Positions 1 to 64,000 of a stretch of 64,000 nucleotides of DNA are shown piece by piece (the first letter of the stretch is position 1; every line of letters starts with the position of its first letter). Source of the stretch: Mariniflexile sp. TRM1-10. GTDB lineage: Bacteria; Bacteroidota; Bacteroidia; Flavobacteriales; Flavobacteriaceae. The stretch covers positions 37,501 through 101,500 of the forward strand of contig NZ_CP022985.1 in the NCBI RefSeq assembly GCF_003425985.1. Reading direction: 5' to 3'. The notes beneath the pieces were generated by a model, which searched no databases, was not told the DNA's origin, and saw only the letters and a list, made by a program, of their open reading frames with translations. A program made the position numbers and the translations under genes.

Positions 1-154
1 TCGTTTAAACTTTTTACAATTGGTTAAAAAATTGTCCTTTTACACTCACTTTTTGCCTTTTCTTCGTTCCATAGCCCTGCTATGCAACTCTAAAATGTCT
101 TCAATCGAGCGCAAAATGACTAATTTTCGCTTCAATTAAAAAAGTTTAAACGAG
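1..154. repeat. Non-coding repeat element with terminal inverted repeats (copy A)
   Basis: The segment starts with TCGTTTAAACTTTTT and ends with AAAAAGTTTAAACGA, so its ends are inverted repeats; the outermost base of the left arm is just outside the window. After the left end comes an ATTGGTTAAAAAAT tract, and before the right end GCTTCAAT. Both blocks also occur, inverted, in the element at 7468-7739, so the two are members of one family with divergent interiors. There is no coding capacity. It sits directly upstream of the thrS promoter. It could be a MITE-like or REP-like element; no transposase is seen. Confidence 0.7.
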
Positions 155-158
155 TTCA

Positions 159-189
159 TTGTATGTATTTGTTTATACTCCTATCTTTG
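159..189 (+). promoter_or_regulatory. Predicted thrS promoter, Bacteroidota type
   Basis: TTG at 159-161 and TATCTTTG at 182-189 are 20 bp apart. This fits the Bacteroidota sigma consensus (TTG/TTTG near -33 and TAnnTTTG near -7). The -7 box ends 23 bp before the thrS start. It lies just outside the right end of the repeat element. Confidence 0.65.
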
Positions 190-212
190 CACACTGAATT
201 TAATTTATTTTA

Positions 213-2147
213 ATGATACATATTACATTACCCGATGGCAGTGTGAAAACGTTTGAAGCGAGCGTTACACCAATGGATGTTGCAAAAAGCATTAGTGAAG
301 GATTTGCTAGAAACGTGATTTCAGCAAATTTTAATGGTACAACCGTGGAAACCGTAACGCCTTTAACCACCGACGGCTCGTTGGTTTTATATACTTGGAA
401 CGACAGCGAAGGAAAAACGGCCTTTTGGCATTCATCTGCTCACGTGTTAGCGCAGGCTATTGAAGAACTATATAAAGGTGCTAAACTTACTATTGGTCCT
501 GCGATTGAAAACGGGTTTTATTACGATGTTGATTTTGGTGAACATGTAGTATCTGAAAAAGATTTTAAAGCGATTGAAGACAAGATGTTGGAAATTGCTC
601 GTGGAAAGCATGATTTTAAAATGCGCTCTGCTACAAAAGCTGAAGCCTTAGATTTATATAAAGGTAATGAGTTTAAAACAGAGTTAATTACAAATCTTGA
701 AGATGGCACGATTACTTTTTGTGATCATTCTACGTTTACAGATTTGTGTCGTGGTGGCCATATACCAAATACTGGCATTATAAAAGCCGTTAAAATCTTA
801 AGTGTTGCTGGTGCTTATTGGAGAGGTAATGAAAACAATCCGCAATTGACACGTGTTTATGCTATTTCATTTCCAAAGCAAAAAGAGCTTACAGAATATT
901 TGGAATTACTTGAAGAAGCTAAAAAACGCGACCATAGAAAACTCGGCAAAGAATTGGAGTTGTTTACATTTTCCCAAAAAGTGGGGCAAGGACTTCCTTT
1001 GTGGTTGCCAAAAGGTGCTGCATTACGTGAACGTCTAGAGAATTTTTTGAAAGCAGCACAAAAAAAGGCTGGTTACGAAATGGTCATTACACCTCATATT
1101 GGACAAAAAGAACTTTATGTTACTTCCGGGCATTATGCTAAATATGGTGCCGATAGTTTTCAGCCAATACATACACCAAAAGAAGGTGAAGAATTTTTGT
1201 TAAAGCCCATGAACTGTCCGCATCACTGCGAAATTTACAACAACAGCCAATGGAGCTATAAAGATCTACCTAAGCGTTATGCTGAATTTGGCACTGTATA
1301 TAGATATGAACAAAGTGGTGAATTACATGGTTTAACACGTGTAAGGGGGTTTACTCAAGATGATGCGCATTTATTTTGTACACCAGACCAACTAGATACT
1401 GAGTTTAAAAATGTGATTGATTTGGTACTTTATGTATTTGGCTCGTTAGGATTTGAAAATTTTACCGCCCAAGTATCGTTAAGAGATCCTGAAAATCCTG
1501 ATAAATATATAGGTAGCTTAGAAAACTGGGAGAAAGCTGAAAATGCTATTATGAGTGCCACCATAGATAAAGGTTTGAATTATACCGTAAAAACTGGTGA
1601 AGCTGCTTTTTATGGACCTAAACTAGATTTTATGGTAAAAGATGCGCTTGGTCGTCAATGGCAATTAGGTACTATTCAAGTCGATTACAACTTACCTGAG
1701 CGTTTCAATTTAACGTATAAAGGCAGTGATAATGAATTACACAGACCTGTAATGATACATCGAGCTCCTTTTGGAAGTATGGAGCGTTTTATTGCTATTT
1801 TATTAGAACATACCGCTGGTAATTTCCCACTTTGGTTGATGCCAACACAGGCTATTATACTGTCAATTAGTGAGAAATATGAAAAATACGCTGAAAAAGT
1901 TTTAAATTTGCTAGAAAATGACGAAATTCGCGCCCTTGTAGACCATAGGAATGAAACAATTGGTAAGAAAATTAGGGAAGCTGAAATGCAAAAACACCCT
2001 TTTATGATTATCATTGGTGAGCAAGAAGAAAAAGAAAACAAAATAACTGTGCGCATGCACGGAGGAGAAGATTTAGGAATGATTTCTATTGAAGACTTCT
2101 CAAAAATTATCAAAACAGAAATAAGCAAAACGTTAAAACCGTTTTAA
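213..2147 (+). CDS. thrS: Threonine--tRNA ligase
   Basis: Charges tRNA-Thr with threonine in the cytoplasm. The 644-residue length is normal for a full bacterial ThrRS. An N-terminal TGS domain (about residues 1-60) is followed by the second additional (editing) domain (about 65-225), the class II catalytic core and a C-terminal anticodon-binding domain. Zinc and active-site signatures are visible: [10 protein letters not shown] (Cys ligand), [13 protein letters not shown] (motif 2 and His ligand) and [11 protein letters not shown] (His ligand and motif 3). The ATG at 213 gives the usual N-terminus [10 protein letters not shown]. The next gene is infC, the widespread thrS-infC-rpmI-rplT order. 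Confidence 0.98.
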
Positions 2148-2175
2148 ATAAGTTTAACTTAAAAAATATAAAGCC

Positions 2176-2724
2176 ATAGCAATTAGAAGAAAATCGCAAC
2201 CCGCAAAAAGGGTTTCACAAGAGGATAAACATAGAATTAACTCTAAGATTAGTGCACCCAACGTTCGTCTGGTAGGCGAAAACGTAGAAATAGGTGTGTA
2301 TTCTACCAGAGATGCTTTAAAAATAGCAGACGAGCAAGGATTTGATCTAGTAGAGATTTCTCCAAATGCAGATCCTCCTGTTTGTAAAGTTATGGATTAT
2401 AAAAAGTTTCTTTACGAACAAAAGAAGCGTGATAAAGTTATTAAAGCCAAAGCTACTAAAGTTGTAATTAAAGAAATTCGATTTGGACCTCAAACCGACG
2501 ATCATGATTACGAGTTTAAAAAGAAGCATGCCGAAAAGTTCTTAAAAGAAGGTGCTAAACTTAAAGCATTTGTTTTCTTTAAAGGACGTTCTATCGTGTT
2601 TAAAGAGCAAGGACAGATTTTATTATTAAGATTGGCCCAAGATCTTGAAGAATTTGGTAAAGTAGAACAAATGCCTCAATTGGAAGGCAAACGTATGACC
2701 ATGTTTATTGCTCCAAAAAAGTAA
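2176..2724 (+). CDS. infC: Translation initiation factor IF-3 (non-AUG start)
   Basis: Prevents premature 30S-50S joining and checks start-codon pairing. The protein contains [10 protein letters not shown] and later [18 protein letters not shown], the classic IF-3 N-domain/linker signature, then a full C-domain ending in [11 protein letters not shown]. No ATG or GTG lies upstream of the conserved N-terminus. The frame is open from an ATA at 2176 (followed by GCA ATT AGA AGA), which gives an N-terminus xAIRRK like that of Bacteroidota IF-3 and a total of 182 residues. The ATT at 2182 is the alternative. A start at GTG 2296 would delete a large part of the N-domain. Rare start codons in infC are known from E. 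coli (AUU), where they allow autoregulation. Confidence 0.93.
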
Positions 2725-2811
2725 AGAAAAGTATATCTTATATAAATAAGATGCTGAAATAAATTCAGCACAACGTAATTAAGCGAAATAATTAAAACCT
2801 AGGAAAAGAAA

Positions 2812-3009
2812 ATGCCTAAAATGAAAACAAAATCGAGTGCCAAAAAACGCTTTAAGCTAACTGGTACTGGTAAGATTAAAAGAAAGCACGCTTTTAAAAG
2901 TCATATCTTAACAAAGAAGTCTAAAAAACGTAAGCTCGCTTTGACGCATGATACATTAGTAGATAAGGCGGATGAGAATAATGTTAAATTGATGTTACGT
3001 TTAAAGTAA
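2812..3009 (+). CDS. rpmI: 50S ribosomal protein L35
   Basis: Small basic 65-residue protein beginning [20 protein letters not shown], with the conserved K-rich core [17 protein letters not shown]. Its length is normal for L35. It lies 87 bp after infC and 120 bp before rplT, in the usual infC-rpmI-rplT ribosomal operon. The leader before rplT (3060-3105) is a run of short GAATTCA-like repeats of unknown meaning. Confidence 0.97.
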
Positions 3010-3129
3010 CAACTTTTTAACCGGTTAAAATAAATTATAAACCCTGGAGTTAGGCCATAAAGAATTCAGAATTCAGAATTCAAAATTCAGAATTAAAGAA
3101 TCGCCTACTACAAAAAAACAATTAAAATT

Positions 3130-3474
3130 ATGCCAAGATCAGTAAATTCTGTAGCAAAAAGAGCCCGAAGAAAAAAGGTTCTAAAACAAGCAAAAGGTTA
3201 CTTTGGACGTCGTAAAAACGTTTGGACAGTAGCAAAAAATGCGGTTGAGAAAGCGATGCAATATTCGTATAGAGACCGTAGAAACAAAAAGAGAACATTC
3301 CGTGCATTATGGATTGCGCGTATAAACGCAGGCGCCAGAGAATATGGATTATCTTATTCTCAATTTATGGGGAAATTAAAAGCTAATGATATTGAATTAA
3401 ACCGTAAGGTTTTAGCAGATTTAGCCATGAATAACCCAGAGGCTTTTAAAGCCGTAATAGAGAAAGTAAAATAA
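3130..3474 (+). CDS. rplT: 50S ribosomal protein L20
   Basis: Basic 114-residue protein of normal length, beginning [19 protein letters not shown] and containing [11 protein letters not shown] and the C-terminal [11 protein letters not shown] block typical of L20. L20 binds 23S rRNA early in 50S assembly and in several bacteria represses its own operon. It is the last gene of the translation block and is followed within 50 bp by a strong terminator. Confidence 0.98.
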
Positions 3475-3520
3475 GGCGTTTTCGCCATTGTTAAACATAT
3501 TATATTCGCTTAATATATAA

Positions 3521-3551
3521 AAATCCGATTCAAATGAATCGGATTTTTTTT
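3521..3551 (+). terminator. Rho-independent terminator after rplT
   Basis: Perfect 12-bp stem: AAATCCGATTCA, loop AA, TGAATCGGATTT, continuing into a run of T. It ends the thrS-rplT transcription unit. Confidence 0.93.
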
Positions 3552-3601
3552 GATTTAAATTTAAAATAAATGTAAATTTATAAACCTAATAACACAAGTA
3601 T

Positions 3602-4921
3602 ATGTATTTATCTAACCGTATAAGAAATATAAGTTTTTGGGCGTTAGATTTCATTAAAGGAAGCAAAATAAAAAACCATTTAACCGATATTTCTAAAATA
3701 TTAGAAAACCATAATGGTTCCAATCCAAAAAGGCAACAACACATAAATAACTTAATTAATCATGCGGTAAGCACAACATTGTTTTATAAACAATATGATA
3801 AATTAAAAAATATTGAAGAGTTTCCTGTTATAAATAAAAGTATTATTCAAAATAATTTTAATACTTTTCAATCAGATTTTTTTTTAAAAAAAACAAAACA
3901 CAAAGTCTCAACTAGTGGTTCAACAGGCATCCCTTTTTATTTATTTCAAGACAAAAATAAAAGGCACAGAAATACTGCCGATGTCATATATTTTTTCCAA
4001 AAAAGCGGATATATTATTGGAGAGAAACTTTATTTTTTAGAAGCTTGGAGGCACTTTAAAAATAATAATTTACTTAAATCTAGAATTAAAAACCTGGAAT
4101 ATATTGATATTTCAAGTTTTGAAAGTTTCCAAATTGAAGCTTTTTTAAATAAACTCAAAAACAGCTCAAAACCAAAAACCATTATAGGCTTACCATCTGC
4201 CTTTGAAAACATTTGTAAATACTTTGAAGCAAATGGTTCTTTCAACTCAAAACATTTCAATATTCATTCAATAATAACTGTCTCAGAATTTTTAAATAAT
4301 GACCTAAAGACAAGTTTAAAAAAGCATTTCAATACAAAAGTAGTTTCAAGATATTCGAATGAAGAAATGGGAATTTTGGCACAACAAGACCCAAATGATG
4401 ACAGCAACTGCTTTAATATTAATTGGGCTAGCTATCATGTAGAAATATTGAAAATGGATTCTAATGACAAAGCCGAATTGGGGGAATTAGGACGTATTGT
4501 GATAACCGATTTATTTAATTATTGTATACCTCTTATACGGTATGATACTGGAGACATAGGAGCTTTTGAAACCCCTCAAATAGGTAATGATCTTTATAAA
4601 TTTAAAACTATTGAAGGAAGAAAAATGGATATCTTATATGACACCAGTGGCAAAATAATATCTCCACATTTAATACATACCATATTTTACAAATACTTTC
4701 ATTGGTTAAAACAATATCAATTTATTCAAGAAAACGAAAAAGAATATACTGTTAAGTTAAATATACAAAGTTCATTTCCTAATGAAAAAGAATTGATAAA
4801 TGATATTAAAAATGACTTTGGAAATGATGCTAAAGTAAGTATCATTTATGTGGATGAAATCCCTCCTTTATCATCTGGAAAAAGAAAAAAAGTAGCAAGT
4901 AATTATACTAAACCCGATTAA
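3602..4921 (+). CDS. PaaK/CapK-family adenylate-forming enzyme
   Basis: 439-residue protein of the ANL superfamily, phenylacetate-CoA ligase-like (CapK/PaaK branch). Visible signatures are the phosphate-binding loop VSTSGSTGIPF (about residues 101-111), the RYDTGDIG block (about 317-324), GRKMDILY near the hinge, and the C-terminal lysine region SSGKRKKV. It has no signal peptide or membrane segment, so it is probably cytoplasmic. Members are often found in polysaccharide or cell-surface gene sets and activate an acid as acyl-AMP; the substrate here cannot be read from the sequence. Its end overlaps the convergent ATP-grasp gene by 14 bp. Confidence 0.8.
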   Translation: MYLSNRIRNISFWALDFIKGSKIKNHLTDISKILENHNGSNPKRQQHINNLINHAVSTTLFYKQYDKLKNIEEFPVINKSIIQNNFNTFQSDFFLKKTKHKVSTSGSTGIPFYLFQDKNKRHRNTADVIYFFQKSGYIIGEKLYFLEAWRHFKNNNLLKSRIKNLEYIDISSFESFQIEAFLNKLKNSSKPKTIIGLPSAFENICKYFEANGSFNSKHFNIHSIITVSEFLNNDLKTSLKKHFNTKVVSRYSNEEMGILAQQDPNDDSNCFNINWASYHVEILKMDSNDKAELGELGRIVITDLFNYCIPLIRYDTGDIGAFETPQIGNDLYKFKTIEGRKMDILYDTSGKIISPHLIHTIFYKYFHWLKQYQFIQENEKEYTVKLNIQSSFPNEKELINDIKNDFGNDAKVSIIYVDEIPPLSSGKRKKVASNYTKPD

Positions 4922-6047
4922 AATGATGCTTTATTTTTTCTAATATAATATTTTTAGTTCTCATAACAAATTTATAAACCATCGGAACTGGGTCATTTAA
5001 AGCATATTTAAAAGACGTATTATTCAATATAAATTTGAAATGAAATATGAAAAGAACATTATTTCTTATACTTTTAACTAATCCTTTTAAGTTTAAATAA
5101 TTTACCTTTTTATACTTTGGCAACTCAAACTGCTTATTTAAACCTGTTAAACAATATAAATAAGGGAAATTAACGCCAGCAATTAATGATGCATCTAAAG
5201 ATCCCCAGAACCGGGTATTAACTTCAATAATCTTAAATGTATTACTTTTTATGTCAAACCTACAATCTACATGGGCTACACCAGACCAATTAAGTGATTT
5301 GATTAACTTTACAATAATCTCATACAACTGCTCTTCATATACAAATTTAACTCCCAATAAAGGAGCGAACGGATTATCGGCATTCATGGTTGCTTTTTGA
5401 ATTGTAAATGCCAAAATAGAACCAGACTTACATAAAACACTGCAACCTATATCATAACCCTCTATATATTCTTGAATAATAAATTCGTGATCATTTAATT
5501 TGTTAATTGCAAAATATTCTTGTAAACCCGCTAAGTCCTTAAAAATATTCACATCCGTTCCGCCCCCTATCCCTTCTGTCGGTTTAACTATTATTGGAAA
5601 TTTTATGGTCTCATCTGTAGTTAAATTATTTGAATTATATAAATAACTTTTTGGAAACGGCAAGTTATTAGTCAATAAATGCTCTGCTAATTTCCATTTA
5701 TTCTTCGCTATTTTAAAATTATTATAGGCAGGTAGTAAACATAATTTATCTTTAAATAATATTTTATCTTTATATTTTATTAATGCTTCAATTCCCTTTT
5801 CATAAATTGCCATTATTACGTCAATCTTATGCTTTTTTGACTCTTCATTAATGTTTTTAATCCACTCTAGTTCTTCATTTGTTTTAGGATAGTAAGAAAA
5901 ATGAAATATATGTCTCGAATATCTCATTGGAATATGTCTTTGATTAGACATAATATAAATTTCAACATCCTTAACTTGAGACAAACTATTTACCACATAA
6001 ATTAATAAATGGCTATCGCCATCTGGAATTAAAACTGAAATAGCCAT
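4908..6047 (-). CDS. ATP-grasp ligase-like protein
   Basis: 379-residue protein of the ATP-grasp superfamily, which couples a carboxylate to an amine or thiol through an acyl-phosphate. Visible elements are FPIIVKPTEGIGGGTD (lysine and glycine-rich loop, about residues 150-166), IIQEYIEGYDIGC (hinge/ATP contact) and KIIEVNTRFWGS (Mg-binding Glu/Asn). The N-terminal 130 residues look like a pre-ATP-grasp Rossmann-type domain. It converges on the adenylate-forming enzyme at 3602-4921 with a 14-bp overlap. Both use carboxylate activation chemistry, but a shared pathway is only inference. Substrate unknown. Confidence 0.8.
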   Translation of the reverse strand: MAISVLIPDGDSHLLIYVVNSLSQVKDVEIYIMSNQRHIPMRYSRHIFHFSYYPKTNEELEWIKNINEESKKHKIDVIMAIYEKGIEALIKYKDKILFKDKLCLLPAYNNFKIAKNKWKLAEHLLTNNLPFPKSYLYNSNNLTTDETIKFPIIVKPTEGIGGGTDVNIFKDLAGLQEYFAINKLNDHEFIIQEYIEGYDIGCSVLCKSGSILAFTIQKATMNADNPFAPLLGVKFVYEEQLYEIIVKLIKSLNWSGVAHVDCRFDIKSNTFKIIEVNTRFWGSLDASLIAGVNFPYLYCLTGLNKQFELPKYKKVNYLNLKGLVKSIRNNVLFIFHFKFILNNTSFKYALNDPVPMVYKFVMRTKNIILEKIKHHFNRV

Positions 6048-6309
6048 TAATTTTTTTTTGCTTTTGCAGATAAATATAATATATTCTCAAACTTCATCTA
6101 TGAAAATTTAACATAATTCAACAAACCTTCTAAATAATGAGAATAAATCATACTGAATAATCCTTTAATCGAATTTAATTGCAGCTAAACAAATATTTTA
6201 ATCATGTTAAACGAATCTATATAATTTTGTATCAGATTTTAAACCTTCCTACTAGGGTGATTCGATTAATAGCAAAAAAATCAACACTTTAACTTAAAAT
6301 TACAACATT

Positions 6310-7407
6310 ATGAGAATTAAATTTTATGCAAGTTATGCCTTTCTTGTAGGCGTGTTAATGCTTTTTGGTATGTATAGCTGCCAAACCGAACCCTTAGATT
6401 CTGAACAGAGTTTAAGTGCTACAAGTAGTAGTGCTTCTAAAACAAGTTCAGTAATACTTGACTGGTCCTGCAGCACAACAGCAACTGAAGTTGACTTATT
6501 AGCAGGACAAACCATGTTAGTTGGAAAAGTGAAAGTAGAAGTTGTAGGTTCGGACTACAAAATAACCTACGATATTACTGCTGATGGTTATTGTTTAACA
6601 TCTACACATTTATCTGTTGTTGAATCGCCAGATTTATTCCCAAATAATAATGGTAACCCTACAAATGGTCAATTTGAGTATGGTGATGACGAGCTTGATT
6701 GTGTTACAAGTGCTACTTATTATGTTCCTACTTCAAAAGGAACCTATATTGCAGCCCATGCAGTTGTAAATTGTGTGTCTGATGTTACAAGTGAAGCATT
6801 TGAACAGTCTTTACCAGAACAAGTGGATGTTTGCGTGACAGCTAAAGGTGTACCTGAAAGCTATTTCGATATACAAATTGCTGATGGAAATTCTTTATCT
6901 GGTTTATTTGATGCTTGGTGTCTAGATCAAGACGCTACTTTAAACAATAATGAATGTTTTACTGCTGATGTTTATTCTTCTTATGAAACTCTTCCTGCTG
7001 GTAAATTTGAAAAACCTGAAAATTTCGGAGCCCTTAATTGGCTTATGAATCAAGGATTTATAGGAACTGAAGCAACTCCTGAATTAGGTAATTATACTTT
7101 TGGTGATATTCAAATAGCTGTTTGGAAGTTAGTTGATGATAGTGTATGTACGCTATGCCAATTCACTGGCCCTTACAACAATGACAGAATAAATATGCTT
7201 GTTGAAATGGCTCTAGCTCACAATGACTTTGTGCCTGGTTGTGGTGACGATATTGTAATTGTTCTTATACCTACTGACAATAAGCAATCTATTTTTATTA
7301 CCATCCCTGCACCATGTGGTGATTGTGAAGAAACAGCTTGGGGTGATGGTTGTCCATTCCCTGGAAAAAATTGGGCCACTTATTTTAAATATGACGCTGG
7401 TTTATAA
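6310..7407 (+). CDS. Lipoprotein with predicted Cys-Gln thioester domain
   Basis: 365 residues with a lipoprotein signal peptide (hydrophobic stretch, then GMYSC; modified Cys24) followed by a Ser/Thr-rich linker. Around residues 170-280 it shows WCLDQ (Cys204), LNWLMNQGF and DIQIAVWKL (Gln268). This matches the pattern of thioester (TED/TQXA-type) domains, in which Cys of [YFW]CxD and Gln of QxAxW form an internal thioester used for covalent adhesion. Those domains are best known from Gram-positive surface proteins. The remainder is Cys-rich (CVTAKG, CTLCQ, CGDCEE). No neighbour suggests a partner. The assignment rests on motif spacing and needs a profile search. Confidence 0.6.
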   Translation: MRIKFYASYAFLVGVLMLFGMYSCQTEPLDSEQSLSATSSSASKTSSVILDWSCSTTATEVDLLAGQTMLVGKVKVEVVGSDYKITYDITADGYCLTSTHLSVVESPDLFPNNNGNPTNGQFEYGDDELDCVTSATYYVPTSKGTYIAAHAVVNCVSDVTSEAFEQSLPEQVDVCVTAKGVPESYFDIQIADGNSLSGLFDAWCLDQDATLNNNECFTADVYSSYETLPAGKFEKPENFGALNWLMNQGFIGTEATPELGNYTFGDIQIAVWKLVDDSVCTLCQFTGPYNNDRINMLVEMALAHNDFVPGCGDDIVIVLIPTDNKQSIFITIPAPCGDCEETAWGDGCPFPGKNWATYFKYDAGL

Positions 7408-7430
7408 AATAAATATTCGGTATGTTAAAC

Positions 7431-7466
7431 AAAAAATCCGGTTCTTAATTGAATCGGATTTTTTTA
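7431..7466 (+). terminator. Rho-independent terminator after the thioester lipoprotein gene
   Basis: Stem AATCCGGTTC / GAATCGGATT (one G-T wobble), loop TTAATT, with a poly-A run before and a T7 run after. It directly precedes the repeat element at 7468. Confidence 0.88.
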
Positions 7467-7467
7467 T

Positions 7468-7739
7468 GAAGTGGTTTAAACTTTTTCGATTGAAGCAGGA
7501 GGGAGCGTGAAAAAATAACCCAGTGGGTTATTTTAGCGAACGGGCCAGCCAGCGCAATGGCAATTTTACTCAATCGAAGTCTTTTTCGAGTTAGGGCCGA
7601 GCGTAAAGAAAAGGTTTAGTAAACCTTTTTAGAGAAGGAGCCAGCTTGTCGCGTTGGAAAAGCTACGGAAAGAAAAAAAGATGTAGAGTGGGCAAAAAAG
7701 GGCGATTTTTTAACCAATGGAAAAAGTTTAAACCACTTC
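7468..7739. repeat. Non-coding repeat element with 20-bp perfect terminal inverted repeats (copy B)
   Basis: The left end 7468-7487 (GAAGTGGTTTAAACTTTTTC) is the exact reverse complement of the right end 7720-7739. Inside are two strong hairpins, AAAATAACCC/GGGTTATTTT near 7510-7535 and AAAAGGTTT/AAACCTTTT near 7609-7632. The right terminal block (ATTGGTTAAAAAAT plus the inverted repeat) matches the left end of the element at 1-154. It has no ORF. It fills the gap between a terminator and the YjbQ-family gene, and its last base is shared with that gene's stop codon. Confidence 0.8.
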
Positions 7740-8161
7740 TATATCCCAAAAGCGGTTATAATAATTGCTCTTGACCCACCATGATTTCTATGTTCACAAA
7801 GATAAATTCCTTGCCAAATTCCTAAGTTCAATTTTCCATTCGTTATTGGTATTTGTACCGAAGTTCCTAATAAAGAGGCCTTAATATGTGCAGGCATATC
7901 ATCAGAACCTTCATAAGTATGTTTATAATAAGGCGCATTTTCAGGAACCATTTTGTTAAAATGACTTTCAAAATCTGTTCTTACCGTAAAATCGGCATTT
8001 TCATTTATGGTCAAACTAGCCGATGTGTGTTTAATAAATACCTGTAATTGCCCTATATTAATTTGACTAATTTCTGGAAGTGCCTCCAAAACAGTATCGG
8101 TTATTAAGTGAAAACCTCTTGAGTATGACTTTAATTTTATTTGCTTTTGAAAGGACTTCAT
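7739..8161 (-). CDS. YjbQ family protein (UPF0047)
   Basis: 140-residue single-domain protein of the YjbQ/UPF0047 family. It shows FIKHTSASLTINENAD, HTYEGSDDMPAHIKASLLG and the C-terminal LGIWQGIYLCEHR block; the conserved His and acidic residues form a metal-binding site in solved family members. Some members show thiamine-phosphate synthase activity in vitro, but the physiological role is unsettled. Its stop codon (TAG, 7741-7739) overlaps the end of the repeat element, so the element inserted exactly at the gene end or supplied part of the stop. Confidence 0.9.
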   Translation of the reverse strand: MKSFQKQIKLKSYSRGFHLITDTVLEALPEISQINIGQLQVFIKHTSASLTINENADFTVRTDFESHFNKMVPENAPYYKHTYEGSDDMPAHIKASLLGTSVQIPITNGKLNLGIWQGIYLCEHRNHGGSRAIIITAFGI

Positions 8162-8301
8162 ATATCTTTATTATTAAATTAAAATGATGCCTAGATTTAA
8201 GTTTTAAAATATAATTGCACGCCGCATTTTTCGTTTTAATAACGCAACCTTTTAAATTTAATAGCATCTATACAAAAATAGAGAACCTAAATTTAAATAC
8301 G

Positions 8302-8745
8302 ATGAGACCTAATATTTTAATTGCATTTTTAAGCTTTATTACTTTAACAAACTGCTCTATTGGTAATAATGACGATATCCCAGAGCAAATAATAACTACG
8401 TATTGGCATTTAACGAATGTAAGTGGTGGGGTGGCAGGTGTTGATAATGATTTTGATCTCAATGATATTGTTTGGCATTTTAATAATACCACCAATAAAT
8501 TAACAATTAATAATACCAACACCGATGATACCATTGAAGATGGTTTTGATTCCGGAATTTATAACTTTTCGGTTACAACTGTTGGTAGTGACGAATTTCT
8601 TGTTATAGATTCCAATGAATTTGGCAAAGTGGTTGCTACCCAAACCCAATTAACAATAGACCAAAATATGACTACAAGTGGAACTGGTGCAGATGGTTTT
8701 ATATATACTTTTACCCGCGTAACTATTGTTGAAGATGCTGAATAA
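8302..8745 (+). CDS. Small lipoprotein of unknown function
   Basis: 147 residues from ATG 8302. This start is chosen because it gives a clean lipoprotein signal (MRPNILIAFLSFITLTNC, modified Cys18); the frame is open back to 8215, but the extra residues look like leader sequence. The mature part is acidic and beta-rich, with one segment reading YWHLTNVSGG and a later FTRVTI, resembling small lipocalin-like lipoproteins of Flavobacteriia. No catalytic motif is seen. It ends 7 bp before the convergent gene at 8752. Confidence 0.75.
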   Translation: MRPNILIAFLSFITLTNCSIGNNDDIPEQIITTYWHLTNVSGGVAGVDNDFDLNDIVWHFNNTTNKLTINNTNTDDTIEDGFDSGIYNFSVTTVGSDEFLVIDSNEFGKVVATQTQLTIDQNMTTSGTGADGFIYTFTRVTIVEDAE

Positions 8746-8751
8746 AAACGT

Positions 8752-10011
8752 TTAAGTTTTCTGTTTCTTTTTTCGGGCTGCAGGAAATAATACGTTGTTT
8801 AAAATGAGTCTGTAACCAGGTGAGGTTGGATGTAAATCGAGTTCGGTTTTAGAGTCTCCTACCCTATGCTGATAATCTTCAGGATCGTGACCACCATAAA
8901 AAGTAAAAAAGCCTTTTCCTTTTATGCCATGAATATACTTAGCCTCTCCGTTAGACTTGGTTTCTCCCATTACCAACACATTCGATTTTATCTCATCTCT
9001 GGTAAAAGCGGTTGTTTGACCCATAAAACCTTTTACCAAAGCGGTGTGGTTTTGGCATAGCATCGTTGGAATAGGATCCCATTTAGCCGAAAATTCCATT
9101 AAAGAAAAATAATCGGAGGTTTTGGAAACTGCTCGCTTTTGAGTCATATCAATAGAAGAAAACTCATAAACATTCGGGTTACGTTCTAAAATGTAATTTG
9201 TAAAGGCAAAGGTTTTATTATAATCAATTTTATTTTGATACCCCGAATCACTACCATCACCATCAAACATGGGTTCGCAAATATCGATACCTTCGGCAGA
9301 TAAAGCAATATCAAAACTATCGGTAGCGCTGCACATGGCAAACATAAAACCACCACCAATAACATAATCTCTTATTTTCAAAGCAACATCCAGCTTTTCT
9401 TGTGATACCTTGTTATAACCCAATTTTGTTGCTAAGGCTTCTGCCTCTTTCTTCTCTTCAATATACCAGGATGACGCTTTGTAAGCACCATAAAATTTTC
9501 CATATTGCCCCGTAAAATCCTCGTGATGTAAGTGCAGCCAATCGAATGCTAAAAGTGCATCGTTCAACACTTCTTCATCATAAATAGTTTCATAAGGTAT
9601 TTCTGCATATTCCAACACCATGGTTACGGCATCGTCCCAAGGTAATTTTCCTTTTGGGGTATAAACAGCAATTTTAGGAGCTTTTTCTAAAATAACGGCT
9701 TCCATGTTTTGGCTCGGACTACTTATTTCTTCTAAAATGCTTTCGGTTTTTGAATCAGAAAGTACTTCAAACGATATGCCCCTAATTTGACATTCTCGTT
9801 GAATTTCTTGTGTATCGGGCAATAAAAAAGAACCGCCACGAAAATTAAGCAACCATTTTATTTTTTGCTCTTTACTTAATACCCAATAGGTTAATCCGTA
9901 TGCCTTTAAATGATTTTTTTGACTCTCCGCATCCATAGGGATTAGAATGTAGGATGCATAGGTTTTTAAACCTATGAATAACAAAAATAATGTGACAAAT
10001 ATCTTTTTCAA
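8752..10011 (-). CDS. Secreted protein of the 'asparagine synthetase B'-annotated flavobacterial family
   Basis: 419 residues with a Sec signal peptide (MKKIFVTLFLLFIGLKTYAS, cleavage near residue 19). The body contains segments such as GGGFMFAMCSATDSFDIAL and FYGGHDPEDYQHRVG that resemble class I amidotransferase/ThuA-like folds. I recognise it as a conserved flavobacterial family that databases label 'asparagine synthetase B'. I see none of the expected AsnB features (N-terminal Cys nucleophile, SGGxDS pyrophosphatase loop), and export argues against that role. It lies just downstream of dnaB in the same direction. Function unknown. Confidence 0.65.
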   Translation of the reverse strand: MKKIFVTLFLLFIGLKTYASYILIPMDAESQKNHLKAYGLTYWVLSKEQKIKWLLNFRGGSFLLPDTQEIQRECQIRGISFEVLSDSKTESILEEISSPSQNMEAVILEKAPKIAVYTPKGKLPWDDAVTMVLEYAEIPYETIYDEEVLNDALLAFDWLHLHHEDFTGQYGKFYGAYKASSWYIEEKKEAEALATKLGYNKVSQEKLDVALKIRDYVIGGGFMFAMCSATDSFDIALSAEGIDICEPMFDGDGSDSGYQNKIDYNKTFAFTNYILERNPNVYEFSSIDMTQKRAVSKTSDYFSLMEFSAKWDPIPTMLCQNHTALVKGFMGQTTAFTRDEIKSNVLVMGETKSNGEAKYIHGIKGKGFFTFYGGHDPEDYQHRVGDSKTELDLHPTSPGYRLILNNVLFPAARKKKQKT

Positions 10012-10137
10012 AATTGAGGCTAAGCTTTATATGGTTTCTCAGCCACTTCTTCTCCGAAATGACTAACTTTCCATAATTTACGTTGAAAGATACTTAAATT
10101 TTATTCTTTCTAAAATTAGTTTAACAGAAGATTGGAT

Positions 10138-11679
10138 TTAAAATGGCACATCGTTATCATCATCATCATTAAACGAACTACCAAAAGCTTGGTCTGGACT
10201 TGCTTTAAACGTATCGGACTTAAATGTATCATCGTTTGCTGCAGCATTCATTTTAGAATGAAATTCGAAAGGTGAATCAAAGTCATCTAAATTATCGAAC
10301 TTACCTAAATGTCCAATAAACTTTAAACGTATATTTTCTAAACCACCATTACGGTGCTTTGCTACAATAAACTCACCTTGTCCTTCGGTTGGTGAACGTT
10401 CTTCATCATCCCATTCATCGATTTTATAATACTCCGGTCTGTAAATAAAGCTTACAATATCGGCATCTTGTTCAATAGCACCCGATTCACGTAAATCTGA
10501 AAGCAACGGGCGTTTACTACCACCACGAGTTTCAACCGCACGCGATAATTGTGACAGTGCTATTACGGGTACATTCAATTCTTTTGCCAAAGCTTTGAGG
10601 TTTCTGGAAATCATCGATATTTCTTGCTCGCGGTTTCCACCATGGTTGCTACCTCCTGTCATTAATTGTAAATAATCAATCATGATGAGTTTGATACCAT
10701 GTTGCGAAGATAAACGGCGCGCTTTTGCTCGTAAATCGAAAATAGAAAGCGACGGTGTATCATCAATAAACAAAGGGGCTTTTTCAAGACCTTTAACTTT
10801 TACATTAAGTTGCTCCCACTCGTGTTTCTCTAGTTTTCCTGTTCTTAATTTTTCTGAAGACAGTCCAGTTTCACTAGAAATTAAACGGGTTATTAATTGT
10901 ACCGAAGCCATCTCTAACGAGAAAAATGCTACGGGAATATTCTGGTCCACGGCTATGTTTCTTGCCATAGATAGGGTTAATGCTGTTTTACCCATACCAG
11001 GACGTGCTGCAATAATAATTAAATCGGACGGTTGCCAACCCGATGTTAATTTATCTAATTTGGTAAAGCCTGTTGGAATACCACTTAACCCTTCCTTGTT
11101 AGAAATTTCTTCAATTTTCTTTTTAGCCTGAATTACTAATTCTTGAGCTGTTTCGCTCGATTTTTTAATATTACCTTGGGTAACTTCGTATAATTTTGAT
11201 TCGGCAGCGTCTAATAAATCGAAAACATCTTTGGTTTCATCATAAGAATCTTCAATAATCTCACTTGAAATTTTAATTAAACTCCGTTGAATAAATTTTT
11301 GTAAAATGATGCGTGCATGAAACTCTATATGTGCCGAAGAGGATACTTTTTGGGTTAAAGAAATGAGGTAAAAATCACCCCCTGCGAGCTCCAGCTTAGC
11401 ATTTTTCTTTAATTGTGTTGAAACGGTTAATAAGTCGATTGGTTCACTATTCTCAAACAATTGAAATATAGCGGAAAAGATGTGTTGATGCGCTTCTTTA
11501 TAGAAAGCGTCTGGACTCAAAATATCGATAACTTCATCGACTCCTTTTTTATCAATCATCATCGCCCCTAGCACAACTTCTTCTAAATCAAGTGCTTGTG
11601 GTGGTATTTTTCCTTTCTCAAGGCTAATCAATGTACTTTTGTCAACTTTAAATCCTCTAATTTGGTCGGGTTGTTTCAT
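10138..11679 (-). CDS. dnaB: Replicative DNA helicase DnaB
   Basis: Hexameric 5'-3' helicase at the replication fork. The 513 residues comprise an N-terminal helical domain (about 20-130, starting PPQALDLEEVVLGAMM), a linker and a RecA-type C-domain. Walker A is ARPGMGKTAL, Walker B is LIMIDYLQLM, and the arginine-finger region is KHRNGG. The C-terminus carries an acidic tail (DDDDNDVPF) common in Bacteroidota. Length is normal; no intein is present. It is a single gene about 170 bp from accA, which has its own terminator between. Confidence 0.97.
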   Translation of the reverse strand: MKQPDQIRGFKVDKSTLISLEKGKIPPQALDLEEVVLGAMMIDKKGVDEVIDILSPDAFYKEAHQHIFSAIFQLFENSEPIDLLTVSTQLKKNAKLELAGGDFYLISLTQKVSSSAHIEFHARIILQKFIQRSLIKISSEIIEDSYDETKDVFDLLDAAESKLYEVTQGNIKKSSETAQELVIQAKKKIEEISNKEGLSGIPTGFTKLDKLTSGWQPSDLIIIAARPGMGKTALTLSMARNIAVDQNIPVAFFSLEMASVQLITRLISSETGLSSEKLRTGKLEKHEWEQLNVKVKGLEKAPLFIDDTPSLSIFDLRAKARRLSSQHGIKLIMIDYLQLMTGGSNHGGNREQEISMISRNLKALAKELNVPVIALSQLSRAVETRGGSKRPLLSDLRESGAIEQDADIVSFIYRPEYYKIDEWDDEERSPTEGQGEFIVAKHRNGGLENIRLKFIGHLGKFDNLDDFDSPFEFHSKMNAAANDDTFKSDTFKASPDQAFGSSFNDDDDNDVPF

Positions 11680-11791
11680 AACTACGAAAGTAACTAAAAA
11701 GAACGTGTTTTTTGTTAGAAAATGAATTATGATTGTTAACTAGTCTTTAACAATTTAGTTGTTAATAACTTATAAGTATTGTCAATAACAC

Positions 11792-11825
11792 AAAAAAAAT
11801 CCGAAGCTTTATACTTCAGATTTTC
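11792..11825 (-). terminator. Terminator downstream of accA
   Basis: In the minus direction, AAATCTGAAG, loop, CTTCGGATTT and then a long T run. The stem has one mismatch. It separates accA from dnaB. Confidence 0.85.
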
Positions 11826-11847
11826 TTGTATTATGTTATTAAACGTA

Positions 11848-12801
11848 TTAGCCTTTAAAGACTCCCATATGAGAATATTTATCCATACGTTTGGCAACTA
11901 AATCTTTTGGTGATAAGTTTTTAAGTTCTTCAAACGATTTTACAATGGCATTACTAACCGTAGAAAATGTTTTATCTCTATCTCTATGTGCACCACCTAG
12001 TGGTTCTTTTATAATTTCATCTACTAATTTTTGCTTCTTCATATCGGTAGCTGTTAATTTTAAGGCATCAGCAGCTTGTTCTTTAAACTCCCAACTACGC
12101 CATAAAATAGACGAACAAGATTCGGGAGAAATTACAGAATACCATGTATTTTCAAGCATCAAAACTACATCACCAACACCAATACCTAAAGCACCACCGG
12201 AAGCACCTTCACCAACTATAATGGTGATAATTGGCACTTTCAAGCGGGTCATCTCTAAAATATTTCTAGCAATGGCTTCTCCTTGTCCACGCTCTTCGGC
12301 TTCCAAACCTGGAAATGCACCTGGCGTGTCTATAAGAGTCACTACAGGTATGCCAAATTTTTCAGCAGATTTCATTAAACGTAATGCTTTTCTATAACCT
12401 TCTGGGTTTGCCATACCAAAATTCCTGTATTGGCGTGTTTTGGTGTTATAACCTTTTTGTTGGCCAATGAACATAAAACTTTGGTCACCAATTTTACCTA
12501 GTCCACCAATCATTGCTTTATCATCCTTAAAGCCTCTGTCTCCATGTAATTCTAAGAAAGATTCACCGCAAATAGCACGAATATAGTCTAAAACATAAGG
12601 TCTATCTGGATGACGAGACATTTGCACACGTTGCCAAGGTGTTAAGTTTTTGTAAATATCTTTTTGGGTGGCAACTAATTTTTTCTCAATATTTGAACAT
12701 GTTTCAGTAACATCTACTTCACTCTCTTCACCAATAACTCTACATTTTTGCAATTGGTCTTCAAGTTCTTTTATGGGTAGTTCAAATTCTAAATATTCCA
12801 T
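11848..12801 (-). CDS. accA: Acetyl-CoA carboxylase carboxyltransferase subunit alpha
   Basis: Transfers the carboxyl group from biotin to acetyl-CoA to form malonyl-CoA, the first step of fatty acid synthesis, together with AccD. The 317-residue length and the sequence are typical: [53 protein letters not shown] and the C-terminal GGAHRD. The glycine-rich loop [12 protein letters not shown] lies in the oxyanion-hole region. It is followed by its own terminator. Confidence 0.97.
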
Positions 12802-12922
12802 AAGAATTTTATTTTGGCTATTAATCTTAAGTTAGTCTACAAACCTACATATTTTTTCATTTTAAATTGATAAAAATATAAAAATGTTGAGGCTTTTAAC
12901 TTCTTTACAAAAATAAGAATTC

Positions 12923-13822
12923 TTAAAGAGAATACTTGTTTTTTAACAATCTTATGTTTTTTAGAATGGCATTTAGTAACACCGTGGCAATAATTACTAT
13001 AGCTCCGTAATAAAATGACGAACTCATATATTCTTTTTCTGGAAACAAAATAACTGCCATAAAAATACCATAAATAGGTTCCAAATTATAGCTAAGAACC
13101 ACTGTATATGGACTAATAACCTTCATGACATGCACCGCTGCAATAAATGCATAAGCTGTACATATAGAGGCTAAAATAAATAAGTATCCATAATCCGAAT
13201 GACTTAAATTAAAAAACTCCGCAGAAAAGCCTCCACCAAAAATCAAAATATAAATAGATATAAATAAAACACCACTTAAAAATTCGTAAAATGAAATAAC
13301 CGTCGCTGTATGCTGCTTTAAAAAACTACCGTTTAACACTGCAAAAAGCGATGACAAAAACGCAGATGAAATTCCTAAAATGATGCCATTAATATACTTT
13401 ATTTCACTTTTAGTGATTATAAAAACACCTATTATTACTATCACTCCAAATAGAATTTCATACCAAATAATACGTCGCTTATAAATTATAGGCTCTATTA
13501 ACGACGCAAAAAAAGCACCGCAAGAAAACATGGCAAGTGTTATGGATACGTTTGATGCATCGATAGCTCCAAAAAAGGTAATCCAATGCAAGGCTATAAT
13601 AATACCAGCAATAGATAATCTAACAATTGATTTGAGACTTATTCTTATATCAATCTTTGCTATTTTTATGTAAATAAAAATCAAAAAAGACGCCATTACC
13701 ATTCTAAACCAAACTAAAGGAATGGCCGTAATGGTAATTAATTCACCTAAAATAGCAGTAAAACCAGCTATAAAAACTAAGAAATGAAGATGTAAATGAT
13801 TTTTTAGCTTAACGTTTAGCAT
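12923..13822 (-). CDS. DMT superfamily (EamA) transporter
   Basis: 299-residue integral membrane protein with about ten hydrophobic segments in two EamA repeats. Typical phrases are ALHWITFFGAIDASNVSITL in the first half and ISPYTVVLSYNLEPIYG in the second (the conserved LEP motif). Members export amino acids or other metabolites; the substrate cannot be told. Its start overlaps the end of the upstream LptF/G gene by 14 bp, so the two are translationally coupled. Confidence 0.9.
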   Translation of the reverse strand: MLNVKLKNHLHLHFLVFIAGFTAILGELITITAIPLVWFRMVMASFLIFIYIKIAKIDIRISLKSIVRLSIAGIIIALHWITFFGAIDASNVSITLAMFSCGAFFASLIEPIIYKRRIIWYEILFGVIVIIGVFIITKSEIKYINGIILGISSAFLSSLFAVLNGSFLKQHTATVISFYEFLSGVLFISIYILIFGGGFSAEFFNLSHSDYGYLFILASICTAYAFIAAVHVMKVISPYTVVLSYNLEPIYGIFMAVILFPEKEYMSSSFYYGAIVIIATVLLNAILKNIRLLKNKYSL

Positions 13823-14891
13823 TGCGCAACAGGAAAATGGCTAGAATACCGAAAACGACATTTGGAAACCAAGCAGCTACTAGTGGTGAGAAATCGGATT
13901 GTTCTGCCATAACACCAAAAATTTTATCGAAAAACACAAAAACCATGGCAATACATATCCCTACTGCCAAATTAACCCCCATACCACCACGTCGTTTTAT
14001 AGAAGATACCGCTACAGCAATAATGGTTAAAATAAACACAGAAACTGGTAAACTCCATTTTCGGTATAATACTAATTTAAAACGCCCCACATTTGAAGAA
14101 CCTCTGGCCTCTTCTTTGGCTATAAATTGTTTTAAATCACCATACATCTTAGTTTCAGCTGCATAAATTTCAGGAATTAAATCGTCTACATCAAAAGCAA
14201 AAAGTGTGTCTTTGGTTGCGCTGATTTCTAATTCATCTTCATTTACACCTATAGTACGCTTAACATAATTGGTCAATCTATAAGTAGTATCTTCCTCAAT
14301 GTATTTAATATTATTGGCTGTTATCTTATACTTTAGTTCATTCTTTTCAAAATGCTCTAACGCAAAATTACTTCCATTTTTATTTGCTACATCAAAACTA
14401 CTCACATAAATAATGTCGTTATCGTTAATTTGCCTGAAAACGTTTTGGCCAGTTTCTTCAAAAGCTGATTTACCTTTTTTTAGATATTTATAAGTAAAGT
14501 CGTTAAAGCCTTCGCTGGCTTTTGGAGCTAAAAATAAACCTAGTAAAATAGCTAATACCCCAACTATGGTTGCGCCAATCATGTAGGGACGTAAAAATCG
14601 GGAAAATGACACACCTGAACTTAAAAAAGCTATGATTTCGGTGTTATTGGCTAATTTTGATGTAAACCAAATAACAGATAAAAATAAAAATAACGGAAAG
14701 AGTAAATGTGCAAAATATATTGTGAAATTATAAAAATAGACGAGCACTTCACCTATTGGCACTTCGCTTTCAAGAATTTTACCTATTTTTTCAGCAAGAT
14801 GCACTGTTATTCCTATGGGAATAAACAATAGCAACATCATAAAAAATGTAAACAAATAACGTTTTAATATGTACCAGTCTAGTATTTTCAA
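13809..14891 (-). CDS. LptF/LptG family permease
   Basis: 360 residues, inner-membrane permease of the YjgP/YjgQ family, part of the LptB2FG transporter that extracts lipopolysaccharide. It has transmembrane segments in the first 120 residues (MKILDWYILKRYLFTFFMML at the start), a central periplasmic domain (about 130-270) and three C-terminal membrane segments. Bacteroidota usually carry two related genes; this one cannot be split into F or G by eye. It is co-directional with tgt, 96 bp downstream of it. The gap holds simple TTGGGTT- and AACTCTTAACTC-type repeats. Confidence 0.9.
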   Translation of the reverse strand: MKILDWYILKRYLFTFFMMLLLFIPIGITVHLAEKIGKILESEVPIGEVLVYFYNFTIYFAHLLFPLFLFLSVIWFTSKLANNTEIIAFLSSGVSFSRFLRPYMIGATIVGVLAILLGLFLAPKASEGFNDFTYKYLKKGKSAFEETGQNVFRQINDNDIIYVSSFDVANKNGSNFALEHFEKNELKYKITANNIKYIEEDTTYRLTNYVKRTIGVNEDELEISATKDTLFAFDVDDLIPEIYAAETKMYGDLKQFIAKEEARGSSNVGRFKLVLYRKWSLPVSVFILTIIAVAVSSIKRRGGMGVNLAVGICIAMVFVFFDKIFGVMAEQSDFSPLVAAWFPNVVFGILAIFLLRNAKR

Positions 14892-14987
14892 ATTGGGTAT
14901 TTATTGTTTGGTTTTGGGTATCAGGTGTTGGGTTTTGGTTGAAAACTTTAAACTCTTAACTCATAACTTTTCATAACTCTTAACTCT

Positions 14988-16118
14988 TCATAACCTATTG
15001 TCCATTTGTTTTACCATTTGGTCTTTCCAAGTTTTAAAATCTCCTGCTAATATATGCTTTCTTGCCTCACGAACCAACCACAAATAAAACCCTAAATTAT
15101 GAATGGTAGCTATTTGTTTTCCTAATAATTCGTTAACCGTAAATAAATGTCTTAGATAAGCTTTAGTGTATTCGGTATCTACAAAGGTTATCCCCATGTC
15201 ATCTACTGGCGAAAAATCGGCTTCCCATTTTTTATTTTTGATATTTATGGTTCCGTGTGCTGTAAACAACATACCGTTTCTGGCATTTCGAGTTGGCATC
15301 ACACAATCGAACATATCAATACCTAACGCTATATTTTCTAAAATATTGATAGGTGTACCAACGCCCATTAAATAACGGGGCTTGTCTTCGGGTAAAATTT
15401 CGGTTACCACTTCAGTCATGGCATACATTTCTTCGGCGGGTTCGCCAACCGAAAGTCCACCAATGGCATTTCCAACAGCTCCGGCATTGGCAATATACTC
15501 GGCAGATTGTTGTCGTAAATCTTTATAAGTGCTACCTTGAACTATAGGAAAAAAGGCTTGATCGTAATCATATTTTAAAGGCGTTTTTTCTAAATGATTG
15601 ATGCATCTATCCAGCCAACGGTGCGTCATATGCATGGAACGTTTTGCATATTTGTAGTCGCATGGATATGGGGTACATTCATCGAACGCCATAATAATAT
15701 CGGCACCAATTGAACGTTGAATTTCCATAACGTTTTCGGGTGTAAACGTATGGTAACTACCATCTATATGCGATTTAAATTTAACACCTTCTTCTTTAAT
15801 TTTCCTATTTGCAGAAAGCGAATACACTTGATAACCACCCGAATCGGTTAAAATATTTCGATCCCAATTCATAAATCTATGAAGACCGCCCGCTTTTTCT
15901 ATAATGTCTGTTTGTGGACGTAAATATAAATGATAGGTGTTCCCTAGGATAATATCTGGATTAATGTCCTCTTTTAACTCGCGTTGATGTACCCCTTTTA
16001 CAGTTCCTACAGTACCGACAGGCATAAAAATGGGGGTTTCAATGACACCATGATTGGTGGTAATTGTACCTGCTCTTGCTTTACTTTGGGTGTCTTTCGC
16101 TTTTAATTCAAATTTCAT
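14988..16118 (-). CDS. tgt: Queuine tRNA-ribosyltransferase
   Basis: Exchanges guanine at position 34 of GUN anticodon tRNAs for preQ1. The 376-residue TIM-barrel enzyme has normal length. Visible are TPIFMPVGTVGTVKG, NILTDSGGYQVYSL (catalytic Asp region), MAFDECTPYP, GGLSVGEP, YLMGVGTP (nucleophile region) and DMFDCVMPTRNARNG. In most Tgt proteins a Cys3-His zinc site follows in the C-terminal third (CxCxxC). Here the matching stretch reads DFSPVDDMGITF and the cysteines appear to be missing, a variation found in some Bacteroidota. Start ATG at 16118. Confidence 0.94.
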   Translation of the reverse strand: MKFELKAKDTQSKARAGTITTNHGVIETPIFMPVGTVGTVKGVHQRELKEDINPDIILGNTYHLYLRPQTDIIEKAGGLHRFMNWDRNILTDSGGYQVYSLSANRKIKEEGVKFKSHIDGSYHTFTPENVMEIQRSIGADIIMAFDECTPYPCDYKYAKRSMHMTHRWLDRCINHLEKTPLKYDYDQAFFPIVQGSTYKDLRQQSAEYIANAGAVGNAIGGLSVGEPAEEMYAMTEVVTEILPEDKPRYLMGVGTPINILENIALGIDMFDCVMPTRNARNGMLFTAHGTINIKNKKWEADFSPVDDMGITFVDTEYTKAYLRHLFTVNELLGKQIATIHNLGFYLWLVREARKHILAGDFKTWKDQMVKQMDNRL

Positions 16119-16536
16119 CTAGTATTCTTATCGCTTTTATAAAAAAGGTTAAATTTATAACCTGCTGGGTCTAATTACGTTATTCAGGCTAATTATATTC
16201 ATTGTCACATTGAGCTTGTTGGAATGTATTTTTAATATCTTCGACAATGCCCAGACTGACACTTAAGTGCTAAATTGACTTAAATCATTCTAGACCAAAT
16301 TATATAAATAGCATTTTGGTTGGCAAAGATAATTAACTGAAAAATGATATTGATTGTTATGAAAAGAAAATAATTTGCTTTTGAAAACGTTTTTGATTGT
16401 ATGTGAATACGTGTTCATTTGAATTATATAAAAAACTAAATGAATTGTATAACATAGAAAAATTTGATATTATATATTTTTGGATATATATTTTTAGAGA
16501 AACAAAAACCCCACGTCAAAATTAAAAACAAAAATT
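16119..16536. other. Intergenic region between divergent tgt and beta-barrel gene
   Basis: 418 bp without a gene. It must hold the promoters of both flanking genes. Upstream of the rightward gene is TATTTTTG near 16476, matching the Bacteroidota -7 box, but no clearly spaced -33 box is visible. I see no RNA gene. Confidence 0.5.
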
Positions 16537-17151
16537 ATGAGACATTTAAAAAGCAAATTGAATGCTAGTAAAAAATCAGTTTTACTAATATTATTTTTAG
16601 TATCAACATTATCATATACTTATGCGCAATCGGCCACCGGTTTTGGATTAAAAGGTGGATTAAATTATAATGCCAATGGCGATTATTTTGAATCTATTGG
16701 TGATAACGCACAAAACCCCGATAGGAACATTGGTTACCATATTGGTGTGTTTGGGAAAATTGGAAACCAAATTTACTTTAAACCGGAATTGGTTTATACA
16801 AGTACCAAAAGTGATTACAACGACGATAGCTTTAAAATGCAAAAATTGGATGCCCCATTATTAGTTGGCATAAAAGTAATAGGCCCAATTAGTGTTTTTG
16901 GAGGTCCGTCGCTACAATATATATTGGACTCCGAATTTGATGGTATTTCTATGGATGATGTTGAAAATGATTTAACAGTTGGTTTGAATTTTGGTATTGG
17001 ACTTAACTTTAATAAAGTTGGTATCGATTTAAGATACGAACGTGGTTTTAGCGAAAATGAAGCTACTTTTATTGGTAACAATGGTATTGGAACTGGTAGA
17101 TTAGACACTAGACCCGACCAATTGATTTTAAGTTTATCTTTAATACCGTAA
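16537..17151 (+). CDS. Outer membrane beta-barrel protein (porin family)
   Basis: 204 residues with a Sec signal peptide ending in TLSYTYAQ. The mature part has amphipathic beta-strands in the pattern of small PorT/OmpA-like barrels: GFGLKGGLNYN at the start, IGYHIGVFGKIG, FKPELVYTSTKSDY, VFGGPSLQYIL, GIGLNFNKVGIDLRYERGF, and a terminal strand ILSLSLIP. It probably sits in the outer membrane; the function is unknown. It has its own terminator, shared with the convergent gene. Confidence 0.85.
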   Translation: MRHLKSKLNASKKSVLLILFLVSTLSYTYAQSATGFGLKGGLNYNANGDYFESIGDNAQNPDRNIGYHIGVFGKIGNQIYFKPELVYTSTKSDYNDDSFKMQKLDAPLLVGIKVIGPISVFGGPSLQYILDSEFDGISMDDVENDLTVGLNFGIGLNFNKVGIDLRYERGFSENEATFIGNNGIGTGRLDTRPDQLILSLSLIP

Positions 17152-17162
17152 AAATAAATTGC

Positions 17163-17206
17163 TTTAAAACAAAAAACCTCGCTAATGGCGAGGTTTTTTG
17201 TTTTAA
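17163..17206. terminator. Bidirectional terminator
   Basis: Stem CCTCGC / GCGAGG extended by A-run/T-run pairing on both sides (AAAACAAAAAA...TTTTTTGTTTT). It lies between convergent genes and serves both directions. Confidence 0.92.
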
Positions 17207-17223
17207 AAATATCGAGTATGTTG

Positions 17224-18186
17224 TTATTCTCTAATTTTATCATTTGGATCTAAATAGTTAGGGATGCCATTGTCATTTGAATCGTCGTTGGTGGGATCGC
17301 CATCTTTATTGATATCTTCATTGATAGTTGAAATACCATCACCATCATCATCGACATCTATATAATCGGGCGTACCATCACCATCGGTATCATCATCTGT
17401 AGCATCGGTTAAATCTTCAAAATTTACTGTAAATTCTCCGTCACCATTCAAATCTTCAAGATACGAGGGAACGCCATCACCGTCATGATCGTTTTCAGCC
17501 ATTTGTAATAATTCAAACTTAAATATTAATGGTGAATAGGCTGGAATACCACCAGAAGCATTAGAAAAATAGGCCAAACCCGAAGGTAAAAACATGACAC
17601 CTAAACCTTTATTGGTATAATTAACGGTGCCATCGCCATTTTCGATAAAACTTTCAGCTGTATTAAATTCAGGTATTACTTTTCTCCAACCAGGTATAAG
17701 CCCTGAAGTTGTAATGCCATTACCTATTAAATCACTATCTATAGGGTTTACAGAGTAATCAAAAACAACATCATCAAGTGTAAAACCTTCATAATTAAAA
17801 CGAATTTTATCGCTGAATTTAGGTGAATCTCCACCTCCCTGGTTTAATTTAAGAACGTAATATTCATAATCTGTCTCTGCAAAAATAGTTGTTTTTGGCA
17901 TTCCAACTGCATCTTTAAGCTTCGTATATCCATCAGGAATAGTTTCACCTTCTAATCGTTTGATAATAATTATGTCCGAAATACTAGGATTGGTATTAGA
18001 TTCGAACTCGCTAGCATTATAATAATGAGTATCTAGATACTTATCCAAAGAATCTTTATCTTTAAGCTGTTGCTCTGCCCTATCTCTTATCTCAATAACA
18101 ACAGGATCTGGATCGTCATCTTTCTTACATGATAACACTCCAATGGTTAAACATAACAGATATAGGCTTACTTTTCTTAAATTCAT
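17224..18186 (-). CDS. FKBP-type peptidyl-prolyl isomerase lipoprotein with Ca-binding repeats
   Basis: 320 residues with a lipoprotein signal ([13 protein letters not shown], modified Cys20). The middle (about 105-235) resembles an FKBP domain: [46 protein letters not shown], and [11 protein letters not shown]. The C-terminal 80 residues are Asp-rich DxDGDGxPD repeats of thrombospondin type 3/EF-hand-like calcium-binding type ([32 protein letters not shown]). It is a cell-envelope folding factor by analogy with flavobacterial FKBP lipoproteins; the gliding protein GldI belongs to the same broad family, but this is not clearly GldI. Confidence 0.85.
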
Positions 18187-18432
18187 GCGTTATTTTGTTT
18201 TTTAAAGGCTTGGCCTGTGAATTCTTTTCTTGATTTTATTAAATCTTAAAAGAATACTCCATTATTCCTTATTTTTGAGCCGCAAGATACAATTTAAATA
18301 TAATTTTGCATAACAACATTAACGTAGTTTTCATCTGTATATTTTATTTTTTATATGGTCAGATGCAATTCTCATAATTAATAATTCATATGGTGAATAT
18401 TTTTTCATCCATGCTCATTTCACAATAATTAT

Positions 18433-18828
18433 ATGCGTATAGATAAGTATTTATGGTGTGTTAGATATTACAAAACAAGAACTATTGCAACTACAGCTTG
18501 CAAAAAAGGGCATGTTCGTGTAAATCAAGAAATTGTTAAACCCAGTAGAGAAGTTTACCCTCAAGATGTTATTGAATTAAGAAAAGACCAAATAAACTAC
18601 CGCCTTACTGTAAACGACATTCCTGAAAGTAGGATTGGCGCTAAATTAGTTGACATTTATAGAACCGATACCACTCCTAAGGAACAGTTTGAAGCGCAAG
18701 AACTTTTAAAATACTCAAAAGATTATTACAGAAAAAAAGGCGTTGGCAGACCTACTAAAAAAGATAGAAGAGACATTGATGGTTTTACCGATGAACCACC
18801 TTTGAAAGCTGATGACTCGGAAGAGTGA
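18433..18828 (+). CDS. RNA-binding S4 domain protein (Hsp15-like)
   Basis: 131 residues with an N-terminal S4 domain: MRIDKYLWCVRYYKTRTIAT, then GHVRVNQEIVKPSREV. The C-terminal half is basic (YYRKKGVGRPTKKDRRD), then acidic at the end. Hsp15 (HslR) recycles 50S subunits carrying nascent chains after heat shock; this assignment is by domain layout and length. It is followed after about 80 bp by a phosphoribosyltransferase in the same direction. Confidence 0.88.
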   Translation: MRIDKYLWCVRYYKTRTIATTACKKGHVRVNQEIVKPSREVYPQDVIELRKDQINYRLTVNDIPESRIGAKLVDIYRTDTTPKEQFEAQELLKYSKDYYRKKGVGRPTKKDRRDIDGFTDEPPLKADDSEE

Positions 18829-18911
18829 ATGTAGATTACAACTTCCTCTGAAAAAAATAATAGAAACAGGTAAAAATGAGTAATTTTATACTTTAAAACA
18901 ATACAACCGAT

Positions 18912-19415
18912 ATGAACGTTACAAACAATGTGATATTAAACCACGATGAAATTAACCATAAAATAAGACGTATTGCGTTTCAAATTTATGAGAATAATGT
19001 AAACGAAAAAGAAGTTATTTTAGCCGGTATAGATAGTAACGGTTACATTTTTGCCAAAAAATTAAAAAGCGTACTTCAAAAAATATCAAACATCAATCCT
19101 ATTCTATGTAAAGTAAATATTGATAAAAAAAATCCCCATCTGCCAATAAAAACATCTATTCAACCAGAAGATTACGAAAATAAATCGCTGGTATTGGTTG
19201 ACGATGTTTTAAACTCAGGCACAACCTTAATTTATGGTGTGAAGCATTTTCTAAATGTGCCCTTAAAACAATTTAAAACGGCTGTTTTAGTAAATAGAAA
19301 CCATAAAAAATATCCTGTTAAAGCCGATTTTAAAGGTATTTCACTCTCCACTTCTTTACATGAGCATGTAAACGTTGTATTAGATGGCAAAAAGTTTGAA
19401 GTTGTTTTAGAATAG
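18912..19415 (+). CDS. Phosphoribosyltransferase family protein (PyrR-like)
   Basis: 167 residues, type I phosphoribosyltransferase fold. The PRPP-binding loop is VLVDDVLNSGTTL (about residues 95-107, with the two acidic residues). Other blocks are IRRIAFQIYENN at the N-terminus and AVLVNRNHKKYPVKADFKG, which resembles PyrR. PyrR proteins act as uracil phosphoribosyltransferases and pyr operon attenuation regulators in Firmicutes; a regulatory role here is not shown. It is convergent with aroK, overlapping it by 9 bp. Confidence 0.85.
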   Translation: MNVTNNVILNHDEINHKIRRIAFQIYENNVNEKEVILAGIDSNGYIFAKKLKSVLQKISNINPILCKVNIDKKNPHLPIKTSIQPEDYENKSLVLVDDVLNSGTTLIYGVKHFLNVPLKQFKTAVLVNRNHKKYPVKADFKGISLSTSLHEHVNVVLDGKKFEVVLE

Positions 19416-19928
19416 CTGTAACACGACTTCTTCTACGATATCGCTTTCTGGTTTGTTATCTGTAGTTATAGTGACATGCGCTAAATTATAATATTGAGAC
19501 CGCTCAAAAAGATGCTTCCCAATAAATTCAGCCAATAAATCGTCTGTTTCTATATGGGCAATTAACGGTCGTTTGCTCTTTTCATTCTTCAATCGGGCAA
19601 TTAAAGTAGGGATAGACGCTTTTAAATAAATACTTTTTGCATTATTCGCTTTTAAAATTATATCCATATTATTACTATAACATGGCGTCCCCCCTCCTAA
19701 AGACAATACTAATTTGCTTTTAGAAGCCAGTAATTCTTTTAAATAATGCGCTTCTAGTTTTCTGAAATGAATTTCTCCTTTTGATTTAAATATATTACTA
19801 ATGGTCGAATTTTCTTTTTCTTCAATGTAATCATCTAAATCTAAAAACCCATAATCTAGTTTTTTTGCCAAAATTCTACCTAAAGTAGACTTTCCTGAAG
19901 CCATATACCCAATTAAAATTACAATCAT
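19407..19928 (-). CDS. aroK: Shikimate kinase
   Basis: Phosphorylates shikimate at the 3-hydroxyl in the chorismate pathway. The 173-residue length is normal. Walker A GYMASGKSTLGRILA (residues 7-21), DLDDYIE (shikimate/Mg), FRKLEAHYLKELL (Arg), SLGGGTPC (shikimate-binding GGG) and RPLI (lid arginine region) are all present. It is convergent with the phosphoribosyltransferase gene and divergent from tRNA-Lys. Confidence 0.95.
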   Translation of the reverse strand: MIVILIGYMASGKSTLGRILAKKLDYGFLDLDDYIEEKENSTISNIFKSKGEIHFRKLEAHYLKELLASKSKLVLSLGGGTPCYSNNMDIILKANNAKSIYLKASIPTLIARLKNEKSKRPLIAHIETDDLLAEFIGKHLFERSQYYNLAHVTITTDNKPESDIVEEVVLQLF

Positions 19929-20004
19929 TTTTACGCTATAAATTGATTATTAAAAACATACGTTTTAGTACTGCAAAAAAACAAAAAATTCTTTTAAAAA
20001 AGTC

Positions 20005-20034
20005 TTGTTTTATTGAAAATAGGTTTTATATTTG
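20005..20034 (+). promoter_or_regulatory. Predicted tRNA-Lys promoter
   Basis: TTG at 20005-20007 and TATATTTG at 20027-20034, spaced by 19 bp, match the Bacteroidota promoter consensus. The box ends 29 bp before the tRNA. Confidence 0.75.
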
Positions 20035-20063
20035 CACCCTCGTTACAGAGAAACAAAATACAA

Positions 20064-20136
20064 GACCTGGTAGCTCAGTTGGTAGAGCATTTCACTTTTA
20101 ATGAAAGGGTCCTGGGTTCGAATCCCAGCCCGGTCA
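20064..20136 (+). tRNA. tRNA-Lys (anticodon TTT), prophage attachment gene
   Basis: A 73-nt cloverleaf: D arm GCTCAGTTGGTAGAGC, anticodon stem TTTCA/TGAAA around CTTTTAA (anticodon TTT), and T arm CTGGGTTCGAATCCCAG, with discriminator A; no CCA is encoded. The acceptor stem GACCTGG/CCCGGTC has one T-C mismatch (position 5 with 68). The phage integrase starts 108 bp downstream, so the 3' end of this gene is almost certainly the attachment core. The 3' half would then be phage-supplied, which could explain the mismatch. Confidence 0.97.
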
Positions 20137-20194
20137 CAAGTTTAAAGAATTTGATTCTTTAAAAACAACTAAAGTACTGAATTGAAGTGTTAAC

Positions 20195-20216
20195 AAGGCT
20201 TGCAAATGCAAGCCTT
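20195..20216 (+). terminator. Hairpin between tRNA-Lys and integrase
   Basis: Perfect 9-bp stem AAGGCTTGC / GCAAGCCTT with loop AAAT, followed by only a short T run. It probably terminates the tRNA transcript or insulates the integrase gene. Confidence 0.6.
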
Positions 20217-20244
20217 TACACTAATCTTAACTTAATTCGGTACC

Positions 20245-21432
20245 ATGATCAACAGCCTAACTCTTTTTGACACAAGAATTGACACAAACAAAAACTTTGT
20301 GCCAATGACCATTAATTTTAAACTTCGTAAGTACATTAATTCAGATGGACTTTCACCTATCTACCTAAACGTTTCTTCAAAAAACAGGCGCGTTAGGTTA
20401 AACCTGGATATTTTTGTTAAAGCAAAATATTGGAACGCCAAAGACTGTAAACTTAACGGGCCCGCGGAAGAAGTACACGACACCAATCTATTGCTAAACA
20501 GTATTCGTACAAAAATAAATAACATTCAAATCAACTACCGGTTATCTTCCAAAACATTGACTATTGATAGTTTTTTGGATGAATTCAATAACGAAATGCC
20601 CCGCGCAAACTTTGTAGCGTTTTATCACAAAGTGCTTACCATCAACAAGCAAACCATGAACCCGAACACCTACAAAAAGGAAATAGGTATTTTCAGAAAA
20701 CTGAAGGCTTACAAACCTGAAATAATTTTTTGCGATATCGACCAACACTTTTTCGTAAAGTATCGGGGGCACATGGCCGCTTTAGGCAACGCCAAAACGA
20801 CAAGGAACAACAATATAAAGGTTATAAAGAAATATCTGCGCTATGCCACCAAATTGGGCATCAAGCTCGCTATTGACTTAGAAGATATTAAACCAGGTTC
20901 TACCAAAGGCAACAGAACTTACCTAAATGCCAAAGAAATTGAATGCTGCTACAACTATTGTAAGTCTGAATTTATAAGCCCAAGCTACAAATTGGTTCTA
21001 GGTTATTTTTTGTTCAGCTGCTTTACCGGGTTGCGCATATCGGACGTGATGGCCATGAAACGCCAGCACATTAAACACGACAGCTATACCTTGCACAATG
21101 TAAAAGGACAAAAGCTGCAGGTTATTAATTTCAACGAAAAAGCAAAATTTATAATTAACGACAACCCCGATTTATTTGTCAAGCATTATTCCGAAGCGCA
21201 TGTTAACGAGGTTTTAAAGAAAATAATGGATGCCTTGAACATCAACAAAAAGGTGAGCTTTCACGTGGCACGCCATTCGTTTGCTACCAATCTCATTATT
21301 ATGGGATGTCCGGTGACTACGGTTCAGCAGCTATTGAATCATAGCGATATTAAAGACACGATGTGCTATGTACATTTGGCGGAACAGGAAAAAAACAATA
21401 ATGCCGATCTACTCGACGGTCTGTTTAAGTGA
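20245..21432 (+). CDS. int: Tyrosine site-specific integrase (prophage)
   Basis: 395 residues, Bacteroidota-type phage/conjugative-element integrase. It has an N-terminal arm-binding domain (about 20-100: FKLRKYINSDGLSPIYLNVS), a SAM-like core-binding domain (about 118-215) and a catalytic domain. Catalytic residues are Arg264 (FTGLRISDV), Lys in NVKGQK (288/290), His340 and Arg343 (HVARHSFAT), His366 (LNHSDI) and Tyr375 (CYVHL), so the full R-K-H-R-H-Y set is intact. It sits 108 bp from tRNA-Lys and recombines attP with the tRNA 3' end. Its 3' end overlaps the convergent last tail gene by 24 bp; no excisionase is recognised here. Confidence 0.95.
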   Translation: MINSLTLFDTRIDTNKNFVPMTINFKLRKYINSDGLSPIYLNVSSKNRRVRLNLDIFVKAKYWNAKDCKLNGPAEEVHDTNLLLNSIRTKINNIQINYRLSSKTLTIDSFLDEFNNEMPRANFVAFYHKVLTINKQTMNPNTYKKEIGIFRKLKAYKPEIIFCDIDQHFFVKYRGHMAALGNAKTTRNNNIKVIKKYLRYATKLGIKLAIDLEDIKPGSTKGNRTYLNAKEIECCYNYCKSEFISPSYKLVLGYFLFSCFTGLRISDVMAMKRQHIKHDSYTLHNVKGQKLQVINFNEKAKFIINDNPDLFVKHYSEAHVNEVLKKIMDALNINKKVSFHVARHSFATNLIIMGCPVTTVQQLLNHSDIKDTMCYVHLAEQEKNNNADLLDGLFK

Positions 21433-23259
21433 TTCCGTGTTCAATTGGATTAACCACACGCCAGGCTTTACCAAATCTTTGGTCATGGATTTTATGATAT
21501 GGTAGTTTTTATAGGCAAACACCTTGTTTCTAATGTCTAGATTACGCATGATCTCTTCATACATTTTAAAGGACCATTCGTAATTCTGACCTGTTAGACG
21601 GAAATTAAACCACTTCAGGAAATGTTTGTCATATACCTGAGGAATCAACAGCTCAAAAGGCGTTTCGGATGCATTTATTTTGCCAATTTCGCCTTCGTAA
21701 AGAATTACCTTTAGCTTGGAACCTTCGTCTAAAAAATGGTGTGCCGTAATGATATTTCCACGGTTAATGATTGGCAACGGAATTGCATCTATAACTATTT
21801 CTGAAGTATCTTCGTTTGTCTCGATGCCATTGGTAGTGACCCCATTTAAATCTACAAACACTTTTTCAAAGGTATAGTCTTCTGAAGTGACATCTGAAAA
21901 TTTCAATAAAAACGATTTGCCCCTGCCTGGCAAACGTCTGGGCGTTTTTTCCTCGTAAGAGGATAGATCCTTAGCGTCGGTAATATCTATTTGACTTTCA
22001 ATATAATTGAAGTACATAATATTTCCTTCAGGCACTAAATCGAGGTTTTTCCAATTTTTTAATATGGTAATAAACTCATCGACCGTCATATCCGGAACGC
22101 ACTTAGCCAATTTTACCTCGTTTGGAAGCACTAAAGTAGGCAACAGGTTACCGCTTGCATCTAGCTTTGATAGCTGGGTGATTGATAAATCGCAAATCGG
22201 TTGGTCGGGCACAAATTCGCCGTCAATTATTGCGCCGGGATATTGCTCTGAAGTATATTCTATAATAGCTTCGTCGCCTTCAAAAAAATCGATGTTCATG
22301 TCTACAAACCTGGTATATTCCTTATAACTGAAAACAATGCCTTCTTTAATGGTTAGCCAAATCCTTTTACCGTTTAAAGTAATCTTGTCCCATGCAATAG
22401 AATAATACCTCCTAATGGTTAAGTTTCCCGCTATTTTATATCGTCCTTTTTCAGTTAATATTATGGATTTTTTATATTTTCCATCGTGACCTTTAAACCC
22501 ATACTGTTCACCACTATGCATCTTTAATTCTGTAGAATCTACATTTATAGTATGGTAATAGCTGCTTATTTCGCTAAAGAGCGCCTTCTTAAGTTCGACA
22601 TCTTCCAGTACATCGCCCGCCAAGGTAAAGCCGGCATCTTCAACCGCTTTTTGTAGTACATACAATAAATATGGTTGTGGCATCATGATGTTTCTGTTCA
22701 GCTGCAAGTCTTCTACTGCATCATATTCATTGACCACAAAAGCAGAACCTACACGTTTGTTTATGACACCTTCAAAAGCCTGCCACTGATCCTCTGCAGC
22801 ATCAAATTTATCGGTATGGACCATAACAAAATTATGGCTTACTTCTGGCCATGTTTTAGTTATTACGGTTTCGGCATGTGTATATATGGTTGCAGGAGCT
22901 TCTAAAGCAAAATCATCCAGAGGTAATTCGGATAATTTTTTATTGTAATTAGGCAACTCTTCCAATCCAAATCGAACGACTCCAGAACCTTCCCTTCCCG
23001 TGAATTCCTCAATTTCAAAAATGGCCTCATGCTCTTTACCGTTATGATAAAAATACACTTCGAAGTACGTTTCCCAATCGTTGGAATTATGACTCAATAA
23101 ATCGCCGATGGCCGCATTTAGTTCGTCGGTAATATAAAAAGTAAACGGCAGCGTAAACTTTGTAAAGAAGGTATCTGAAAACCAATGATTTTCTTCAACG
23201 ATGGAAATATCGTAATTCGAGAGATCTAGCTGGAAACTAGAATGTATAATTTTCAACAT
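21409..23259 (-). CDS. Distal tail / baseplate protein
   Basis: 616 residues, last gene of the late operon. The start LKIIHSSFQLDLSNYDISI and the phrases TKFTLPFTFYITDELNAAI and LPRRLPGRGKSFLLKFSDV-like blocks fit tail hub/baseplate proteins found after the tape measure in flavobacterial siphoviruses. The protein is beta-rich with no signal peptide and no catalytic motif visible. Position after tape measure and the 731-residue tail protein, overlapping the latter by 23 bp, supports a tail-tip role. Identification is from gene order and style, not a recognised domain. Confidence 0.55.
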   Translation of the reverse strand: MLKIIHSSFQLDLSNYDISIVEENHWFSDTFFTKFTLPFTFYITDELNAAIGDLLSHNSNDWETYFEVYFYHNGKEHEAIFEIEEFTGREGSGVVRFGLEELPNYNKKLSELPLDDFALEAPATIYTHAETVITKTWPEVSHNFVMVHTDKFDAAEDQWQAFEGVINKRVGSAFVVNEYDAVEDLQLNRNIMMPQPYLLYVLQKAVEDAGFTLAGDVLEDVELKKALFSEISSYYHTINVDSTELKMHSGEQYGFKGHDGKYKKSIILTEKGRYKIAGNLTIRRYYSIAWDKITLNGKRIWLTIKEGIVFSYKEYTRFVDMNIDFFEGDEAIIEYTSEQYPGAIIDGEFVPDQPICDLSITQLSKLDASGNLLPTLVLPNEVKLAKCVPDMTVDEFITILKNWKNLDLVPEGNIMYFNYIESQIDITDAKDLSSYEEKTPRRLPGRGKSFLLKFSDVTSEDYTFEKVFVDLNGVTTNGIETNEDTSEIVIDAIPLPIINRGNIITAHHFLDEGSKLKVILYEGEIGKINASETPFELLIPQVYDKHFLKWFNFRLTGQNYEWSFKMYEEIMRNLDIRNKVFAYKNYHIIKSMTKDLVKPGVWLIQLNTESLKQTVE

Positions 23260-25432
23260 CGTGCTGGCGGTTTATGTGGAATTCTAACTCAAAATCATAC
23301 AATTCTTGGTCTGAGTCGAAATTTGTTAGTTTTTTGTCCAATGGAATCAATTCTATTGCCGGTTTATCAGGAAAAATTAACCAGGCTTTTTTAGAGCGTA
23401 GCATTTCATCTATAACTACCTGGTCTTCTTTAAAAATATTGCCCGTATTAATAAGCAACCTTAAATCTTTGGTAGATTCTAAAGTTTCGATATGCTCAAT
23501 TAAATCTTTATAGTATTTATGGGTAATTTTTTTAATATCCGATTGCAGGGAATAACCTCCCAATAGCTCTAGAACCTCTAACGTATTGAATTGGTTTATA
23601 AAGGCAATGTGGTTGGAATAATCGCCTTCAGTAATTAATTGATAGCTTTTTTTAAATACGTTGCCTTGAGACAAAACACTTAACGTAATAACATCTGCAG
23701 GGTTATATGCCGCGAAATCAAAATAATATTGAAAGATATTATGGCCATCGGTATTTCTAGACGCAATAGTCTCTGACGCTTCTTTGTTTTTTTGAATCTT
23801 AATTTCGAAACCACCTGCAGGCACTAAAAAATTAAGCAGCTCTCTCGATGTTTTCGTAACCCGTTTAATGGATTTACTATTGCTCAATATTGCACCATTG
23901 CTTATAAATGATGCAGGTTTTTTGCCATTAACAAACAATAAATAATCGAGGTTTTCGGTTAAAATCACTGCAGCAGTTGAACGCTTAATTATTTCGATTT
24001 TCGCATTGACCGAAGCAGGTTTGTATACCGGATAAAAATTAATTTCTGGATCTAGGTTCTCTAGATTGAAATCGGTAATTTTTGATGGTTTTTTAAGCAA
24101 ACGCTCAATGACTTCTCCGATATGAAAGCTCGCATTATACTCAAAAAAAGGTAAAAAATACGTGTATGAAAGCAAGGTTTCGGCATGCGAGAGGTAACTG
24201 TACACTTTGACGTCTAAAGTTAGCCTTACCACATTTTCGTCGTCTCGGTTTGCATTTCTAATATTTATATACTCAATATCTTTTGTAAAATTGAAATTGT
24301 TTGACTGCAAATTGGTACTAACACTTCCATGAACAATGTAGGTAACAGGTAGTATATATTCGGCAACATTGGTTTTTAAAACAATTTCGCCCGTATAGGT
24401 TTTAGAACTTAGATTGTTTGCGCTTATAGGCGTGGCTATAAATGTTCCAGAAGACACCCCACTGTACGCCGATAAATTTAACCATGTTGGTGCAGTTAAA
24501 GTAAATGCACCAAAACCCGACACTTGAAACGCTTGCGCATCGGCTTCCGTAAATCCTTTAACGGCTTCAAACAATAGACTTTTAGGCGTTATGGTAAAAA
24601 TATCTGTTTCTAGAATGTTTACCGTAACAGAAACCGATCGGGTCGTACCTACAGGTTCTTTTATAACTATAACGGTTTCGAACTTATTACCAGCAAAACC
24701 ATTAATTTCAGAAGCAATACCAACACTTACGGTTTTATTAGAAGTACCTGTAATGATCGTTTGGGTAGCAGAAGAATTGTCTACCGTAGAAGCTTCAGAA
24801 AGCGTTACTTTTTTGTCGGTTGAAGCTATCCAAGAGCTACCCGCCGTGATATTTATATTTTGGGATGCAGGAAGCGCGCCATTTCTTATCATGGAAAACA
24901 CCAAGGCAGTAGGTGTTACCGATAAAAGCGGTTGCGACATGACATTTAGCACAAATGAGAAAACAGCAGCGCCTATTTGAACCGGTTGTATTAGTGAATC
25001 GGAAGCGTTATATACTAAAAATTCAATGACACCAAAATATGCACCTTCAGTAAGCAATTGTGTGTTTATAAAACTAACGGTATTGGTTACATTTAGATTT
25101 AAATTTGTAAGCTCGTAACCTGTTTTGTCTGTTATCCCAATAGGTTCTGCAGGCGTGGCGGCAGCTATGGGACCGGATAATGTAGCCCAATTTAAATTAC
25201 CTACTTGTCCAGGTGTATTTATTTTGGCCCGTACTATTACTTTTCCGTAAGACCCTGTTAGCAAGTAATTTTTAATGAACGTGTCTATATTTAAATTACC
25301 TGGCAGCGCACCACCTATAACATAGTTTTTTTCAACTCCGGAACTTGGAACAAACACCCAATCGTTAACCAATGGCGTGCCTGGTCCTGTTGAGAATTTT
25401 TTTGCTTTATGTAAAATGATATTATATGGCAT
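23237..25432 (-). CDS. Tail protein with BACON/Ig-like repeats
   Basis: 731 residues. Two tandem beta-sandwich units follow the pattern of BACON domains (Bacteroidota-associated, putative carbohydrate-binding): about 172-275 (LLSVTPTALVFSMIRNG, then SWIAS) and about 280-372 (FTITPKSLLFEAVKGF, then APTWLNLSAYSG, then YTGEIVLKT). BACON domains also occur in the crAss-like phage tail. The last 360 residues are unrelated and probably dock to the baseplate. It sits between a small tail gene and the distal tail protein, so it probably contacts host surface glycans. Confidence 0.7.
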   Translation of the reverse strand: MPYNIILHKAKKFSTGPGTPLVNDWVFVPSSGVEKNYVIGGALPGNLNIDTFIKNYLLTGSYGKVIVRAKINTPGQVGNLNWATLSGPIAAATPAEPIGITDKTGYELTNLNLNVTNTVSFINTQLLTEGAYFGVIEFLVYNASDSLIQPVQIGAAVFSFVLNVMSQPLLSVTPTALVFSMIRNGALPASQNINITAGSSWIASTDKKVTLSEASTVDNSSATQTIITGTSNKTVSVGIASEINGFAGNKFETVIVIKEPVGTTRSVSVTVNILETDIFTITPKSLLFEAVKGFTEADAQAFQVSGFGAFTLTAPTWLNLSAYSGVSSGTFIATPISANNLSSKTYTGEIVLKTNVAEYILPVTYIVHGSVSTNLQSNNFNFTKDIEYINIRNANRDDENVVRLTLDVKVYSYLSHAETLLSYTYFLPFFEYNASFHIGEVIERLLKKPSKITDFNLENLDPEINFYPVYKPASVNAKIEIIKRSTAAVILTENLDYLLFVNGKKPASFISNGAILSNSKSIKRVTKTSRELLNFLVPAGGFEIKIQKNKEASETIASRNTDGHNIFQYYFDFAAYNPADVITLSVLSQGNVFKKSYQLITEGDYSNHIAFINQFNTLEVLELLGGYSLQSDIKKITHKYYKDLIEHIETLESTKDLRLLINTGNIFKEDQVVIDEMLRSKKAWLIFPDKPAIELIPLDKKLTNFDSDQELYDFELEFHINRQHDVENYTF

Positions 25433-25434
25433 GG

Positions 25435-25836
25435 CTATAAAATGTAATTAGCAATATTGGCTTTATTTTCAGAAAAAATGCCGTTGGTATCTACGAGTGT
25501 TAATGGCGATTTAAACCAAACCTCTATATACGCACGTGGTGTAATCACTTGAAACCTATCGGTAAACTGAATCACTCCATCTACTTGCACCATAGTGTTT
25601 ATATTCGCTTTTAAATAGTCGTAAATAGGCAAACTATTTGTAATAAAAGGCACTACATGTATATAAACATTGGGTTCTCCTTGGATAATTTTAGCAGTAG
25701 ATCCCGTAAGACCAAAAGCAGCATTGACTGTAGGAGCATCAAATTGATTGATTAGTGCATCCATAATGGCATTGCACATAGCATTTATGTTGTTATCGAC
25801 AAAAACCCCTTCAGTGGTATATAGATCGTAAGCCAT
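25435..25836 (-). CDS. Small tail protein, function unknown
   Basis: 133 residues, between tape measure (1-bp overlap) and the BACON-repeat tail protein (3-bp gap). It begins MAYDLYTTEGVFVDNNINAM; no motif is recognised. Gene order and tight coupling suggest a minor tail or baseplate component. Confidence 0.65.
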   Translation of the reverse strand: MAYDLYTTEGVFVDNNINAMCNAIMDALINQFDAPTVNAAFGLTGSTAKIIQGEPNVYIHVVPFITNSLPIYDYLKANINTMVQVDGVIQFTDRFQVITPRAYIEVWFKSPLTLVDTNGIFSENKANIANYIL

Positions 25837-28800
25837 TAGCGTTTATTTTTAAGTTTTAGTTTATTGTATTTATCGAGTTCTTCCTGAAGCTTTTTAATGT
25901 TTCGGAAGTTTTTGTCCATAACAGCGACAATACCGTCTTTTTCAATGAGCTCCAGTAATTGATTGGTACGGTTTAGGGTGGCGATAAGCAACGGATCTGG
26001 TGCTGCAGTCGTAGAGCTATTGTTAAACTGGGGTTGGGTGGTTTGGTTTTGTACATACCCACGCTCAAAGCCTTTTACACGTGCCAATTCGCTATACAGC
26101 GCTTGCTTTACATCTGGATTCATTTGTTTGAACGAACGGCCATCTATAATCATTTCGGGGAAGTTTTTACCACCTTCACCGGCAAGGAAGACCGTAGGTT
26201 TATCCACTTCGCCAGTTCTGGATTCACCGCCAAACGCTGCATTAAACACCTTGCCGTCTTGCTCTCGCTGTACGGGATAGTAGCCGCTTTCGAAACCTTT
26301 GGCGGGTAATGGTTGGGCAACTGCTATAGCAAGCTGTATAGCGCCTAACGCAGCGACAATTCCCGCCCATGGCACACCTAAAATAAGACCACCTTGCGCC
26401 AAAGCTTTAGAGACACCAACAGCCGTATTCATAATAATAGAAGCAATATTCATGGTTTTTTCACGCTTTGCCGCTTTATACTCCATTTCTGCTTTCTTCT
26501 TATCGGCAGCCTCGTCTAATGCTCTGATGGCATCGTTATATTGGCGTTCGTTTATATACCCAGAATCCAATAAACGCTTTTGTCTTTCCTTTTTCTTGTC
26601 GGTAGCCCGTTCAAATTGTTGCAGCTCTTTTTGTTGGTTTGCCGAAACGAATTGGTTGTACATGCTCCAGGCATTCATAAACGCACCAACAGCCATTTCG
26701 CCTGCTCTAATTTTTTGCTCTAGCGTTTCTAGCTTTTCAAATGTTTTTTCCCATTCATCTATTGAAAATCCTAAAACATCAACTTCACCGCCAAATTCAA
26801 CGTCTTTTTCGCCCCTCATGTAAGCAAGTAGCTTATTGATTTCGGATAAGGAAAGACCCAATTCTGAAAGCCTATCTTTAATTGCTTGAAGTTGTTCCGG
26901 TGTTAATAATTTGATATCAAAACCTTCAAATTGTGAGGTTTCAAGAACTTTGTTTACCTCTTTTACTAACGATTCTAAATTGGCTTTTTTATTCTCCAGT
27001 TCTTTTTTGTCAAATTCTTTCTGAAGTTTTTCTTTAGCCCTTTCGTTATCACCAAGAGCCGCTAACGCATTATTATGAGCTATTAATCGCTCTTGAGCTT
27101 CTCGCTCATATTGTGCCTGCTTAAGCTCTATTTGGTTTTGTAAACCTTTTTCCAGAATGGTGGCCTTACGAATTTCGTGTAGCTCGTTTTCGCTTTCTAT
27201 TTGGCTATTTACTGCCTTATTATGGGCAATATATGAGGCTTTAAGGTTTTCGTCCTTGGTTTGTTGGATAAGCTTTTGGCTTACTAATTTGTTTTGTAAG
27301 TCTTCAATTTTACGGAAATGATTAAAGTCCTCCAGAAGCATTTCTTTATCAAAGCCTTCCTGCATTAGCTGTAATCGAGCGTCTTCCGCATCGCGCTCTA
27401 GCTTTAATAATTCTTCAGCACGTTTTTTGCCGTCGTTTTTTTCTTTGTCGGTTAATGGTTTGGTAGGTATTGGCGGTGTTGAAACCGTTGATGTTGTATC
27501 TGTAGGCACTGGTGCATTATCTGCAAAAAACGCATCGGCATCTGCTTCAGAAAAATTGAGGTCTTTTAATTTTTCAGCAAGATCTAACCGTCTTTTTTCC
27601 TGTTCTTCTAATTGTTTTTGTATTGCTAAATATTCATCTGCTTTTTTTCTGGCTAATTTGATATCAGCATTCGCATCTATATCTGCTTGAGACGATTTGC
27701 CAGGATCTAATTCAGCACGAGCTTCTCTAGCTAATTTGTTTGCATCTTCAAAATTCTTTTTAGCATTTGGCAATAATTTTTTTAAACGTTCCTCCTCGTC
27801 TTTAACACCTTTAAGTCTGGAAACTAATGTTGCAGCTTCTTCATCGGCAGCTAAACGCTTTAATTTAATTTGCTGCCTAACAGCTTCGGTATTCAATTTT
27901 AAAGCACCTGTTTCGGCATCTATAGAAACAACCGAATCACCTAACCGATGTTGAAGTTGCAGTGTTATTTCATCTAAACGCTGCTTTGCTTCCGCCGTAG
28001 GATCTACACCATCAGCTGTTAAACTTTCGTATTCTTCAAGCAATTTTGAAGATTCTTCAGCAAGTTTACGATTTGCTTTAGAGGATTCGTAAGTGACTTT
28101 CGTTTCTTTTTCAAAAGCTTCACTAGTATCATCTACAACCCCTAATAAATCTGCAAAACCTCCTATAATGCTTTTAAGTATGTTATTAAATCCAGAAGAC
28201 GAAAAAGCGAGTGTCATTGCTTTTTTCACCTTATCAATAGTTCCTGCCAGGTTGTTGTTTTTTAAACCATATTCCTCAGTTAAAGAAGTTGCTTCAATCA
28301 ATGCTTTATTAGACATTTTTTGACGTTTCTCGAGCAACTCGGTATTACTTGATAAAGCAGAAAGCGCTGCCACACCACGCGCCCCACCAACCTCTAAGTC
28401 TTCTAGTTTTTCGGACATGATTGTCAAGCCATCGTTATTGCCGTTCAAGCCTTTTAAAAATAGAAGCATCGCCGCATTGGCATCTGTATTTAACAGGTTG
28501 CTAAATTCACCAACACTAACACCAGCAATTTTAGCATAGACATCTGCGTTCGAAAACATGTCTATCCATATTTTGTTCATAGCGGTTGCCGAAACTTCTA
28601 CAGATTGCCCGAGCTCATCAAAAGTGGCAGCATAGGCGATGTTATCTTCTGCAGATATTCGAGACTGTGTCGCCACACCCGCTTGCCTTTTCAGATAATC
28701 GACCAAGAACCCTGCTTGGTTAGCTCCTGAAGCTGACACTTCGTTAATGGCAGAACCAAGAGACAGCATCGAGTTTTTAAAGTCACGCCCCGTTTTTTCA

Positions 28801-29627
28801 CCTACTTTATAGATGTTTACCATTTTACCGACTTCGCGAATTTGCTCGGTACTCAAGTCGTCGCCCAATGCCACTTTCATCTGGTTGGCAACTTCCACGA
28901 AATCTTTAATATTTTTTGTGCCCTCGATACCTAAACGCCCTGCTTCTTCGGCAAGCTCCAGAAGCTCTATGCGGGCAGTACGGGTTTTCATTAACCCAAA
29001 GGATTTCGACAGCTCATCGACCTCTATTTTTGTTAGCCCAGTGGTTTTTTGAACATCGCTTTGTGCATCCGCCAGTTTACCATTGTAGTCTATCATTTTT
29101 TGAATAGACAGTACAACACCGGTTCCCATAGCGATTACCGACGCACCTAATGCCGCATATTTGCTAAAACCATTGGCGATGCTGCCTATAGATAGTTTTG
29201 TGGATTGAGCGTTGAGACGAAGTTCGTTCATGCGCGCGCTTACCTGCTTTAATTCTGCATCGAGCCGTTTATATTGGCCAGAACCAGGCACCATGTTACG
29301 AAGCTGTAGCCTTAATTGGTTGGCTTTAGACGATAGCTGCGCCATGGTAAGCCCTGTGATGCCTATTTCTTTTTGCAAGGCGTTCATCTGTGCCTTGTTT
29401 GACTTAATTACCTGGTTGTTTTGCTTTATTTCGGCAGATAGTCGCTTATACTCTTCAGTATTTTTTTTGCCTTGAGCGACCAAACGTGCCTGTTCGGCCT
29501 TTAACTCTTTATTGGTAGCGGTGAGTTTTCGGGTAGCATTTTCTAGCTCAAAGAGTTCTTTTTGTGCTTGATTACCATTTACGATAATCGAAAAACGCAT
29601 TTCTTCGTCTAGAATCTTCTTTCCCAT
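25836..29627 (-). CDS. Phage tail tape measure protein
   Basis: 1263 residues, sets tail length and fills the tail lumen. An N-terminal coiled coil (about 15-140) is followed by a hydrophobic stretch (ALGASVIAMGTGVVLSI, about 155-172) and a TP901-type tail measure core (GLTKIEVDELSKSFG, FDELGQSVEVSATAMNKIW, GARGVAALSALSSNTEL). Long central coiled coils (about 560-960) precede a second hydrophobic zone near 1070-1110 (GGLILGVPWAGIVAALGAI). Size suggests a siphovirus tail of roughly 190 nm at 1.5 A per residue. It begins 44 nt after a late-promoter-like motif (29672-29683), itself preceded by a terminator, so it starts its own transcription unit. Confidence 0.92.
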   Translation of the reverse strand: MGKKILDEEMRFSIIVNGNQAQKELFELENATRKLTATNKELKAEQARLVAQGKKNTEEYKRLSAEIKQNNQVIKSNKAQMNALQKEIGITGLTMAQLSSKANQLRLQLRNMVPGSGQYKRLDAELKQVSARMNELRLNAQSTKLSIGSIANGFSKYAALGASVIAMGTGVVLSIQKMIDYNGKLADAQSDVQKTTGLTKIEVDELSKSFGLMKTRTARIELLELAEEAGRLGIEGTKNIKDFVEVANQMKVALGDDLSTEQIREVGKMVNIYKVGEKTGRDFKNSMLSLGSAINEVSASGANQAGFLVDYLKRQAGVATQSRISAEDNIAYAATFDELGQSVEVSATAMNKIWIDMFSNADVYAKIAGVSVGEFSNLLNTDANAAMLLFLKGLNGNNDGLTIMSEKLEDLEVGGARGVAALSALSSNTELLEKRQKMSNKALIEATSLTEEYGLKNNNLAGTIDKVKKAMTLAFSSSGFNNILKSIIGGFADLLGVVDDTSEAFEKETKVTYESSKANRKLAEESSKLLEEYESLTADGVDPTAEAKQRLDEITLQLQHRLGDSVVSIDAETGALKLNTEAVRQQIKLKRLAADEEAATLVSRLKGVKDEEERLKKLLPNAKKNFEDANKLAREARAELDPGKSSQADIDANADIKLARKKADEYLAIQKQLEEQEKRRLDLAEKLKDLNFSEADADAFFADNAPVPTDTTSTVSTPPIPTKPLTDKEKNDGKKRAEELLKLERDAEDARLQLMQEGFDKEMLLEDFNHFRKIEDLQNKLVSQKLIQQTKDENLKASYIAHNKAVNSQIESENELHEIRKATILEKGLQNQIELKQAQYEREAQERLIAHNNALAALGDNERAKEKLQKEFDKKELENKKANLESLVKEVNKVLETSQFEGFDIKLLTPEQLQAIKDRLSELGLSLSEINKLLAYMRGEKDVEFGGEVDVLGFSIDEWEKTFEKLETLEQKIRAGEMAVGAFMNAWSMYNQFVSANQQKELQQFERATDKKKERQKRLLDSGYINERQYNDAIRALDEAADKKKAEMEYKAAKREKTMNIASIIMNTAVGVSKALAQGGLILGVPWAGIVAALGAIQLAIAVAQPLPAKGFESGYYPVQREQDGKVFNAAFGGESRTGEVDKPTVFLAGEGGKNFPEMIIDGRSFKQMNPDVKQALYSELARVKGFERGYVQNQTTQPQFNNSSTTAAPDPLLIATLNRTNQLLELIEKDGIVAVMDKNFRNIKKLQEELDKYNKLKLKNKR

Positions 29628-29671
29628 GGTGCTTTAAAATTTAGGTAAGTTTAAAGCGGAAAAATGGAACG

Positions 29672-29683
29672 GTTTAAGACATG
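29672..29683 (-). promoter_or_regulatory. Late-gene motif CATGTCTTAAAC, copy 1 (tape measure)
   Basis: One of five exact copies in this prophage, all in the transcription direction and 42-61 nt upstream of a late gene. This copy lies 44 nt before the tape measure start, just after a terminator. It is probably a promoter or activator site specific to the phage. Confidence 0.6.
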
Positions 29684-29690
29684 AGCAGCG

Positions 29691-29724
29691 GTTAAAAAAA
29701 AAGAGCGCATCCGTCGATACGCTC
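29691..29724 (-). terminator. Terminator before the tape measure unit
   Basis: In the minus direction GAGCGTATC, loop GACG, GATGCGCTC (one G-T wobble), followed by a T9 run. It ends the upstream small-gene unit directly before the late motif. Confidence 0.9.
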
Positions 29725-29770
29725 TCATCAAGATTTGTCCAATCTTTAAAATAACCTTAAATGAAAAAGG

Positions 29771-29920
29771 CTAATCGGTTTTAAAATATAAATATGTTAT
29801 GAATAGAAACACTATAAAAATTGTCGTCACGGCTAAACTTAATTCCAAACCGTGCCTATAACCTAATTGGTAATGTTTTTCATTTTCTTTTTTTATGAAT
29901 TCTTTATCTGAAAATTTCAT
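29771..29920 (-). CDS. Small single-span membrane protein
   Basis: 49 residues from ATG 29920. The polar N-terminus MKFSDKEFIKKENEKHYQLG is followed by a hydrophobic segment (LSLAVTTIFIVFLFITYLYF) and ends KTD. It lies between a tail-region small gene and the terminator. Function unknown. Confidence 0.6.
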   Translation of the reverse strand: MKFSDKEFIKKENEKHYQLGYRHGLELSLAVTTIFIVFLFITYLYFKTD

Positions 29921-29946
29921 AAACCAAATATAACACCAATTATTAA

Positions 29947-30117
29947 TTAACCTTTACGGGTTTCCGTAGATGGATAAAAATCATCTGTTATAGGTGATTC
30001 GGCATATTGATCGTCATCTACCAGAACCAGCACACCGTCCTTTTTTTTCCAAAGGCTACCGGTTTCAATCTCTCCACCTTGTTTGGTGTACATTAACTTA
30101 CTGTTTCGATAGTACAT
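29947..30117 (-). CDS. Small protein, possible second tail-assembly chaperone ORF
   Basis: 56 residues (MYYRNSKLMYTKQGG... ending PSTETRKG) from ATG 30117; ATG 30093 is the alternative start. It overlaps the 101-residue gene by 25 bp in the -1 frame. Two overlapping small ORFs before a tape measure gene are the usual layout of tail-assembly chaperones, in which the second is made by a -1 frameshift. No canonical slippery heptamer is seen in the overlap, so independent coupled initiation is as likely. Confidence 0.6.
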   Translation of the reverse strand: MYYRNSKLMYTKQGGEIETGSLWKKKDGVLVLVDDDQYAESPITDDFYPSTETRKG

Positions 30118-30398
30118 GGCTGCAGGAGTTTAATAGTTAGTTGGTCCAGGGCTAAAAAGTCTTCGTGACTGTATTTAGAGAGCAATTGGTAAAGGTTGGC
30201 TAGCTGCTTAAAAATAACCATCGCATCGTTGCGTACCTGGTTATCGTCTGCCAAGGAGCTGGTTAAAAAGTTTTGATAAACATCGTTTAACAATTCTTCC
30301 TGATCTTCAAACTCTTCAAATTGACGAGCTTCTGCAGCCCATAAGGCTAAATGCGCCATGAGTTCTTGGGCGCGCGGGGTTTGATTTTCTTTTGACAT
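30093..30398 (-). CDS. Putative tail-assembly chaperone
   Basis: 101 residues, acidic and helical (ELMAHLALWAAEARQFEEFEDQEELL). The size, acidity and position as first of two overlapping small ORFs upstream of the tape measure fit a gpG-like tail-assembly chaperone. There is no sequence motif to confirm it. Its 5' side holds a possible structured RNA (30437-30559). Confidence 0.5.
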   Translation of the reverse strand: MSKENQTPRAQELMAHLALWAAEARQFEEFEDQEELLNDVYQNFLTSSLADDNQVRNDAMVIFKQLANLYQLLSKYSHEDFLALDQLTIKLLQPCTIETVS

Positions 30399-30769
30399 AT
30401 CGAAAATATTAAAACGCGAAATCCATCCTTAGATGTGTCAAAACAGTCTAGGACTGGATTTACCCTACTTTCGATTGAAGGCTTTCGCCCGGGAGCACCA
30501 TAGATGGACTTCTATTATTAAAAAATTGTGTTTCGGATTTCTCCTAAATCTGTTTTGACGAAGCTAATATATATAATTATTTTGTACAATGTGCAGTTGT
30601 ATAATGCTTATTTTTAATAGTTTAACTATAAGTAAATATAGTTAATTATTATTTACTAATAAGTAAACTTATTTGTATTTGTTACGGCGTATATATTCGT
30701 TCACATATAGCCCTAATATGTAGAGGGGGATAATTATTATTAGGTGCCAGAGTTGGAAGTATGTAGGCA
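30399..30769. other. 371-bp segment without a gene, structured and AT-rich
   Basis: The left third holds several nested inverted repeats (see 30437-30559). The rest is AT-rich, with repeated AGTAAA-type words (TATAAGTAAATATAG, TAATAAGTAAACTTA near 30625-30675). It separates the tail genes from an inserted two-gene segment at 30770-31680. Confidence 0.5.
30437..30559 (-). ncRNA. Possible structured RNA / leader of the 101-residue gene
   Basis: A closing stem GTCAAAACAG (30559-30550 on the minus strand) pairs with CTGTTTTGAC (30446-30437). Inside, read on the minus strand, are GATTT-AGGAG-AAATC, the tetraloop hairpin GGC-GAAA-GCC and CAGTC-CTA-GACTG. Such nesting is unlikely in an otherwise AT-rich gap. 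It could be a leader element or a phage small RNA. No known family is recognised. Confidence 0.4.
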
Positions 30770-31171
30770 TTAAGAATGGTTTATTTCAATGGTTAAATTT
30801 AAGAAACTATTTGAATAATCCTTTTCTAATACTCGTGCTGAATAAGGACGGGAAATGATGTCATGAACTTCATCTAAATCACTTTCAGATATATAACCCA
30901 CATGAACACCTTCAACTTCAACCATAATGGCTTTGCTTGAATATTTGTTTTTGGGTTCTGGGATTAACTCTACAGGATTATGCTTTTCAACATAATTTAT
31001 AATATGCCATTTTCTCTCACCTAAATGAACTCCAACCACTTCAAAATCACTCATGTATTTACCAACTAACTCTAAATCTATAAGTTTAGGTTGTATAACT
31101 GTGCTTTTTTTATAACTAACACTTATAAAAACAACCATAGTAATAAGGAATAGAACTAAAATAATAAACAT
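30770..31171 (-). CDS. Membrane-anchored HIRAN-like domain protein
   Basis: 133 residues. An N-terminal transmembrane segment (FIILVLFLITMVVFISV) is followed by a soluble domain whose core PVELIPEPKNKYSSKAI, then VEGVHVGYISESDL, matches HIRAN domains (EPxNxxDxxAI...GYI). HIRAN domains bind DNA 3' ends in helicases or occur alone in phage genomes. It pairs with the secreted gene at 31177 with a 5-bp gap. This is a likely moron expressed from the prophage; function unknown. Confidence 0.65.
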   Translation of the reverse strand: MFIILVLFLITMVVFISVSYKKSTVIQPKLIDLELVGKYMSDFEVVGVHLGERKWHIINYVEKHNPVELIPEPKNKYSSKAIMVEVEGVHVGYISESDLDEVHDIISRPYSARVLEKDYSNSFLNLTIEINHS

Positions 31172-31176
31172 TGCTA

Positions 31177-31680
31177 CTAATTTAAAATCTTGGCTTTTTC
31201 ATTCTCGAATTCTTCTTTTGTTAATATTCCTGAATCTAAGAGTTCTTTTAATTTTTTTAATTTATCATATTTATCTACAACAACTTTTGATGAGGCTTCT
31301 GACCTGCAAGGAATCACTTCGCATGAAGAAATTGCATTTTCTATATCTATAGTGTAATTAGTAATATTACCTCCTCCAACGGTAAAATACACTCCTTTGT
31401 AACGTTTATAATTATATTTTTTTATTTTCTTTACAGTTACTATTAAGCCTACATTTAAAGATCCTAATCTATTTTGTTCGGCACTTGACGACACTGCCCA
31501 ACCCCCAACATTTACATATACAAATTTTCCGTTTGTATCTGAGCCTCTGCCAAGTTGAAACTCATCGCCAATGCTATAAGTCACTCCATTAGATGCAGTA
31601 TAGGTCTCTAAATTTTCAATTTTTTTCTGAGCATTAACAGTAAACACCATCAAGCAAGCAAGCAATAATAAATTTTTCAT
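31177..31680 (-). CDS. Secreted protein with C-terminal SHOCT-like domain (moron)
   Basis: 167 residues with a Sec signal peptide (MKNLLLLACLMVFTVNAQ). A beta-rich middle follows, then a C-terminal SHOCT-type helical hairpin (KLKKLKELLDSGILTKEEF). It is not phage-structural in style and looks like bacterial envelope stress or unknown-function proteins. Together with the HIRAN-like gene it forms a two-gene insert in the tail region, a candidate for lysogenic conversion. Confidence 0.7.
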   Translation of the reverse strand: MKNLLLLACLMVFTVNAQKKIENLETYTASNGVTYSIGDEFQLGRGSDTNGKFVYVNVGGWAVSSSAEQNRLGSLNVGLIVTVKKIKKYNYKRYKGVYFTVGGGNITNYTIDIENAISSCEVIPCRSEASSKVVVDKYDKLKKLKELLDSGILTKEEFENEKAKILN

Positions 31681-31738
31681 TTTTAGTTGGTTTTGAATTA
31701 GATAGGAAAAATAGCAATTTTTTTTTAATAGAGAGGTA

Positions 31739-31945
31739 TTACTGTTTGCTTAAGCGTTTTATAATTTTTTTAAGCTGTTTTTTAAAGAACAGTTTTTTTT
31801 GCCTGTCGGAGAGATTATTGGCTTCAGAACTGTTTAGGTAGAGAGTGAACAATTGGTTTAAATGTTTTTTGGCTTCTTTTTTTGTAAAGAACTCAAAAAA
31901 ATTCGTGCTTACTTGTTGTAGGTTGTTTTCTTGTGGTTGTTTCAT
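31739..31945 (-). CDS. Small basic phage protein, unknown
   Basis: 68 residues, Lys-rich with helical propensity (ends KKLFFKKQLKKIIKRLSKQ). The frame lies between the moron pair and the 133-residue tail-region gene. No recognised domain. Confidence 0.5.
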   Translation of the reverse strand: MKQPQENNLQQVSTNFFEFFTKKEAKKHLNQLFTLYLNSSEANNLSDRQKKLFFKKQLKKIIKRLSKQ

Positions 31946-31989
31946 TGTTGATAATTTTTGGTTTAGCCTTATAAATTATCAATATGATT

Positions 31990-32391
31990 TTAAACAGGGG
32001 TGTTTTTTTTCAATTGTTCGGCAAGTTGCGCCATTTCTTCTTTAACGGCATTGGTATAGCCAAAGGACAAACGCTTAACGATATTATTGGCATGGCCCCA
32101 CAAAATGCGGTTGTGTATGGGGTGGCTTTTCTTTTTTATGGAGTTTCCCTGCACGTTACGGCGTTTCATATCGACAAAGCGGTGTTTTGCCAAATGGTCG
32201 TAACGCATTGTGGTGTCGTCTACCGAATAGGTTCTGCTATTAAAAAACTCGCTCGATTTGAAGCCACGCCGAGACATAAGACTTGTCTGGGCAACATCGA
32301 TGTCCTTGGATTCTTCCTGAAGCTCACGACGAATGAAGATGCCCTTTAATATGGCATCGGAGTTGTCTTTTCGTTTATCGAGTAGGTTCAT
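31990..32391 (-). CDS. Phage protein of unknown function
   Basis: 133 residues, basic, with segments SLMSRRGFKSSEFF and HRFVDMKRRNVQGNSIKKK. It overlaps the upstream 55-residue gene by ATGA. The position between connector genes and tail genes suggests a head-tail joining or tail-completion part; no motif is recognised. Confidence 0.6.
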   Translation of the reverse strand: MNLLDKRKDNSDAILKGIFIRRELQEESKDIDVAQTSLMSRRGFKSSEFFNSRTYSVDDTTMRYDHLAKHRFVDMKRRNVQGNSIKKKSHPIHNRILWGHANNIVKRLSFGYTNAVKEEMAQLAEQLKKNTPV

Positions 32392-32555
32392 TTAAGTTTT
32401 ATTTTATCGAGCATCCAAAGTATTTCAAGTTTACGCGCCGTGGAACATGGTTTGTTCTCCAGGTTGTATTTTATAAACTTTGAAAGCTTGAGCTGTTTGA
32501 GTTCGTTGTTTTCAATTGCGGTTTTGAAAGCGTTGTCAATGTCTTGTGTGGTCAT
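32388..32555 (-). CDS. Small phage protein, unknown
   Basis: 55 residues (MTTQDIDNAF... ending DKIKLK). Its stop overlaps the start of the next gene (ATGA), which supports translation. A 25-bp palindrome (32567-32591) lies in the 36-bp gap before its start. Confidence 0.6.
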   Translation of the reverse strand: MTTQDIDNAFKTAIENNELKQLKLSKFIKYNLENKPCSTARKLEILWMLDKIKLK

Positions 32556-32566
32556 GATTATGTTTT

Positions 32567-32591
32567 AAAAGTAGATAAATATACTACTTTT
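32567..32591. promoter_or_regulatory. 25-bp imperfect palindrome, operator-like (copy 1)
   Basis: AAAAGTAG...CTACTTTT arms, 21 of 25 bases identical to the perfect palindrome at 37192-37216. It fits between a stop codon and the next gene's start on the minus strand. Probably a binding site for a phage regulator. Confidence 0.5.
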
Positions 32592-33053
32592 TTAATCAGC
32601 TTCAAAATTAAATTCAATACTCCATCCGTTACATTCTGCCAATCCCCAAACTGGTTGTATGCTTATACTGGGTACGTTTAGATCCTTCATGTAGAGACAA
32701 CCCGCCTCGGTATCATCTAACTTATCGGCAATCATTTTGGTTTCAATAGCTCGTGCCGAAATTAAGGTTTCCTGCATGATCTGCAGGAACTCGGCGTGTG
32801 ATACCGAACTGTAATCTGTTTTCTGAAGCACCAATATAAGGGTATCGGTTCTTTTTTTGATGTCATCGACGTTACGACCTGAGTTACTGAAATCCGGCAA
32901 CACCATAAAGAGCATGTGTTTGTCTTCCAAAGAGCGCTCTTCAAGAAAATGTATTAATTGGGAATCGTCAACGATAACTTCCTTGTAGTTGATGCTATCT
33001 ATAGCGGTTTTTAGCCTTTCGGAATAGTTAATTAAAAAGTTTACGTCTATCAT
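32592..33053 (-). CDS. Phage head-tail or tail protein, unknown
   Basis: 153 residues. Begins MIDVNFLINYSERLKTAIDS and ends SWEL-like SIEFNFEAD; predicted alpha/beta. The position between connector and tail genes resembles head-tail joining or tail terminator proteins (which are of this size). It overlaps the 310-residue gene by 4 bp. No motif is recognised. Confidence 0.55.
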   Translation of the reverse strand: MIDVNFLINYSERLKTAIDSINYKEVIVDDSQLIHFLEERSLEDKHMLFMVLPDFSNSGRNVDDIKKRTDTLILVLQKTDYSSVSHAEFLQIMQETLISARAIETKMIADKLDDTEAGCLYMKDLNVPSISIQPVWGLAECNGWSIEFNFEAD

Positions 33054-33982
33054 GTGTTCTTAGTTTTAGCTTTACGTTCAGCGGCCTCTTGACGCGCTTT
33101 TTCATCTTTATCTCGTTTAGTAATGTCGTATAGACGGATAAGTATTTCATAGAGATTGGTTTCGCGTACTTCTTTGTTGTTTCCAAACACTGCTGATTCG
33201 GAAATTTGATATTCAATGCTTTTTAATCCAAGGCCAGGCAGGTTGCTTGTAACCTGTTTTTCTGAAGATTCCTGGAACAATAGCCCTATATTTATTTCGG
33301 TACCATTAATATAAAGAACGCAGTTAGTTAGGTATTTGTGAAAGCTTGCAACCAATAGATAAAAACCATACAACTGACCGATGGGTACATATTGAAAAGT
33401 TTTTGCACGCATTTCTATAGTGTCTTCGTTATAGGCTTCACGTTTATCGGATTTGTACTTAAACAGGTTTCTTATGGCATGGAACGGGCGTTTTTTACGG
33501 TACAAAACAGCCATTAGCAAACGTAGTGATTCTTCGTCCTTGTTTTTTTCATAGTCCACAAGCAGGTTGATTGCATCGGTATATTCTCCAAAACTTATGT
33601 TACGGAATCCATCAGTAGGACCGTAATAGGTTCGCCAAAGCGGTTTTACTTTGGGTATGTGATTATTGATGTAATTTTGTTTGATAACGTTTGTGAGCTC
33701 TCCTTTTTCGTTCACTTCAAAAAACGAATCGATAAGATTCGATAACTGGTAAATGTTAGCGTTTTTGTTTAAGTCTTCTTCTTCAGACAGTTTGTTTTTA
33801 CTTGGTGTTAAATTCAATAGTTTATATACGGCCTGAATTTTAAAGGTATCGAAGAGTATTTTATTGGAATTAAACCTAAATATAAGCTCACAAACATCTT
33901 CATATTGCTTTGAATCGCATTCGCTTAAATCTTCAGGAAGATATAAGGTTGTTTTTGTTTGTGGAATTTCCAGAGTTATCAT
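33050..33982 (-). CDS. Phage structural region protein, unknown
   Basis: 310 residues, helical, charged C-terminus (KDEKARQEAAERKAKTKNT). It begins MITLEIPQTKTTLYLPEDLS and contains KPLWRTYYGPTDGFRNISFG. It overlaps both neighbours by 4 bp, so it is part of the connector-tail operon. No recognised domain. Confidence 0.6.
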   Translation of the reverse strand: MITLEIPQTKTTLYLPEDLSECDSKQYEDVCELIFRFNSNKILFDTFKIQAVYKLLNLTPSKNKLSEEEDLNKNANIYQLSNLIDSFFEVNEKGELTNVIKQNYINNHIPKVKPLWRTYYGPTDGFRNISFGEYTDAINLLVDYEKNKDEESLRLLMAVLYRKKRPFHAIRNLFKYKSDKREAYNEDTIEMRAKTFQYVPIGQLYGFYLLVASFHKYLTNCVLYINGTEINIGLLFQESSEKQVTSNLPGLGLKSIEYQISESAVFGNNKEVRETNLYEILIRLYDITKRDKDEKARQEAAERKAKTKNT

Positions 33983-34278
33983 AGCGCAACCAATTCTAAA
34001 TTGATGTTGATTTTAATTTTATGAGCTATCATGCGCTTACCAAACTTCGCCATCACATGCGTACAGACTTGACGACGTACATGCAAGGGAATGAACTTGC
34101 TTTTTTTATCGATTTTAAGCTCGTTAACCAGGTAGTTCTTAATTTCGGTTGAAAGATTAATACGTTCTTTTGCTTTGTCTTTTAAAGCGATTAACAGCTT
34201 TTTGTTTATTTGGTTGATTTGTTTTTTTGGAAACAAACGGTACCATAATTTTCGAATTAGTTTTTTTAGTTTTTTCAT
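33979..34278 (-). CDS. Small basic phage protein, unknown
   Basis: 99 residues, strongly basic (MKKLKKLIRKLWYRLFPKKQ at the start; RRQVCTHVMAKFGKRMIAHK near the end). Its start follows the 326-residue gene by 15 bp. The charge suggests nucleic acid contact or virion internal packing; function unknown. Confidence 0.55.
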   Translation of the reverse strand: MKKLKKLIRKLWYRLFPKKQINQINKKLLIALKDKAKERINLSTEIKNYLVNELKIDKKSKFIPLHVRRQVCTHVMAKFGKRMIAHKIKININLELVAL

Positions 34279-34293
34279 TGTTGTTGTTGTGGT

Positions 34294-35274
34294 TTAAAAT
34301 GATACAAATCCGTCGCAATCGTCGAACTTATACGTTGGTGTGGTAATAGCTTTTACTACTTCGGGATCTGGTTCGGTTAAAGCTGCTGCAGTTTGTATTC
34401 TTTCTATTTGATTTAAGGCTTCCTTTGCTTGTTTTGTGAATTCTTGCGCCGCTAATTCAGCTTCCATTTTTTCGGGTGGTTTAGTCGCCTTGGTTGACAT
34501 TCTATCGGATGTAAACCGCTGTAGAACACCTTCAGGAAATAGTGCTACCCGAAGCACACGCATACCCCAAGCAAGAGCGTGATATACACACGCTTCTTTA
34601 ATTAGGCTTATCAATATATTTTCTTCAGAAGTTAGAACTGTAGCTTCTTCAAGCTTTAATTTGAGCGCATCGTAGGTTGTTTGTGTTATTAATGGCACAA
34701 TGCTTTTTCGTTCGCATTGTCGGAACCCCGGCTGAAGCTTCATTAACAACAAACGGGAATTTATAGGGAAGAACTCATCAAAATCGGATGTTAATCGCAC
34801 GAAATATTTTTGAGAGTCCTTATAAGCGTTTGAGGCTTTCCATGTTGCTGAAGTAGCGTCTAGATAATCAATTAGATCATCTACTGCTTTATAATATTTG
34901 CGCTCGAATATTTCGTTGTCGCGATCTATCATCCATTCAAACGGCACTTTATATTTTTCGTCAACGCGAATTTTACGCCCATTGTTTCCATGCTGCACAT
35001 CTGAAGCCCTGGCGTAGCTGCTATATCCGTTTAATGCTATGGGATAACGCACTTTGAATATTAATTCGATATCTGCCTCAAGAGCCGAACCGGCTTCATA
35101 CTTAGCCAAAACAGCATCGTAAACAGGTTGACCTATTATTTTTATTAAATCGGTAGTTGCTGATTCGATATCGGACTTTAAATTAACAAAATTGATATCC
35201 TTGTCTATATGGCCTATAAGCGCTTTTAGCTCATCACTTCCTTTATTTGGATTGAAATCGAATAATAGTTTCAT
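34294..35274 (-). CDS. Head-tail connector region protein (DUF6712-like)
   Basis: 326 residues with the repeated layout seen in Bacteroidota phage proteins of the DUF6712 type next to portal genes: helices around IGQPVYDAVLAKYEAG and LITQTTYDALKLKLEEA, so the protein looks like an internal duplication. It starts 3 bp after the portal gene. The family assignment is from memory of genome context and needs a profile search. Confidence 0.55.
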   Translation of the reverse strand: MKLLFDFNPNKGSDELKALIGHIDKDINFVNLKSDIESATTDLIKIIGQPVYDAVLAKYEAGSALEADIELIFKVRYPIALNGYSSYARASDVQHGNNGRKIRVDEKYKVPFEWMIDRDNEIFERKYYKAVDDLIDYLDATSATWKASNAYKDSQKYFVRLTSDFDEFFPINSRLLLMKLQPGFRQCERKSIVPLITQTTYDALKLKLEEATVLTSEENILISLIKEACVYHALAWGMRVLRVALFPEGVLQRFTSDRMSTKATKPPEKMEAELAAQEFTKQAKEALNQIERIQTAAALTEPDPEVVKAITTPTYKFDDCDGFVSF

Positions 35275-35277
35275 GGC

Positions 35278-36639
35278 TTATGCTTTTGGGTTACGGTCTT
35301 TTGGTGCGGTGTCTTCCATTTTTTTGGTACCTAAATGATAGAAGCCTAATTTTAATTTTTTGGTTGGAAAGTTGGCTTTTATAGCGTAGTTAATAGCTTT
35401 TAAAACTATCATTTCTGGAATATCTATAGATGTGGCCAAATAGTTGTTAAGTGCATGATATTGCTCAGAACCGCTATCTGATTTACCTTCCTGGCCAACA
35501 TTGGCAATAGCCGAATGTATGCCTGTAGTACCTGTAAGGACATGATCGGCACGTTGGGATATTTTAATTTGGGCTTCAACAAAGTCGCGCACGTTTTGGT
35601 CAATCGCTTTTATTTCCCAACCGTGTTTAAGCAAGTTTGTGCCATCTACCTCTAATTTTATTGTGGTATGAATGGCTTTGCCAACATTGTCGTCTCCAGA
35701 TAAGCTTTGGATGATTTTTTTAAGGTAACTGCGTTGATAATCTTCTAGCATTTTGTCTTTATACTCGATTCCTTCATCCGTACATCTTTCCTCTATCTTT
35801 GATTTTGCATCATCCCAAAAATATTGAGGTGATTGTATATGGAATTTGGCATTAATAGAGTGCTTTGATAAAGCCTTGAATATTAATGGTACCGCAGTCG
35901 AGCGTTTTATCCATTCTAAACTTCCATATAGGTCTGGTAAGGTGTAATATTCAGTACAGAAACTATACATGTTACTGTAGAATATGGCGTTTTTATGCTG
36001 GAATGGTTTTAATGGATCAAACTTATGGTATGCCTTAGCTTTCAGTATAGAGTTGATATGCTTAAATTCATAATCTGTCACTATTACATGGGTAGGTGTT
36101 CTGTCTTCGTTGGTTAGGTGAGAAGCTAAACGTGCCTTATCTGGCTGTACGTGCTCTAATTTAGCAATGAAGTCTTGACCTATGCGAGTGCCTAAGCTCT
36201 GATATACCTTACTGAACACCCCTTTAATATGATTGAAGTCTACACAGGCTTTAAGTAGATAGTCTTCATACTGCCAGCTGTCTAACCAATCCTGTATCTG
36301 AGCATCTTCTTGCCAGTCGTATATAAGCTCTCTATTCTCAAACACTTCTTTATAAAGCTTTGGTCCTTTACCCCATAGCATATTGGTTTGCTTATTCAAA
36401 GAACCAGGAGCAAGATGATTGTTCTGTACCGTTTCTTTGATGATGGTAGGTAGGTTGTTATCATCCCCATACGGATGTATGCGCCACTCACCTACTATAT
36501 GATGTTTATTAGACCATGTTAACGTGTCAACCTTTGGTCTATCTTCCTCAAACTGTCTGGGGTTTTCCGTCACCTCAAAGGTGAAAGCGATGTTGTCGTC
36601 GCTCACAATGGCGTTACCGTTTATAATTTCAATATTCAT
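35278..36639 (-). CDS. Phage portal protein
   Basis: 453 residues. Portals form the dodecameric ring through which DNA is packaged. Here the N-terminal beta segment (IHPYGDDNNLPTIIKE) precedes a mixed core; the C-terminal SDSGSEQYHALNNYLATSID and PEMIVLKAINYAIKANFP resemble the portal clip/wing-crown region of Bacteroidota phages. Start ATG at 36639. It is preceded by an 87-residue gene with which it overlaps by 11 bp. Confidence 0.75.
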   Translation of the reverse strand: MNIEIINGNAIVSDDNIAFTFEVTENPRQFEEDRPKVDTLTWSNKHHIVGEWRIHPYGDDNNLPTIIKETVQNNHLAPGSLNKQTNMLWGKGPKLYKEVFENRELIYDWQEDAQIQDWLDSWQYEDYLLKACVDFNHIKGVFSKVYQSLGTRIGQDFIAKLEHVQPDKARLASHLTNEDRTPTHVIVTDYEFKHINSILKAKAYHKFDPLKPFQHKNAIFYSNMYSFCTEYYTLPDLYGSLEWIKRSTAVPLIFKALSKHSINAKFHIQSPQYFWDDAKSKIEERCTDEGIEYKDKMLEDYQRSYLKKIIQSLSGDDNVGKAIHTTIKLEVDGTNLLKHGWEIKAIDQNVRDFVEAQIKISQRADHVLTGTTGIHSAIANVGQEGKSDSGSEQYHALNNYLATSIDIPEMIVLKAINYAIKANFPTKKLKLGFYHLGTKKMEDTAPKDRNPKA

Positions 36640-36892
36640 TGCGTATGAGGTTTCCGTTAAACTTAGTTAGTAATGGTAGGTGGAAATGCTTAGGCTCTTC
36701 AGTTGTTAAGTCTGTGTATGCTACTAACGATGGTGAGTTTGTTTGTCTACCCTTTCTTAGTAACGCACTATCTACCTGCACAACCCCGTTACTCTTGTTA
36801 GTTGATTGGTTGATTGATACAAACTCAAAACTAAACGGTATGCCGTTGGTTGATAGGTAGCGCATCTGCTTTATTACATCGTTTATTATCAA
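36629..36892 (-). CDS. Small phage head-region protein
   Basis: 87 residues if started at TTG 36892, or 78 from ATG 36865. Contains QVDSALLRKGRQTNS and ends LTKFNGNLIRNEY. It lies directly before the portal gene, 48 nt after a late motif (36941-36952), so it is the first gene of the portal unit. Function unknown. Confidence 0.6.
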   Translation of the reverse strand: MIINDVIKQMRYLSTNGIPFSFEFVSINQSTNKSNGVVQVDSALLRKGRQTNSPSLVAYTDLTTEEPKHFHLPLLTKFNGNLIRNEY

Positions 36893-36940
36893 AGCTTATC
36901 TATTATTATACATACAATAGTATCAATACTGCTTTAAATG

Positions 36941-36952
36941 GTTTAAGACATG
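36941..36952 (-). promoter_or_regulatory. Late-gene motif CATGTCTTAAAC, copy 2 (portal unit)
   Basis: Exact copy, 48 nt before the TTG start of the 87-residue gene that heads the portal unit. The upstream neighbours are in the opposite direction, so this must be near a transcription start. Confidence 0.6.
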
Positions 36953-37191
36953 AAACAATCATATATCCACACGTTTAATTGTATGCCGATGCAAATACAG
37001 ATGTTAGCGGGACGGTGTCAAACGTCTTATTTCAAATTGCGAAAACTAAAGATTTAGGTTTCTTATTTGAAAATGAGCGTTTTACGTTTTTTTGATTTTA
37101 AAAAGAGTGTGGTTTTTTTGTATTTAAATATCTGTTTTTGATTTATTTAGAAACATTTTAAATTGTATAGATATTATAACTTTTTGTGCTT

Positions 37192-37216
37192 AAAAGTAGA
37201 TAATTTATCTACTTTT
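37192..37216. promoter_or_regulatory. 25-bp perfect palindrome, operator-like (copy 2)
   Basis: AAAAGTAGATAA, one central T, then TTATCTACTTTT. It lies 40 bp before the rightward 124-residue gene, within the 364-bp divergent gap 36893-37256, which otherwise shows only AT-rich sequence and the late motif. Similar to the palindrome at 32567-32591. Confidence 0.6.
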
Positions 37217-37256
37217 TTGTATATTTAAGTATTAATAACAATTAAATTATTTCTCA

Positions 37257-37631
37257 ATGAGTACAACAAAAGAAGCGCCGAAAGGCAAAGAACAACAAAA
37301 AGGAATCGCAATATTAAAACCCGTTGAAAGGGCAAAGACAAATATTGACGATGTATTAAACCCTACCGCAGAAAGTAGGTTAAAAAAGCTTGATACATTC
37401 AAGATTTTAGCAGAGAAACACAAATACTTGGTTTCAAAAAATGACGACTTACAAAAATTCATTGCTTCAAGTGATGGCATGAAAGAAAAAGTTATTTTGA
37501 AAAATTCTCAAGGGTTTGAATTTGAGGTTTCAAATTCTAGTGTTATCAATAAAGTTATTAATGTAATGGAAAATGAATTGCAACAAATTACAAGCAATTC
37601 GGAAAGGCAAGTAATTGATTTCACTATTTAA
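37257..37631 (+). CDS. Rightward phage accessory protein, unknown
   Basis: 124 residues, one of only three rightward genes in the prophage. A basic, disordered N-terminus (STTKEAPKGKEQQKGIAILK) is followed by a helical part (DTFKILAEKHKYLVSKND, then SVINKVINVMENELQQITSN). It has its own palindromic operator upstream and a terminator after it, so it is an autonomous unit inside the late operon, as expected of a moron or a small regulator. No known domain is recognised. Confidence 0.7.
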   Translation: MSTTKEAPKGKEQQKGIAILKPVERAKTNIDDVLNPTAESRLKKLDTFKILAEKHKYLVSKNDDLQKFIASSDGMKEKVILKNSQGFEFEVSNSSVINKVINVMENELQQITSNSERQVIDFTI

Positions 37632-37640
37632 TTAAATTAA

Positions 37641-37673
37641 AAATCCTGCATTTCGCAGATGCAGGATTTTTTT
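37641..37673 (+). terminator. Terminator after the 124-residue gene
   Basis: Perfect 11-bp stem AAATCCTGCAT / ATGCAGGATTT, loop TTCGCAG, followed by T run. Confidence 0.93.
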
Positions 37674-37693
37674 AACAAAAAAATTATCTCATC

Positions 37694-37921
37694 ATGACCA
37701 CACGACAAAACAATTCACGCAAATTTAACCCTTTTTTACTATCTGAACAAGTAAAAAATATACTTAAAAGTAACGGGTTTACTTCACTTTTTAATTACAA
37801 CGATTACGAGTTTTTTAAAGAAGAATGTAAAGAAGCTTTTAATAAAGCCTTAGCAATAGCAGAACGTTTTATGGCAGATGCAGACCCAAACCAAAACGAC
37901 TTAAACGACTATTTATTTTAA
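37694..37921 (+). CDS. Rightward small phage protein, unknown
   Basis: 75 residues from ATG 37694 (MTTRQNNSRKFNPFLLSEQV), predicted helical, with an acidic end (ADPNQNDLNDYLF). It follows the terminator of the 124-residue gene, with a possible read-through. The 198 bp after it contain a GGCGATTT/AAATCGCC hairpin near 38050-38073 and no gene. Confidence 0.55.
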   Translation: MTTRQNNSRKFNPFLLSEQVKNILKSNGFTSLFNYNDYEFFKEECKEAFNKALAIAERFMADADPNQNDLNDYLF

Positions 37922-38119
37922 AACTTAACAGATGAATTTTGTTAGCAGGACTTTTGAGACGACTGTATAAAAAACCTGAAAACGTCCGCCGTAAAATATG
38001 TTTTAGGGTTTAGAAAGTACACGAAGCTACTTAATATAACACTCCCAAAGGCGATTTAAAAAAAATCGCCCTTTCGGGCGGGCTAGCCACAGGACTGTGA
38101 CTTATTTAAAAAAAGCGTT

Positions 38120-38506
38120 TTATCCTATTATTAAAGTTATTCTTCCAGAAAAATTATCTCTATCAATAGTAACTTTATGACAATAAGTCGTAATAAGAAC
38201 GCCTCTATCGTTTTCGTCTTTAAAATCTAAATAAATGTCATAACAATTAGGATCCTCATCAAAAGCTATCCTTGTTATTCTATACTTGCAAAAATTCAAA
38301 AACTCTTCATCTGAACGAAAAGAAAAGCCTAACCTTCGTAAATTAGAAATTACATTAGCCTTTAATCCTTCTTCAAAAGAGTCACGAGTTTTATTAAATA
38401 ATTCATCTTCCATATATCTTGTTAGAGATATTGGTTGCTCCTTGAATTGTTTTAACCAACTATCTTTTATAGGTAAAATATCGAAATTTTTTGACAATGA
38501 ATCCAT
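38120..38506 (-). CDS. Accessory-cassette protein, unknown
   Basis: 128 residues from ATG 38506 (MDSLSKNFDILPIKDSW); this start follows the stop of the upstream gene by one base. The frame is open to 38530. Contains RISLTRYMEDEL-type charged helices and a beta-rich end (DNFSGRITLIIG). It is the last of three small genes downstream of the first 68-bp repeat; unknown, possibly an immunity or anti-defence function by location only. Confidence 0.6.
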   Translation of the reverse strand: MDSLSKNFDILPIKDSWLKQFKEQPISLTRYMEDELFNKTRDSFEEGLKANVISNLRRLGFSFRSDEEFLNFCKYRITRIAFDEDPNCYDIYLDFKDENDRGVLITTYCHKVTIDRDNFSGRITLIIG

Positions 38507-38507
38507 G

Positions 38508-38702
38508 TTAATTAAAATAAATACTATCATTTTTTATCTTATAAGAATACTCAAAGTCTAAATTCATTTTCGATAATTCAGAAATGAAGTTTTTACAACT
38601 TTCTTTTGAAATTGAAGCATAAATTACCTTTTTTCCTTTTTGGAGTTTTTCTAATAATAGTACTTTTGATTCCTCACTTTTTCCGAATCTTGCCATAATC
38701 AA
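38508..38702 (-). CDS. Small accessory-cassette protein, unknown
   Basis: 64 residues (MIMARFGKSEESKVLLLEKL...), basic. The frame starts 3 bp after the 72-residue gene and ends just before the 128-residue gene, so the three genes are one coupled unit. No recognised domain. Confidence 0.55.
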   Translation of the reverse strand: MIMARFGKSEESKVLLLEKLQKGKKVIYASISKESCKNFISELSKMNLDFEYSYKIKNDSIYFN

Positions 38703-38705
38703 TAT

Positions 38706-38924
38706 TTACAATTCGTTTAATTTCCAATAAAACCTATTTGTTATTGAAGAATATCTTTTTTCAAAAACCATATGAGGATTGTTGTTACATGGTTCAGGCA
38801 AAACACTATTTGATATTTTTAAAATAGGTTCTTGAGCAATAGGAACAAAAATCAAATCTAATTCATAAGTTTCAGGATCTGGTAAAACTTCTTTGCTTAT
38901 TAATTTGGTGTCTAGTGTAGCCAT
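38706..38924 (-). CDS. Small accessory-cassette protein with repeat-supplied start
   Basis: 72 residues from ATG 38924 (MATLDTKLISKEVLPDPETY); a TTG 24 bp upstream would add MSFFVYLG. The start codon and upstream sequence lie in the 68-bp repeat A (38921-38988), which includes TATATTTG, a Bacteroidota -7 box 3 bp before the ATG. No recognised domain. Confidence 0.6.
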   Translation of the reverse strand: MATLDTKLISKEVLPDPETYELDLIFVPIAQEPILKISNSVLPEPCNNNPHMVFEKRYSSITNRFYWKLNEL

Positions 38925-38988
38925 ACCCAAATATACAAAAAAACTCAATCAATGATACTAGGTGCGCTCATGCCGGTATTTACTTTTT
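38921..38988. repeat. 68-bp direct repeat A (copy of terminase 3' end)
   Basis: Perfect copy of 39360-39427. It contains the last codons of terminase and its stop plus the sequence up to the next gene's ATG. Here it follows the accessory gene at 38980-39363, whose last codons and stop lie inside the repeat. Confidence 0.97.
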
Positions 38989-39363
38989 GAGCGATACCAC
39001 GTCACCAATTTTGGCTAAAGAGCCTCTTGAAAACTCCATAGACATGCATTTAGAAAATAAACTCATACGGTTACAAGCAATAGAAAAATTATAAATACCT
39101 ATTTTTGAAATTAATTCACATTCTTCAGTTGTTGGAAACCTTCCTGTTAAAGCGTAAAATTTTGCAGTGTCTTTCAATGATAATGAAACATGAACTATTT
39201 CACGCAGTAAGTCATTCTCCTTTAAACCTGTTAAATATAATAAATAACAAATATCTTCTCTATACTCTGGAGGTTCTGAAGAATCTAAAAAATTTCCTAA
39301 ATACTCCCGTGCCCAACGCAGAGCAGTAATTTTTTTCAATTTTTTAATATATTTTTCTTCCAT
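38980..39363 (-). CDS. Accessory-cassette protein, unknown
   Basis: 127 residues from ATG 39363 (MEEKYIKKLKKITALRWARE). The N-terminal helices are charged; the middle shows REDICYLLYLTGLKENDLL and SLKDTAKFYALTGRFPTTEE. Both ends of the gene run into 68-bp repeats: its start is set by repeat B and its stop by repeat A. It is a single-gene cassette inserted after the terminase gene. No domain is recognised. Confidence 0.65.
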   Translation of the reverse strand: MEEKYIKKLKKITALRWAREYLGNFLDSSEPPEYREDICYLLYLTGLKENDLLREIVHVSLSLKDTAKFYALTGRFPTTEECELISKIGIYNFSIACNRMSLFSKCMSMEFSRGSLAKIGDVVSLKK

Positions 39364-39427
39364 ACCCAAATATACAAAAAAACTCAATCAATGATACTAG
39401 GTGCGCTCATGCCGGTATTTACTTTTT
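39360..39427. repeat. 68-bp direct repeat B (terminase 3' end)
   Basis: Original copy: on the minus strand it encodes the terminase C-terminal residues KVNTGMSAPSIID and stop (TGA at 39384), then a TATATTTG box and the ATG of the cassette gene. Identical to 38921-38988; the two copies are 439 bp apart. Confidence 0.97.
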
Positions 39428-41087
39428 TGTCGGCTATCATTACCCATTTTTTGCGGTAAACTAAATATTTAAAGGCGTCACTCATGTTTGTTGAAAATAA
39501 CGGGCGTTTATCCAGGGGCAATGCTTCACTGGTTTTGTCTTTATGTATGGTCGTGGTACCTTTTTTATCTTTTTTTACTTTGGTTTTGGTGAGTTCTAAA
39601 CTACTCTTAAGCTCCTTACATTGGTATTTATCAATCTTGATTTTTGGCAGCTGCTCATAATATTCTCCCAATAATTTTTTTGCAAAGCTATATTCTTCTT
39701 CCTGGGATATAGTAGCTTGATTGATACTCTCAAGCTTTACTACCCATCCGGTCGAACTACCGTCGTACTTTTCGATATGATCCTTCAGTTCTGTAGCCCA
39801 ATCGCGTTTTACTTTACTGTACTGGTTGCCGCTTCTGTCATAATACATATGCAAGAGCTTCACTTCGTGGTGCTGAAAAAAGTCGAGAAACTTTTTAGCC
39901 AGTTCTTTACTGCTTTCCGGAGCTAATGTGTAGAAATTTTTTAGACAGTAATAGTAATTTCCTGAAGGTTGCCCTATCAACATGCTGCACATATCGCCAA
40001 AATCTATTCCGCATTCGAGCGGTTTTTTGTGCTGCACATATTTTAATCCTAAGCTTACCGATTTAAATTCCTCACCAATGGCATATTTTTTATAATAGCC
40101 ATCGATAACGCCATCACTATAATAATGATGCTGGCCTAAATTCATATAGAACTTTTCCCCTTTTTTAATTTCGGGCTGGAGACTTAAAACGGCTGTTTTA
40201 AATTCTTCTGGTCCTAACGATTTTAAGGCATCAATAAAATACCCTGGTCTTAAAATATCTATATTTATTAGTGATGACGCTACGTAAAAAAATGTAGAGT
40301 CGAAACGGGCCCTTATCCAATTAGATTTCCAAATTATATATTGTTTTTTTACACGCTCAATCTGATTGTAATCTTTGAAAGTAACGGCACGATGGTAGGC
40401 TTTTTTTACTTTGTTAAGTTCGTTGGCGCAATAAAGTATTGTCTTTATTTGCTCCTTATCCATGTTTTCGGCCTGGTTTAAAATCCAATCGTAATCACCT
40501 TCAGCTATGTTTGGCATATCGGTCGTACAGGTCATGCCTCGAAAAAACGGTGAGTGGCCAAACGCCATAAAATCTCCACGCATTGCCGGTAACAACTTCT
40601 TCAGCTTTTCAAAATCATTGTTACGGCTTTCATCACTATATATATGCTGGTAACTATTCCCTGCAAGCCCCGTAGGCTGTGCTAAACTGCCGATGTTGTA
40701 GAAACACCCATTATATACCGAAATTGTGTGTTTAAACGTGCGGGGTGGCTTGTACGGGGTTTTAAAATGCTTTGGCGGCCTATCGTCGGTAACATAATGC
40801 ACACCTTCAACCCAACCTTTGCGGATCCAACCACCAATTAATGACGGAATAATATTTCTTAAAGCATTATCGTAGGTATCGCAAACAAAAGCGGCATAAT
40901 GCCCTGGCATATCTTCCATAATATCCATACTGCGTTCTGCAATGATGTCTTCGGTTTTTGCGCCACCACGGCCAATAACGCCATAAAAGTTTTTAGGCTG
41001 TATTAAATCGACGGTTTGTTTTAGCCAACTGCCAAAACGTCCTTCGACATTATCGTGTTCAAGACTTACGTGGGTTTTCGTGCTCAT
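39384..41087 (-). CDS. terL: Terminase large subunit
   Basis: 567 residues. ATPase/nuclease that packages DNA through the portal. Walker A-like GRGGAKT (residues 39-45), Walker B-like HIYSDES (148-154, Asp152 Glu153), and a C-terminal RNase H-like nuclease with LECGIDFGD (Asp near 362) and further acidic residues (LHMYYDRSG). Length is normal. The start overlaps the upstream 211-residue gene by 29 bp. The last 15 codons are duplicated downstream as repeat A. Confidence 0.9.
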   Translation of the reverse strand: MSTKTHVSLEHDNVEGRFGSWLKQTVDLIQPKNFYGVIGRGGAKTEDIIAERSMDIMEDMPGHYAAFVCDTYDNALRNIIPSLIGGWIRKGWVEGVHYVTDDRPPKHFKTPYKPPRTFKHTISVYNGCFYNIGSLAQPTGLAGNSYQHIYSDESRNNDFEKLKKLLPAMRGDFMAFGHSPFFRGMTCTTDMPNIAEGDYDWILNQAENMDKEQIKTILYCANELNKVKKAYHRAVTFKDYNQIERVKKQYIIWKSNWIRARFDSTFFYVASSLINIDILRPGYFIDALKSLGPEEFKTAVLSLQPEIKKGEKFYMNLGQHHYYSDGVIDGYYKKYAIGEEFKSVSLGLKYVQHKKPLECGIDFGDMCSMLIGQPSGNYYYCLKNFYTLAPESSKELAKKFLDFFQHHEVKLLHMYYDRSGNQYSKVKRDWATELKDHIEKYDGSSTGWVVKLESINQATISQEEEYSFAKKLLGEYYEQLPKIKIDKYQCKELKSSLELTKTKVKKDKKGTTTIHKDKTSEALPLDKRPLFSTNMSDAFKYLVYRKKWVMIADKKVNTGMSAPSIID

Positions 41088-41694
41088 TTAAAAATAATCT
41101 TACTGTTGGTAAACTGCCTGTTTCTTCTTCAAGACGCATGCGCACTTTTTCTGATATTTCTGGGAATTTCTCCAGCATTTCCTTGATTTCTTTTTTGTTT
41201 TTCTTCGGAAGACCTAAAAATTCGGTATCGATGGAATACATTTTGAAAGGTTGCTGGAAAGCACCATCGGGTATCTTGGGTGGTTCTGGCTTATCTAGGC
41301 CTTTAAGCTTGTAAATTTGAAGGTGGATTTTTGATGCATTTACCACATCTGCAGTTGTTTTAGCTAACTGTATCGCAAAAATGTAATCTTTACGTGAAGC
41401 TTCTGCCAACATATTACTCCAGGCTTCGTTACTTATCTGTTTGTCGCAATAGAAATATTCCATCGCATCGTTATAGATATTGTTTGCCAGATACCGCGAC
41501 AGTCCTTCCACTTTAATTAAATGGGAGACGATTAAGTCTTTATGTCCAAATTCGTCTATACGGTTGTACATGGCACGAACTTTATCCAAAAGCTCTAGAT
41601 ACCGAATCACTTCGGGATCTGCTTTTTCGGATGTGCCGCTTTGCAAATACTCGTATATGTGCGATAGGTTTATGTCTTCAAGTTTCAGACCCAT
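41059..41694 (-). CDS. Terminase-associated protein, unknown
   Basis: 211 residues, helical. It begins MGLKLEDINLSHIYEYLQSG and contains LIVSHLIKVEGLSRYLANNIY and VRMRLEEETGSLPTVRLF. It lies between small and large terminase genes and overlaps both (17 and 29 bp). It may be a part of the packaging complex, but no motif confirms this. Confidence 0.65.
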   Translation of the reverse strand: MGLKLEDINLSHIYEYLQSGTSEKADPEVIRYLELLDKVRAMYNRIDEFGHKDLIVSHLIKVEGLSRYLANNIYNDAMEYFYCDKQISNEAWSNMLAEASRKDYIFAIQLAKTTADVVNASKIHLQIYKLKGLDKPEPPKIPDGAFQQPFKMYSIDTEFLGLPKKNKKEIKEMLEKFPEISEKVRMRLEEETGSLPTVRLFLNEHENPRKS

Positions 41695-42190
41695 AATAAA
41701 TTTGTGCTTTTAAATCTTGAACTTTTCGCTCTTCAACTTGCTTAAAATATTGTTGCGCTGCCGTTATATTTCCTGTTTTGGCATTGTCCAGTAGTTTCTG
41801 GTTTATATCAAAATCGGCTTCCAGTTTTCCTTTTTCGTAATGATGGCGAATGGCGCTGGTTTTATCCAACCACGCTTTCATAAATGTTTTTTCGCTCATG
41901 TCTAAATACATGGCGATTTCGCGCGGGCCATAATTACACCCTGCCAATTTTTCTATGATATCTTCTGTAGATAATAATAGATCTGATTCTTCCTGAAGAA
42001 GCTTTACTTCAGCTGCAGAAAAAACATAACCACTGCTACCATCTTCAAACTCCAGGGCTAAACCAAAATCGCCATGCGCCAGTTTATCAAAACTTTTACC
42101 AATACCTAACCTATGGTAATGCGGATGGTCCTTATTTATAACCACCATGCTTTTACCTATTAGTTTTTCCAAGCGCTTATCCTTAACCAT
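41678..42190 (-). CDS. Putative terminase small subunit
   Basis: 170 residues. The C-terminal half has a helix-turn-helix-like element (YGPREIAMYLDMSEKTFMKAW, about residues 92-112) and a helical LLDNAKTGNITAAQQYFKQV segment, which is the usual layout of small terminases that bind pac/cos DNA. The N-terminal 75 residues are beta-rich (HPHYHRLGIGKSF, EFEDGSSGYVFSAAE), which is not typical and may be a separate domain. Location just before terL supports the assignment. Confidence 0.7.
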   Translation of the reverse strand: MVKDKRLEKLIGKSMVVINKDHPHYHRLGIGKSFDKLAHGDFGLALEFEDGSSGYVFSAAEVKLLQEESDLLLSTEDIIEKLAGCNYGPREIAMYLDMSEKTFMKAWLDKTSAIRHHYEKGKLEADFDINQKLLDNAKTGNITAAQQYFKQVEERKVQDLKAQIYYGSET

Positions 42191-42201
42191 TAAGCTTTTT
42201 T

Positions 42202-42528
42202 TTAGTCCAAAATTTCCCAGTCAATAGCTAAAGTGTCAGAAACACTTGGAGAATAACTTGTTATTGAATTACTTAATCCAACCAGCACTAATTGATCACG
42301 ATAATAAATAGATGCTATTTGTTTGTTTTCGTCTTCAAAAGTTCCTTGAAAATAATCTTTTACCTTTTGTGGTAACGACTGCATTTTTGGAACTACTTCA
42401 GCAGGTATCTCAGCAGGAACTTGCCTGAAAACAAACTTTTTGTCTCCACTCCAGCTACTTCTTCTAACTCTTAATCCTTCTTTTAAAGCTGTTACAGCTT
42501 CACCTAATGTTAAATTGTTTTTATCCAT
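42202..42528 (-). CDS. Tad2-like anti-Thoeris protein (DUF2829)
   Basis: 108 residues of the DUF2829/Tad2 family. Signatures are LTLGEAVTALKEGLRVRRSSW at the N-terminus (family: F/LGEALxxLKxGKxVxRxxW) and the C-terminal SDTLAIDWEILD (family: xDxLAxDWEI). Tad2 proteins sequester the cyclic ADP-ribose-type signal of Thoeris defence, preventing NAD depletion by ThsA. It is encoded between a PLD-like gene and the terminase genes, with an 8-bp overlap upstream, so it would be expressed late. Confidence 0.85.
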   Translation of the reverse strand: MDKNNLTLGEAVTALKEGLRVRRSSWSGDKKFVFRQVPAEIPAEVVPKMQSLPQKVKDYFQGTFEDENKQIASIYYRDQLVLVGLSNSITSYSPSVSDTLAIDWEILD

Positions 42529-43114
42529 TTTTTATAATTTTAGTATTAGTAAATAATTCTTTTCTAAAATCGAACACTCCTTTACTGTTTCCGAAAAGGT
42601 ATTGTTCGTATTGGGCATTTTCACTCCAGTTTCCAGAGCCTTCAATAATATAATGGTTGGTTTTTGTTTCGAGAATACAGACTTTGGCATGCACCCAGCT
42701 AAATAACACATTCACGTTTCCTCTACTTGCCGCCATACTACACAGGTTATCTATGGTTACGGGGTTTCGTTTTATCATAGAATCGGAAATTAAAAGCGTT
42801 ATTTCGTCAATAAAGCCTGTATCGTGCAACTCTATTAAAGCATTCACAACCTTACTGCCTATACTGTAGGTACTAGCATATAGGTGTTTTATTCGCTCGT
42901 ATTGGCAGACAAACGGAATAAATGTGAAAGCATTAAACGATTTCTCGGTTTGAAGAAAAAAAAACTCTTCGACTGTTGGTAACCGCTGTAAATCTTTATC
43001 TAGATTTTCTAATTTTTGAAAATGCTGCAGTAGGTATTTCGATTCAAATTTTTCTTTGAACTCCGGAGTTTCTACTGCTTGTTTTTTTTTATTTAAGTCA
43101 AAAAATTTACTCAA
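42521..43114 (-). CDS. Phospholipase D-like domain protein
   Basis: 197 residues with a single PLD-type half-site: VHAKVCILE (His142, Lys144), then EGSGNWSENAQYEQY (Gly-Ser-Gly-Asn162, Glu170). Such single-motif proteins need to dimerise to form a full active site. PLD-like phage proteins may be nucleases or phosphodiesterases. It overlaps the upstream 134-residue frame by 8 bp and Tad2 by 8 bp. Confidence 0.75.
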   Translation of the reverse strand: MSKFFDLNKKKQAVETPEFKEKFESKYLLQHFQKLENLDKDLQRLPTVEEFFFLQTEKSFNAFTFIPFVCQYERIKHLYASTYSIGSKVVNALIELHDTGFIDEITLLISDSMIKRNPVTIDNLCSMAASRGNVNVLFSWVHAKVCILETKTNHYIIEGSGNWSENAQYEQYLFGNSKGVFDFRKELFTNTKIIKNG

Positions 43115-43511
43115 AGTTATGAATGGTTTTTATGATATCCCGCTCTTCTTTCCATAGCTCAATTTTGGCTGAAAAAGCCAGTTTCTTTTCAGGATCCTTA
43201 ATTGTCTCTAATTTTCTAGAATCGCGATTTATGTAATTGACCAAATTTGACAAACGTTTAGCAGCTGTAACTTCACGCATTTTGGCTATTGTTCGTTTTA
43301 ATTTGTACACTCTAAACACCGGATGCACACCCAACACTTCTTTATGGTCCTGGTAATAGTTAAACTCATCATAAATGAGCTGATTTTCATTAAAACTATC
43401 TAAGGCCTGTTTGCCTATTTTAAACACTTCATCGTTGCCGATTTTAGGCTCTTTTAATAAATCGCCTGAAGCTGAATAAAAACAACCTATAAGTTTACCA
43501 TGGTTTGCCAA
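43107..43511 (-). CDS. Phage protein, probably the -1 frame extension of the 337-residue gene
   Basis: Frame open from the stop of the upstream gene; the only near-standard start is TTG 43511 (134 residues), with no ATG or GTG. Upstream of that TTG the frame continues with 37 good residues (VGKAYISLREQF... to ALDTY) back to the slippery site at 43625-43631. These facts suggest it is made by -1 frameshifting as a C-terminal fusion to the 337-residue protein. The body is helical and charged (KLKRTIAKMREVTAAKRL). No known domain. Confidence 0.65.
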   Translation of the reverse strand: MANHGKLIGCFYSASGDLLKEPKIGNDEVFKIGKQALDSFNENQLIYDEFNYYQDHKEVLGVHPVFRVYKLKRTIAKMREVTAAKRLSNLVNYINRDSRKLETIKDPEKKLAFSAKIELWKEERDIIKTIHNFE

Positions 43512-43600
43512 ATAGGTATCGAGGGCTATCTTTTTTTGAGCATATAGTTCTTTGAACTCACGCGGGCAATCCGCCTCGTATAGAAACGGAAACTGCTCAC

Positions 43601-43631
43601 GTAAAGAAATATATGCTTTACCTACTTTTTT
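43601..43631 (-). promoter_or_regulatory. Possible programmed -1 frameshift site
   Basis: Slippery heptamer A AAA AAG (43631-43625 on the minus strand, in frame with the 337-residue gene), followed by TAG, then a hairpin GTAAAG, 9-nt loop, CTTTAC (43621-43601). The -1 frame then runs through to the 134-residue frame. A_AAA_AAG is one of the most efficient bacterial -1 slippery sites. The stem is short (6 bp). Confidence 0.55.
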
Positions 43632-44635
43632 TCGGCTTCACTTTTAGAGGTCTCGGTATCTGTTCCTTGCTTTTTGGATTTTAAAACTTTATCGGCAACT
43701 TCATCTACTACAGTTGTGATAGATTCTATTTGCTTCATAAACACGCTGAATTTTTCATCATCAAAACCTGTTTTTTCTTGAAGTTCTTTTTTGAATTCAT
43801 CTGTTAAATCTTCTTTTTTGAATTGCTTTGAAGCCAATTCTTTTAAGATTTCATCAACTTTTGAATCTGTATCCTGATTGGCGGAACTATTTACCAACGC
43901 TGTTGCTTCCTCTAAAATAGCCTTAGCGTTTTCGTCGCTCATTTCGGTATCGTTATAAATTTCCCGTATTAATGACACTGGAGGAACTTCACCTGCAGTA
44001 ATAAGCGCTACTACTTTTTCAAATTTCTCATTTCGTTGCTTATCGGCAGCCGATCCTATAATTAACCCTATTTCAATTTTTGTACTCTCGTTACTTGAAT
44101 TAATTTTTACAGCTAACTCATCTGTTATAGGTGATTTCGATTCAATTAAAGCTTTTACTTCTGCCACAAGATCTTCATCAACTACATTTACTTGCATTTT
44201 TTTAGCAGCTTCAGTCAACACTTTATTTCCTGCCTCTTTTAATAAATGTGCTTTTATAGCAGCATCCATATCAACATTTTTAAAAGAATCTGAAGTAATG
44301 TTATGTTCTGCCAAATAGGCTTTACGCTCTTGGTTGCCTACTGGTCCTTTTGAAAATTCTGGAAAACCTTCAGGTAAACCGGAATCTGAAGCTGTGGATT
44401 TTTTATCTACAACTTTTGGCACCACCACGATTTCGGAATTTGAAATATCGAATGCTTTTTTAAGGTCGTACACCAGCTCGTTTAAACGTTGCGGGCTATA
44501 CCCTTGCTGATTATAGGACCTAACTAATCCTGGATTTGGCACGGGCGATTTCATATATAACAGTAACGCCTCGTTAAACTGATCTTCAGGTGCTTCTGGG
44601 AGCGACGCTAAAAATTTAATGACTTTGTTTCTCAT
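43622..44635 (-). CDS. Phage head-region protein (acidic, helical)
   Basis: 337 residues, acidic, ending in a charged tail (TETSKSEAEKK). N-terminal FLASLPEAPEDQFNEALLLYM, then helical repeats. It is the first gene after a terminator and a late motif (44697-44708), so it starts a unit that includes the frameshift frame, PLD, Tad2 and terminase genes. It could be a scaffold-like or head-decoration protein; no motif is seen. Confidence 0.6.
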   Translation of the reverse strand: MRNKVIKFLASLPEAPEDQFNEALLLYMKSPVPNPGLVRSYNQQGYSPQRLNELVYDLKKAFDISNSEIVVVPKVVDKKSTASDSGLPEGFPEFSKGPVGNQERKAYLAEHNITSDSFKNVDMDAAIKAHLLKEAGNKVLTEAAKKMQVNVVDEDLVAEVKALIESKSPITDELAVKINSSNESTKIEIGLIIGSAADKQRNEKFEKVVALITAGEVPPVSLIREIYNDTEMSDENAKAILEEATALVNSSANQDTDSKVDEILKELASKQFKKEDLTDEFKKELQEKTGFDDEKFSVFMKQIESITTVVDEVADKVLKSKKQGTDTETSKSEAEKK

Positions 44636-44696
44636 GAGATTGGATTTTTAATATTTTACAATTGTAATTGTAAAGATGTTCGTTTCGGTCGAAATC

Positions 44697-44708
44697 GTTT
44701 AAGACATG
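44697..44708 (-). promoter_or_regulatory. Late-gene motif CATGTCTTAAAC, copy 3 (packaging unit)
   Basis: Exact copy, 61 nt before the ATG of the 337-residue gene and 23 bp after a terminator stretch. The terminator-motif-gene order is the same as at the tape measure. Confidence 0.6.
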
Positions 44709-44730
44709 AAACGCCCTTGTTTTTTAGGCA

Positions 44731-44768
44731 TAAAAAAAAGGCTTGAGAAACCACCCTCAAGCCTTTTT
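44731..44768 (-). terminator. Terminator after the 275-residue capsid-region gene
   Basis: On the minus strand GGCTTGAG / CTCAAGCC (8 bp, perfect), followed by a T run of 8. A clear rho-independent terminator. Confidence 0.93.
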
Positions 44769-44793
44769 ACAACTAAACAAAACTAATTCAACA

Positions 44794-45621
44794 TTATGAT
44801 CTCTTCTCTTCTATTAAATAGGTGACAGCACCTGCTTTAAACACTTTTAAACTAATGGTTGCACCTTCTAGAGCTATCCACTGCGTACCGCTAGCCAACA
44901 CCACCGTTACCGCTGTGTGCGCACCTACCGATAAGGTTCCCGGAGAAACACCACCACCACCGATGATAGATACTACTTCGCCATGATCTAAATCAGTAGC
45001 AGCGATATCCAATACTTCGGCAGCTGCAAACGCTGGCAATTGATAAAAGTTTCCACTTGCTTTCAATAAGCTAATGTTATTATCTGCTACAGCTGCTGGA
45101 TCACCAAAGGTTAAAGCGCCTTCATAATAACCTGGCAAAAACTCTACCGGGTTTGGTTGCTCAAACGTTAGCATGTGTTTGGTGCCTTCTTTATTTGATG
45201 TAAACGAAGGATTCAATTTCATTGGCGAACATTTGGTACCATAAGTATTTTTGGTACTGTTTCGGCAGTTTTCTTCAAAAATAACTACAGGACGACCAAG
45301 CCAGTTTTGTATAAGCTCTTTAATTTCTAAAGACTCTCCAGGATGCTCTCCTTTAAAGGTTGCTTTAAACACTTTACCGTCTTCTGGTCCTTCGGTTTCA
45401 AAACCTGCCTCAATCGTTTCAGGGGTCATGTAAATACGTATCATTCTAGCGTTTGCCTTCAATACGTAGTTACCTACTTCTTTTATATTTTTACTATCAC
45501 GTGATGGCCATACATCAATATCATCGGCATCAACAATAGCAACATTAGGCACTTTGGCTTTATAAGCTCCTGGGCTTGTGCCGGTATTGGCTCTAGGAAC
45601 ACTTGTTTTTAAATATGTCAT
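44794..45621 (-). CDS. Phage head-region protein after the capsid gene
   Basis: 275 residues, begins MTYLKTSVPRANTGTSPGAY; beta-rich, with LSVGAHTAVTVVLASGTQW near the end, as seen in phage decoration-type or minor head proteins. Its position directly after the major capsid gene, before a terminator, would fit a head or major tail protein. The 54-bp gap from the capsid gene contains a strong hairpin. No motif is recognised. Confidence 0.55.
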   Translation of the reverse strand: MTYLKTSVPRANTGTSPGAYKAKVPNVAIVDADDIDVWPSRDSKNIKEVGNYVLKANARMIRIYMTPETIEAGFETEGPEDGKVFKATFKGEHPGESLEIKELIQNWLGRPVVIFEENCRNSTKNTYGTKCSPMKLNPSFTSNKEGTKHMLTFEQPNPVEFLPGYYEGALTFGDPAAVADNNISLLKASGNFYQLPAFAAAEVLDIAATDLDHGEVVSIIGGGGVSPGTLSVGAHTAVTVVLASGTQWIALEGATISLKVFKAGAVTYLIEEKRS

Positions 45622-45628
45622 GATTCTT

Positions 45629-45658
45629 ATTTTTTAAAGCCTGCGTGTTACCGCAGGC
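45629..45658 (-). terminator. Hairpin between capsid gene and next gene (attenuator)
   Basis: On the minus strand GCCTGCG, loop GTAACA, CGCAGGC, then TTTAAAAAAT. The stem is strong but the T run is weak, so it may be a partial terminator that keeps capsid transcripts in excess over the next gene. Confidence 0.65.
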
Positions 45659-45674
45659 ATATTATACATTTTTA

Positions 45675-47834
45675 TTAAGCGGCTATGGTTCTAGATTTCT
45701 CTTCCCAAACACCATCTACAAGAATCAATTCTACAAAGTCGCCATCGGCATCCATTACAGCATCGCCAGATACATTAATATTGCCAGGTACATCTTCAAC
45801 AGTCAACGCACTTGCGGCAGCACCCATAATTTTGATCACTTTACCTTCAGTTCCACCTGTAATACTTACTAAAGTAGCAGCACCACCTGTGTATTGGAAT
45901 ACGGTTCCTGCATTAGCATCGACAGTAGTTCCGGAGAAGTTAACCGTTGTGCTAGGAGCAGTTGCCGGAGCAGTTGTACGTTTAATTTCGGTAACCGAAC
46001 CATCGGCAGCGGCTATTAACGTTAACGTACCTCCTGATTTTAGGTCGAACGGCGCATCGCCTGCAAGGTTTATTTTAGCACCATCTGTCACATTAACAGC
46101 TCCTGCTAAAGATGTGTTTCCTTTTATTTTGATGATTTGATTTTCGTAAGTACCGGTAAACTCGGTAATTGCTGTAGCCCAAGCAGCATCAACGGTTAGG
46201 TTGCTGTATTTTGCCGATACTTTTCCTGTTGTATCATCATACACCGGAATAAAATAATCTGCTTTAAACGCTGGAGCATTGTTTGACCAAACCGATTGTA
46301 CTTTAAATTCGTCTGGATCACCATCTTTTACGGTGGTACCTATATGAATTAATCGCACACCTAATTTGTAATCGGCAAAAATGTAAATGATACGTTTAAG
46401 CATTTCGAAATGATACTTGCTTTTTTCTGCAGGTATATTTTCAAGGATTTCAATGTTATCGCTAAAAGTGATAAACATGATATCCAATCCTGAAAAGTCC
46501 GGCATCGCTTCAAAATCGATGTTTGTGTAGTCTTTTGGGTTTTTAGGATATCCTGTATAATCGGTATAGCTACCATGAATTTGCTCATATCTGCGTTTGT
46601 AGGCACGTAACCACTCATCTGACAAATAGAATTTCAAACCTTGCTGAATTCTTACTTCATCCGGTAACGCTTTAATCATGCTGTCTACATAATCGACAAT
46701 ATTTGACGTTGTAGGAAGCCCTAAATCAAACGGTTTTAATTTTTTGGTAACGTTGATGGCTTTCCAAATCTGATATAACAAACCATCTTGACGTTGCATA
46801 AAACTAGCTGCTGTCGTAGCGTTTTCTGGAGTTGCCACATACACACCGCTAATTGTAGACACTCTATCTTCTATACGAGCGCGTTTATCCAATTCTGATA
46901 AAAGGAACTGAACGAAACTCATTTTGTAAGCTTGAGAGCCTTCTTTGTTATAAGAATTCAACCAAGAGCTTTCCATTTTCTGAAGGTTGAAACCTATAAA
47001 TTCGGCATCAATTTGAACTGGGAAAATTTTTCCTTCTTCAGTTTCAATTTTTTGCTTGTTTTTTGGTAACCATGGCAGTTTTCTAGCTTGCGTAATTTCT
47101 GCAGTAACAATGGTACCATCTGATACTCTATCGTCTACATTTAAACGTTTTGGCCAGAAAGAAGGCAGTCCGAAATTATCACGAATTAAAGACGCAATTT
47201 TGTCCGGATTCTCACGATAGAACAGCTCTACATCGCCGTTTAATTTTTCTACTTGGATTTTATCGCTAAAATCGGTCGCATGGTTTGTTAAACCTGCAGC
47301 TCGTTTATTCCAAGGTCTATCGGCAAAAGCATCATAGATTTTAGAAGATCCGAACAAATGAGTCGCTGAATGCTGAATTTTTTCACCTTTCAAGCCTTTA
47401 TCAATGATATCTGCAGGAGTATCACCTTCAGAATTAATAACTAATTTCATGATTTTCTCGTTCATTTCTGTTAACTTTTCCCCAACCTCTTTGTTTACTT
47501 TTTTGAGCTGGTCTGCCAGTGAGACTTCCGCTCCGGGATCGGGATCTGTTATTTGTTTCTTTTCGGCTTCGGTTAAATCTGTTTTGTCTAATAAAGCCTT
47601 TAACTCTTCTTTAGCTGCTTGAACACCAGCGTCGCCTGCAGCTGCATCGGCTATCTCTTTATTGATGCCTTTTAAAACTTCTTCAACACTAAGGTTTTCG
47701 CCTAAAGTTTCCTGAAGCTTTTGTTTTTGGTCATCATCTAGATTGACCCTTCCTTCTACAATTGGCACATTTTCGCCCCAACTAAAAAGGGCCGTCATAA
47801 GCGCAATTGTTCTTGCAAATAATTTAAATTTCAT
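45675..47834 (-). CDS. Major capsid protein with N-terminal scaffold-like domain
   Basis: 719 residues. The N-terminal about 150 residues are Glu/Lys-rich helical (KQKLQETLGENLSVEEVLKG, KQLKKVNKEVGEKLTEMNEK), like a fused scaffold (delta) domain. The middle (about 160-520) has HK97-like features (LNVDDRVSDGTIVTAEI, GFNLQKMESSWLNSYN, SFVQFLLSELDKRARIED). The C-terminal 180 residues (TVDANAGTVFQYTGGAATL) look like a decoration or Ig-like domain. Large size and its place next to the S49 head protease support the call. The first 25 residues are hydrophobic, odd for a capsid protein. Confidence 0.75.
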   Translation of the reverse strand: MKFKLFARTIALMTALFSWGENVPIVEGRVNLDDDQKQKLQETLGENLSVEEVLKGINKEIADAAAGDAGVQAAKEELKALLDKTDLTEAEKKQITDPDPGAEVSLADQLKKVNKEVGEKLTEMNEKIMKLVINSEGDTPADIIDKGLKGEKIQHSATHLFGSSKIYDAFADRPWNKRAAGLTNHATDFSDKIQVEKLNGDVELFYRENPDKIASLIRDNFGLPSFWPKRLNVDDRVSDGTIVTAEITQARKLPWLPKNKQKIETEEGKIFPVQIDAEFIGFNLQKMESSWLNSYNKEGSQAYKMSFVQFLLSELDKRARIEDRVSTISGVYVATPENATTAASFMQRQDGLLYQIWKAINVTKKLKPFDLGLPTTSNIVDYVDSMIKALPDEVRIQQGLKFYLSDEWLRAYKRRYEQIHGSYTDYTGYPKNPKDYTNIDFEAMPDFSGLDIMFITFSDNIEILENIPAEKSKYHFEMLKRIIYIFADYKLGVRLIHIGTTVKDGDPDEFKVQSVWSNNAPAFKADYFIPVYDDTTGKVSAKYSNLTVDAAWATAITEFTGTYENQIIKIKGNTSLAGAVNVTDGAKINLAGDAPFDLKSGGTLTLIAAADGSVTEIKRTTAPATAPSTTVNFSGTTVDANAGTVFQYTGGAATLVSITGGTEGKVIKIMGAAASALTVEDVPGNINVSGDAVMDADGDFVELILVDGVWEEKSRTIAA

Positions 47835-47851
47835 AACTGTTCGATTTTTGA

Positions 47852-48736
47852 TTAATGATTTATACTTGTTTTTAATTCACTCAATACATGTGCTATATTA
47901 ATAGCTTGTTTAAACCCGCCAATGCCGTCTATCATCTTTAAACCAAAGGCTTTATCGGCGTCGAAAGTGGCACCGGTAAGCACTCCAGTTTCTTCTTTTA
48001 ATCCTGGTCTATTCTCTCTTACGGCTGCTTGAAATTTTCGGGCAATAGGTGCTAAATGTTCTTCACGGATTTTATCGTAATTGCCTTTTAAGGCTTCTTG
48101 GAACGCTAAATTTTTATGCTCACTTTCTTTTGGATAGATTTCATGAAACACATAACCTTGGGCTTCCCAGTGTTTTTGTGCGTCTACAAAACTGGAAACT
48201 ACACCTACGCTGCCGAAACGTGCAGAGACATCGTTGTCTGCCATTAAATAATCGCATACGCTTACGGCTGTCCAATAATGCAACGACATACAGGCGTCTG
48301 CCAATCCAACAATAGGTTTTGTTTTTGTTTTTGCGAACTGGATAAAAGGACCAATAGCACTTACAGCTCCTCCAGGACCATCAATATTTAAAATGGTGGC
48401 CTTAATATTTTTATTGTCTTCGGCTTTTTGTAAAGCAGCGACAATTTCATCTGCACCATAAGTGCAAAAATCGCCGTACTTTATAACGGCCCCTACCATA
48501 CTAACCATGGCAATAGAGCCTTCAGGGATAGAGATTCCCCCTTCTGCATTTGGTTTTAACTTGTTTCCGTTTTCGTCAAAAATGGTAAGAATGGACGATG
48601 GATTTGCGGCTTCAGGAAGATTAATAGGAAGCCCTTTCAATAGATTGCTAACCAAGGGCGCTGCACTGGATATAAAATTTACATCGAGTAGCCATTCACC
48701 ACGAAATAAATCGTTTAATAAGGGATTAACTTTCAT
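47852..48736 (-). CDS. S49 family head maturation protease
   Basis: 294 residues related to SppA/ClpP-like S49 peptidases used as prohead proteases. Visible are GPGGAVSAIGPF, then ADACMSLHYWTAVSVCDY (Ser of the active site) and FGSVGVVSSFVDAQKHWEAQGY, the family pattern. It would process the N-terminal scaffold part of the adjacent capsid protein during head maturation. It is 18 bp upstream of the capsid gene and starts 42 nt after a late motif. Confidence 0.85.
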   Translation of the reverse strand: MKVNPLLNDLFRGEWLLDVNFISSAAPLVSNLLKGLPINLPEAANPSSILTIFDENGNKLKPNAEGGISIPEGSIAMVSMVGAVIKYGDFCTYGADEIVAALQKAEDNKNIKATILNIDGPGGAVSAIGPFIQFAKTKTKPIVGLADACMSLHYWTAVSVCDYLMADNDVSARFGSVGVVSSFVDAQKHWEAQGYVFHEIYPKESEHKNLAFQEALKGNYDKIREEHLAPIARKFQAAVRENRPGLKEETGVLTGATFDADKAFGLKMIDGIGGFKQAINIAHVLSELKTSINH

Positions 48737-48778
48737 TTAAACTAATTTTAGGCTAATGTCTAGAATTAGTCTAAATTG

Positions 48779-48790
48779 GTTTAAGACATG
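48779..48790 (-). promoter_or_regulatory. Late-gene motif CATGTCTTAAAC, copy 4 (head unit)
   Basis: Exact copy, 42 nt before the S49 protease start and about 50 bp after the spanin-like gene. It heads the protease-capsid unit. Confidence 0.6.
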
Positions 48791-48838
48791 GAACGAAAGC
48801 GGATTTGCACAATTTGGGATTAAGGAAATTAATAAACC

Positions 48839-49417
48839 TTAATTCAAAAAAGAAGTCTTTTTCTTAATGTAAAATAATACAATAATTATCACGACACCTG
48901 CGATTACAATCCATAACCAAATAGACGTAGTTTTAACATCGCTATCTGCTTTTCGCTTCACAGAATCTTTGGAATCTTCCTTTTTTAATTGACTTTCATT
49001 TTTAGTTTTTGTCTTGTCTTTTTTTGACAAGTCAACTACCAAACTATCCTGCTGTGATGTGATGGTTTTCTCGTTTTTAATAGTGGCGTTTGCCCCTTTA
49101 ATTTTTAGTTTGTTGCCTTTTTCATCTTCTAGAGTTATTGTTTTGCTGGAATCTGCTTGAGTGAGCTCTAAGGTTTGATTATCATTCACTTTAAAAACAC
49201 TTGATCCTTTTTTAGCAAATGAATCTATTTTAATATCGTTGTTGGTGATCTTAATGCCTTTTTGCTCAAGATTTGATATAATGGATTCTTTTTCTCGCTC
49301 AATGGTTTTTTGCTTGGTTTTGCAGCCTAAAATAAATAACATTAATAGCATTATAAAAATATAGCTTAGCCAGACAACAATGGTACCTATGGTGATTTTT
49401 TTAAGGATGCTTTTCAT
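48839..49417 (-). CDS. Unimolecular spanin-like lysis protein
   Basis: 192 residues from ATG 49417 (MKSILKKITIGTIVVWLSYI), one base after the endolysin stop. The N-terminal hydrophobic stretch ends in a lipobox (LFILGC, Cys at about residue 31). A periplasmic, beta/charged middle follows, then a C-terminal transmembrane segment (SIWLWIVIAGVVIIIVLFYI). A lipobox plus a C-terminal anchor is the layout of unimolecular spanins (phage T1 gp11 type), which fuse inner and outer membranes. Placement after holin and endolysin supports this. Confidence 0.65.
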   Translation of the reverse strand: MKSILKKITIGTIVVWLSYIFIMLLMLFILGCKTKQKTIEREKESIISNLEQKGIKITNNDIKIDSFAKKGSSVFKVNDNQTLELTQADSSKTITLEDEKGNKLKIKGANATIKNEKTITSQQDSLVVDLSKKDKTKTKNESQLKKEDSKDSVKRKADSDVKTTSIWLWIVIAGVVIIIVLFYIKKKTSFLN

Positions 49418-49418
49418 A

Positions 49419-49967
49419 TTAAAAATATAAAGTTTTTGTTGACTTTGTCCTATCCACAACTCTAATAGAATTCGGTTTGGTGTTTCTTTCAAGCAAATCT
49501 ATATGAAGCCAACCTGGAGTTATGCTTATATCTTCTAATCGACGAACGCCTAAATGATAAAAAACTTCTGCATTGTTCTTAACAATCAGGAAAAATATCA
49601 ATTCATTTCCTTTAGGGTCAATAGCCATACCTTTTCCATCTGCTTGAATTTTATGCGCTGAAAGCTTGCTACCAATATTACATCTAGATGTTCTTATACC
49701 GCTCCAAATATTAACATTGTCTTTTTCATTTTCTCTTTCTATGATTTGTATAATGTGCGGAATGCTTCTGGTGTCTTTATATTTTAAATATAATTTCCAC
49801 CAGTTATTAATATAAACAGGACTCATGTAATGAAACCTTAGAAGTTGAGCGACTTGAAACAATCTTTCATCAACTAAACTTAAACCATTATCATTGTTGT
49901 TAAAATAAGTATAAGGATCAACGAATTCGTCTAAATAAAAATTTGAGTTAACTTTGATTCTTTCCAT
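49419..49967 (-). CDS. M15-family peptidoglycan endopeptidase (endolysin)
   Basis: 182 residues, zinc D-Ala-D-Ala-type peptidase of the M15A family. Metal and catalytic residues are visible: S103xH105 (KLSAHKI), then GKGMAID (Asp117), and GWLHIDL (His155, Asp157). It cleaves peptide crosslinks in the host cell wall. No signal peptide is present, so release depends on the holin. It lies between the small membrane proteins and the spanin-like gene. Confidence 0.85.
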   Translation of the reverse strand: MERIKVNSNFYLDEFVDPYTYFNNNDNGLSLVDERLFQVAQLLRFHYMSPVYINNWWKLYLKYKDTRSIPHIIQIIERENEKDNVNIWSGIRTSRCNIGSKLSAHKIQADGKGMAIDPKGNELIFFLIVKNNAEVFYHLGVRRLEDISITPGWLHIDLLERNTKPNSIRVVDRTKSTKTLYF

Positions 49968-49969
49968 GT

Positions 49970-50167
49970 TTATTTTTTGAATATATTAAACCAACTTTTA
50001 AAATACCTTTTCCAACTACCTTGATATTTCACATCGACCACATTAATTTTTGTCATTGAAATAAAATACATCACTACAGCTGTTGTAGATATTGCCGAAA
50101 GGAATACAGGTGCCGTTATCCATAAAATTAGCACGCCGAAAAATGAAAATAGATAGTCTGAAAACAT
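49970..50167 (-). CDS. Small two-span membrane protein of the lysis cassette
   Basis: 65 residues: two hydrophobic segments (YLFSFFGVLILWITAPVFL and AISTTAVVMYFISMT) followed by a basic C-terminus. Between holin and endolysin; it could be a second holin or an antiholin. Confidence 0.6.
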   Translation of the reverse strand: MFSDYLFSFFGVLILWITAPVFLSAISTTAVVMYFISMTKINVVDVKYQGSWKRYFKSWFNIFKK

Positions 50168-50169
50168 GT

Positions 50170-50529
50170 TTATTTAAGTTTTTGAAAGAAACGAATAAGT
50201 TTAGATAGGATATACCCGCCTCCTAAACCAGATATCACTGCTAATGTGTGTATCGTCTTGCCTTCTGCGTCCAGCGAAAGGCCTATAAATGATTTTATAG
50301 AATCAAAGCCGATCTCTTTAATCATGGCCAGAACCACAAAAGCAGAAACCAAATGATAAAACGGTTTTACCCATTTGTTTCTAATTATTTCGCCTGATTT
50401 GCCTTGCACTATTTCTTTAGTGCCATACGCACCCATATATAGTAATAGTGCGACTACCGATCCAAGGCATACCCATATCATTGACCAGTCTAAAGTCTGG
50501 TACCAAAATTTGCTGATTGTTTCTTCCAT
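50170..50529 (-). CDS. Putative holin
   Basis: 119 residues with three hydrophobic segments: MIWVCLGSVVALLLYMGAYG, FYHLVSAFVVLAMIKEIG and TLAVISGLGGGYILSKLI. A basic C-terminus (RFFQKLK) follows. Size, topology and position just before the endolysin gene fit a holin that opens the inner membrane at lysis. Family unknown. Confidence 0.7.
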   Translation of the reverse strand: MEETISKFWYQTLDWSMIWVCLGSVVALLLYMGAYGTKEIVQGKSGEIIRNKWVKPFYHLVSAFVVLAMIKEIGFDSIKSFIGLSLDAEGKTIHTLAVISGLGGGYILSKLIRFFQKLK

Positions 50530-50594
50530 GATTTATGATTTTGTGATTTATAAATGTGTTACTTCAAATTCTCCGCTTGTTATGTTTTTGTAAT

Positions 50595-53543
50595 CTAGTA
50601 TAAAACTTCAGTATCTCCTACTCTATAAACAAAAGATACATTATCTACAGTAGGATTAATATTAGTAATTGCTCCAGTGTTAGTGCCAGTATGCACACCA
50701 ATACCAAATGCACCACTACTTGTAAAATCAATAGTTTGTGATGTTGCAGCAATAAACGTACAGTTTATAAACTTTGTGTATCCTCGATGTCCTAAGTACA
50801 TAAACAATCCTGTAGAAGTATCATCCATTATAAAGGTGCAATTATTGAACACTAAGTTTAAGTTTGCATCAAGTTTTGTTCTTAATAAAGCTTGTAGATT
50901 AGCTCCACCATATTGAGTGTTATTTAGATAACCTTCATTAGCATCTATTTCTATTGGAACTTTTACATCTATGTCTTTTACTTTAATAGTATTAAAAGCA
51001 CCTACTCCATCTGTTAACCATTGTGTTAATTCAAAATTAATGAAACCATTAATAACTCCATTTCTTATTCTAAAGTCTTTTTGTACGCCACTCCAAATTC
51101 TTAAACTTCCTTCTATTCTAAAATCCTCTAAATCTGCTGCATATTCAGCCCACCCTAAACGATGTAAATTACTAGGTTGAATTGATAATCCTGTCACTAC
51201 AGTTCCTTTTGAAGTTCCTTTATTGGCTAAAGTTGTGGTTCTATCAGCTCTTAGTCTGTTATTGCCAGTATCATTTATTACAATTGTTCTTAATGATTCG
51301 TCTGCAATAGCCCCGTGATTTGTAACTTTGTCGTTGAAGTCGTATCGGTTGTTATTCCAAACAATATTATTTGTATTAACAATTAAATCATCATTAACCC
51401 ATCCATCATTGAATTTGAATATATTACTATATACATATGTTAAACTATTTCCCCCTCCTGATTGTGAAGTAGTTTCACCAACTTTAGTACCATCATTTAT
51501 TGATGAATTTATTAAATAATTTCCATTAATTAATGAACCACCTTGTCTAGCATAAACCCTACTATAAAATAAATGGTTACCATAAAAATTCATATTAATG
51601 TCTAAATGAACATTTTTATGTTCATAAGTATTACCATATATTTTTAATTGTCTACCATATCCTGTGTCTAAAGCTAAACCTCTAGTATCATGAAATCTTG
51701 GATTCCATGAATTCTGTTTATGCAAGCAATTTGAAATAACACCATTAGACGCCCCTTTTACGATTATGTCACCATTTGCATTATTCCAAAAATGACCTTT
51801 ATCAATCATCCATCCCATAGGATGTTTATGGTCGTCTTCTATATCTAGAGCAAACTGAGGTTCTTGGCCTCCAACATCTCTTATAATAAAGTTCCTTATT
51901 GTAAAGTCTATTCCAGGATTAGAAATACCTTGGCGTCTAGTATGTGAAATTTCAAAATCTTCATACACGTTGCCTATTGCGTAACTTCTACTATTAACAA
52001 AATAGTAGAAATCAGAAATATTTGTACCGTTGTTTTCTACAAGTATTCTATACTTTGCAATAGCTGGTCTATCATCACCCATCACTCTAGGATAATAGCT
52101 TTCATAAGGTATTAAAGTTGGAGACTTTTCAATAAAATTATCATTAACATCATAATACAACATCCAATACTTATAATGCAATAAATCTACGGAAGCCATT
52201 GCATTAGGTGCAAAACTGAACCATTCATGTGGAGTTGGTAATGTTCTAGGAGTAGTTAAATAATAATAATCAGTATTTAAATTATCAGCTACGCCAAATT
52301 CATCAATATATCCATTAGTCAAATGAGCCGTTAATATATTAGACGTTCCATTACCCTGTTGTCCACCTGATATTCCGTCTCCATGAAACTCTGTCATTAC
52401 TATTCCTCCACCAATTTTATTAAAGAAAGTTTTTGAACTCATAAAAAAAGCATGCCCCCATTCATAAGGACTTTGAGTCAATGTAAATGCACTCCCTGTT
52501 GTACCTACATCTATTGCTATGGTAAAATCCACACCTTCTTTATAAAACACAACATTGTTTGCAGTAGCGGTAGCCACATATCCATCTGCTCCTAAATTAG
52601 TATTAATATAATCTGCTATTTCAGTAGCATTTGTATTTGCATTAGAAAGTGTTAATGGTATTACTTCAACTAATGTTTCAAGTGTTGTAATATCCTTATA
52701 TGGGTCAGGAACAGTTATTGTTAATGTAATAGAGGCTGCTGAAGTTGCTGCTGTACTTACAAGAATTTCTCTATTATAACGATGTCTATATCTATCACCT
52801 CTTAAAGTTCCACCAAGTACCTGACTTCCTCTTGTATTATAAAATATATAACGAGCAGTTGAAGGTAAATCATTTGTAATAGTTATAATTTCAACTCCTG
52901 CTTCATGTTTTACGGTTACGTAATCATTACCATTACCCACGAACCATGATACATCATTAGAAGTAGGATAAAAAGGACTATCTAATGCTGAAGGTTGAAC
53001 ACTTGCCCAATACTTACCAGTGTCTTTCTTATTCCAAACCAGAGTTCCTCCGACAGAATTAACAATATCTAATAAATTTTTGCCTACTTGATAATTATCT
53101 GTAGTGTTTAAATTATCATCAATTGCTCCAAAATTGGTAGCAACATAATGTTTTGTTTTAAACGTACCGCTTACCGTGGCGCTAAATAAATCAAATACAG
53201 CATCATCATTTATGAAACTAAATGAAGTGTTATTACCAACAAATGTTCCAACATTCAATACATTACCTCCATTAAGAAAAATAGTTATATTGGCTGGAGC
53301 TGTAAAAGAACCTCCAGCTAAATCAATGTCTGTTTGTATTTCCCATTTTTTATTAGCATTAGCAGCGTTAGGACTTGTAAAATCAGTTGGTGACGTAGGG
53401 ATAAAAACTTTGGTATTTAAACTGATATTGTCTGGAATATTTTTACGCAATATTTTAGTACCCTCTTGGGAAAAACCAAATGAGCTAATTAGCAGTACTA
53501 TAAAAAGTATTTTTTTCATTTTATTTATTTTGAAGTTATTCAT
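50595..53543 (-). CDS. Exported right-handed beta-helix tail-spike-like protein
   Basis: 982 residues (974 from Met9). The N-terminus MKKILFIVLLISSFGFSQ is a clear Sec signal peptide, unusual for a virion protein. The body is an extended beta-helix with many Asn/Gly turns (SNGVISNCLHKQNSWNPRF, NTYEHKNVHLDINMNFYGN). The start resembles tail-spike heads (IPDNISLNTKVFIPTSPTDF). It probably binds or cleaves host surface polysaccharide, or is displayed by the lysogen. The ATG overlaps the upstream 699-residue gene by 8 bp. Confidence 0.7.
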   Translation of the reverse strand: MNNFKINKMKKILFIVLLISSFGFSQEGTKILRKNIPDNISLNTKVFIPTSPTDFTSPNAANANKKWEIQTDIDLAGGSFTAPANITIFLNGGNVLNVGTFVGNNTSFSFINDDAVFDLFSATVSGTFKTKHYVATNFGAIDDNLNTTDNYQVGKNLLDIVNSVGGTLVWNKKDTGKYWASVQPSALDSPFYPTSNDVSWFVGNGNDYVTVKHEAGVEIITITNDLPSTARYIFYNTRGSQVLGGTLRGDRYRHRYNREILVSTAATSAASITLTITVPDPYKDITTLETLVEVIPLTLSNANTNATEIADYINTNLGADGYVATATANNVVFYKEGVDFTIAIDVGTTGSAFTLTQSPYEWGHAFFMSSKTFFNKIGGGIVMTEFHGDGISGGQQGNGTSNILTAHLTNGYIDEFGVADNLNTDYYYLTTPRTLPTPHEWFSFAPNAMASVDLLHYKYWMLYYDVNDNFIEKSPTLIPYESYYPRVMGDDRPAIAKYRILVENNGTNISDFYYFVNSRSYAIGNVYEDFEISHTRRQGISNPGIDFTIRNFIIRDVGGQEPQFALDIEDDHKHPMGWMIDKGHFWNNANGDIIVKGASNGVISNCLHKQNSWNPRFHDTRGLALDTGYGRQLKIYGNTYEHKNVHLDINMNFYGNHLFYSRVYARQGGSLINGNYLINSSINDGTKVGETTSQSGGGNSLTYVYSNIFKFNDGWVNDDLIVNTNNIVWNNNRYDFNDKVTNHGAIADESLRTIVINDTGNNRLRADRTTTLANKGTSKGTVVTGLSIQPSNLHRLGWAEYAADLEDFRIEGSLRIWSGVQKDFRIRNGVINGFINFELTQWLTDGVGAFNTIKVKDIDVKVPIEIDANEGYLNNTQYGGANLQALLRTKLDANLNLVFNNCTFIMDDTSTGLFMYLGHRGYTKFINCTFIAATSQTIDFTSSGAFGIGVHTGTNTGAITNINPTVDNVSFVYRVGDTEVLY

Positions 53544-55635
53544 ATAATTTTAGAGATAATGTTAATGGTTTGGCTGCGCTTGTTGGTTCCATGTTTGATA
53601 TTATAAGTCTATCTCCTTCTGGTAAAGAAAAAGATATACCAGTAATGTCTATAATTGTAGGAGAAAATGCTTTAACCGATATTGACGGACTTGTGTATAA
53701 AAGAGTATTTGTTTCCAAAGCCCCATCTACGGATGCAACAGTGGTATCAGCAGGAGCAGTTAACTCTACTTCATTTGCACCTGTAAATGATGCTATAGTA
53801 GTTGTTAATACAATACCACCTACTCCTGCTCCAACAACTCTTATTGTTTTCCCTACATCACCTGCTACAAACACATAAGTTGAAGTAGTTAATGTATTAT
53901 CAGCAGCCGTAATATTAAAATCCGCAGTTATAAACTCTTGATGTTTTTTTACGAAATATAAAGTAGTGGTAAAGGGCTGTTCTGCTATAATCGTACCCTT
54001 TATAGAGCTTATTGTTTTATTATCTGTTATTGGCAAACCTATACCTGTAGTTCCAGATAAATTCATAGCAGGAACATTAGTGGCTGATGTTTGGTAAAAT
54101 GCTGAACCAGTGTTATATTCAGGTGTTTTAGTGTAGTAGTATCTGCCGAATCCTGCTTGCATCAACCAACTACCCTCAATAACAGGTGCAGCACTTCCAC
54201 TAAATGCCGAAACATTACTATCATACCGATGCAATTCCCCTGCCGTGATAGTCGTTAAATAAGTTATAGTGCTTCCTGCCCAAGTATAATCAACTCCGAC
54301 TTTTTGAATTAATCCATTTACAAAAAATTGATGTGAATTTGTTATAGGATTTGGTAGCACCCACGTTGTCTCACCTCCTGTAGTTGTATATTCTTCTGGA
54401 TCTGGGCTTGCTCCATTTCCAATTATCAAAGCCGTATCTGCAGCATCTATATAAGCTTTAAGACTTCCTGCGCTCGCTATATTGGTTGATGTCGCAGAAG
54501 CTAGCGTGTTGTCGTTTATAAACGCTTTTGTTGTACCGTTACCTGTTAGAATATCATTTAAAGTAGATCCTATTTTAACGAATGAATTAGCATTTACATT
54601 TCCTTCTTTTTTAATAAAATAAGTAGTAGCCGAATTATTTTGAATGGTCAACAAATCATTAGTTGATGACGTTCCCCCATTTAATAAAATCCCTCTACCG
54701 TTTACGCTATTTATATCAAATCTAATTATTTGACCTGTACCACTATTTTCTCCATAGTATGAAGACCCGCTACCTGTAAGATTTGATTGAATTCCAAATC
54801 CAGCACCAGGTGTCGTTGTAGTCAATCCTATAAAATCATTAAAATGCTTAGTGGCTGTTATTGTTTCTTCAGTATTTAAAGTGGCGTAACTCCCAAAATC
54901 ACTAATATCAGCTTCAACAATCGGACGACTCTCCCAATCTACACCATCAGCCAATAATGCGTTTCTGTTTGTAGGGGTAGATGTGTTTATGTCTATTAGG
55001 TCGATTAGTTGGGTTGCGCCGCCTGAAATAGTGATATTTCCTGTATTATCAGCTAAAACACCGTTAACCGAAACAGGCAGCGTGGCAGTATCGCCGGGTA
55101 AAGAATTAATATCTGGAAGTCGATAATATGACTGAACCGTTAACAGGTTTGTTTTAAAATAAGCTCTATTTGTAGTTAATTTATTCTGTGAGTTAACACT
55201 AATACCATTGCCATCAACCGTTAACTGAGGTGTAATCGTAGGAGACCCTGGATTAATACCACTTATTGTGAAAACATTAGCCCCTGAAACATGTAATTGC
55301 TGTCCTGCGGAAGTCCAGTCGAACAAGTAATCACCTACTTGAATATCTTGAAACTGGTTATTTGCCCCTGTAAATAGGTTACTTGCTGAAAGTTGCGCAT
55401 ATCCTGATAAATCTGGCGTTGCGCCTAAAACTTCCCAACTGTCGCCGTCCCAATATTCCCAACGGTTGTTTAATTCGTCAAAAACCTGCCATCTTTTTGT
55501 ACTATCAAAAGAAACCAGAATTGCTTTTTTAGAAGCATTGGCTTCTTTATAACCTATACCATCAACTACTTGAGCTTGAGAAAAAACAACCGAGCTCAAC
55601 AAAAGTAAAATTATTATTAAACTGTATTTTTTCAT
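53536..55635 (-). CDS. Exported tail-fibre-like protein
   Basis: 699 residues. A Sec signal peptide (MKKYSLIIILLLLSSVVFSQ) precedes a fibre-like body: early RWQVFDELNNRWEYWDGDSW repeats, long beta stretches with GTSSTNDLLTIQNNSATTYF, and a region with FFVNGLIQKVGVDYTWAGST typical of phage fibre connectors. It is the first of two adjacent fibre-like genes that both carry signal peptides. Function by context only: adhesin or host-recognition fibre. Confidence 0.65.
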   Translation of the reverse strand: MKKYSLIIILLLLSSVVFSQAQVVDGIGYKEANASKKAILVSFDSTKRWQVFDELNNRWEYWDGDSWEVLGATPDLSGYAQLSASNLFTGANNQFQDIQVGDYLFDWTSAGQQLHVSGANVFTISGINPGSPTITPQLTVDGNGISVNSQNKLTTNRAYFKTNLLTVQSYYRLPDINSLPGDTATLPVSVNGVLADNTGNITISGGATQLIDLIDINTSTPTNRNALLADGVDWESRPIVEADISDFGSYATLNTEETITATKHFNDFIGLTTTTPGAGFGIQSNLTGSGSSYYGENSGTGQIIRFDINSVNGRGILLNGGTSSTNDLLTIQNNSATTYFIKKEGNVNANSFVKIGSTLNDILTGNGTTKAFINDNTLASATSTNIASAGSLKAYIDAADTALIIGNGASPDPEEYTTTGGETTWVLPNPITNSHQFFVNGLIQKVGVDYTWAGSTITYLTTITAGELHRYDSNVSAFSGSAAPVIEGSWLMQAGFGRYYYTKTPEYNTGSAFYQTSATNVPAMNLSGTTGIGLPITDNKTISSIKGTIIAEQPFTTTLYFVKKHQEFITADFNITAADNTLTTSTYVFVAGDVGKTIRVVGAGVGGIVLTTTIASFTGANEVELTAPADTTVASVDGALETNTLLYTSPSISVKAFSPTIIDITGISFSLPEGDRLIISNMEPTSAAKPLTLSLKLYE

Positions 55636-55811
55636 TATTCTTTTGGTTTTACATTAAAAATTTCTTTGTTTTTGTACATTAAAATCACTCCTCCATTGAG
55701 TGTTTCTAAAATATCTAAAGGTTGTTCTTCAACTATTTTTTTTTCTAGTTTTTTTACTTTTATCAGTAAATAAACAACCGATATAAACAATATTATCAAT
55801 ACGTATATCAT
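55635..55811 (-). CDS. Small membrane-anchored protein between fibre genes
   Basis: 58 residues: hydrophobic N-terminus MIYVLIILFISVVYLLIKV, then a polar coil (KKLEKKIVEEQPLDILETLN). Start (55811) and stop (55635) overlap the neighbours by ATGA and TAATG, which supports translation as part of the operon. Unknown function. Confidence 0.65.
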   Translation of the reverse strand: MIYVLIILFISVVYLLIKVKKLEKKIVEEQPLDILETLNGGVILMYKNKEIFNVKPKE

Positions 55812-56764
55812 AAAGCCGGTGCGTTTATTGCTAGTTTTATTTTTGTATCATCGTATAAGTCGTCTGGCAAGACAACCGGCAGGCTTATTACCTTACCTAC
55901 AACATAGGTATCGTCATCCCATCCGTTAAATGTGTTCCCTACTTCTATGGCGTTTTGATTAACGTTATCTTTTGTATCGAACCAAAAACCGCTTATTTTA
56001 GTAATTCCGGTATAAGGCACTTTAATTGATACATCGAGTTTAACTTCAATAACATCGTTTACAGAAACATCGTCTTTATCTATGGTACTTGCTACCGAAG
56101 CTTCGTAATATAAATTATCGACATTTGAAAAAGCAAAAGCCGTAACAGTGGCTATTAATGTTTTTTGTTTCGTGCGGTTAAATAGCACGAGCTCTATATT
56201 TTTGGTTGCTAAAATGCTATTGAACGCTTGAAGATGGGCCGTAAATACTTTATCAAACAATACTTTTGTTACCGCATCTGCAGCATATTCAAAACTTATT
56301 TTGGAAGTGGCAACGGTTTCTGCTAAAGCTTCAGATACAGCTTCGGTGTTGAAGGTTGTAAAACCAGTATTGTTTTGAAGCAAGGCCACTTCTGAAGCAC
56401 TAAGTTTTCGGTAGTTTATTAAGCTTGCTGTAGCTGGTCCTAAATATTCATAGTATGCATACCCTGCAACGACTGTTATATCTCCAGTAGCATCTACAAC
56501 GTGCTGCACCTTTCCGGGAGTTTGATTTGCCTGGTCTGCCAGCATTGCGGGAATGTCTGCATACGACGGATTTTCCACAAACTTTTCGTTAAGAAGTAAA
56601 TCGACTCCTAAAATGGCTTTTAATTCGGCCTTGCTTACCCGGTAACTAGATCCTGAAGGATGTTCGGTAAGATCGTTTTGGTCTACTACATAAAACACGA
56701 GGTTTTCGCTAGCCATTGCAGCGGTTAGGGGTTTCCTGTCGGTTAATCTTGCTTCGAAGCTCAT
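55808..56764 (-). CDS. Phage tail-fibre-region protein
   Basis: 318 residues, beta-rich (SFEARLTDRKPLTAAMASEN, KAELKAILGVDLLLNEKFV, NVDNLYYEASVASTIDKDD). It starts 44 nt after a late motif and precedes two exported fibre proteins. Probably a virion-attached fibre base; no specific domain is recognised. Confidence 0.6.
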   Translation of the reverse strand: MSFEARLTDRKPLTAAMASENLVFYVVDQNDLTEHPSGSSYRVSKAELKAILGVDLLLNEKFVENPSYADIPAMLADQANQTPGKVQHVVDATGDITVVAGYAYYEYLGPATASLINYRKLSASEVALLQNNTGFTTFNTEAVSEALAETVATSKISFEYAADAVTKVLFDKVFTAHLQAFNSILATKNIELVLFNRTKQKTLIATVTAFAFSNVDNLYYEASVASTIDKDDVSVNDVIEVKLDVSIKVPYTGITKISGFWFDTKDNVNQNAIEVGNTFNGWDDDTYVVGKVISLPVVLPDDLYDDTKIKLAINAPAL

Positions 56765-56808
56765 GTGCTTTTAAATATATTGCTAACATAAAATGAATTA
56801 GCTAATTG

Positions 56809-56820
56809 GTTTAAGACATG
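56809..56820 (-). promoter_or_regulatory. Late-gene motif CATGTCTTAAAC, copy 5 (fibre/lysis unit)
   Basis: Exact copy, 44 nt before the ATG of the 318-residue fibre-region gene, just after the stop of the preceding gene. This unit continues through fibres and lysis genes. Confidence 0.6.
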
Positions 56821-56822
56821 AA

Positions 56823-57377
56823 CTAAACGTAGTTTAAAACTCTATTTGAAATGGATTTTTGAAGGCGTTTCAAGATGGCTCCAGATTGCAATTCCCTGTC
56901 GTACATACGCCTAATGGTAGGTTCGCTATAACCAAATTCCCGAAGATTAAAGCTGTCTAAGAAAATATTTAAGGCTTCGGCCACATCGCCTTGCTCTTTT
57001 TTTGTGACATATCCCAAAACAAAACTTACCAGAACCAGCCGAAAGGTGTCTTCTAAATGATCATTTAAAAGTCGGCATCCTTCTTCGGGTAATCTTAAAA
57101 ATGAATAGGATCCTGATTGGTATTTATAGACGCTTCCAAAAAAGTCACAGCTTTCTTTGTTTCTTACAGATAAAAAAACATTGTAACTTTTTGCTTTTAA
57201 TGGTTTTTCTGATTTTTCGGCCAGCAACCGGATTATTTTACCTAAAACGGTTCTGGTGCTTATTTTGGCGGCTTTTACTCTGGAGTCTAAATAATTTTCT
57301 TCTATACCTTCAAATTCCTGGTATAAAAATGGTACTAAATGCGGACGTATATTTACAGGAATAATACTTCTATGCAT
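56823..57377 (-). CDS. Phage protein, unknown
   Basis: 184 residues, helical C-terminal half (YVTKKEQGDVAEALNIFLDS, REFGYSEPTIRRMYDRELQS). It is the second gene of the unit that begins at 57896, ending just before late motif copy 5. No motif is recognised. Confidence 0.55.
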   Translation of the reverse strand: MHRSIIPVNIRPHLVPFLYQEFEGIEENYLDSRVKAAKISTRTVLGKIIRLLAEKSEKPLKAKSYNVFLSVRNKESCDFFGSVYKYQSGSYSFLRLPEEGCRLLNDHLEDTFRLVLVSFVLGYVTKKEQGDVAEALNIFLDSFNLREFGYSEPTIRRMYDRELQSGAILKRLQKSISNRVLNYV

Positions 57378-57386
57378 AGGTATGGG

Positions 57387-57896
57387 TTAGTTAAAGGAGC
57401 TTCCATCTTGAAATATAAATTGAATACCATCTTGGAAAACAAATACTTCCTGAACCAAGAAACTAAGAGGGTACATACTGGTTTGTTGGTATTGGACAGC
57501 CGTTATCTTTTCGTTTGAAGACACGCTCACCTTAGGTTTCGTGTTTTGTTTAACGTCGTTACGCCCAAAAAAAAGCACGCGGTTGTCGGTAAGCCGTACG
57601 CCAATAAACTTCACTTTTCTAAACTGATCTATGCGTGTGGCGCGAAGCTCATCGGTTGATGGTAAAGAGAATTTAACCGTTTGAATGTACTGCAGGCCCG
57701 CACGGGTCTGTTTAGTTTTTTCGGAAATATTAATGCTTCCGGATGTTACGTATAAATCGGCTTGGTGGTCCTTAGATAATAAGGAAGTAAAAAATGTATC
57801 GGTGTTCGATAGAACCGATGCTTCTGGAGCTCCAGTAAAAAATAAACTAATCTGGCAAGTGTTTGGCGATTTTGCCACACGTTTACTATTATCCAT
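57387..57896 (-). CDS. Phage protein, unknown
   Basis: 169 residues, first leftward gene after the repeat-rich region 57.9-58.4 kb. Contains YVTSGSINISEKTKQTRAGL and ends FVFQDGIQFIFQDGSSFN, an Ig-like or beta-sandwich tail look. An AT-rich upstream sequence with AAAAGTAAACTTTT (57915-57928) could hold its promoter. Confidence 0.55.
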   Translation of the reverse strand: MDNSKRVAKSPNTCQISLFFTGAPEASVLSNTDTFFTSLLSKDHQADLYVTSGSINISEKTKQTRAGLQYIQTVKFSLPSTDELRATRIDQFRKVKFIGVRLTDNRVLFFGRNDVKQNTKPKVSVSSNEKITAVQYQQTSMYPLSFLVQEVFVFQDGIQFIFQDGSSFN

Positions 57897-58033
57897 ATAA
57901 ATAAAAATATACCTAAAAGTAAACTTTTTAATTTATATATACAAATAAGTAAATTTTATTAAATATCATTTATATCATTTTTTTACAAAAAAAGTTCAAT
58001 AAGCATAAGTTATTGATTTATAAGTGATTACTT

Positions 58034-58184
58034 CTTGAACTTCTTGAACTATGGTGTTTTTTCTTGAACTCCGTTTTTAGAGTTCAAGAAGTTCAAGGAT
58101 TTTTAAAGGCAGTTCAAGAGTATTATTATACTGATATACAATATATTATAACTATATACTATACTATTCTTGAACTCTTGAACT
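58034..58184. repeat. Iteron-like cluster of CTTGAACT/AGTTCAAG
   Basis: Eight exact copies in 151 bp: CTTGAACT at 58034, 58043, 58063, 58169, 58177, and AGTTCAAG at 58081, 58090, 58111. Those at 58034/58043 and 58081/58090 face each other. A nearly pure A/T tract fills 58119-58168. The cluster lies between early genes and the late unit. It resembles a replication origin (iterons plus AT-rich unwinding region) or a multi-site regulator target. No gene is called in 57897-58393; a rightward ORF there looks spurious. Confidence 0.6.
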
Positions 58185-58287
58185 ATTTAACCACCCCAAA
58201 TATATTTTCTTATTATTTTGATTACAAAGGGGGCGCGGGGGATTTAAAAAAATTCCAAGATATCCTGAAGAGGTTCAAAAGAGAAAC

Positions 58288-58343
58288 GGCCATTCCCGGA
58301 ATGGCCCAAAACAAAGAAGCGCCTGCTTAATGCAGACGCTTTT
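58288..58343. terminator. Two strong hairpins between early and late regions
   Basis: GGCCATTCC-C-GGAATGGCC (58288-58306, perfect 9-bp arms) and AAGCGCCTGC / GCAGACGCTT (58317-58341, one mismatch) with a short T run on the + strand. They could stop early transcripts from running into the late region, and could be part of the origin-like structure. Confidence 0.55.
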
Positions 58344-58393
58344 GAATTACCGGTTCGATGCTGGGAAAAAGACGCTTCTAAAAGATTTGATAT

Positions 58394-58507
58394 CTATTTA
58401 TCAGTAAGTATCTCGTAAATAAATCTTATAAAAATAGCTATACCTATAAGCCCTAAACAAAATTCCTCGGGACTAGCATTTTTAAACCATTCTATAATTT
58501 CCATCAT
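58394..58507 (-). CDS. Small membrane protein
   Basis: 37 residues from ATG 58507 (MMEIIEWFKNASPEEF then CLGLIGIAIFIRFIYEIL). One predicted membrane span. It follows the 63-residue membrane gene; function unknown. Confidence 0.5.
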   Translation of the reverse strand: MMEIIEWFKNASPEEFCLGLIGIAIFIRFIYEILTDK

Positions 58508-58527
58508 AATTGTATGTTTTTAAATTG

Positions 58528-58719
58528 TTAAAGTTTGTGCTTTTCAATATCGTCTTGGATGCTATCGAATTCATTTATTATCCAGTTTCTAAAATCGTAT
58601 AGCCACAAGTGGTCGCAGCAAAAATAAAGGAGTGGCCATATCAAAATAACTACCAATGTCAGGATACACATTAGAAGGAATTTTATTCTTGGTATAATAT
58701 GGCGTATGTATTTTTCCAT
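58528..58719 (-). CDS. Small membrane protein
   Basis: 63 residues: basic start, strong hydrophobic stretch (FLLMCILTLVVILIWPLLYF), and an acidic end. It begins 3 bp after the 98-residue gene, so it is part of the DGR transcript. Role unknown. Confidence 0.55.
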   Translation of the reverse strand: MEKYIRHIIPRIKFLLMCILTLVVILIWPLLYFCCDHLWLYDFRNWIINEFDSIQDDIEKHKL

Positions 58720-58722
58720 TTT

Positions 58723-59019
58723 TTAAGTGAATTCGAAATATTCGTTGTCTTTTATGATGGTTGCTGTAAACGGGAATTTATCCTTTGGCACTAGTTCTAT
58801 TTGTTGCTGTAAAATTTTAGAACCCGTAAAAATGATATGCTTGGTCTGGTTCTTTTCTATCTGAAGGGTTAAGCGTTTGGTGCCTTCTTTTACAGTGGAT
58901 GCTTCGATTTTAAAATCGTGAACGGTAATAGGCACGTTTATTACACGGTCTATCTTTATTTTATCGCCTACGAAGGCGTTAAGGGTTGGCTTGATGTTGA
59001 AATTTTTAAATTCGTTCAT
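58723..59019 (-). CDS. DGR-linked small protein, unknown
   Basis: 98 residues, start overlapping the reverse transcriptase stop by 14 bp, so the two are translationally coupled. Beta-rich with basic patches (KIKIDRVINVPITVHDF, KRLTLQIEKNQTKHIIFTGS). It is not Avd-like (Avd is an all-helical, 120-130-residue pentamer subunit), but position and coupling make it the best candidate for an accessory factor of this DGR. No domain is recognised. Confidence 0.6.
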   Translation of the reverse strand: MNEFKNFNIKPTLNAFVGDKIKIDRVINVPITVHDFKIEASTVKEGTKRLTLQIEKNQTKHIIFTGSKILQQQIELVPKDKFPFTATIIKDNEYFEFT

Positions 59020-59968
59020 TTGGTAGTAATGTTTTTATTAAATGTTTGGCATCGCAGTGCTTTGTCCAACCTTTATATGAAGCGATGGAAGCTTCGTTTG
59101 GGTTATTCTTCAGCATTTTTGCGAAGTTTTTTTTGATTTGTTTTCTCAGTAGCGTGTGCGTGTGGTAGAACTTGTAACCTACAAAATCGATACCCCGAGC
59201 TTCAACAGGAAATACTTGATAGTTCTGCTTTACCTGAAGCTTCAAATTTAAGTTTAAATAGTGTTTAATTTCGTTTAAAAGTGAATGTAAATAATCTTTT
59301 GACGGTGCAGGAATCACCATGTCATCGGCATATCTGAAGTAATATTTAACGGCTTTGTCTTCCTTGATCCAATGGTCAAAGTATGACAAGTAAAAGTTTG
59401 CAAGATATTGGCTTAAGTAATTACCTATGGGCAATCCTTCGGCAGAATCAATTATTTCATCCAATAACCATAGTAAATCGGCATCCTTAAACTTTTTACG
59501 AAGCAGTTTTTTTAAACATTCGTGATTTACACTAGGGTAAAACTTCTTAATATCAAGCTTTAAGCAATAGGTGGTACCAGGAATATCCTTTAATGATTTT
59601 TTAACCGCTTTGGCCGCCGCGTGTATGCCTTTTCCTTTAATGCAGCTGTACGTGTCTGCAGTAAAGTTTGATACAAAAATTGGTTCGAGAACATTCATGA
59701 TCGCATGATGAACAATGCGGTCTGGAAAGTATGGTAACCGGTAAACTTGTCGTTCTTTTGGTTCAAAAACTGTGAAAATATCGTACTGTGATGTTTTATA
59801 TAATTTGTTTGCAAGCAGATCCTGAAGTATTAAAAAATTACCTTCTGGATTTTGATCAAACAATTGTACGCCATAAGTGTTTTGTTTGCCCTTGCGTGCT
59901 TTTTGGTCTGCAAGTCTCAGATTTTCAATACTGATTATTTTACTATATAAGTTTCCTTTTCGTTTCAT
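59006..59968 (-). CDS. DGR-type reverse transcriptase
   Basis: 320 residues of the diversity-generating retroelement RT class. RVYRLPYFPDRIVHHAI (about 76-91) is the fingers region; LKLDIKKFYP has the first catalytic Asp139; GLPIGNYLSQYLANFYL (about 178-194) is the motif 4 variant typical of DGR RTs (GxxxSQ); FRYADDM carries the catalytic Asp215 and Asp216; FVGYKFYH (262-269) is motif 7. Length and lack of extra domains match DGR RTs and exclude group II intron (no maturase/HNH) and retron. It lies 114 bp after the template repeat on the same strand. Confidence 0.93.
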   Translation of the reverse strand: MKRKGNLYSKIISIENLRLADQKARKGKQNTYGVQLFDQNPEGNFLILQDLLANKLYKTSQYDIFTVFEPKERQVYRLPYFPDRIVHHAIMNVLEPIFVSNFTADTYSCIKGKGIHAAAKAVKKSLKDIPGTTYCLKLDIKKFYPSVNHECLKKLLRKKFKDADLLWLLDEIIDSAEGLPIGNYLSQYLANFYLSYFDHWIKEDKAVKYYFRYADDMVIPAPSKDYLHSLLNEIKHYLNLNLKLQVKQNYQVFPVEARGIDFVGYKFYHTHTLLRKQIKKNFAKMLKNNPNEASIASYKGWTKHCDAKHLIKTLLPNERI

Positions 59969-59998
59969 TTTAGCCTTATTTTAGCTGGTCTCATTCTC

Positions 59999-60012
59999 CC
60001 GATAGCTATCGG
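59999..60012. repeat. 14-bp perfect palindrome in the TR-RT leader
   Basis: CCGATAGCTATCGG, between the template repeat and the RT start. The TR RNA would include it. A structural role in the template RNA is possible. Confidence 0.5.
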
Positions 60013-60081
60013 AATACCAAAGCCCTTTTAAAAAATTTGTCTTTTGCCCAGTGGCAAGGTCTGTGATGCAAGTAATAAGAT

Positions 60082-60154
60082 GGGCACTGACATTCGAATT
60101 CGAGTTCCAGTTATCGTAATCGTTGTACGAGAACCTGACGCCTGAAGGGGAACT
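60082..60154 (-). repeat. DGR template repeat (TR)
   Basis: 73 bp in the gap between the VR1 target gene and the RT gene, oriented like both VRs. Read on the minus strand it encodes in the VR frame SSPSGVRFSYNDYDNWNSNS and on, including five AAC or AAT codons, which are the usual diversifying codons of DGRs. It contains 18 adenines on that strand. All differences to VR1 (13) and VR2 (16) lie on those adenines; the remaining 55 positions are identical in all three. Confidence 0.95.
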
Positions 60155-60184
60155 ACAGCATAAGCATCACACCACCTGTATTTG

Positions 60185-60565
60185 TTATTTTTTTGCCGTT
60201 GGGCGTTCGTAAACCATTAGTTTTTTATATTGCTCTTTGCATTCTTCGGCAATGTATTCTGAAGCCTTTGGGAATTCAGAAACAAGGCGGGCACCGACAA
60301 CCGAATTCGAGTGCCAGCCATCGCAACCGTCGAACGAGAACCCGACGCCCGAAGGGGAACCCACCTTAAACCAATTTTCATGCTTGGATTGCTTTCTATT
60401 AGTATAGTCTGGTTGAAAATCGGGGTTTACGGCATCGTGCATCACAAAAAGTTGTGCCACGGCTTTTAAGGCTTCTATGTGCCTTTCGGGAACTCCTTTA
60501 ATTTCAATAGTATTAGGGTCTAAATTCTCTTGGGCAAACGCCTCCTTTAATGTTACTTTTTTCAT
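60185..60565 (-). CDS. DGR variable protein 1
   Basis: 126 residues, no signal peptide or membrane segment. The N-terminal helical part (ERHIEALKAVAQLFVMHDAV) precedes the variable segment (about 69-92; GSPSGVGFSFDGCDGWHSNS), and a C-terminal helical tail. Framework residues GSPSGVGFSF, D, W, S, S and VGAR are fixed by non-A bases or shared with VR2. The family resembles small phage proteins of YYPWF...GFxFxxxxYD...VGxRLCF type. The ligand is unknown. It lies 9 bp after variable protein 2. Confidence 0.9.
   Translation of the reverse strand: MKKVTLKEAFAQENLDPNTIEIKGVPERHIEALKAVAQLFVMHDAVNPDFQPDYTNRKQSKHENWFKVGSPSGVGFSFDGCDGWHSNSVVGARLVSEFPKASEYIAEECKEQYKKLMVYERPTAKK
60257..60281 (-). repeat. 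Hairpin downstream of VR1
   Basis: TTCTGAA, 11-nt loop, TTCAGAA, starting 7 bp beyond the 3' edge of VR1. DGRs of phage BPP-1 type have a hairpin or cruciform just downstream of the VR that stimulates target recognition. No comparable hairpin is obvious after VR2. Confidence 0.4.
60289..60361 (-). repeat. DGR variable repeat VR1
   Basis: 73 bp within variable protein 1. Differs from the TR at 13 of the 18 TR adenines and at none of the other 55 bases. The 3' edge is GC-rich (GGTGCCCGCC) against GTGCCCATCT in the TR, the expected IMH / IMH* contrast that marks where homing starts. Confidence 0.95.
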
Positions 60566-60574
60566 TGTGCTTGT

Positions 60575-61033
60575 TTAAATTGTTCTTGAATCTTTATATT
60601 GTGGAAGGAATTTTTTAACGGCATCCAACATGTTAGCCTTGGCGTTAGGACCGCAAAAAACTTGGCGGGCACCGACACCCGAAAGCGAGTGCCAGAAATC
60701 GAAAACGAAGAACGAGAACCCGACGCCCGAAGGGGAACCCATATTAAATATTGGATAGTACTTATCAGTTCCATCGGTAAAATTCGGCATCTTTCCTTCG
60801 TTGTAAGCTGATACCATTAAAAGCTCAAATTCATGGTGTTTGTGATAAGGATCAAAACCTTCCCATTTTCTGTTAAAGTCATCTTCAGTTGTTCCATTTA
60901 GTTTAAAAATGTCTTCAATACTGTTAATGCGTTCCTTGATGTCTTTTGGAAGTTCTTTAAAGGTTATTTCTCCCGTTTTTTTGTCGAAGCATGCTTCTTG
61001 TCCGTTTGGTGGAATAATTTTTAGTGTCTTCAT
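60575..61033 (-). CDS. DGR variable protein 2
   Basis: 152 residues, paralogue of variable protein 1 in the variable segment. The N-terminus starts MKTLKIIPPNGQEACFDKKT; then a helical zone with KWEGFDPYHKHHEFELLM and KYYPIFNMGSPS, typical of the small phage family with a YYPxF motif. The variable segment is about residues 99-122 (GFSFFVFDFWHSLSGVGARQ). Not a tail fibre and not secreted. Both target genes are adjacent and co-transcribed. Confidence 0.9.
   Translation of the reverse strand: MKTLKIIPPNGQEACFDKKTGEITFKELPKDIKERINSIEDIFKLNGTTEDDFNRKWEGFDPYHKHHEFELLMVSAYNEGKMPNFTDGTDKYYPIFNMGSPSGVGFSFFVFDFWHSLSGVGARQVFCGPNAKANMLDAVKKFLPQYKDSRTI
60667..60739 (-). repeat. DGR variable repeat VR2
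   Basis: 73 bp within variable protein 2. Differs from the TR at 16 of the 18 TR adenines and at none of the other 55 bases. Where both VRs changed, they often carry different bases (for example F/V/F/F instead of D/G/C/G in the variable codons), so they were diversified independently. Confidence 0.95.
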
Positions 61034-61263
61034 AATTTTAATTGCTTTGTTAAATTTTCGATTTCTAATTTTTGTGTGTTTATTTTTCTGCTCATCCCTC
61101 GAATATCAGGGTTCTCTTCAAAAATATCCAGCCGATCCTGGAGCTGCTTGTTTTCTTTTCGCAGGCGTTCGTTTATTCGCAGTACGGCTTTTAGACTTTG
61201 TACCGCGGTAAGTTCTTTGATTTCGTCGCTTACCCCTTTTAATGGTATTAATGTATCTCTCAT
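61030..61263 (-). CDS. Small coiled-coil protein
   Basis: 77 residues: MRDTLIPLKGVSDEIKELTA followed by a coiled coil (RINERLRKENKQLQDRLDIF), basic overall. Its 3' end overlaps variable protein 2 by 4 bp. As a short helical basic protein next to DGR targets it is a secondary candidate for an Avd-like accessory, though much shorter than Avd. Confidence 0.6.
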   Translation of the reverse strand: MRDTLIPLKGVSDEIKELTAVQSLKAVLRINERLRKENKQLQDRLDIFEENPDIRGMSRKINTQKLEIENLTKQLKL

Positions 61264-61370
61264 CGGTTCTTTTTTAAGTCATTTAAAAGTTGTATTAATA
61301 CGGCAATAATAATTCCCAAGCCTATAAAAGCTACACAGAAACCTATTATTGCGCCTATTAAGAATTGCAT
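61260..61370 (-). CDS. Very small membrane protein
   Basis: 36 residues (MQFLIGAIIGFCVAFIGLGI then IIAVLIQLLNDLKKNR), one membrane span. The stop overlaps the next start (ATGA), supporting translation. Confidence 0.55.
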   Translation of the reverse strand: MQFLIGAIIGFCVAFIGLGIIIAVLIQLLNDLKKNR

Positions 61371-61403
61371 TTGTTGTTATTTAACCTCTTTTTTTGGTAG
61401 TTA

Positions 61404-61679
61404 TTAATAGAACTCTGTAGAGGCGATGAGTACGAAATCTTCGCCTACTGACAAATCATATAAGCAAATTTCTTCGGGCATATCATCAGGATTATCTTCG
61501 TCAAATTCGATATTGCGAACCATGATTGTTTTTGCTTCTTCGTCTGAAATATGATCTATGCTTTCAATTTCTTGAATTGGCAAATCAAAATCAGCATCAT
61601 AAGATTTTAGTAGGTGTAATTGGTCTTTGGCAGTACACCATTCTATTCTGCCATCATCGAAAGTTAATTTGAATATCAT
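61404..61679 (-). CDS. Early-region phage protein, unknown
   Basis: 91 residues, acidic (FDEDNPDDMPEEICLYDLSV). It lies in the small-gene early region upstream of the DGR. No motif is recognised. Confidence 0.55.
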   Translation of the reverse strand: MIFKLTFDDGRIEWCTAKDQLHLLKSYDADFDLPIQEIESIDHISDEEAKTIMVRNIEFDEDNPDDMPEEICLYDLSVGEDFVLIASTEFY

Positions 61680-61710
61680 TATTTGATGTGTTTTTAGGTT
61701 ATACTTAAGT

Positions 61711-62133
61711 TTATTTTATTTTATTAATGATGGCGAGCATGTGAATCTCGTTTTTTTGGACCTGCACCATTTTATCTACTACATTACATATCGCGGTTGC
61801 TTGTGCTATATACTCAGGATTCTTTTTAATTTGTATCAAGGTATCTAGCAGCGTTTCTTTTATTACTTTATTCTCTTTGGTTGGTTCGAAAACCGCCAAC
61901 TCATTTTTGGGAACGTAAACAGCGGTAACATGTTTTTGTTTTACAACTGGATCTAACAACGATTGCAAAAAACCCTCTACTTCGCTCATTAAAAAATTAA
62001 GAGGGTTTGGGCAAAATACCACAACGTTGGCGCCTCGCACATCTTTATACTTTTCAATAGTTATGTTTTTGCCTTTATAGTTAAATTGTTTACCAACTAT
62101 GTTATCTAACTTCTGTTTTAATTCTGGACTCAT
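61711..62133 (-). CDS. Early-region phage protein, unknown
   Basis: 140 residues, MSPELKQKLDNIVGKQFNYK at the start; the C-terminal half is helical (ATAICNVVDKMVQVQKNEIH). Similar proteins occur in many Bacteroidota phages near replication genes; function unknown. It overlaps the HNH gene by 4 bp. Confidence 0.6.
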   Translation of the reverse strand: MSPELKQKLDNIVGKQFNYKGKNITIEKYKDVRGANVVVFCPNPLNFLMSEVEGFLQSLLDPVVKQKHVTAVYVPKNELAVFEPTKENKVIKETLLDTLIQIKKNPEYIAQATAICNVVDKMVQVQKNEIHMLAIINKIK

Positions 62134-62945
62134 TTTGTTGCGTTTTTGTATTTGTTAATTTGTCTTGTTACAGCTCCTTTAAGCTGAACCAGTTCTACTA
62201 TTTCTGGAGGGTAATTATGTATGGAATTGCGGCGCATAAGTTCGGCATCGCTTACGCGTTCTAAGTTTATTGGCTCGCAATTATGGGTGTCGCCGTCTTT
62301 AAAAATAATGTTAAACCCTTTTTTTAGTTTTTTGCCTGTGGCTGCCTCCCAATTATATATGTGCTTATATACCAACTTTCTTTTCCCTGGAGGCTTTATC
62401 ATTAAATATGACGTATTATTTCGATTATCATGTCTAACAACCTCAGAGCCGACCGGTAAAGTATTATGCGGACTATGGCCTGTTTTAAAACGCGTGGCTT
62501 TTGTTCGGGCTATAGCTTCTTTGCTCATATATTCATGCTGTTTTTTGCCCTTGTTTTTTGGTTCTTGCCCTTGTCTGTACATCCCTTTTTCTTTCCTGGC
62601 CTCTCGTAATTCTTTTGGAACTTCTAAGCCCATCGCTTTTAATCTTCCGGAGACGCCACAAAAACTCCTATCAAGTTTTTTGGCAATAGCTTTTACCGGC
62701 ATTTGTAAATAATAGTTCTTAATAAACAGATCTTCTTCCTTTGTAAAGGTGGTTCTGCCTTTCAAAGCTTGAGATCTAAATTTTATTTGCTGTTCTTTAG
62801 ACACGACAATACCATACGCTTTAAACACCCTTTTTACAACGGCAGTTGATACATTAAATCTTGCTGCCATTTTCTTTTCAGATAGCAAAAAGGCATTTTC
62901 AATAAAGTATTGTTCCATTTCTGGCGTGCATTTTTTGATAGGCAT
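62130..62945 (-). CDS. HNH endonuclease-like protein with N-terminal DNA-binding helices
   Basis: 271 residues from ATG 62945 (MPIKKCTPEMEQYFIENAFL); the frame opens at 62975. The N-terminal half has two helix-turn-helix-like repeats (SEKKMAARFNVSTAVVKRVF and MPVKAIAKKLDRSFCGVSGR). The C-terminal half reads KHIYNWEAATGKKLKKGFNI then IFKDGDTHNCEPINLERV, the HNH_3 pattern; a Phe stands where a central His is expected (I-I-F-K-D-G-D). It could be a homing-type or phage regulatory endonuclease, possibly inactive. Confidence 0.75.
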   Translation of the reverse strand: MPIKKCTPEMEQYFIENAFLLSEKKMAARFNVSTAVVKRVFKAYGIVVSKEQQIKFRSQALKGRTTFTKEEDLFIKNYYLQMPVKAIAKKLDRSFCGVSGRLKAMGLEVPKELREARKEKGMYRQGQEPKNKGKKQHEYMSKEAIARTKATRFKTGHSPHNTLPVGSEVVRHDNRNNTSYLMIKPPGKRKLVYKHIYNWEAATGKKLKKGFNIIFKDGDTHNCEPINLERVSDAELMRRNSIHNYPPEIVELVQLKGAVTRQINKYKNATK

Positions 62946-62956
62946 AATTATTTGGA

Positions 62957-63118
62957 TTAAAATTTTTTTCCACACACCTTACATTCTTCAATCATATCGA
63001 AATGATCTTGGGGTACGCAAGGTTTAATGGCTTGCGACGGGGTGCATTCTATTGGATTTCCATCGTCTATAGTGAAACATTCGGTGTTACCCGATATTTT
63101 TAAGTATTTTATGGCCAT
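62957..63118 (-). CDS. Small Cys-rich protein
   Basis: 53 residues from ATG 63118 (MAIKYLKISGNTECFTIDDG ... CKVCGKKF). Five cysteines include a CxxC pair (ECKVCGKK), so zinc binding is plausible. The coding frame overlaps the start of the following region by 32 bp with the 101-residue gene; unknown. Confidence 0.55.
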   Translation of the reverse strand: MAIKYLKISGNTECFTIDDGNPIECTPSQAIKPCVPQDHFDMIEECKVCGKKF

Positions 63119-63392
63119 AATTGTTAGCTTGTTTTAAATCTGTTTGTTGTAAATCGTACATTATCGAATCGCGCCAATCTGTTACCGGTACGTATACTTT
63201 TTTTGCTAAAAATAATTCCTGAAGCTTTACTGAATTTGTGTAGGCATCTATCATAAACACGCCTTCTATTTTATTGCTTTCTTCACAATGAACATAGTAA
63301 GGTTGGCCAATTCTTAAAAGCTTTGTTTTTATAACCAAATCGGCTTTTGTCGCAAGCCTAACCTGTACTTCAATTTTTATTATTTCTGCCAT
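63087..63392 (-). CDS. Early-region phage protein, unknown
   Basis: 101 residues, MAEIIKIEVQVRLATKADLV at the start, beta-rich, with VTDWRDSIMYDLQQTDLKQA near the end. It lies just downstream of the replication-type protein at the window edge. No motif is recognised. Confidence 0.6.
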   Translation of the reverse strand: MAEIIKIEVQVRLATKADLVIKTKLLRIGQPYYVHCEESNKIEGVFMIDAYTNSVKLQELFLAKKVYVPVTDWRDSIMYDLQQTDLKQANNYGHKILKNIG

Positions 63393-63424
63393 GGGATTAT
63401 TTATTTAAAAGTTCGAATTGATAA

Positions 63425-64000
63425 TTAAAAAAACTCTAGTTCAGGGTCATCATCATTTTTTGCTTCAGTGTAACTATTAGCGTTTGCTACATTTACAGGC
63501 ACAGGCGGCTCATTCTCTGCAGAATAATCACGTTCGAGCTCTACGACATTTAAATTCTTCATCATGGTATAATTAAAAGCGTAACAGCTGCTACTGCCGT
63601 TCTGGAACTGCAGGCCTTTAATAGCTCCAAGAAAATAAGGTTTGCTCTTGAAATATCCTTTTAACGTGCTTTCGCCAATAGGCTCTTCATTTTTACGTTT
63701 GCTCACCGCTTCCACATAATCTTGATGCACCTTGTTTAATCGAAGAAATAGTATTTCATCAGCGTTTTTGTTGACGACTTCTTCGTAAACCGCTTCTCCT
63801 TCTTTTTTGCCCTGGTATATTTTGAAGTTGGTTTTTTTCTCAATTTTAAAATCGAAATCAATTTTAATAATGCGTCTATCTACCAGGTAACTTAAAGTTT
63901 GCCAGAATTTAGCAGTTCCTTCGGTTTCGCTTATCATACTGCTAGATTCTTGAATAGCCTCAATACAATGATTATAAAAGGCTTTCCACGTAAACGGAAA
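63425..64000 (-). CDS. C-terminal part of a phage replication protein (primase/helicase type), cut by the edge
   Basis: The frame is open to the window edge; only the last 191 residues are seen (start FPFTWKAFYNHCIEAIQESS). Segments AKFWQTLSYLVDRRIIKIDF, ESTLKGYFKSKPYFLGAIKG and an acidic tail (NDDDPELEFF) resemble the C-terminal region of Bacteroidota phage/prophage primase-helicase proteins. Position at the start of the early region agrees. The catalytic domains lie outside the window, so the family is uncertain. Confidence 0.5.
   Translation of the reverse strand, partial: FPFTWKAFYNHCIEAIQESSSMISETEGTAKFWQTLSYLVDRRIIKIDFDFKIEKKTNFKIYQGKKEGEAVYEEVVNKNADEILFLRLNKVHQDYVEAVSKRKNEEPIGESTLKGYFKSKPYFLGAIKGLQFQNGSSSCYAFNYTMMKNLNVVELERDYSAENEPPVPVNVANANSYTEAKNDDDPELEFF

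Follow-up and report, generated by a model that had tools for sequence, protein, structure and literature searches.

Organization of the locus

The window, a 64,000-nt stretch of DNA from Mariniflexile sp. TRM1-10, contains near one end a compact minus-strand cassette built around a reverse transcriptase (RT), a template repeat (TR) and two variable repeats (VR1 and VR2), as expected of a diversity-generating retroelement (DGR). The cassette likely sits in a prophage. Its features are the following:

58723-59019, minus strand: 98-aa gene, likely RT helper, sharing 14 nt with the end of the RT gene; phrog_19665 (unknown function)
59006..59968, minus strand: DGR reverse transcriptase, 320 aa, with motifs IGNYLSQ (181) and YADD (213)
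59967-60061, minus strand: RT-17 RNA (RF03020), forming the structured TR-RT spacer; 44.0 bits against a gathering score of 40.4
60082-60154, minus strand: template repeat TR, 73 nt with 18 adenines
60185..60565, minus strand: target gene T1 (126 aa), without a known domain, VR1 inside
60289-60361, minus strand: variable repeat VR1, within T1; 13/13 substitutions on TR A
60575..61033, minus strand: target gene T2 (152 aa), without a known domain, VR2 inside
60667-60739, minus strand: variable repeat VR2, within T2; 16/16 substitutions on TR A

An earlier note on this DNA placed the element at 59006..61033. The parts that it named do lie inside that span, but the 98-aa gene was left out; also overlooked were the RNA in the spacer and the unusual scaffold of the targets. 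The closeness of RT and TR was described correctly, with the distance from RT start to TR being 113 bp instead of 114 bp.

DGR-type RTs carry the motif [ILV]GxxxSQ. Both this motif (IGNYLSQ) and YADD were found as claimed, and a check for an inactive RT returned an open frame throughout. The SQ motif of DGR RTs, discussed in PMC3521204, was present in 160/160 related RTs, and xxDD in 159/160. The protein matched PF00078 (E 1.8e-19) and phrog_1423 (E 7.1e-125), and is the one PF00078 RT in its own genome. Assignment to group II, Drt or retron types was rejected, all NCBIfam model matches falling below their cut-offs; PADLOC returned generic RT and DRT matches, without cut-offs. For the RT tree, 162 sequences were reduced to 130 by dereplication, with L025 excluded (in-frame stop).

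Target proteins and RT-linked components

By sequence comparison T1 and T2 are tandem paralogues, their families aligning as homologues across 125 columns (hhalign, E 1.5e-58); at one related locus (L155) T2 and T1 are fused in a single frame. T2 has 58 homologues at E <=0.01. The T2 alignment (A3) held the window protein, 33/58 homologues and 51/71 T2-length plus 20/57 T1-length locus proteins; the T1 alignment (A4) held the window protein and 55/57 others, and an alignment of lectin-like targets (A5) held 18/20. AlphaFold2 modelled T1 as a helical scaffold in which the VR is largely a low-confidence loop (mean pLDDT 82.9), and T2 as an N-terminal beta-hairpin plus helices, again with the VR as a low-confidence loop (mean pLDDT 86.2). 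In both models helices follow the VR, whose loop has pLDDT <50. Foldseek and VIA-align gave no useful or lectin fold for either model, with the VR loop modelled at low confidence, and no PDB match was obtained at E <1. Two viral models resembled T2 at E <0.001, both of them uncharacterised proteins, and a solved-structure profile search with T2 returned nothing usable.

It is quite possible, if on balance doubtful, that both targets are C-type lectins in reduced form, with strands that AlphaFold2 could not place; the scaffold would then not be new. A large survey (PMC8144416) links annotated VR regions to C-lectin folds, and T2 has 34 VR columns, ending VGSRLCF, in common with the long lectin-like targets (hhalign E 5e-7, probability 92.5). 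That similarity is confined to the VR, however, with none outside it reported by hhalign, and both the helical scaffolds with helices after the VR, modelled at the mean pLDDT given above, and the PDB result speak against a lectin. If T1 and T2 are not lectins, then the C-lectin would not be the sole scaffold bearing DGR variation.

The cassette was also considered as an Avd-bearing DGR, a class rejected when the search with PF22296 (bAvd) gave no match near the DGR. In the Mariniflexile genome nothing exceeded the cut-off, and five weaker matches all lay outside the window. Searching the records of 44 of the 80 viral loci gave no bAvd near a DGR, the sole match being on the L077 contig, ~29 kb from its DGR; hankyphage p00 likewise gave no match, and BPP-1, used as positive control, matched at E 2.2e-37. 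A second family, PF05635, has been likened to Avd (PMC10053308); BPP-1 Avd, as control, matched PF22296 and not PF05635. PF05635 matches exceeded the cut-off in 0/44 viral records (one weak match, E 8.5e-4) and occurred at 22 places in the Mariniflexile genome, none within the window.

The 98-aa protein itself gave no bAvd match, and BLASTP against BPP-1 Avd gave E 9.5 (no similarity). Other known DGR accessory proteins are MSL (MutS-like) and HRDC (PMC10053308). Matches to PF01624 (MutS domain I) were absent from 27 members of the 98-aa family at E <=0.5 and from 7 further members and 2 fused domains at E <=1, and no PF00570 (HRDC) match was seen in the family members scanned. Identity of the family with MSL was rejected, with an hhalign probability of 0.2 against a low-diversity profile of flavobacterial MutS domain I. 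A solved-structure profile search with the 98-aa protein returned nothing usable, and the gene is without known function because Pfam gave its family weak, sub-cut-off matches only.

From its sequence associations, the 98-aa gene likely encodes an RT helper that is unlike the usual helper in sequence. Its family was present at 159/161 related RT loci (best 80 of 538 viral, best 80 of 141 GTDB, and the window), a set that includes duplicates, and at 136/138 distinct loci after merging RTs >=95% alike in DNA. An overlap count of 127/128 for the two frames begins each frame at its earliest start codon and may be too high; the 14 nt in the window and the list of 125 matches are used in its place. 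In searches seeded with the 98-aa protein, an RT adjoined in 13/13 new viral loci and in 4/4 genome loci including our own (<=12 candidates scored per genome); these searches reach close relatives only, and 5/13 viral loci were on contigs already known via the RT. The phage collection contained 29 records matching the family, most of them hankyphage copies: 21 under an RT annotation, 2 unannotated and 6 LoVEphage-like with the label "hypothetical protein". In the one LoVEphage record examined of these six, the CDS with the family starts 144 nt past the end of an RT-like CDS. Inside the RT frame itself, the family was found in hankyphage, BKO1-TP3 and BT-TP2. At some loci family members occupy the avd position; these are distant, which counts against the reading: a profile of RT-adjacent members recovered 11/13 of them at E <=3.2e-4 and missed the other 2, and hhalign of the two groups gave a probability of 94.7. 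Also against it, where the target is long and lectin-like, the helper sits at least one gene beyond the RT in 9/21 loci. The helper alignment (A6) comprised the window and 26 of 125 matches, the window being counted among the 125.

Alternatively, the 98-aa gene could be an ordinary phage gene (e.g. single-strand binding or tail-side), an operon neighbour by chance and no partner of the RT. The sub-cut-off Pfam matches would fit such a gene, as would the limited reach and repeated contigs of the helper-seeded searches and the Crassvirales, in which 3/3 DGR loci examined had no helper match <=3 kb from the RT. We nevertheless regard a chance neighbour as unlikely, given the near-constant presence of the family at RT loci before and after merging, the adjacent RT at every helper-seeded locus, the RT annotation on most matching phage records, the LoVEphage arrangement and the residence of the family within the RT frame of three phages. 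A diverged fused helper in the RT tail of crAss phage cr55_1 was tried and rejected (rank 3 of 501 against shuffles, no better).

Conservation of the spacer is claimed because of an alignment of 32 spacers (A7; the window's own plus 31 out of 101 left after dereplication), in which the helices covary, and not because of the Rfam scan, where RT-17 reached its gathering score in only 1 (L006) of 13 relatives. Among 395 genomes, with <=10 candidates scored per genome, RT-17 was found at 4 places (our own included; 2 below gathering score), all with RT and helper, and the three other genomes belong to a single genus. The Rfam entry for RF03020 gives a name and the type sRNA only, and a literature search on RT-17 or RF03020 found no paper. 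Its placement here as a DGR spacer provides a likely role for an Rfam family.

Substitution at template adenines

When the three 73-bp repeats were recounted base by base on the minus strand, the totals agreed with those of the earlier note: 13 and 16 substitutions, all on the 18 TR adenines. All 55 non-A TR positions were unchanged in both VR1 and VR2, the recount finding no non-adenine substitution in either. Under random substitution, the chance of all changes falling on A is P = 1e-10 for VR1 and 3e-14 for VR2. Immediately past the repeat there is one non-A change relative to TR, common to both VRs, and beyond the repeat the TR/VR1 match extends 10 nt with one non-A mismatch. A-to-N changes of TR in the target frame cannot yield a stop codon. 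No further repeat copy was found in the window with <=20 non-A mismatches allowed, and the whole 4.86-Mb genome contained only TR, VR1 and VR2 (53-nt core pattern, <=3 mismatches).

Related loci have the same layout. Among the best 80 of 538 viral loci plus the window, TR plus VR(s) were found in 77/81 sources and two VRs in 69/81; the 4 sources lacking them had merely 158-235 nt of sequence before the RT. The corresponding figure for GTDB loci with TR plus VR(s) was 74/80 (best 80 of 141). Two targets served by one TR, which had been singled out in the earlier note, are therefore present but not special to this genome, and a DGR with two targets is an already known kind, multi-VR DGRs having been in print since 2012 (PMC3521204).

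Over 154 TR/VR pairs, A sites were changed at 2195/3228 and non-A sites at 60/8846, the latter biased low since the finder penalises non-A. Near-identical relatives gave 36 VR comparisons, 28 of them without difference; in the other 8, which are not all independent, A sites differed at 86/175 and non-A sites at 4/502. For the pair L014/L096, with 150/150 upstream flank bases equal, differences were at 10/20 and 11/20 A sites and at 0/56 and 0/60 non-A sites. With the upstream flank 150/150 equal, L051/L055 differed at 11/24 A and 0/61 non-A sites, and L159/L160 at 15/29 and 0/87. P0001, a T2 homologue, is identical to the window T2 outside the VR, and 24/24 of its compared VR residues are reachable from the window TR (protein level). 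The relatives are thus of an active DGR type, having the same flanks and VR differences at TR adenines, and diversity in related genomes, as looked for, was found at those adenines and in the VR residues of P0001.

That the Mariniflexile DGR is itself no longer active, with intact frames and long-standing TR/VR differences that selection on the targets has preserved, we consider improbable. VR1 and VR2 agree in their base at seven changed sites, including a synonymous one (TCA -> TCG), and because of these sites the two do not resemble independent random draws, as inactivity could explain. Against this stand the intact and conserved RT, helper and spacer, the absence of any non-A change, the confinement of P0001 differences to VR residues and the variation at A sites in relatives of the same type. 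Simple tandem duplication with ordinary divergence, to which the paralogy of T1 and T2 might point, has a negligible chance of being correct and is ruled out, as the earlier note had argued, by the limitation of substitutions to TR adenines, with the TR moreover placed between T1 and RT, outside both target frames.

Proposed mechanism and comparison with known systems

The RT motifs, the A-only substitution and the VR variation in relatives together bear out the reading of the RT, TR and two coding VRs as a DGR. Very probably, then, the locus is a DGR in a likely prophage, whose RT would copy TR RNA with errors at adenines, the altered copy replacing the matching stretch in the neighbouring T1 and T2. 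By analogy with BPP-1, the TR transcript may run on into the RT-17 RNA of the spacer, and this structured RNA would recruit the RT and prime cDNA synthesis at the TR 3' end. The 98-aa protein would work with the RT, in the role that Avd has in BPP-1, and T1 and T2 may act as one unit that displays a pair of variable loops at the surface of the phage or cell.

A wider proposal is offered tentatively, with somewhat less than an even chance of holding as a whole. Bacteroidota may have a DGR branch that dispenses with Avd and relies on the 98-aa RT partner, which is encoded here by a separate gene overlapping the RT, at other loci by a gene at the place of avd, and in hankyphage within the RT itself; T1 and T2 would be a two-chain, non-lectin binder, in which two loops rewritten independently from one TR form one face, squaring the repertoire. 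About one-quarter of DGRs are reported without an accessory gene homologue, and DGRs with lineage-3 RTs without avd (PMC7290462). The 98-aa protein, conserved in its link to the RT and built into the RT in some phages, is a candidate for this question of Avd-less DGRs. What is added to the first reading of the locus is this RT-overlapping helper candidate, the small paralogous targets with a predicted helical scaffold, and the RT-17 spacer.

In Bordetella phage BPP-1 (brt, TR, avd, mtd), the TR likewise lies shortly upstream of the RT and the VR within a coding target, and A-targeted mutation and a structured TR-RT spacer are described (PMC12875486). In BPP-1 a single target, mtd, is separated from the TR by avd, whereas the present locus has two small targets, no bAvd match near the DGR and a 98-aa gene, overlapping the RT, for which BLASTP gave no relationship with the Avd of BPP-1. 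More than one VR per DGR is reported for tentaclin phages nd4 and nd12 (PMC10743442) and for Quimbyvirus (PMC8008677); in contrast to the two small tandem paralogues without lectin match found here, the targets of those phages are C-lectin proteins.

In hankyphage (Bacteroides phage p00) the repeats are 117 bp long, and a single large protein bearing a lectin domain is the target, in place of two small ones. Its small "Avd" was named from isoelectric point and molecular weight (PMC6199706). The C-terminal domain of its RT belongs to the 98-aa family (34% identity over 92 aa, E 2e-9), and hankyphage records named jmh42, jmh43, jmh47 and jmh51, which are strain names in PMC12135933, carry this domain. 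DGR activity in hankyphage has been reported (PMC12135933), so that a phage in which such activity is already readable carries the putative helper as a domain of its RT.

Adenine-directed substitution in the repeats

Features of the diversity-generating retroelement (DGR)
60082-60154, minus strand: template repeat (TR), with 18 adenines
60289-60361, minus strand: variable repeat VR1, in target gene T1; 13 differences from TR, 13 of 13 on TR adenines
60667-60739, minus strand: variable repeat VR2, in target gene T2; 16 differences from TR, 16 of 16 on TR adenines
59006-59968, minus strand: reverse transcriptase (RT), 320 aa, open frame with motifs IGNYLSQ and YADD
58723-59019, minus strand: ORF of the likely RT helper, 98 aa, overlapping the RT end by 14 nt
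59967-60061: RT-17 RNA (Rfam), 44.0 bits against a gathering score of 40.4

The earlier note had placed TR, VR1, and VR2 on the minus strand and counted 13 and 16 adenine-only substitutions; both strand and places were borne out, and the recount gave the same numbers, with 0 of 55 non-adenine TR positions altered in either repeat. Placement of all differences on adenines by chance has P = 1e-10 for VR1 and 3e-14 for VR2. No further repeat copy was found in the window, nor in the genome when searched using the core pattern with up to 3 mismatches. Changing TR adenines to any other base cannot create a stop codon in the target frame; the 6.9e10 DNA variants reachable from TR encode 9.3e9 protein variants. 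At seven TR adenines, VR1 and VR2 carry the same replacement base; one of these common changes is silent, in the third base of a codon (TCA to TCG). The seven identities can hardly stem from random mutagenesis alone; VR-to-VR copying, selection, or descent from a common ancestor may account for them.

Variation among relatives was assessed in 36 VR comparisons, all with TR similarity of 97% or more and upstream-flank similarity of 95% or more. No difference was seen in 28; the other eight, which are partly non-independent, had changed at 86 of 175 A sites and, among the non-A sites, at 4 of 502. VR diversity in related genomes, the absence of which the earlier note would have held against its reading, is seen, mostly at TR A sites. 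For one pair of loci (L014 and L096), with flanks identical across 150 nt, one VR differs at 10 of 20 A sites and 0 of 56 non-A sites, the other at 11 of 20 and 0 of 60. A homologue of T2 (P0001) is the same as the window protein save for VR residues, each of which is obtainable from the window TR.

Target proteins and related loci

Related loci were collected by scanning with the RT, taking the best 80 of 538 loci from viral contigs (68-90% identity) and the best 80 of 141 from GTDB genomes (51-90%). With the window, this gave 161 loci, of which 138 are distinct at 95% RT DNA identity. TR and VR are present in 77 of 81 viral sources, window included (two VRs in 69, one in 4, three in 4); the remaining four have at most 235 nt of sequence before RT. 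Among GTDB loci, 74 of 80 have both (two VRs in 38, one in 22, three in 14). The commonest layout is T2-T1-TR-RT with small targets. Many loci whose RTs are more distant (mostly 51-66% identity) carry a single VR, inside a long target. Such targets are termed lectin-like after the annotation of their crAss-phage homologues, which points to sulfatase / major tropism determinant similarity; 20 such frames exceed 400 aa, 19 of them spanning 433-529 aa. Pfam gave no match for the lectin-like targets of L145 and L163.

Homology between the T1 and T2 families extends across 125 columns. Pfam searches gave no match for the window proteins and one weak ZapA match among 105 family members, and PDB searches with T1 and T2 returned nothing at E <1. 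AlphaFold2 models (mean pLDDT 82.9 for T1 and 86.2 for T2) show a helical scaffold with helices after the VR, much of the VR itself having pLDDT <50. When T2 was aligned with lectin-like targets by hhalign, 34 columns matched, all within the VR. In Sphingobacterium griseoflavum (L155:4928-5788), T2 and T1 form a single 286-aa frame with both VRs inside; this natural fusion, together with the recurrent tandem pairing, suggests that T1 and T2 function together.

In the RT tree, one group unites 100 of 103 small-target RTs (SH-aLRT 91, under the 95 mark). Two exceptions, L158 and L162, lie inside the lectin-type group, and L136 lies elsewhere on an unsure long branch shared with hankyphage, so target type has likely switched. 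L130 and L136 have a third VR at 3.4 and 4.8 kb from TR, its frame in L130 resembling another T-type gene. The L025 RT, with an in-frame stop, and the L078 T1, whose frame diverges beyond the VR, look like broken copies.

Reverse transcriptase and phage surroundings

Phage genes in the DGR surroundings
25836-29627: minor tail protein
47852-48736: head maturation protease
62130-62975: HNH gene
Extending beyond the window end: 1096-aa protein, primase/helicase-like by eye

We take these surroundings as a likely prophage. The RT frame, which the earlier note required to be active, is open throughout and carries both motifs; it is the single PF00078 match in the 4.86-Mb, single-contig genome. The closest named genome sharing it, among the best 80 of 141 GTDB loci, is Yeosuana marina (90% RT identity). 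Adjoining the DGR, 50595-56764 holds three large ORFs (318, 699, and 982 aa), for which nothing stronger than a weak PHROG match of pectin-lyase-like type was found, and is a candidate tail-fibre region. At 58034-58119, ~900 nt beyond RT, lie nested inverted repeats that include an arm pair matching perfectly over 17 nt. PF05635, the family of 23S rRNA intervening-sequence proteins, has 22 matches in the genome and 0 in the window.

The RT-linked protein, the spacer RNA, and known systems

The putative helper was found by profile in 146 of 161 loci, and in 159 after iteration (136 of 138 distinct loci); it is missing from L007, whose contig stops 69 bp on, and from L135. At small-target loci it lies directly 3' of RT in 129 of 132 (inside the RT frame in L123). 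At lectin-like loci it lies between target and TR, the position of BPP-1 avd, in 12 of 21, and 3' of RT, at least one gene away, in the other nine. Searches seeded with the helper itself found an adjoining RT in 13 of 13 viral loci checked (5 on contigs already in the RT set) and at all four places identified across 395 genomes, own genome counted. Counting against the helper role, 0 of 3 crAss DGR loci gave a match. Several lectin-like loci have an extra 118-138-aa gene after RT (e.g. L145:6983-7345, phrog_11557), a place held by a DUF4376 gene in annotated Bacteroides phages; hankyphage BK010646 also has an extra gene beyond RT (40044-40529).

In an alignment of 32 spacers between TR and RT, three helices comprise 11 pairs; pairing is kept at 92.3%, and both sides have changed in 84 cases. 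The covariation score was matched by 0 of 500 shuffles and the count of pairs with two-sided change by 2 of 500; slid versions pair at 22-52%. Across 395 genomes, own included, RT-17 occurs at four places, two under the gathering score and three from one genus, each before an RT with helper. Among 13 relatives, one (L006) matched at gathering score.

In hankyphage, whose DGR is described as active in PMC12135933, RT residues ~327-434 are the helper domain (E 3.5e-18; over 92 aa, 34% identical to the window protein). The helper is likewise within the RT frame in BKO1-TP3 and BT-TP2, and in LoVEphage it is in a CDS beginning 144 nt past the end of an RT-like CDS. The name "Avd" in hankyphage was given on the basis of isoelectric point and molecular weight, according to PMC6199706. 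The Avd family bAvd (PF22296) matched the BPP-1 control at E 2.2e-37; it was not found in hankyphage, and gave nothing above cut-off in the own genome. Of 44 viral records, a single one had a match, ~29 kb away from its DGR (G467:C1:4962-5276, E 1.6e-28, on the contig of L077), where it possibly marks a second DGR. No similarity was found between the window 98-aa protein and BPP-1 Avd.

In BPP-1, the spacer serves in RT-Avd recruitment and cDNA priming, as described in PMC12875486; by analogy, the window spacer may play such a role in RT recruitment and cDNA priming. In the literature searched, no description was found of the RT-linked protein, the tandem small targets, or the placed spacer RNA. 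The element is a DGR of known kind, complete as to the parts tested.
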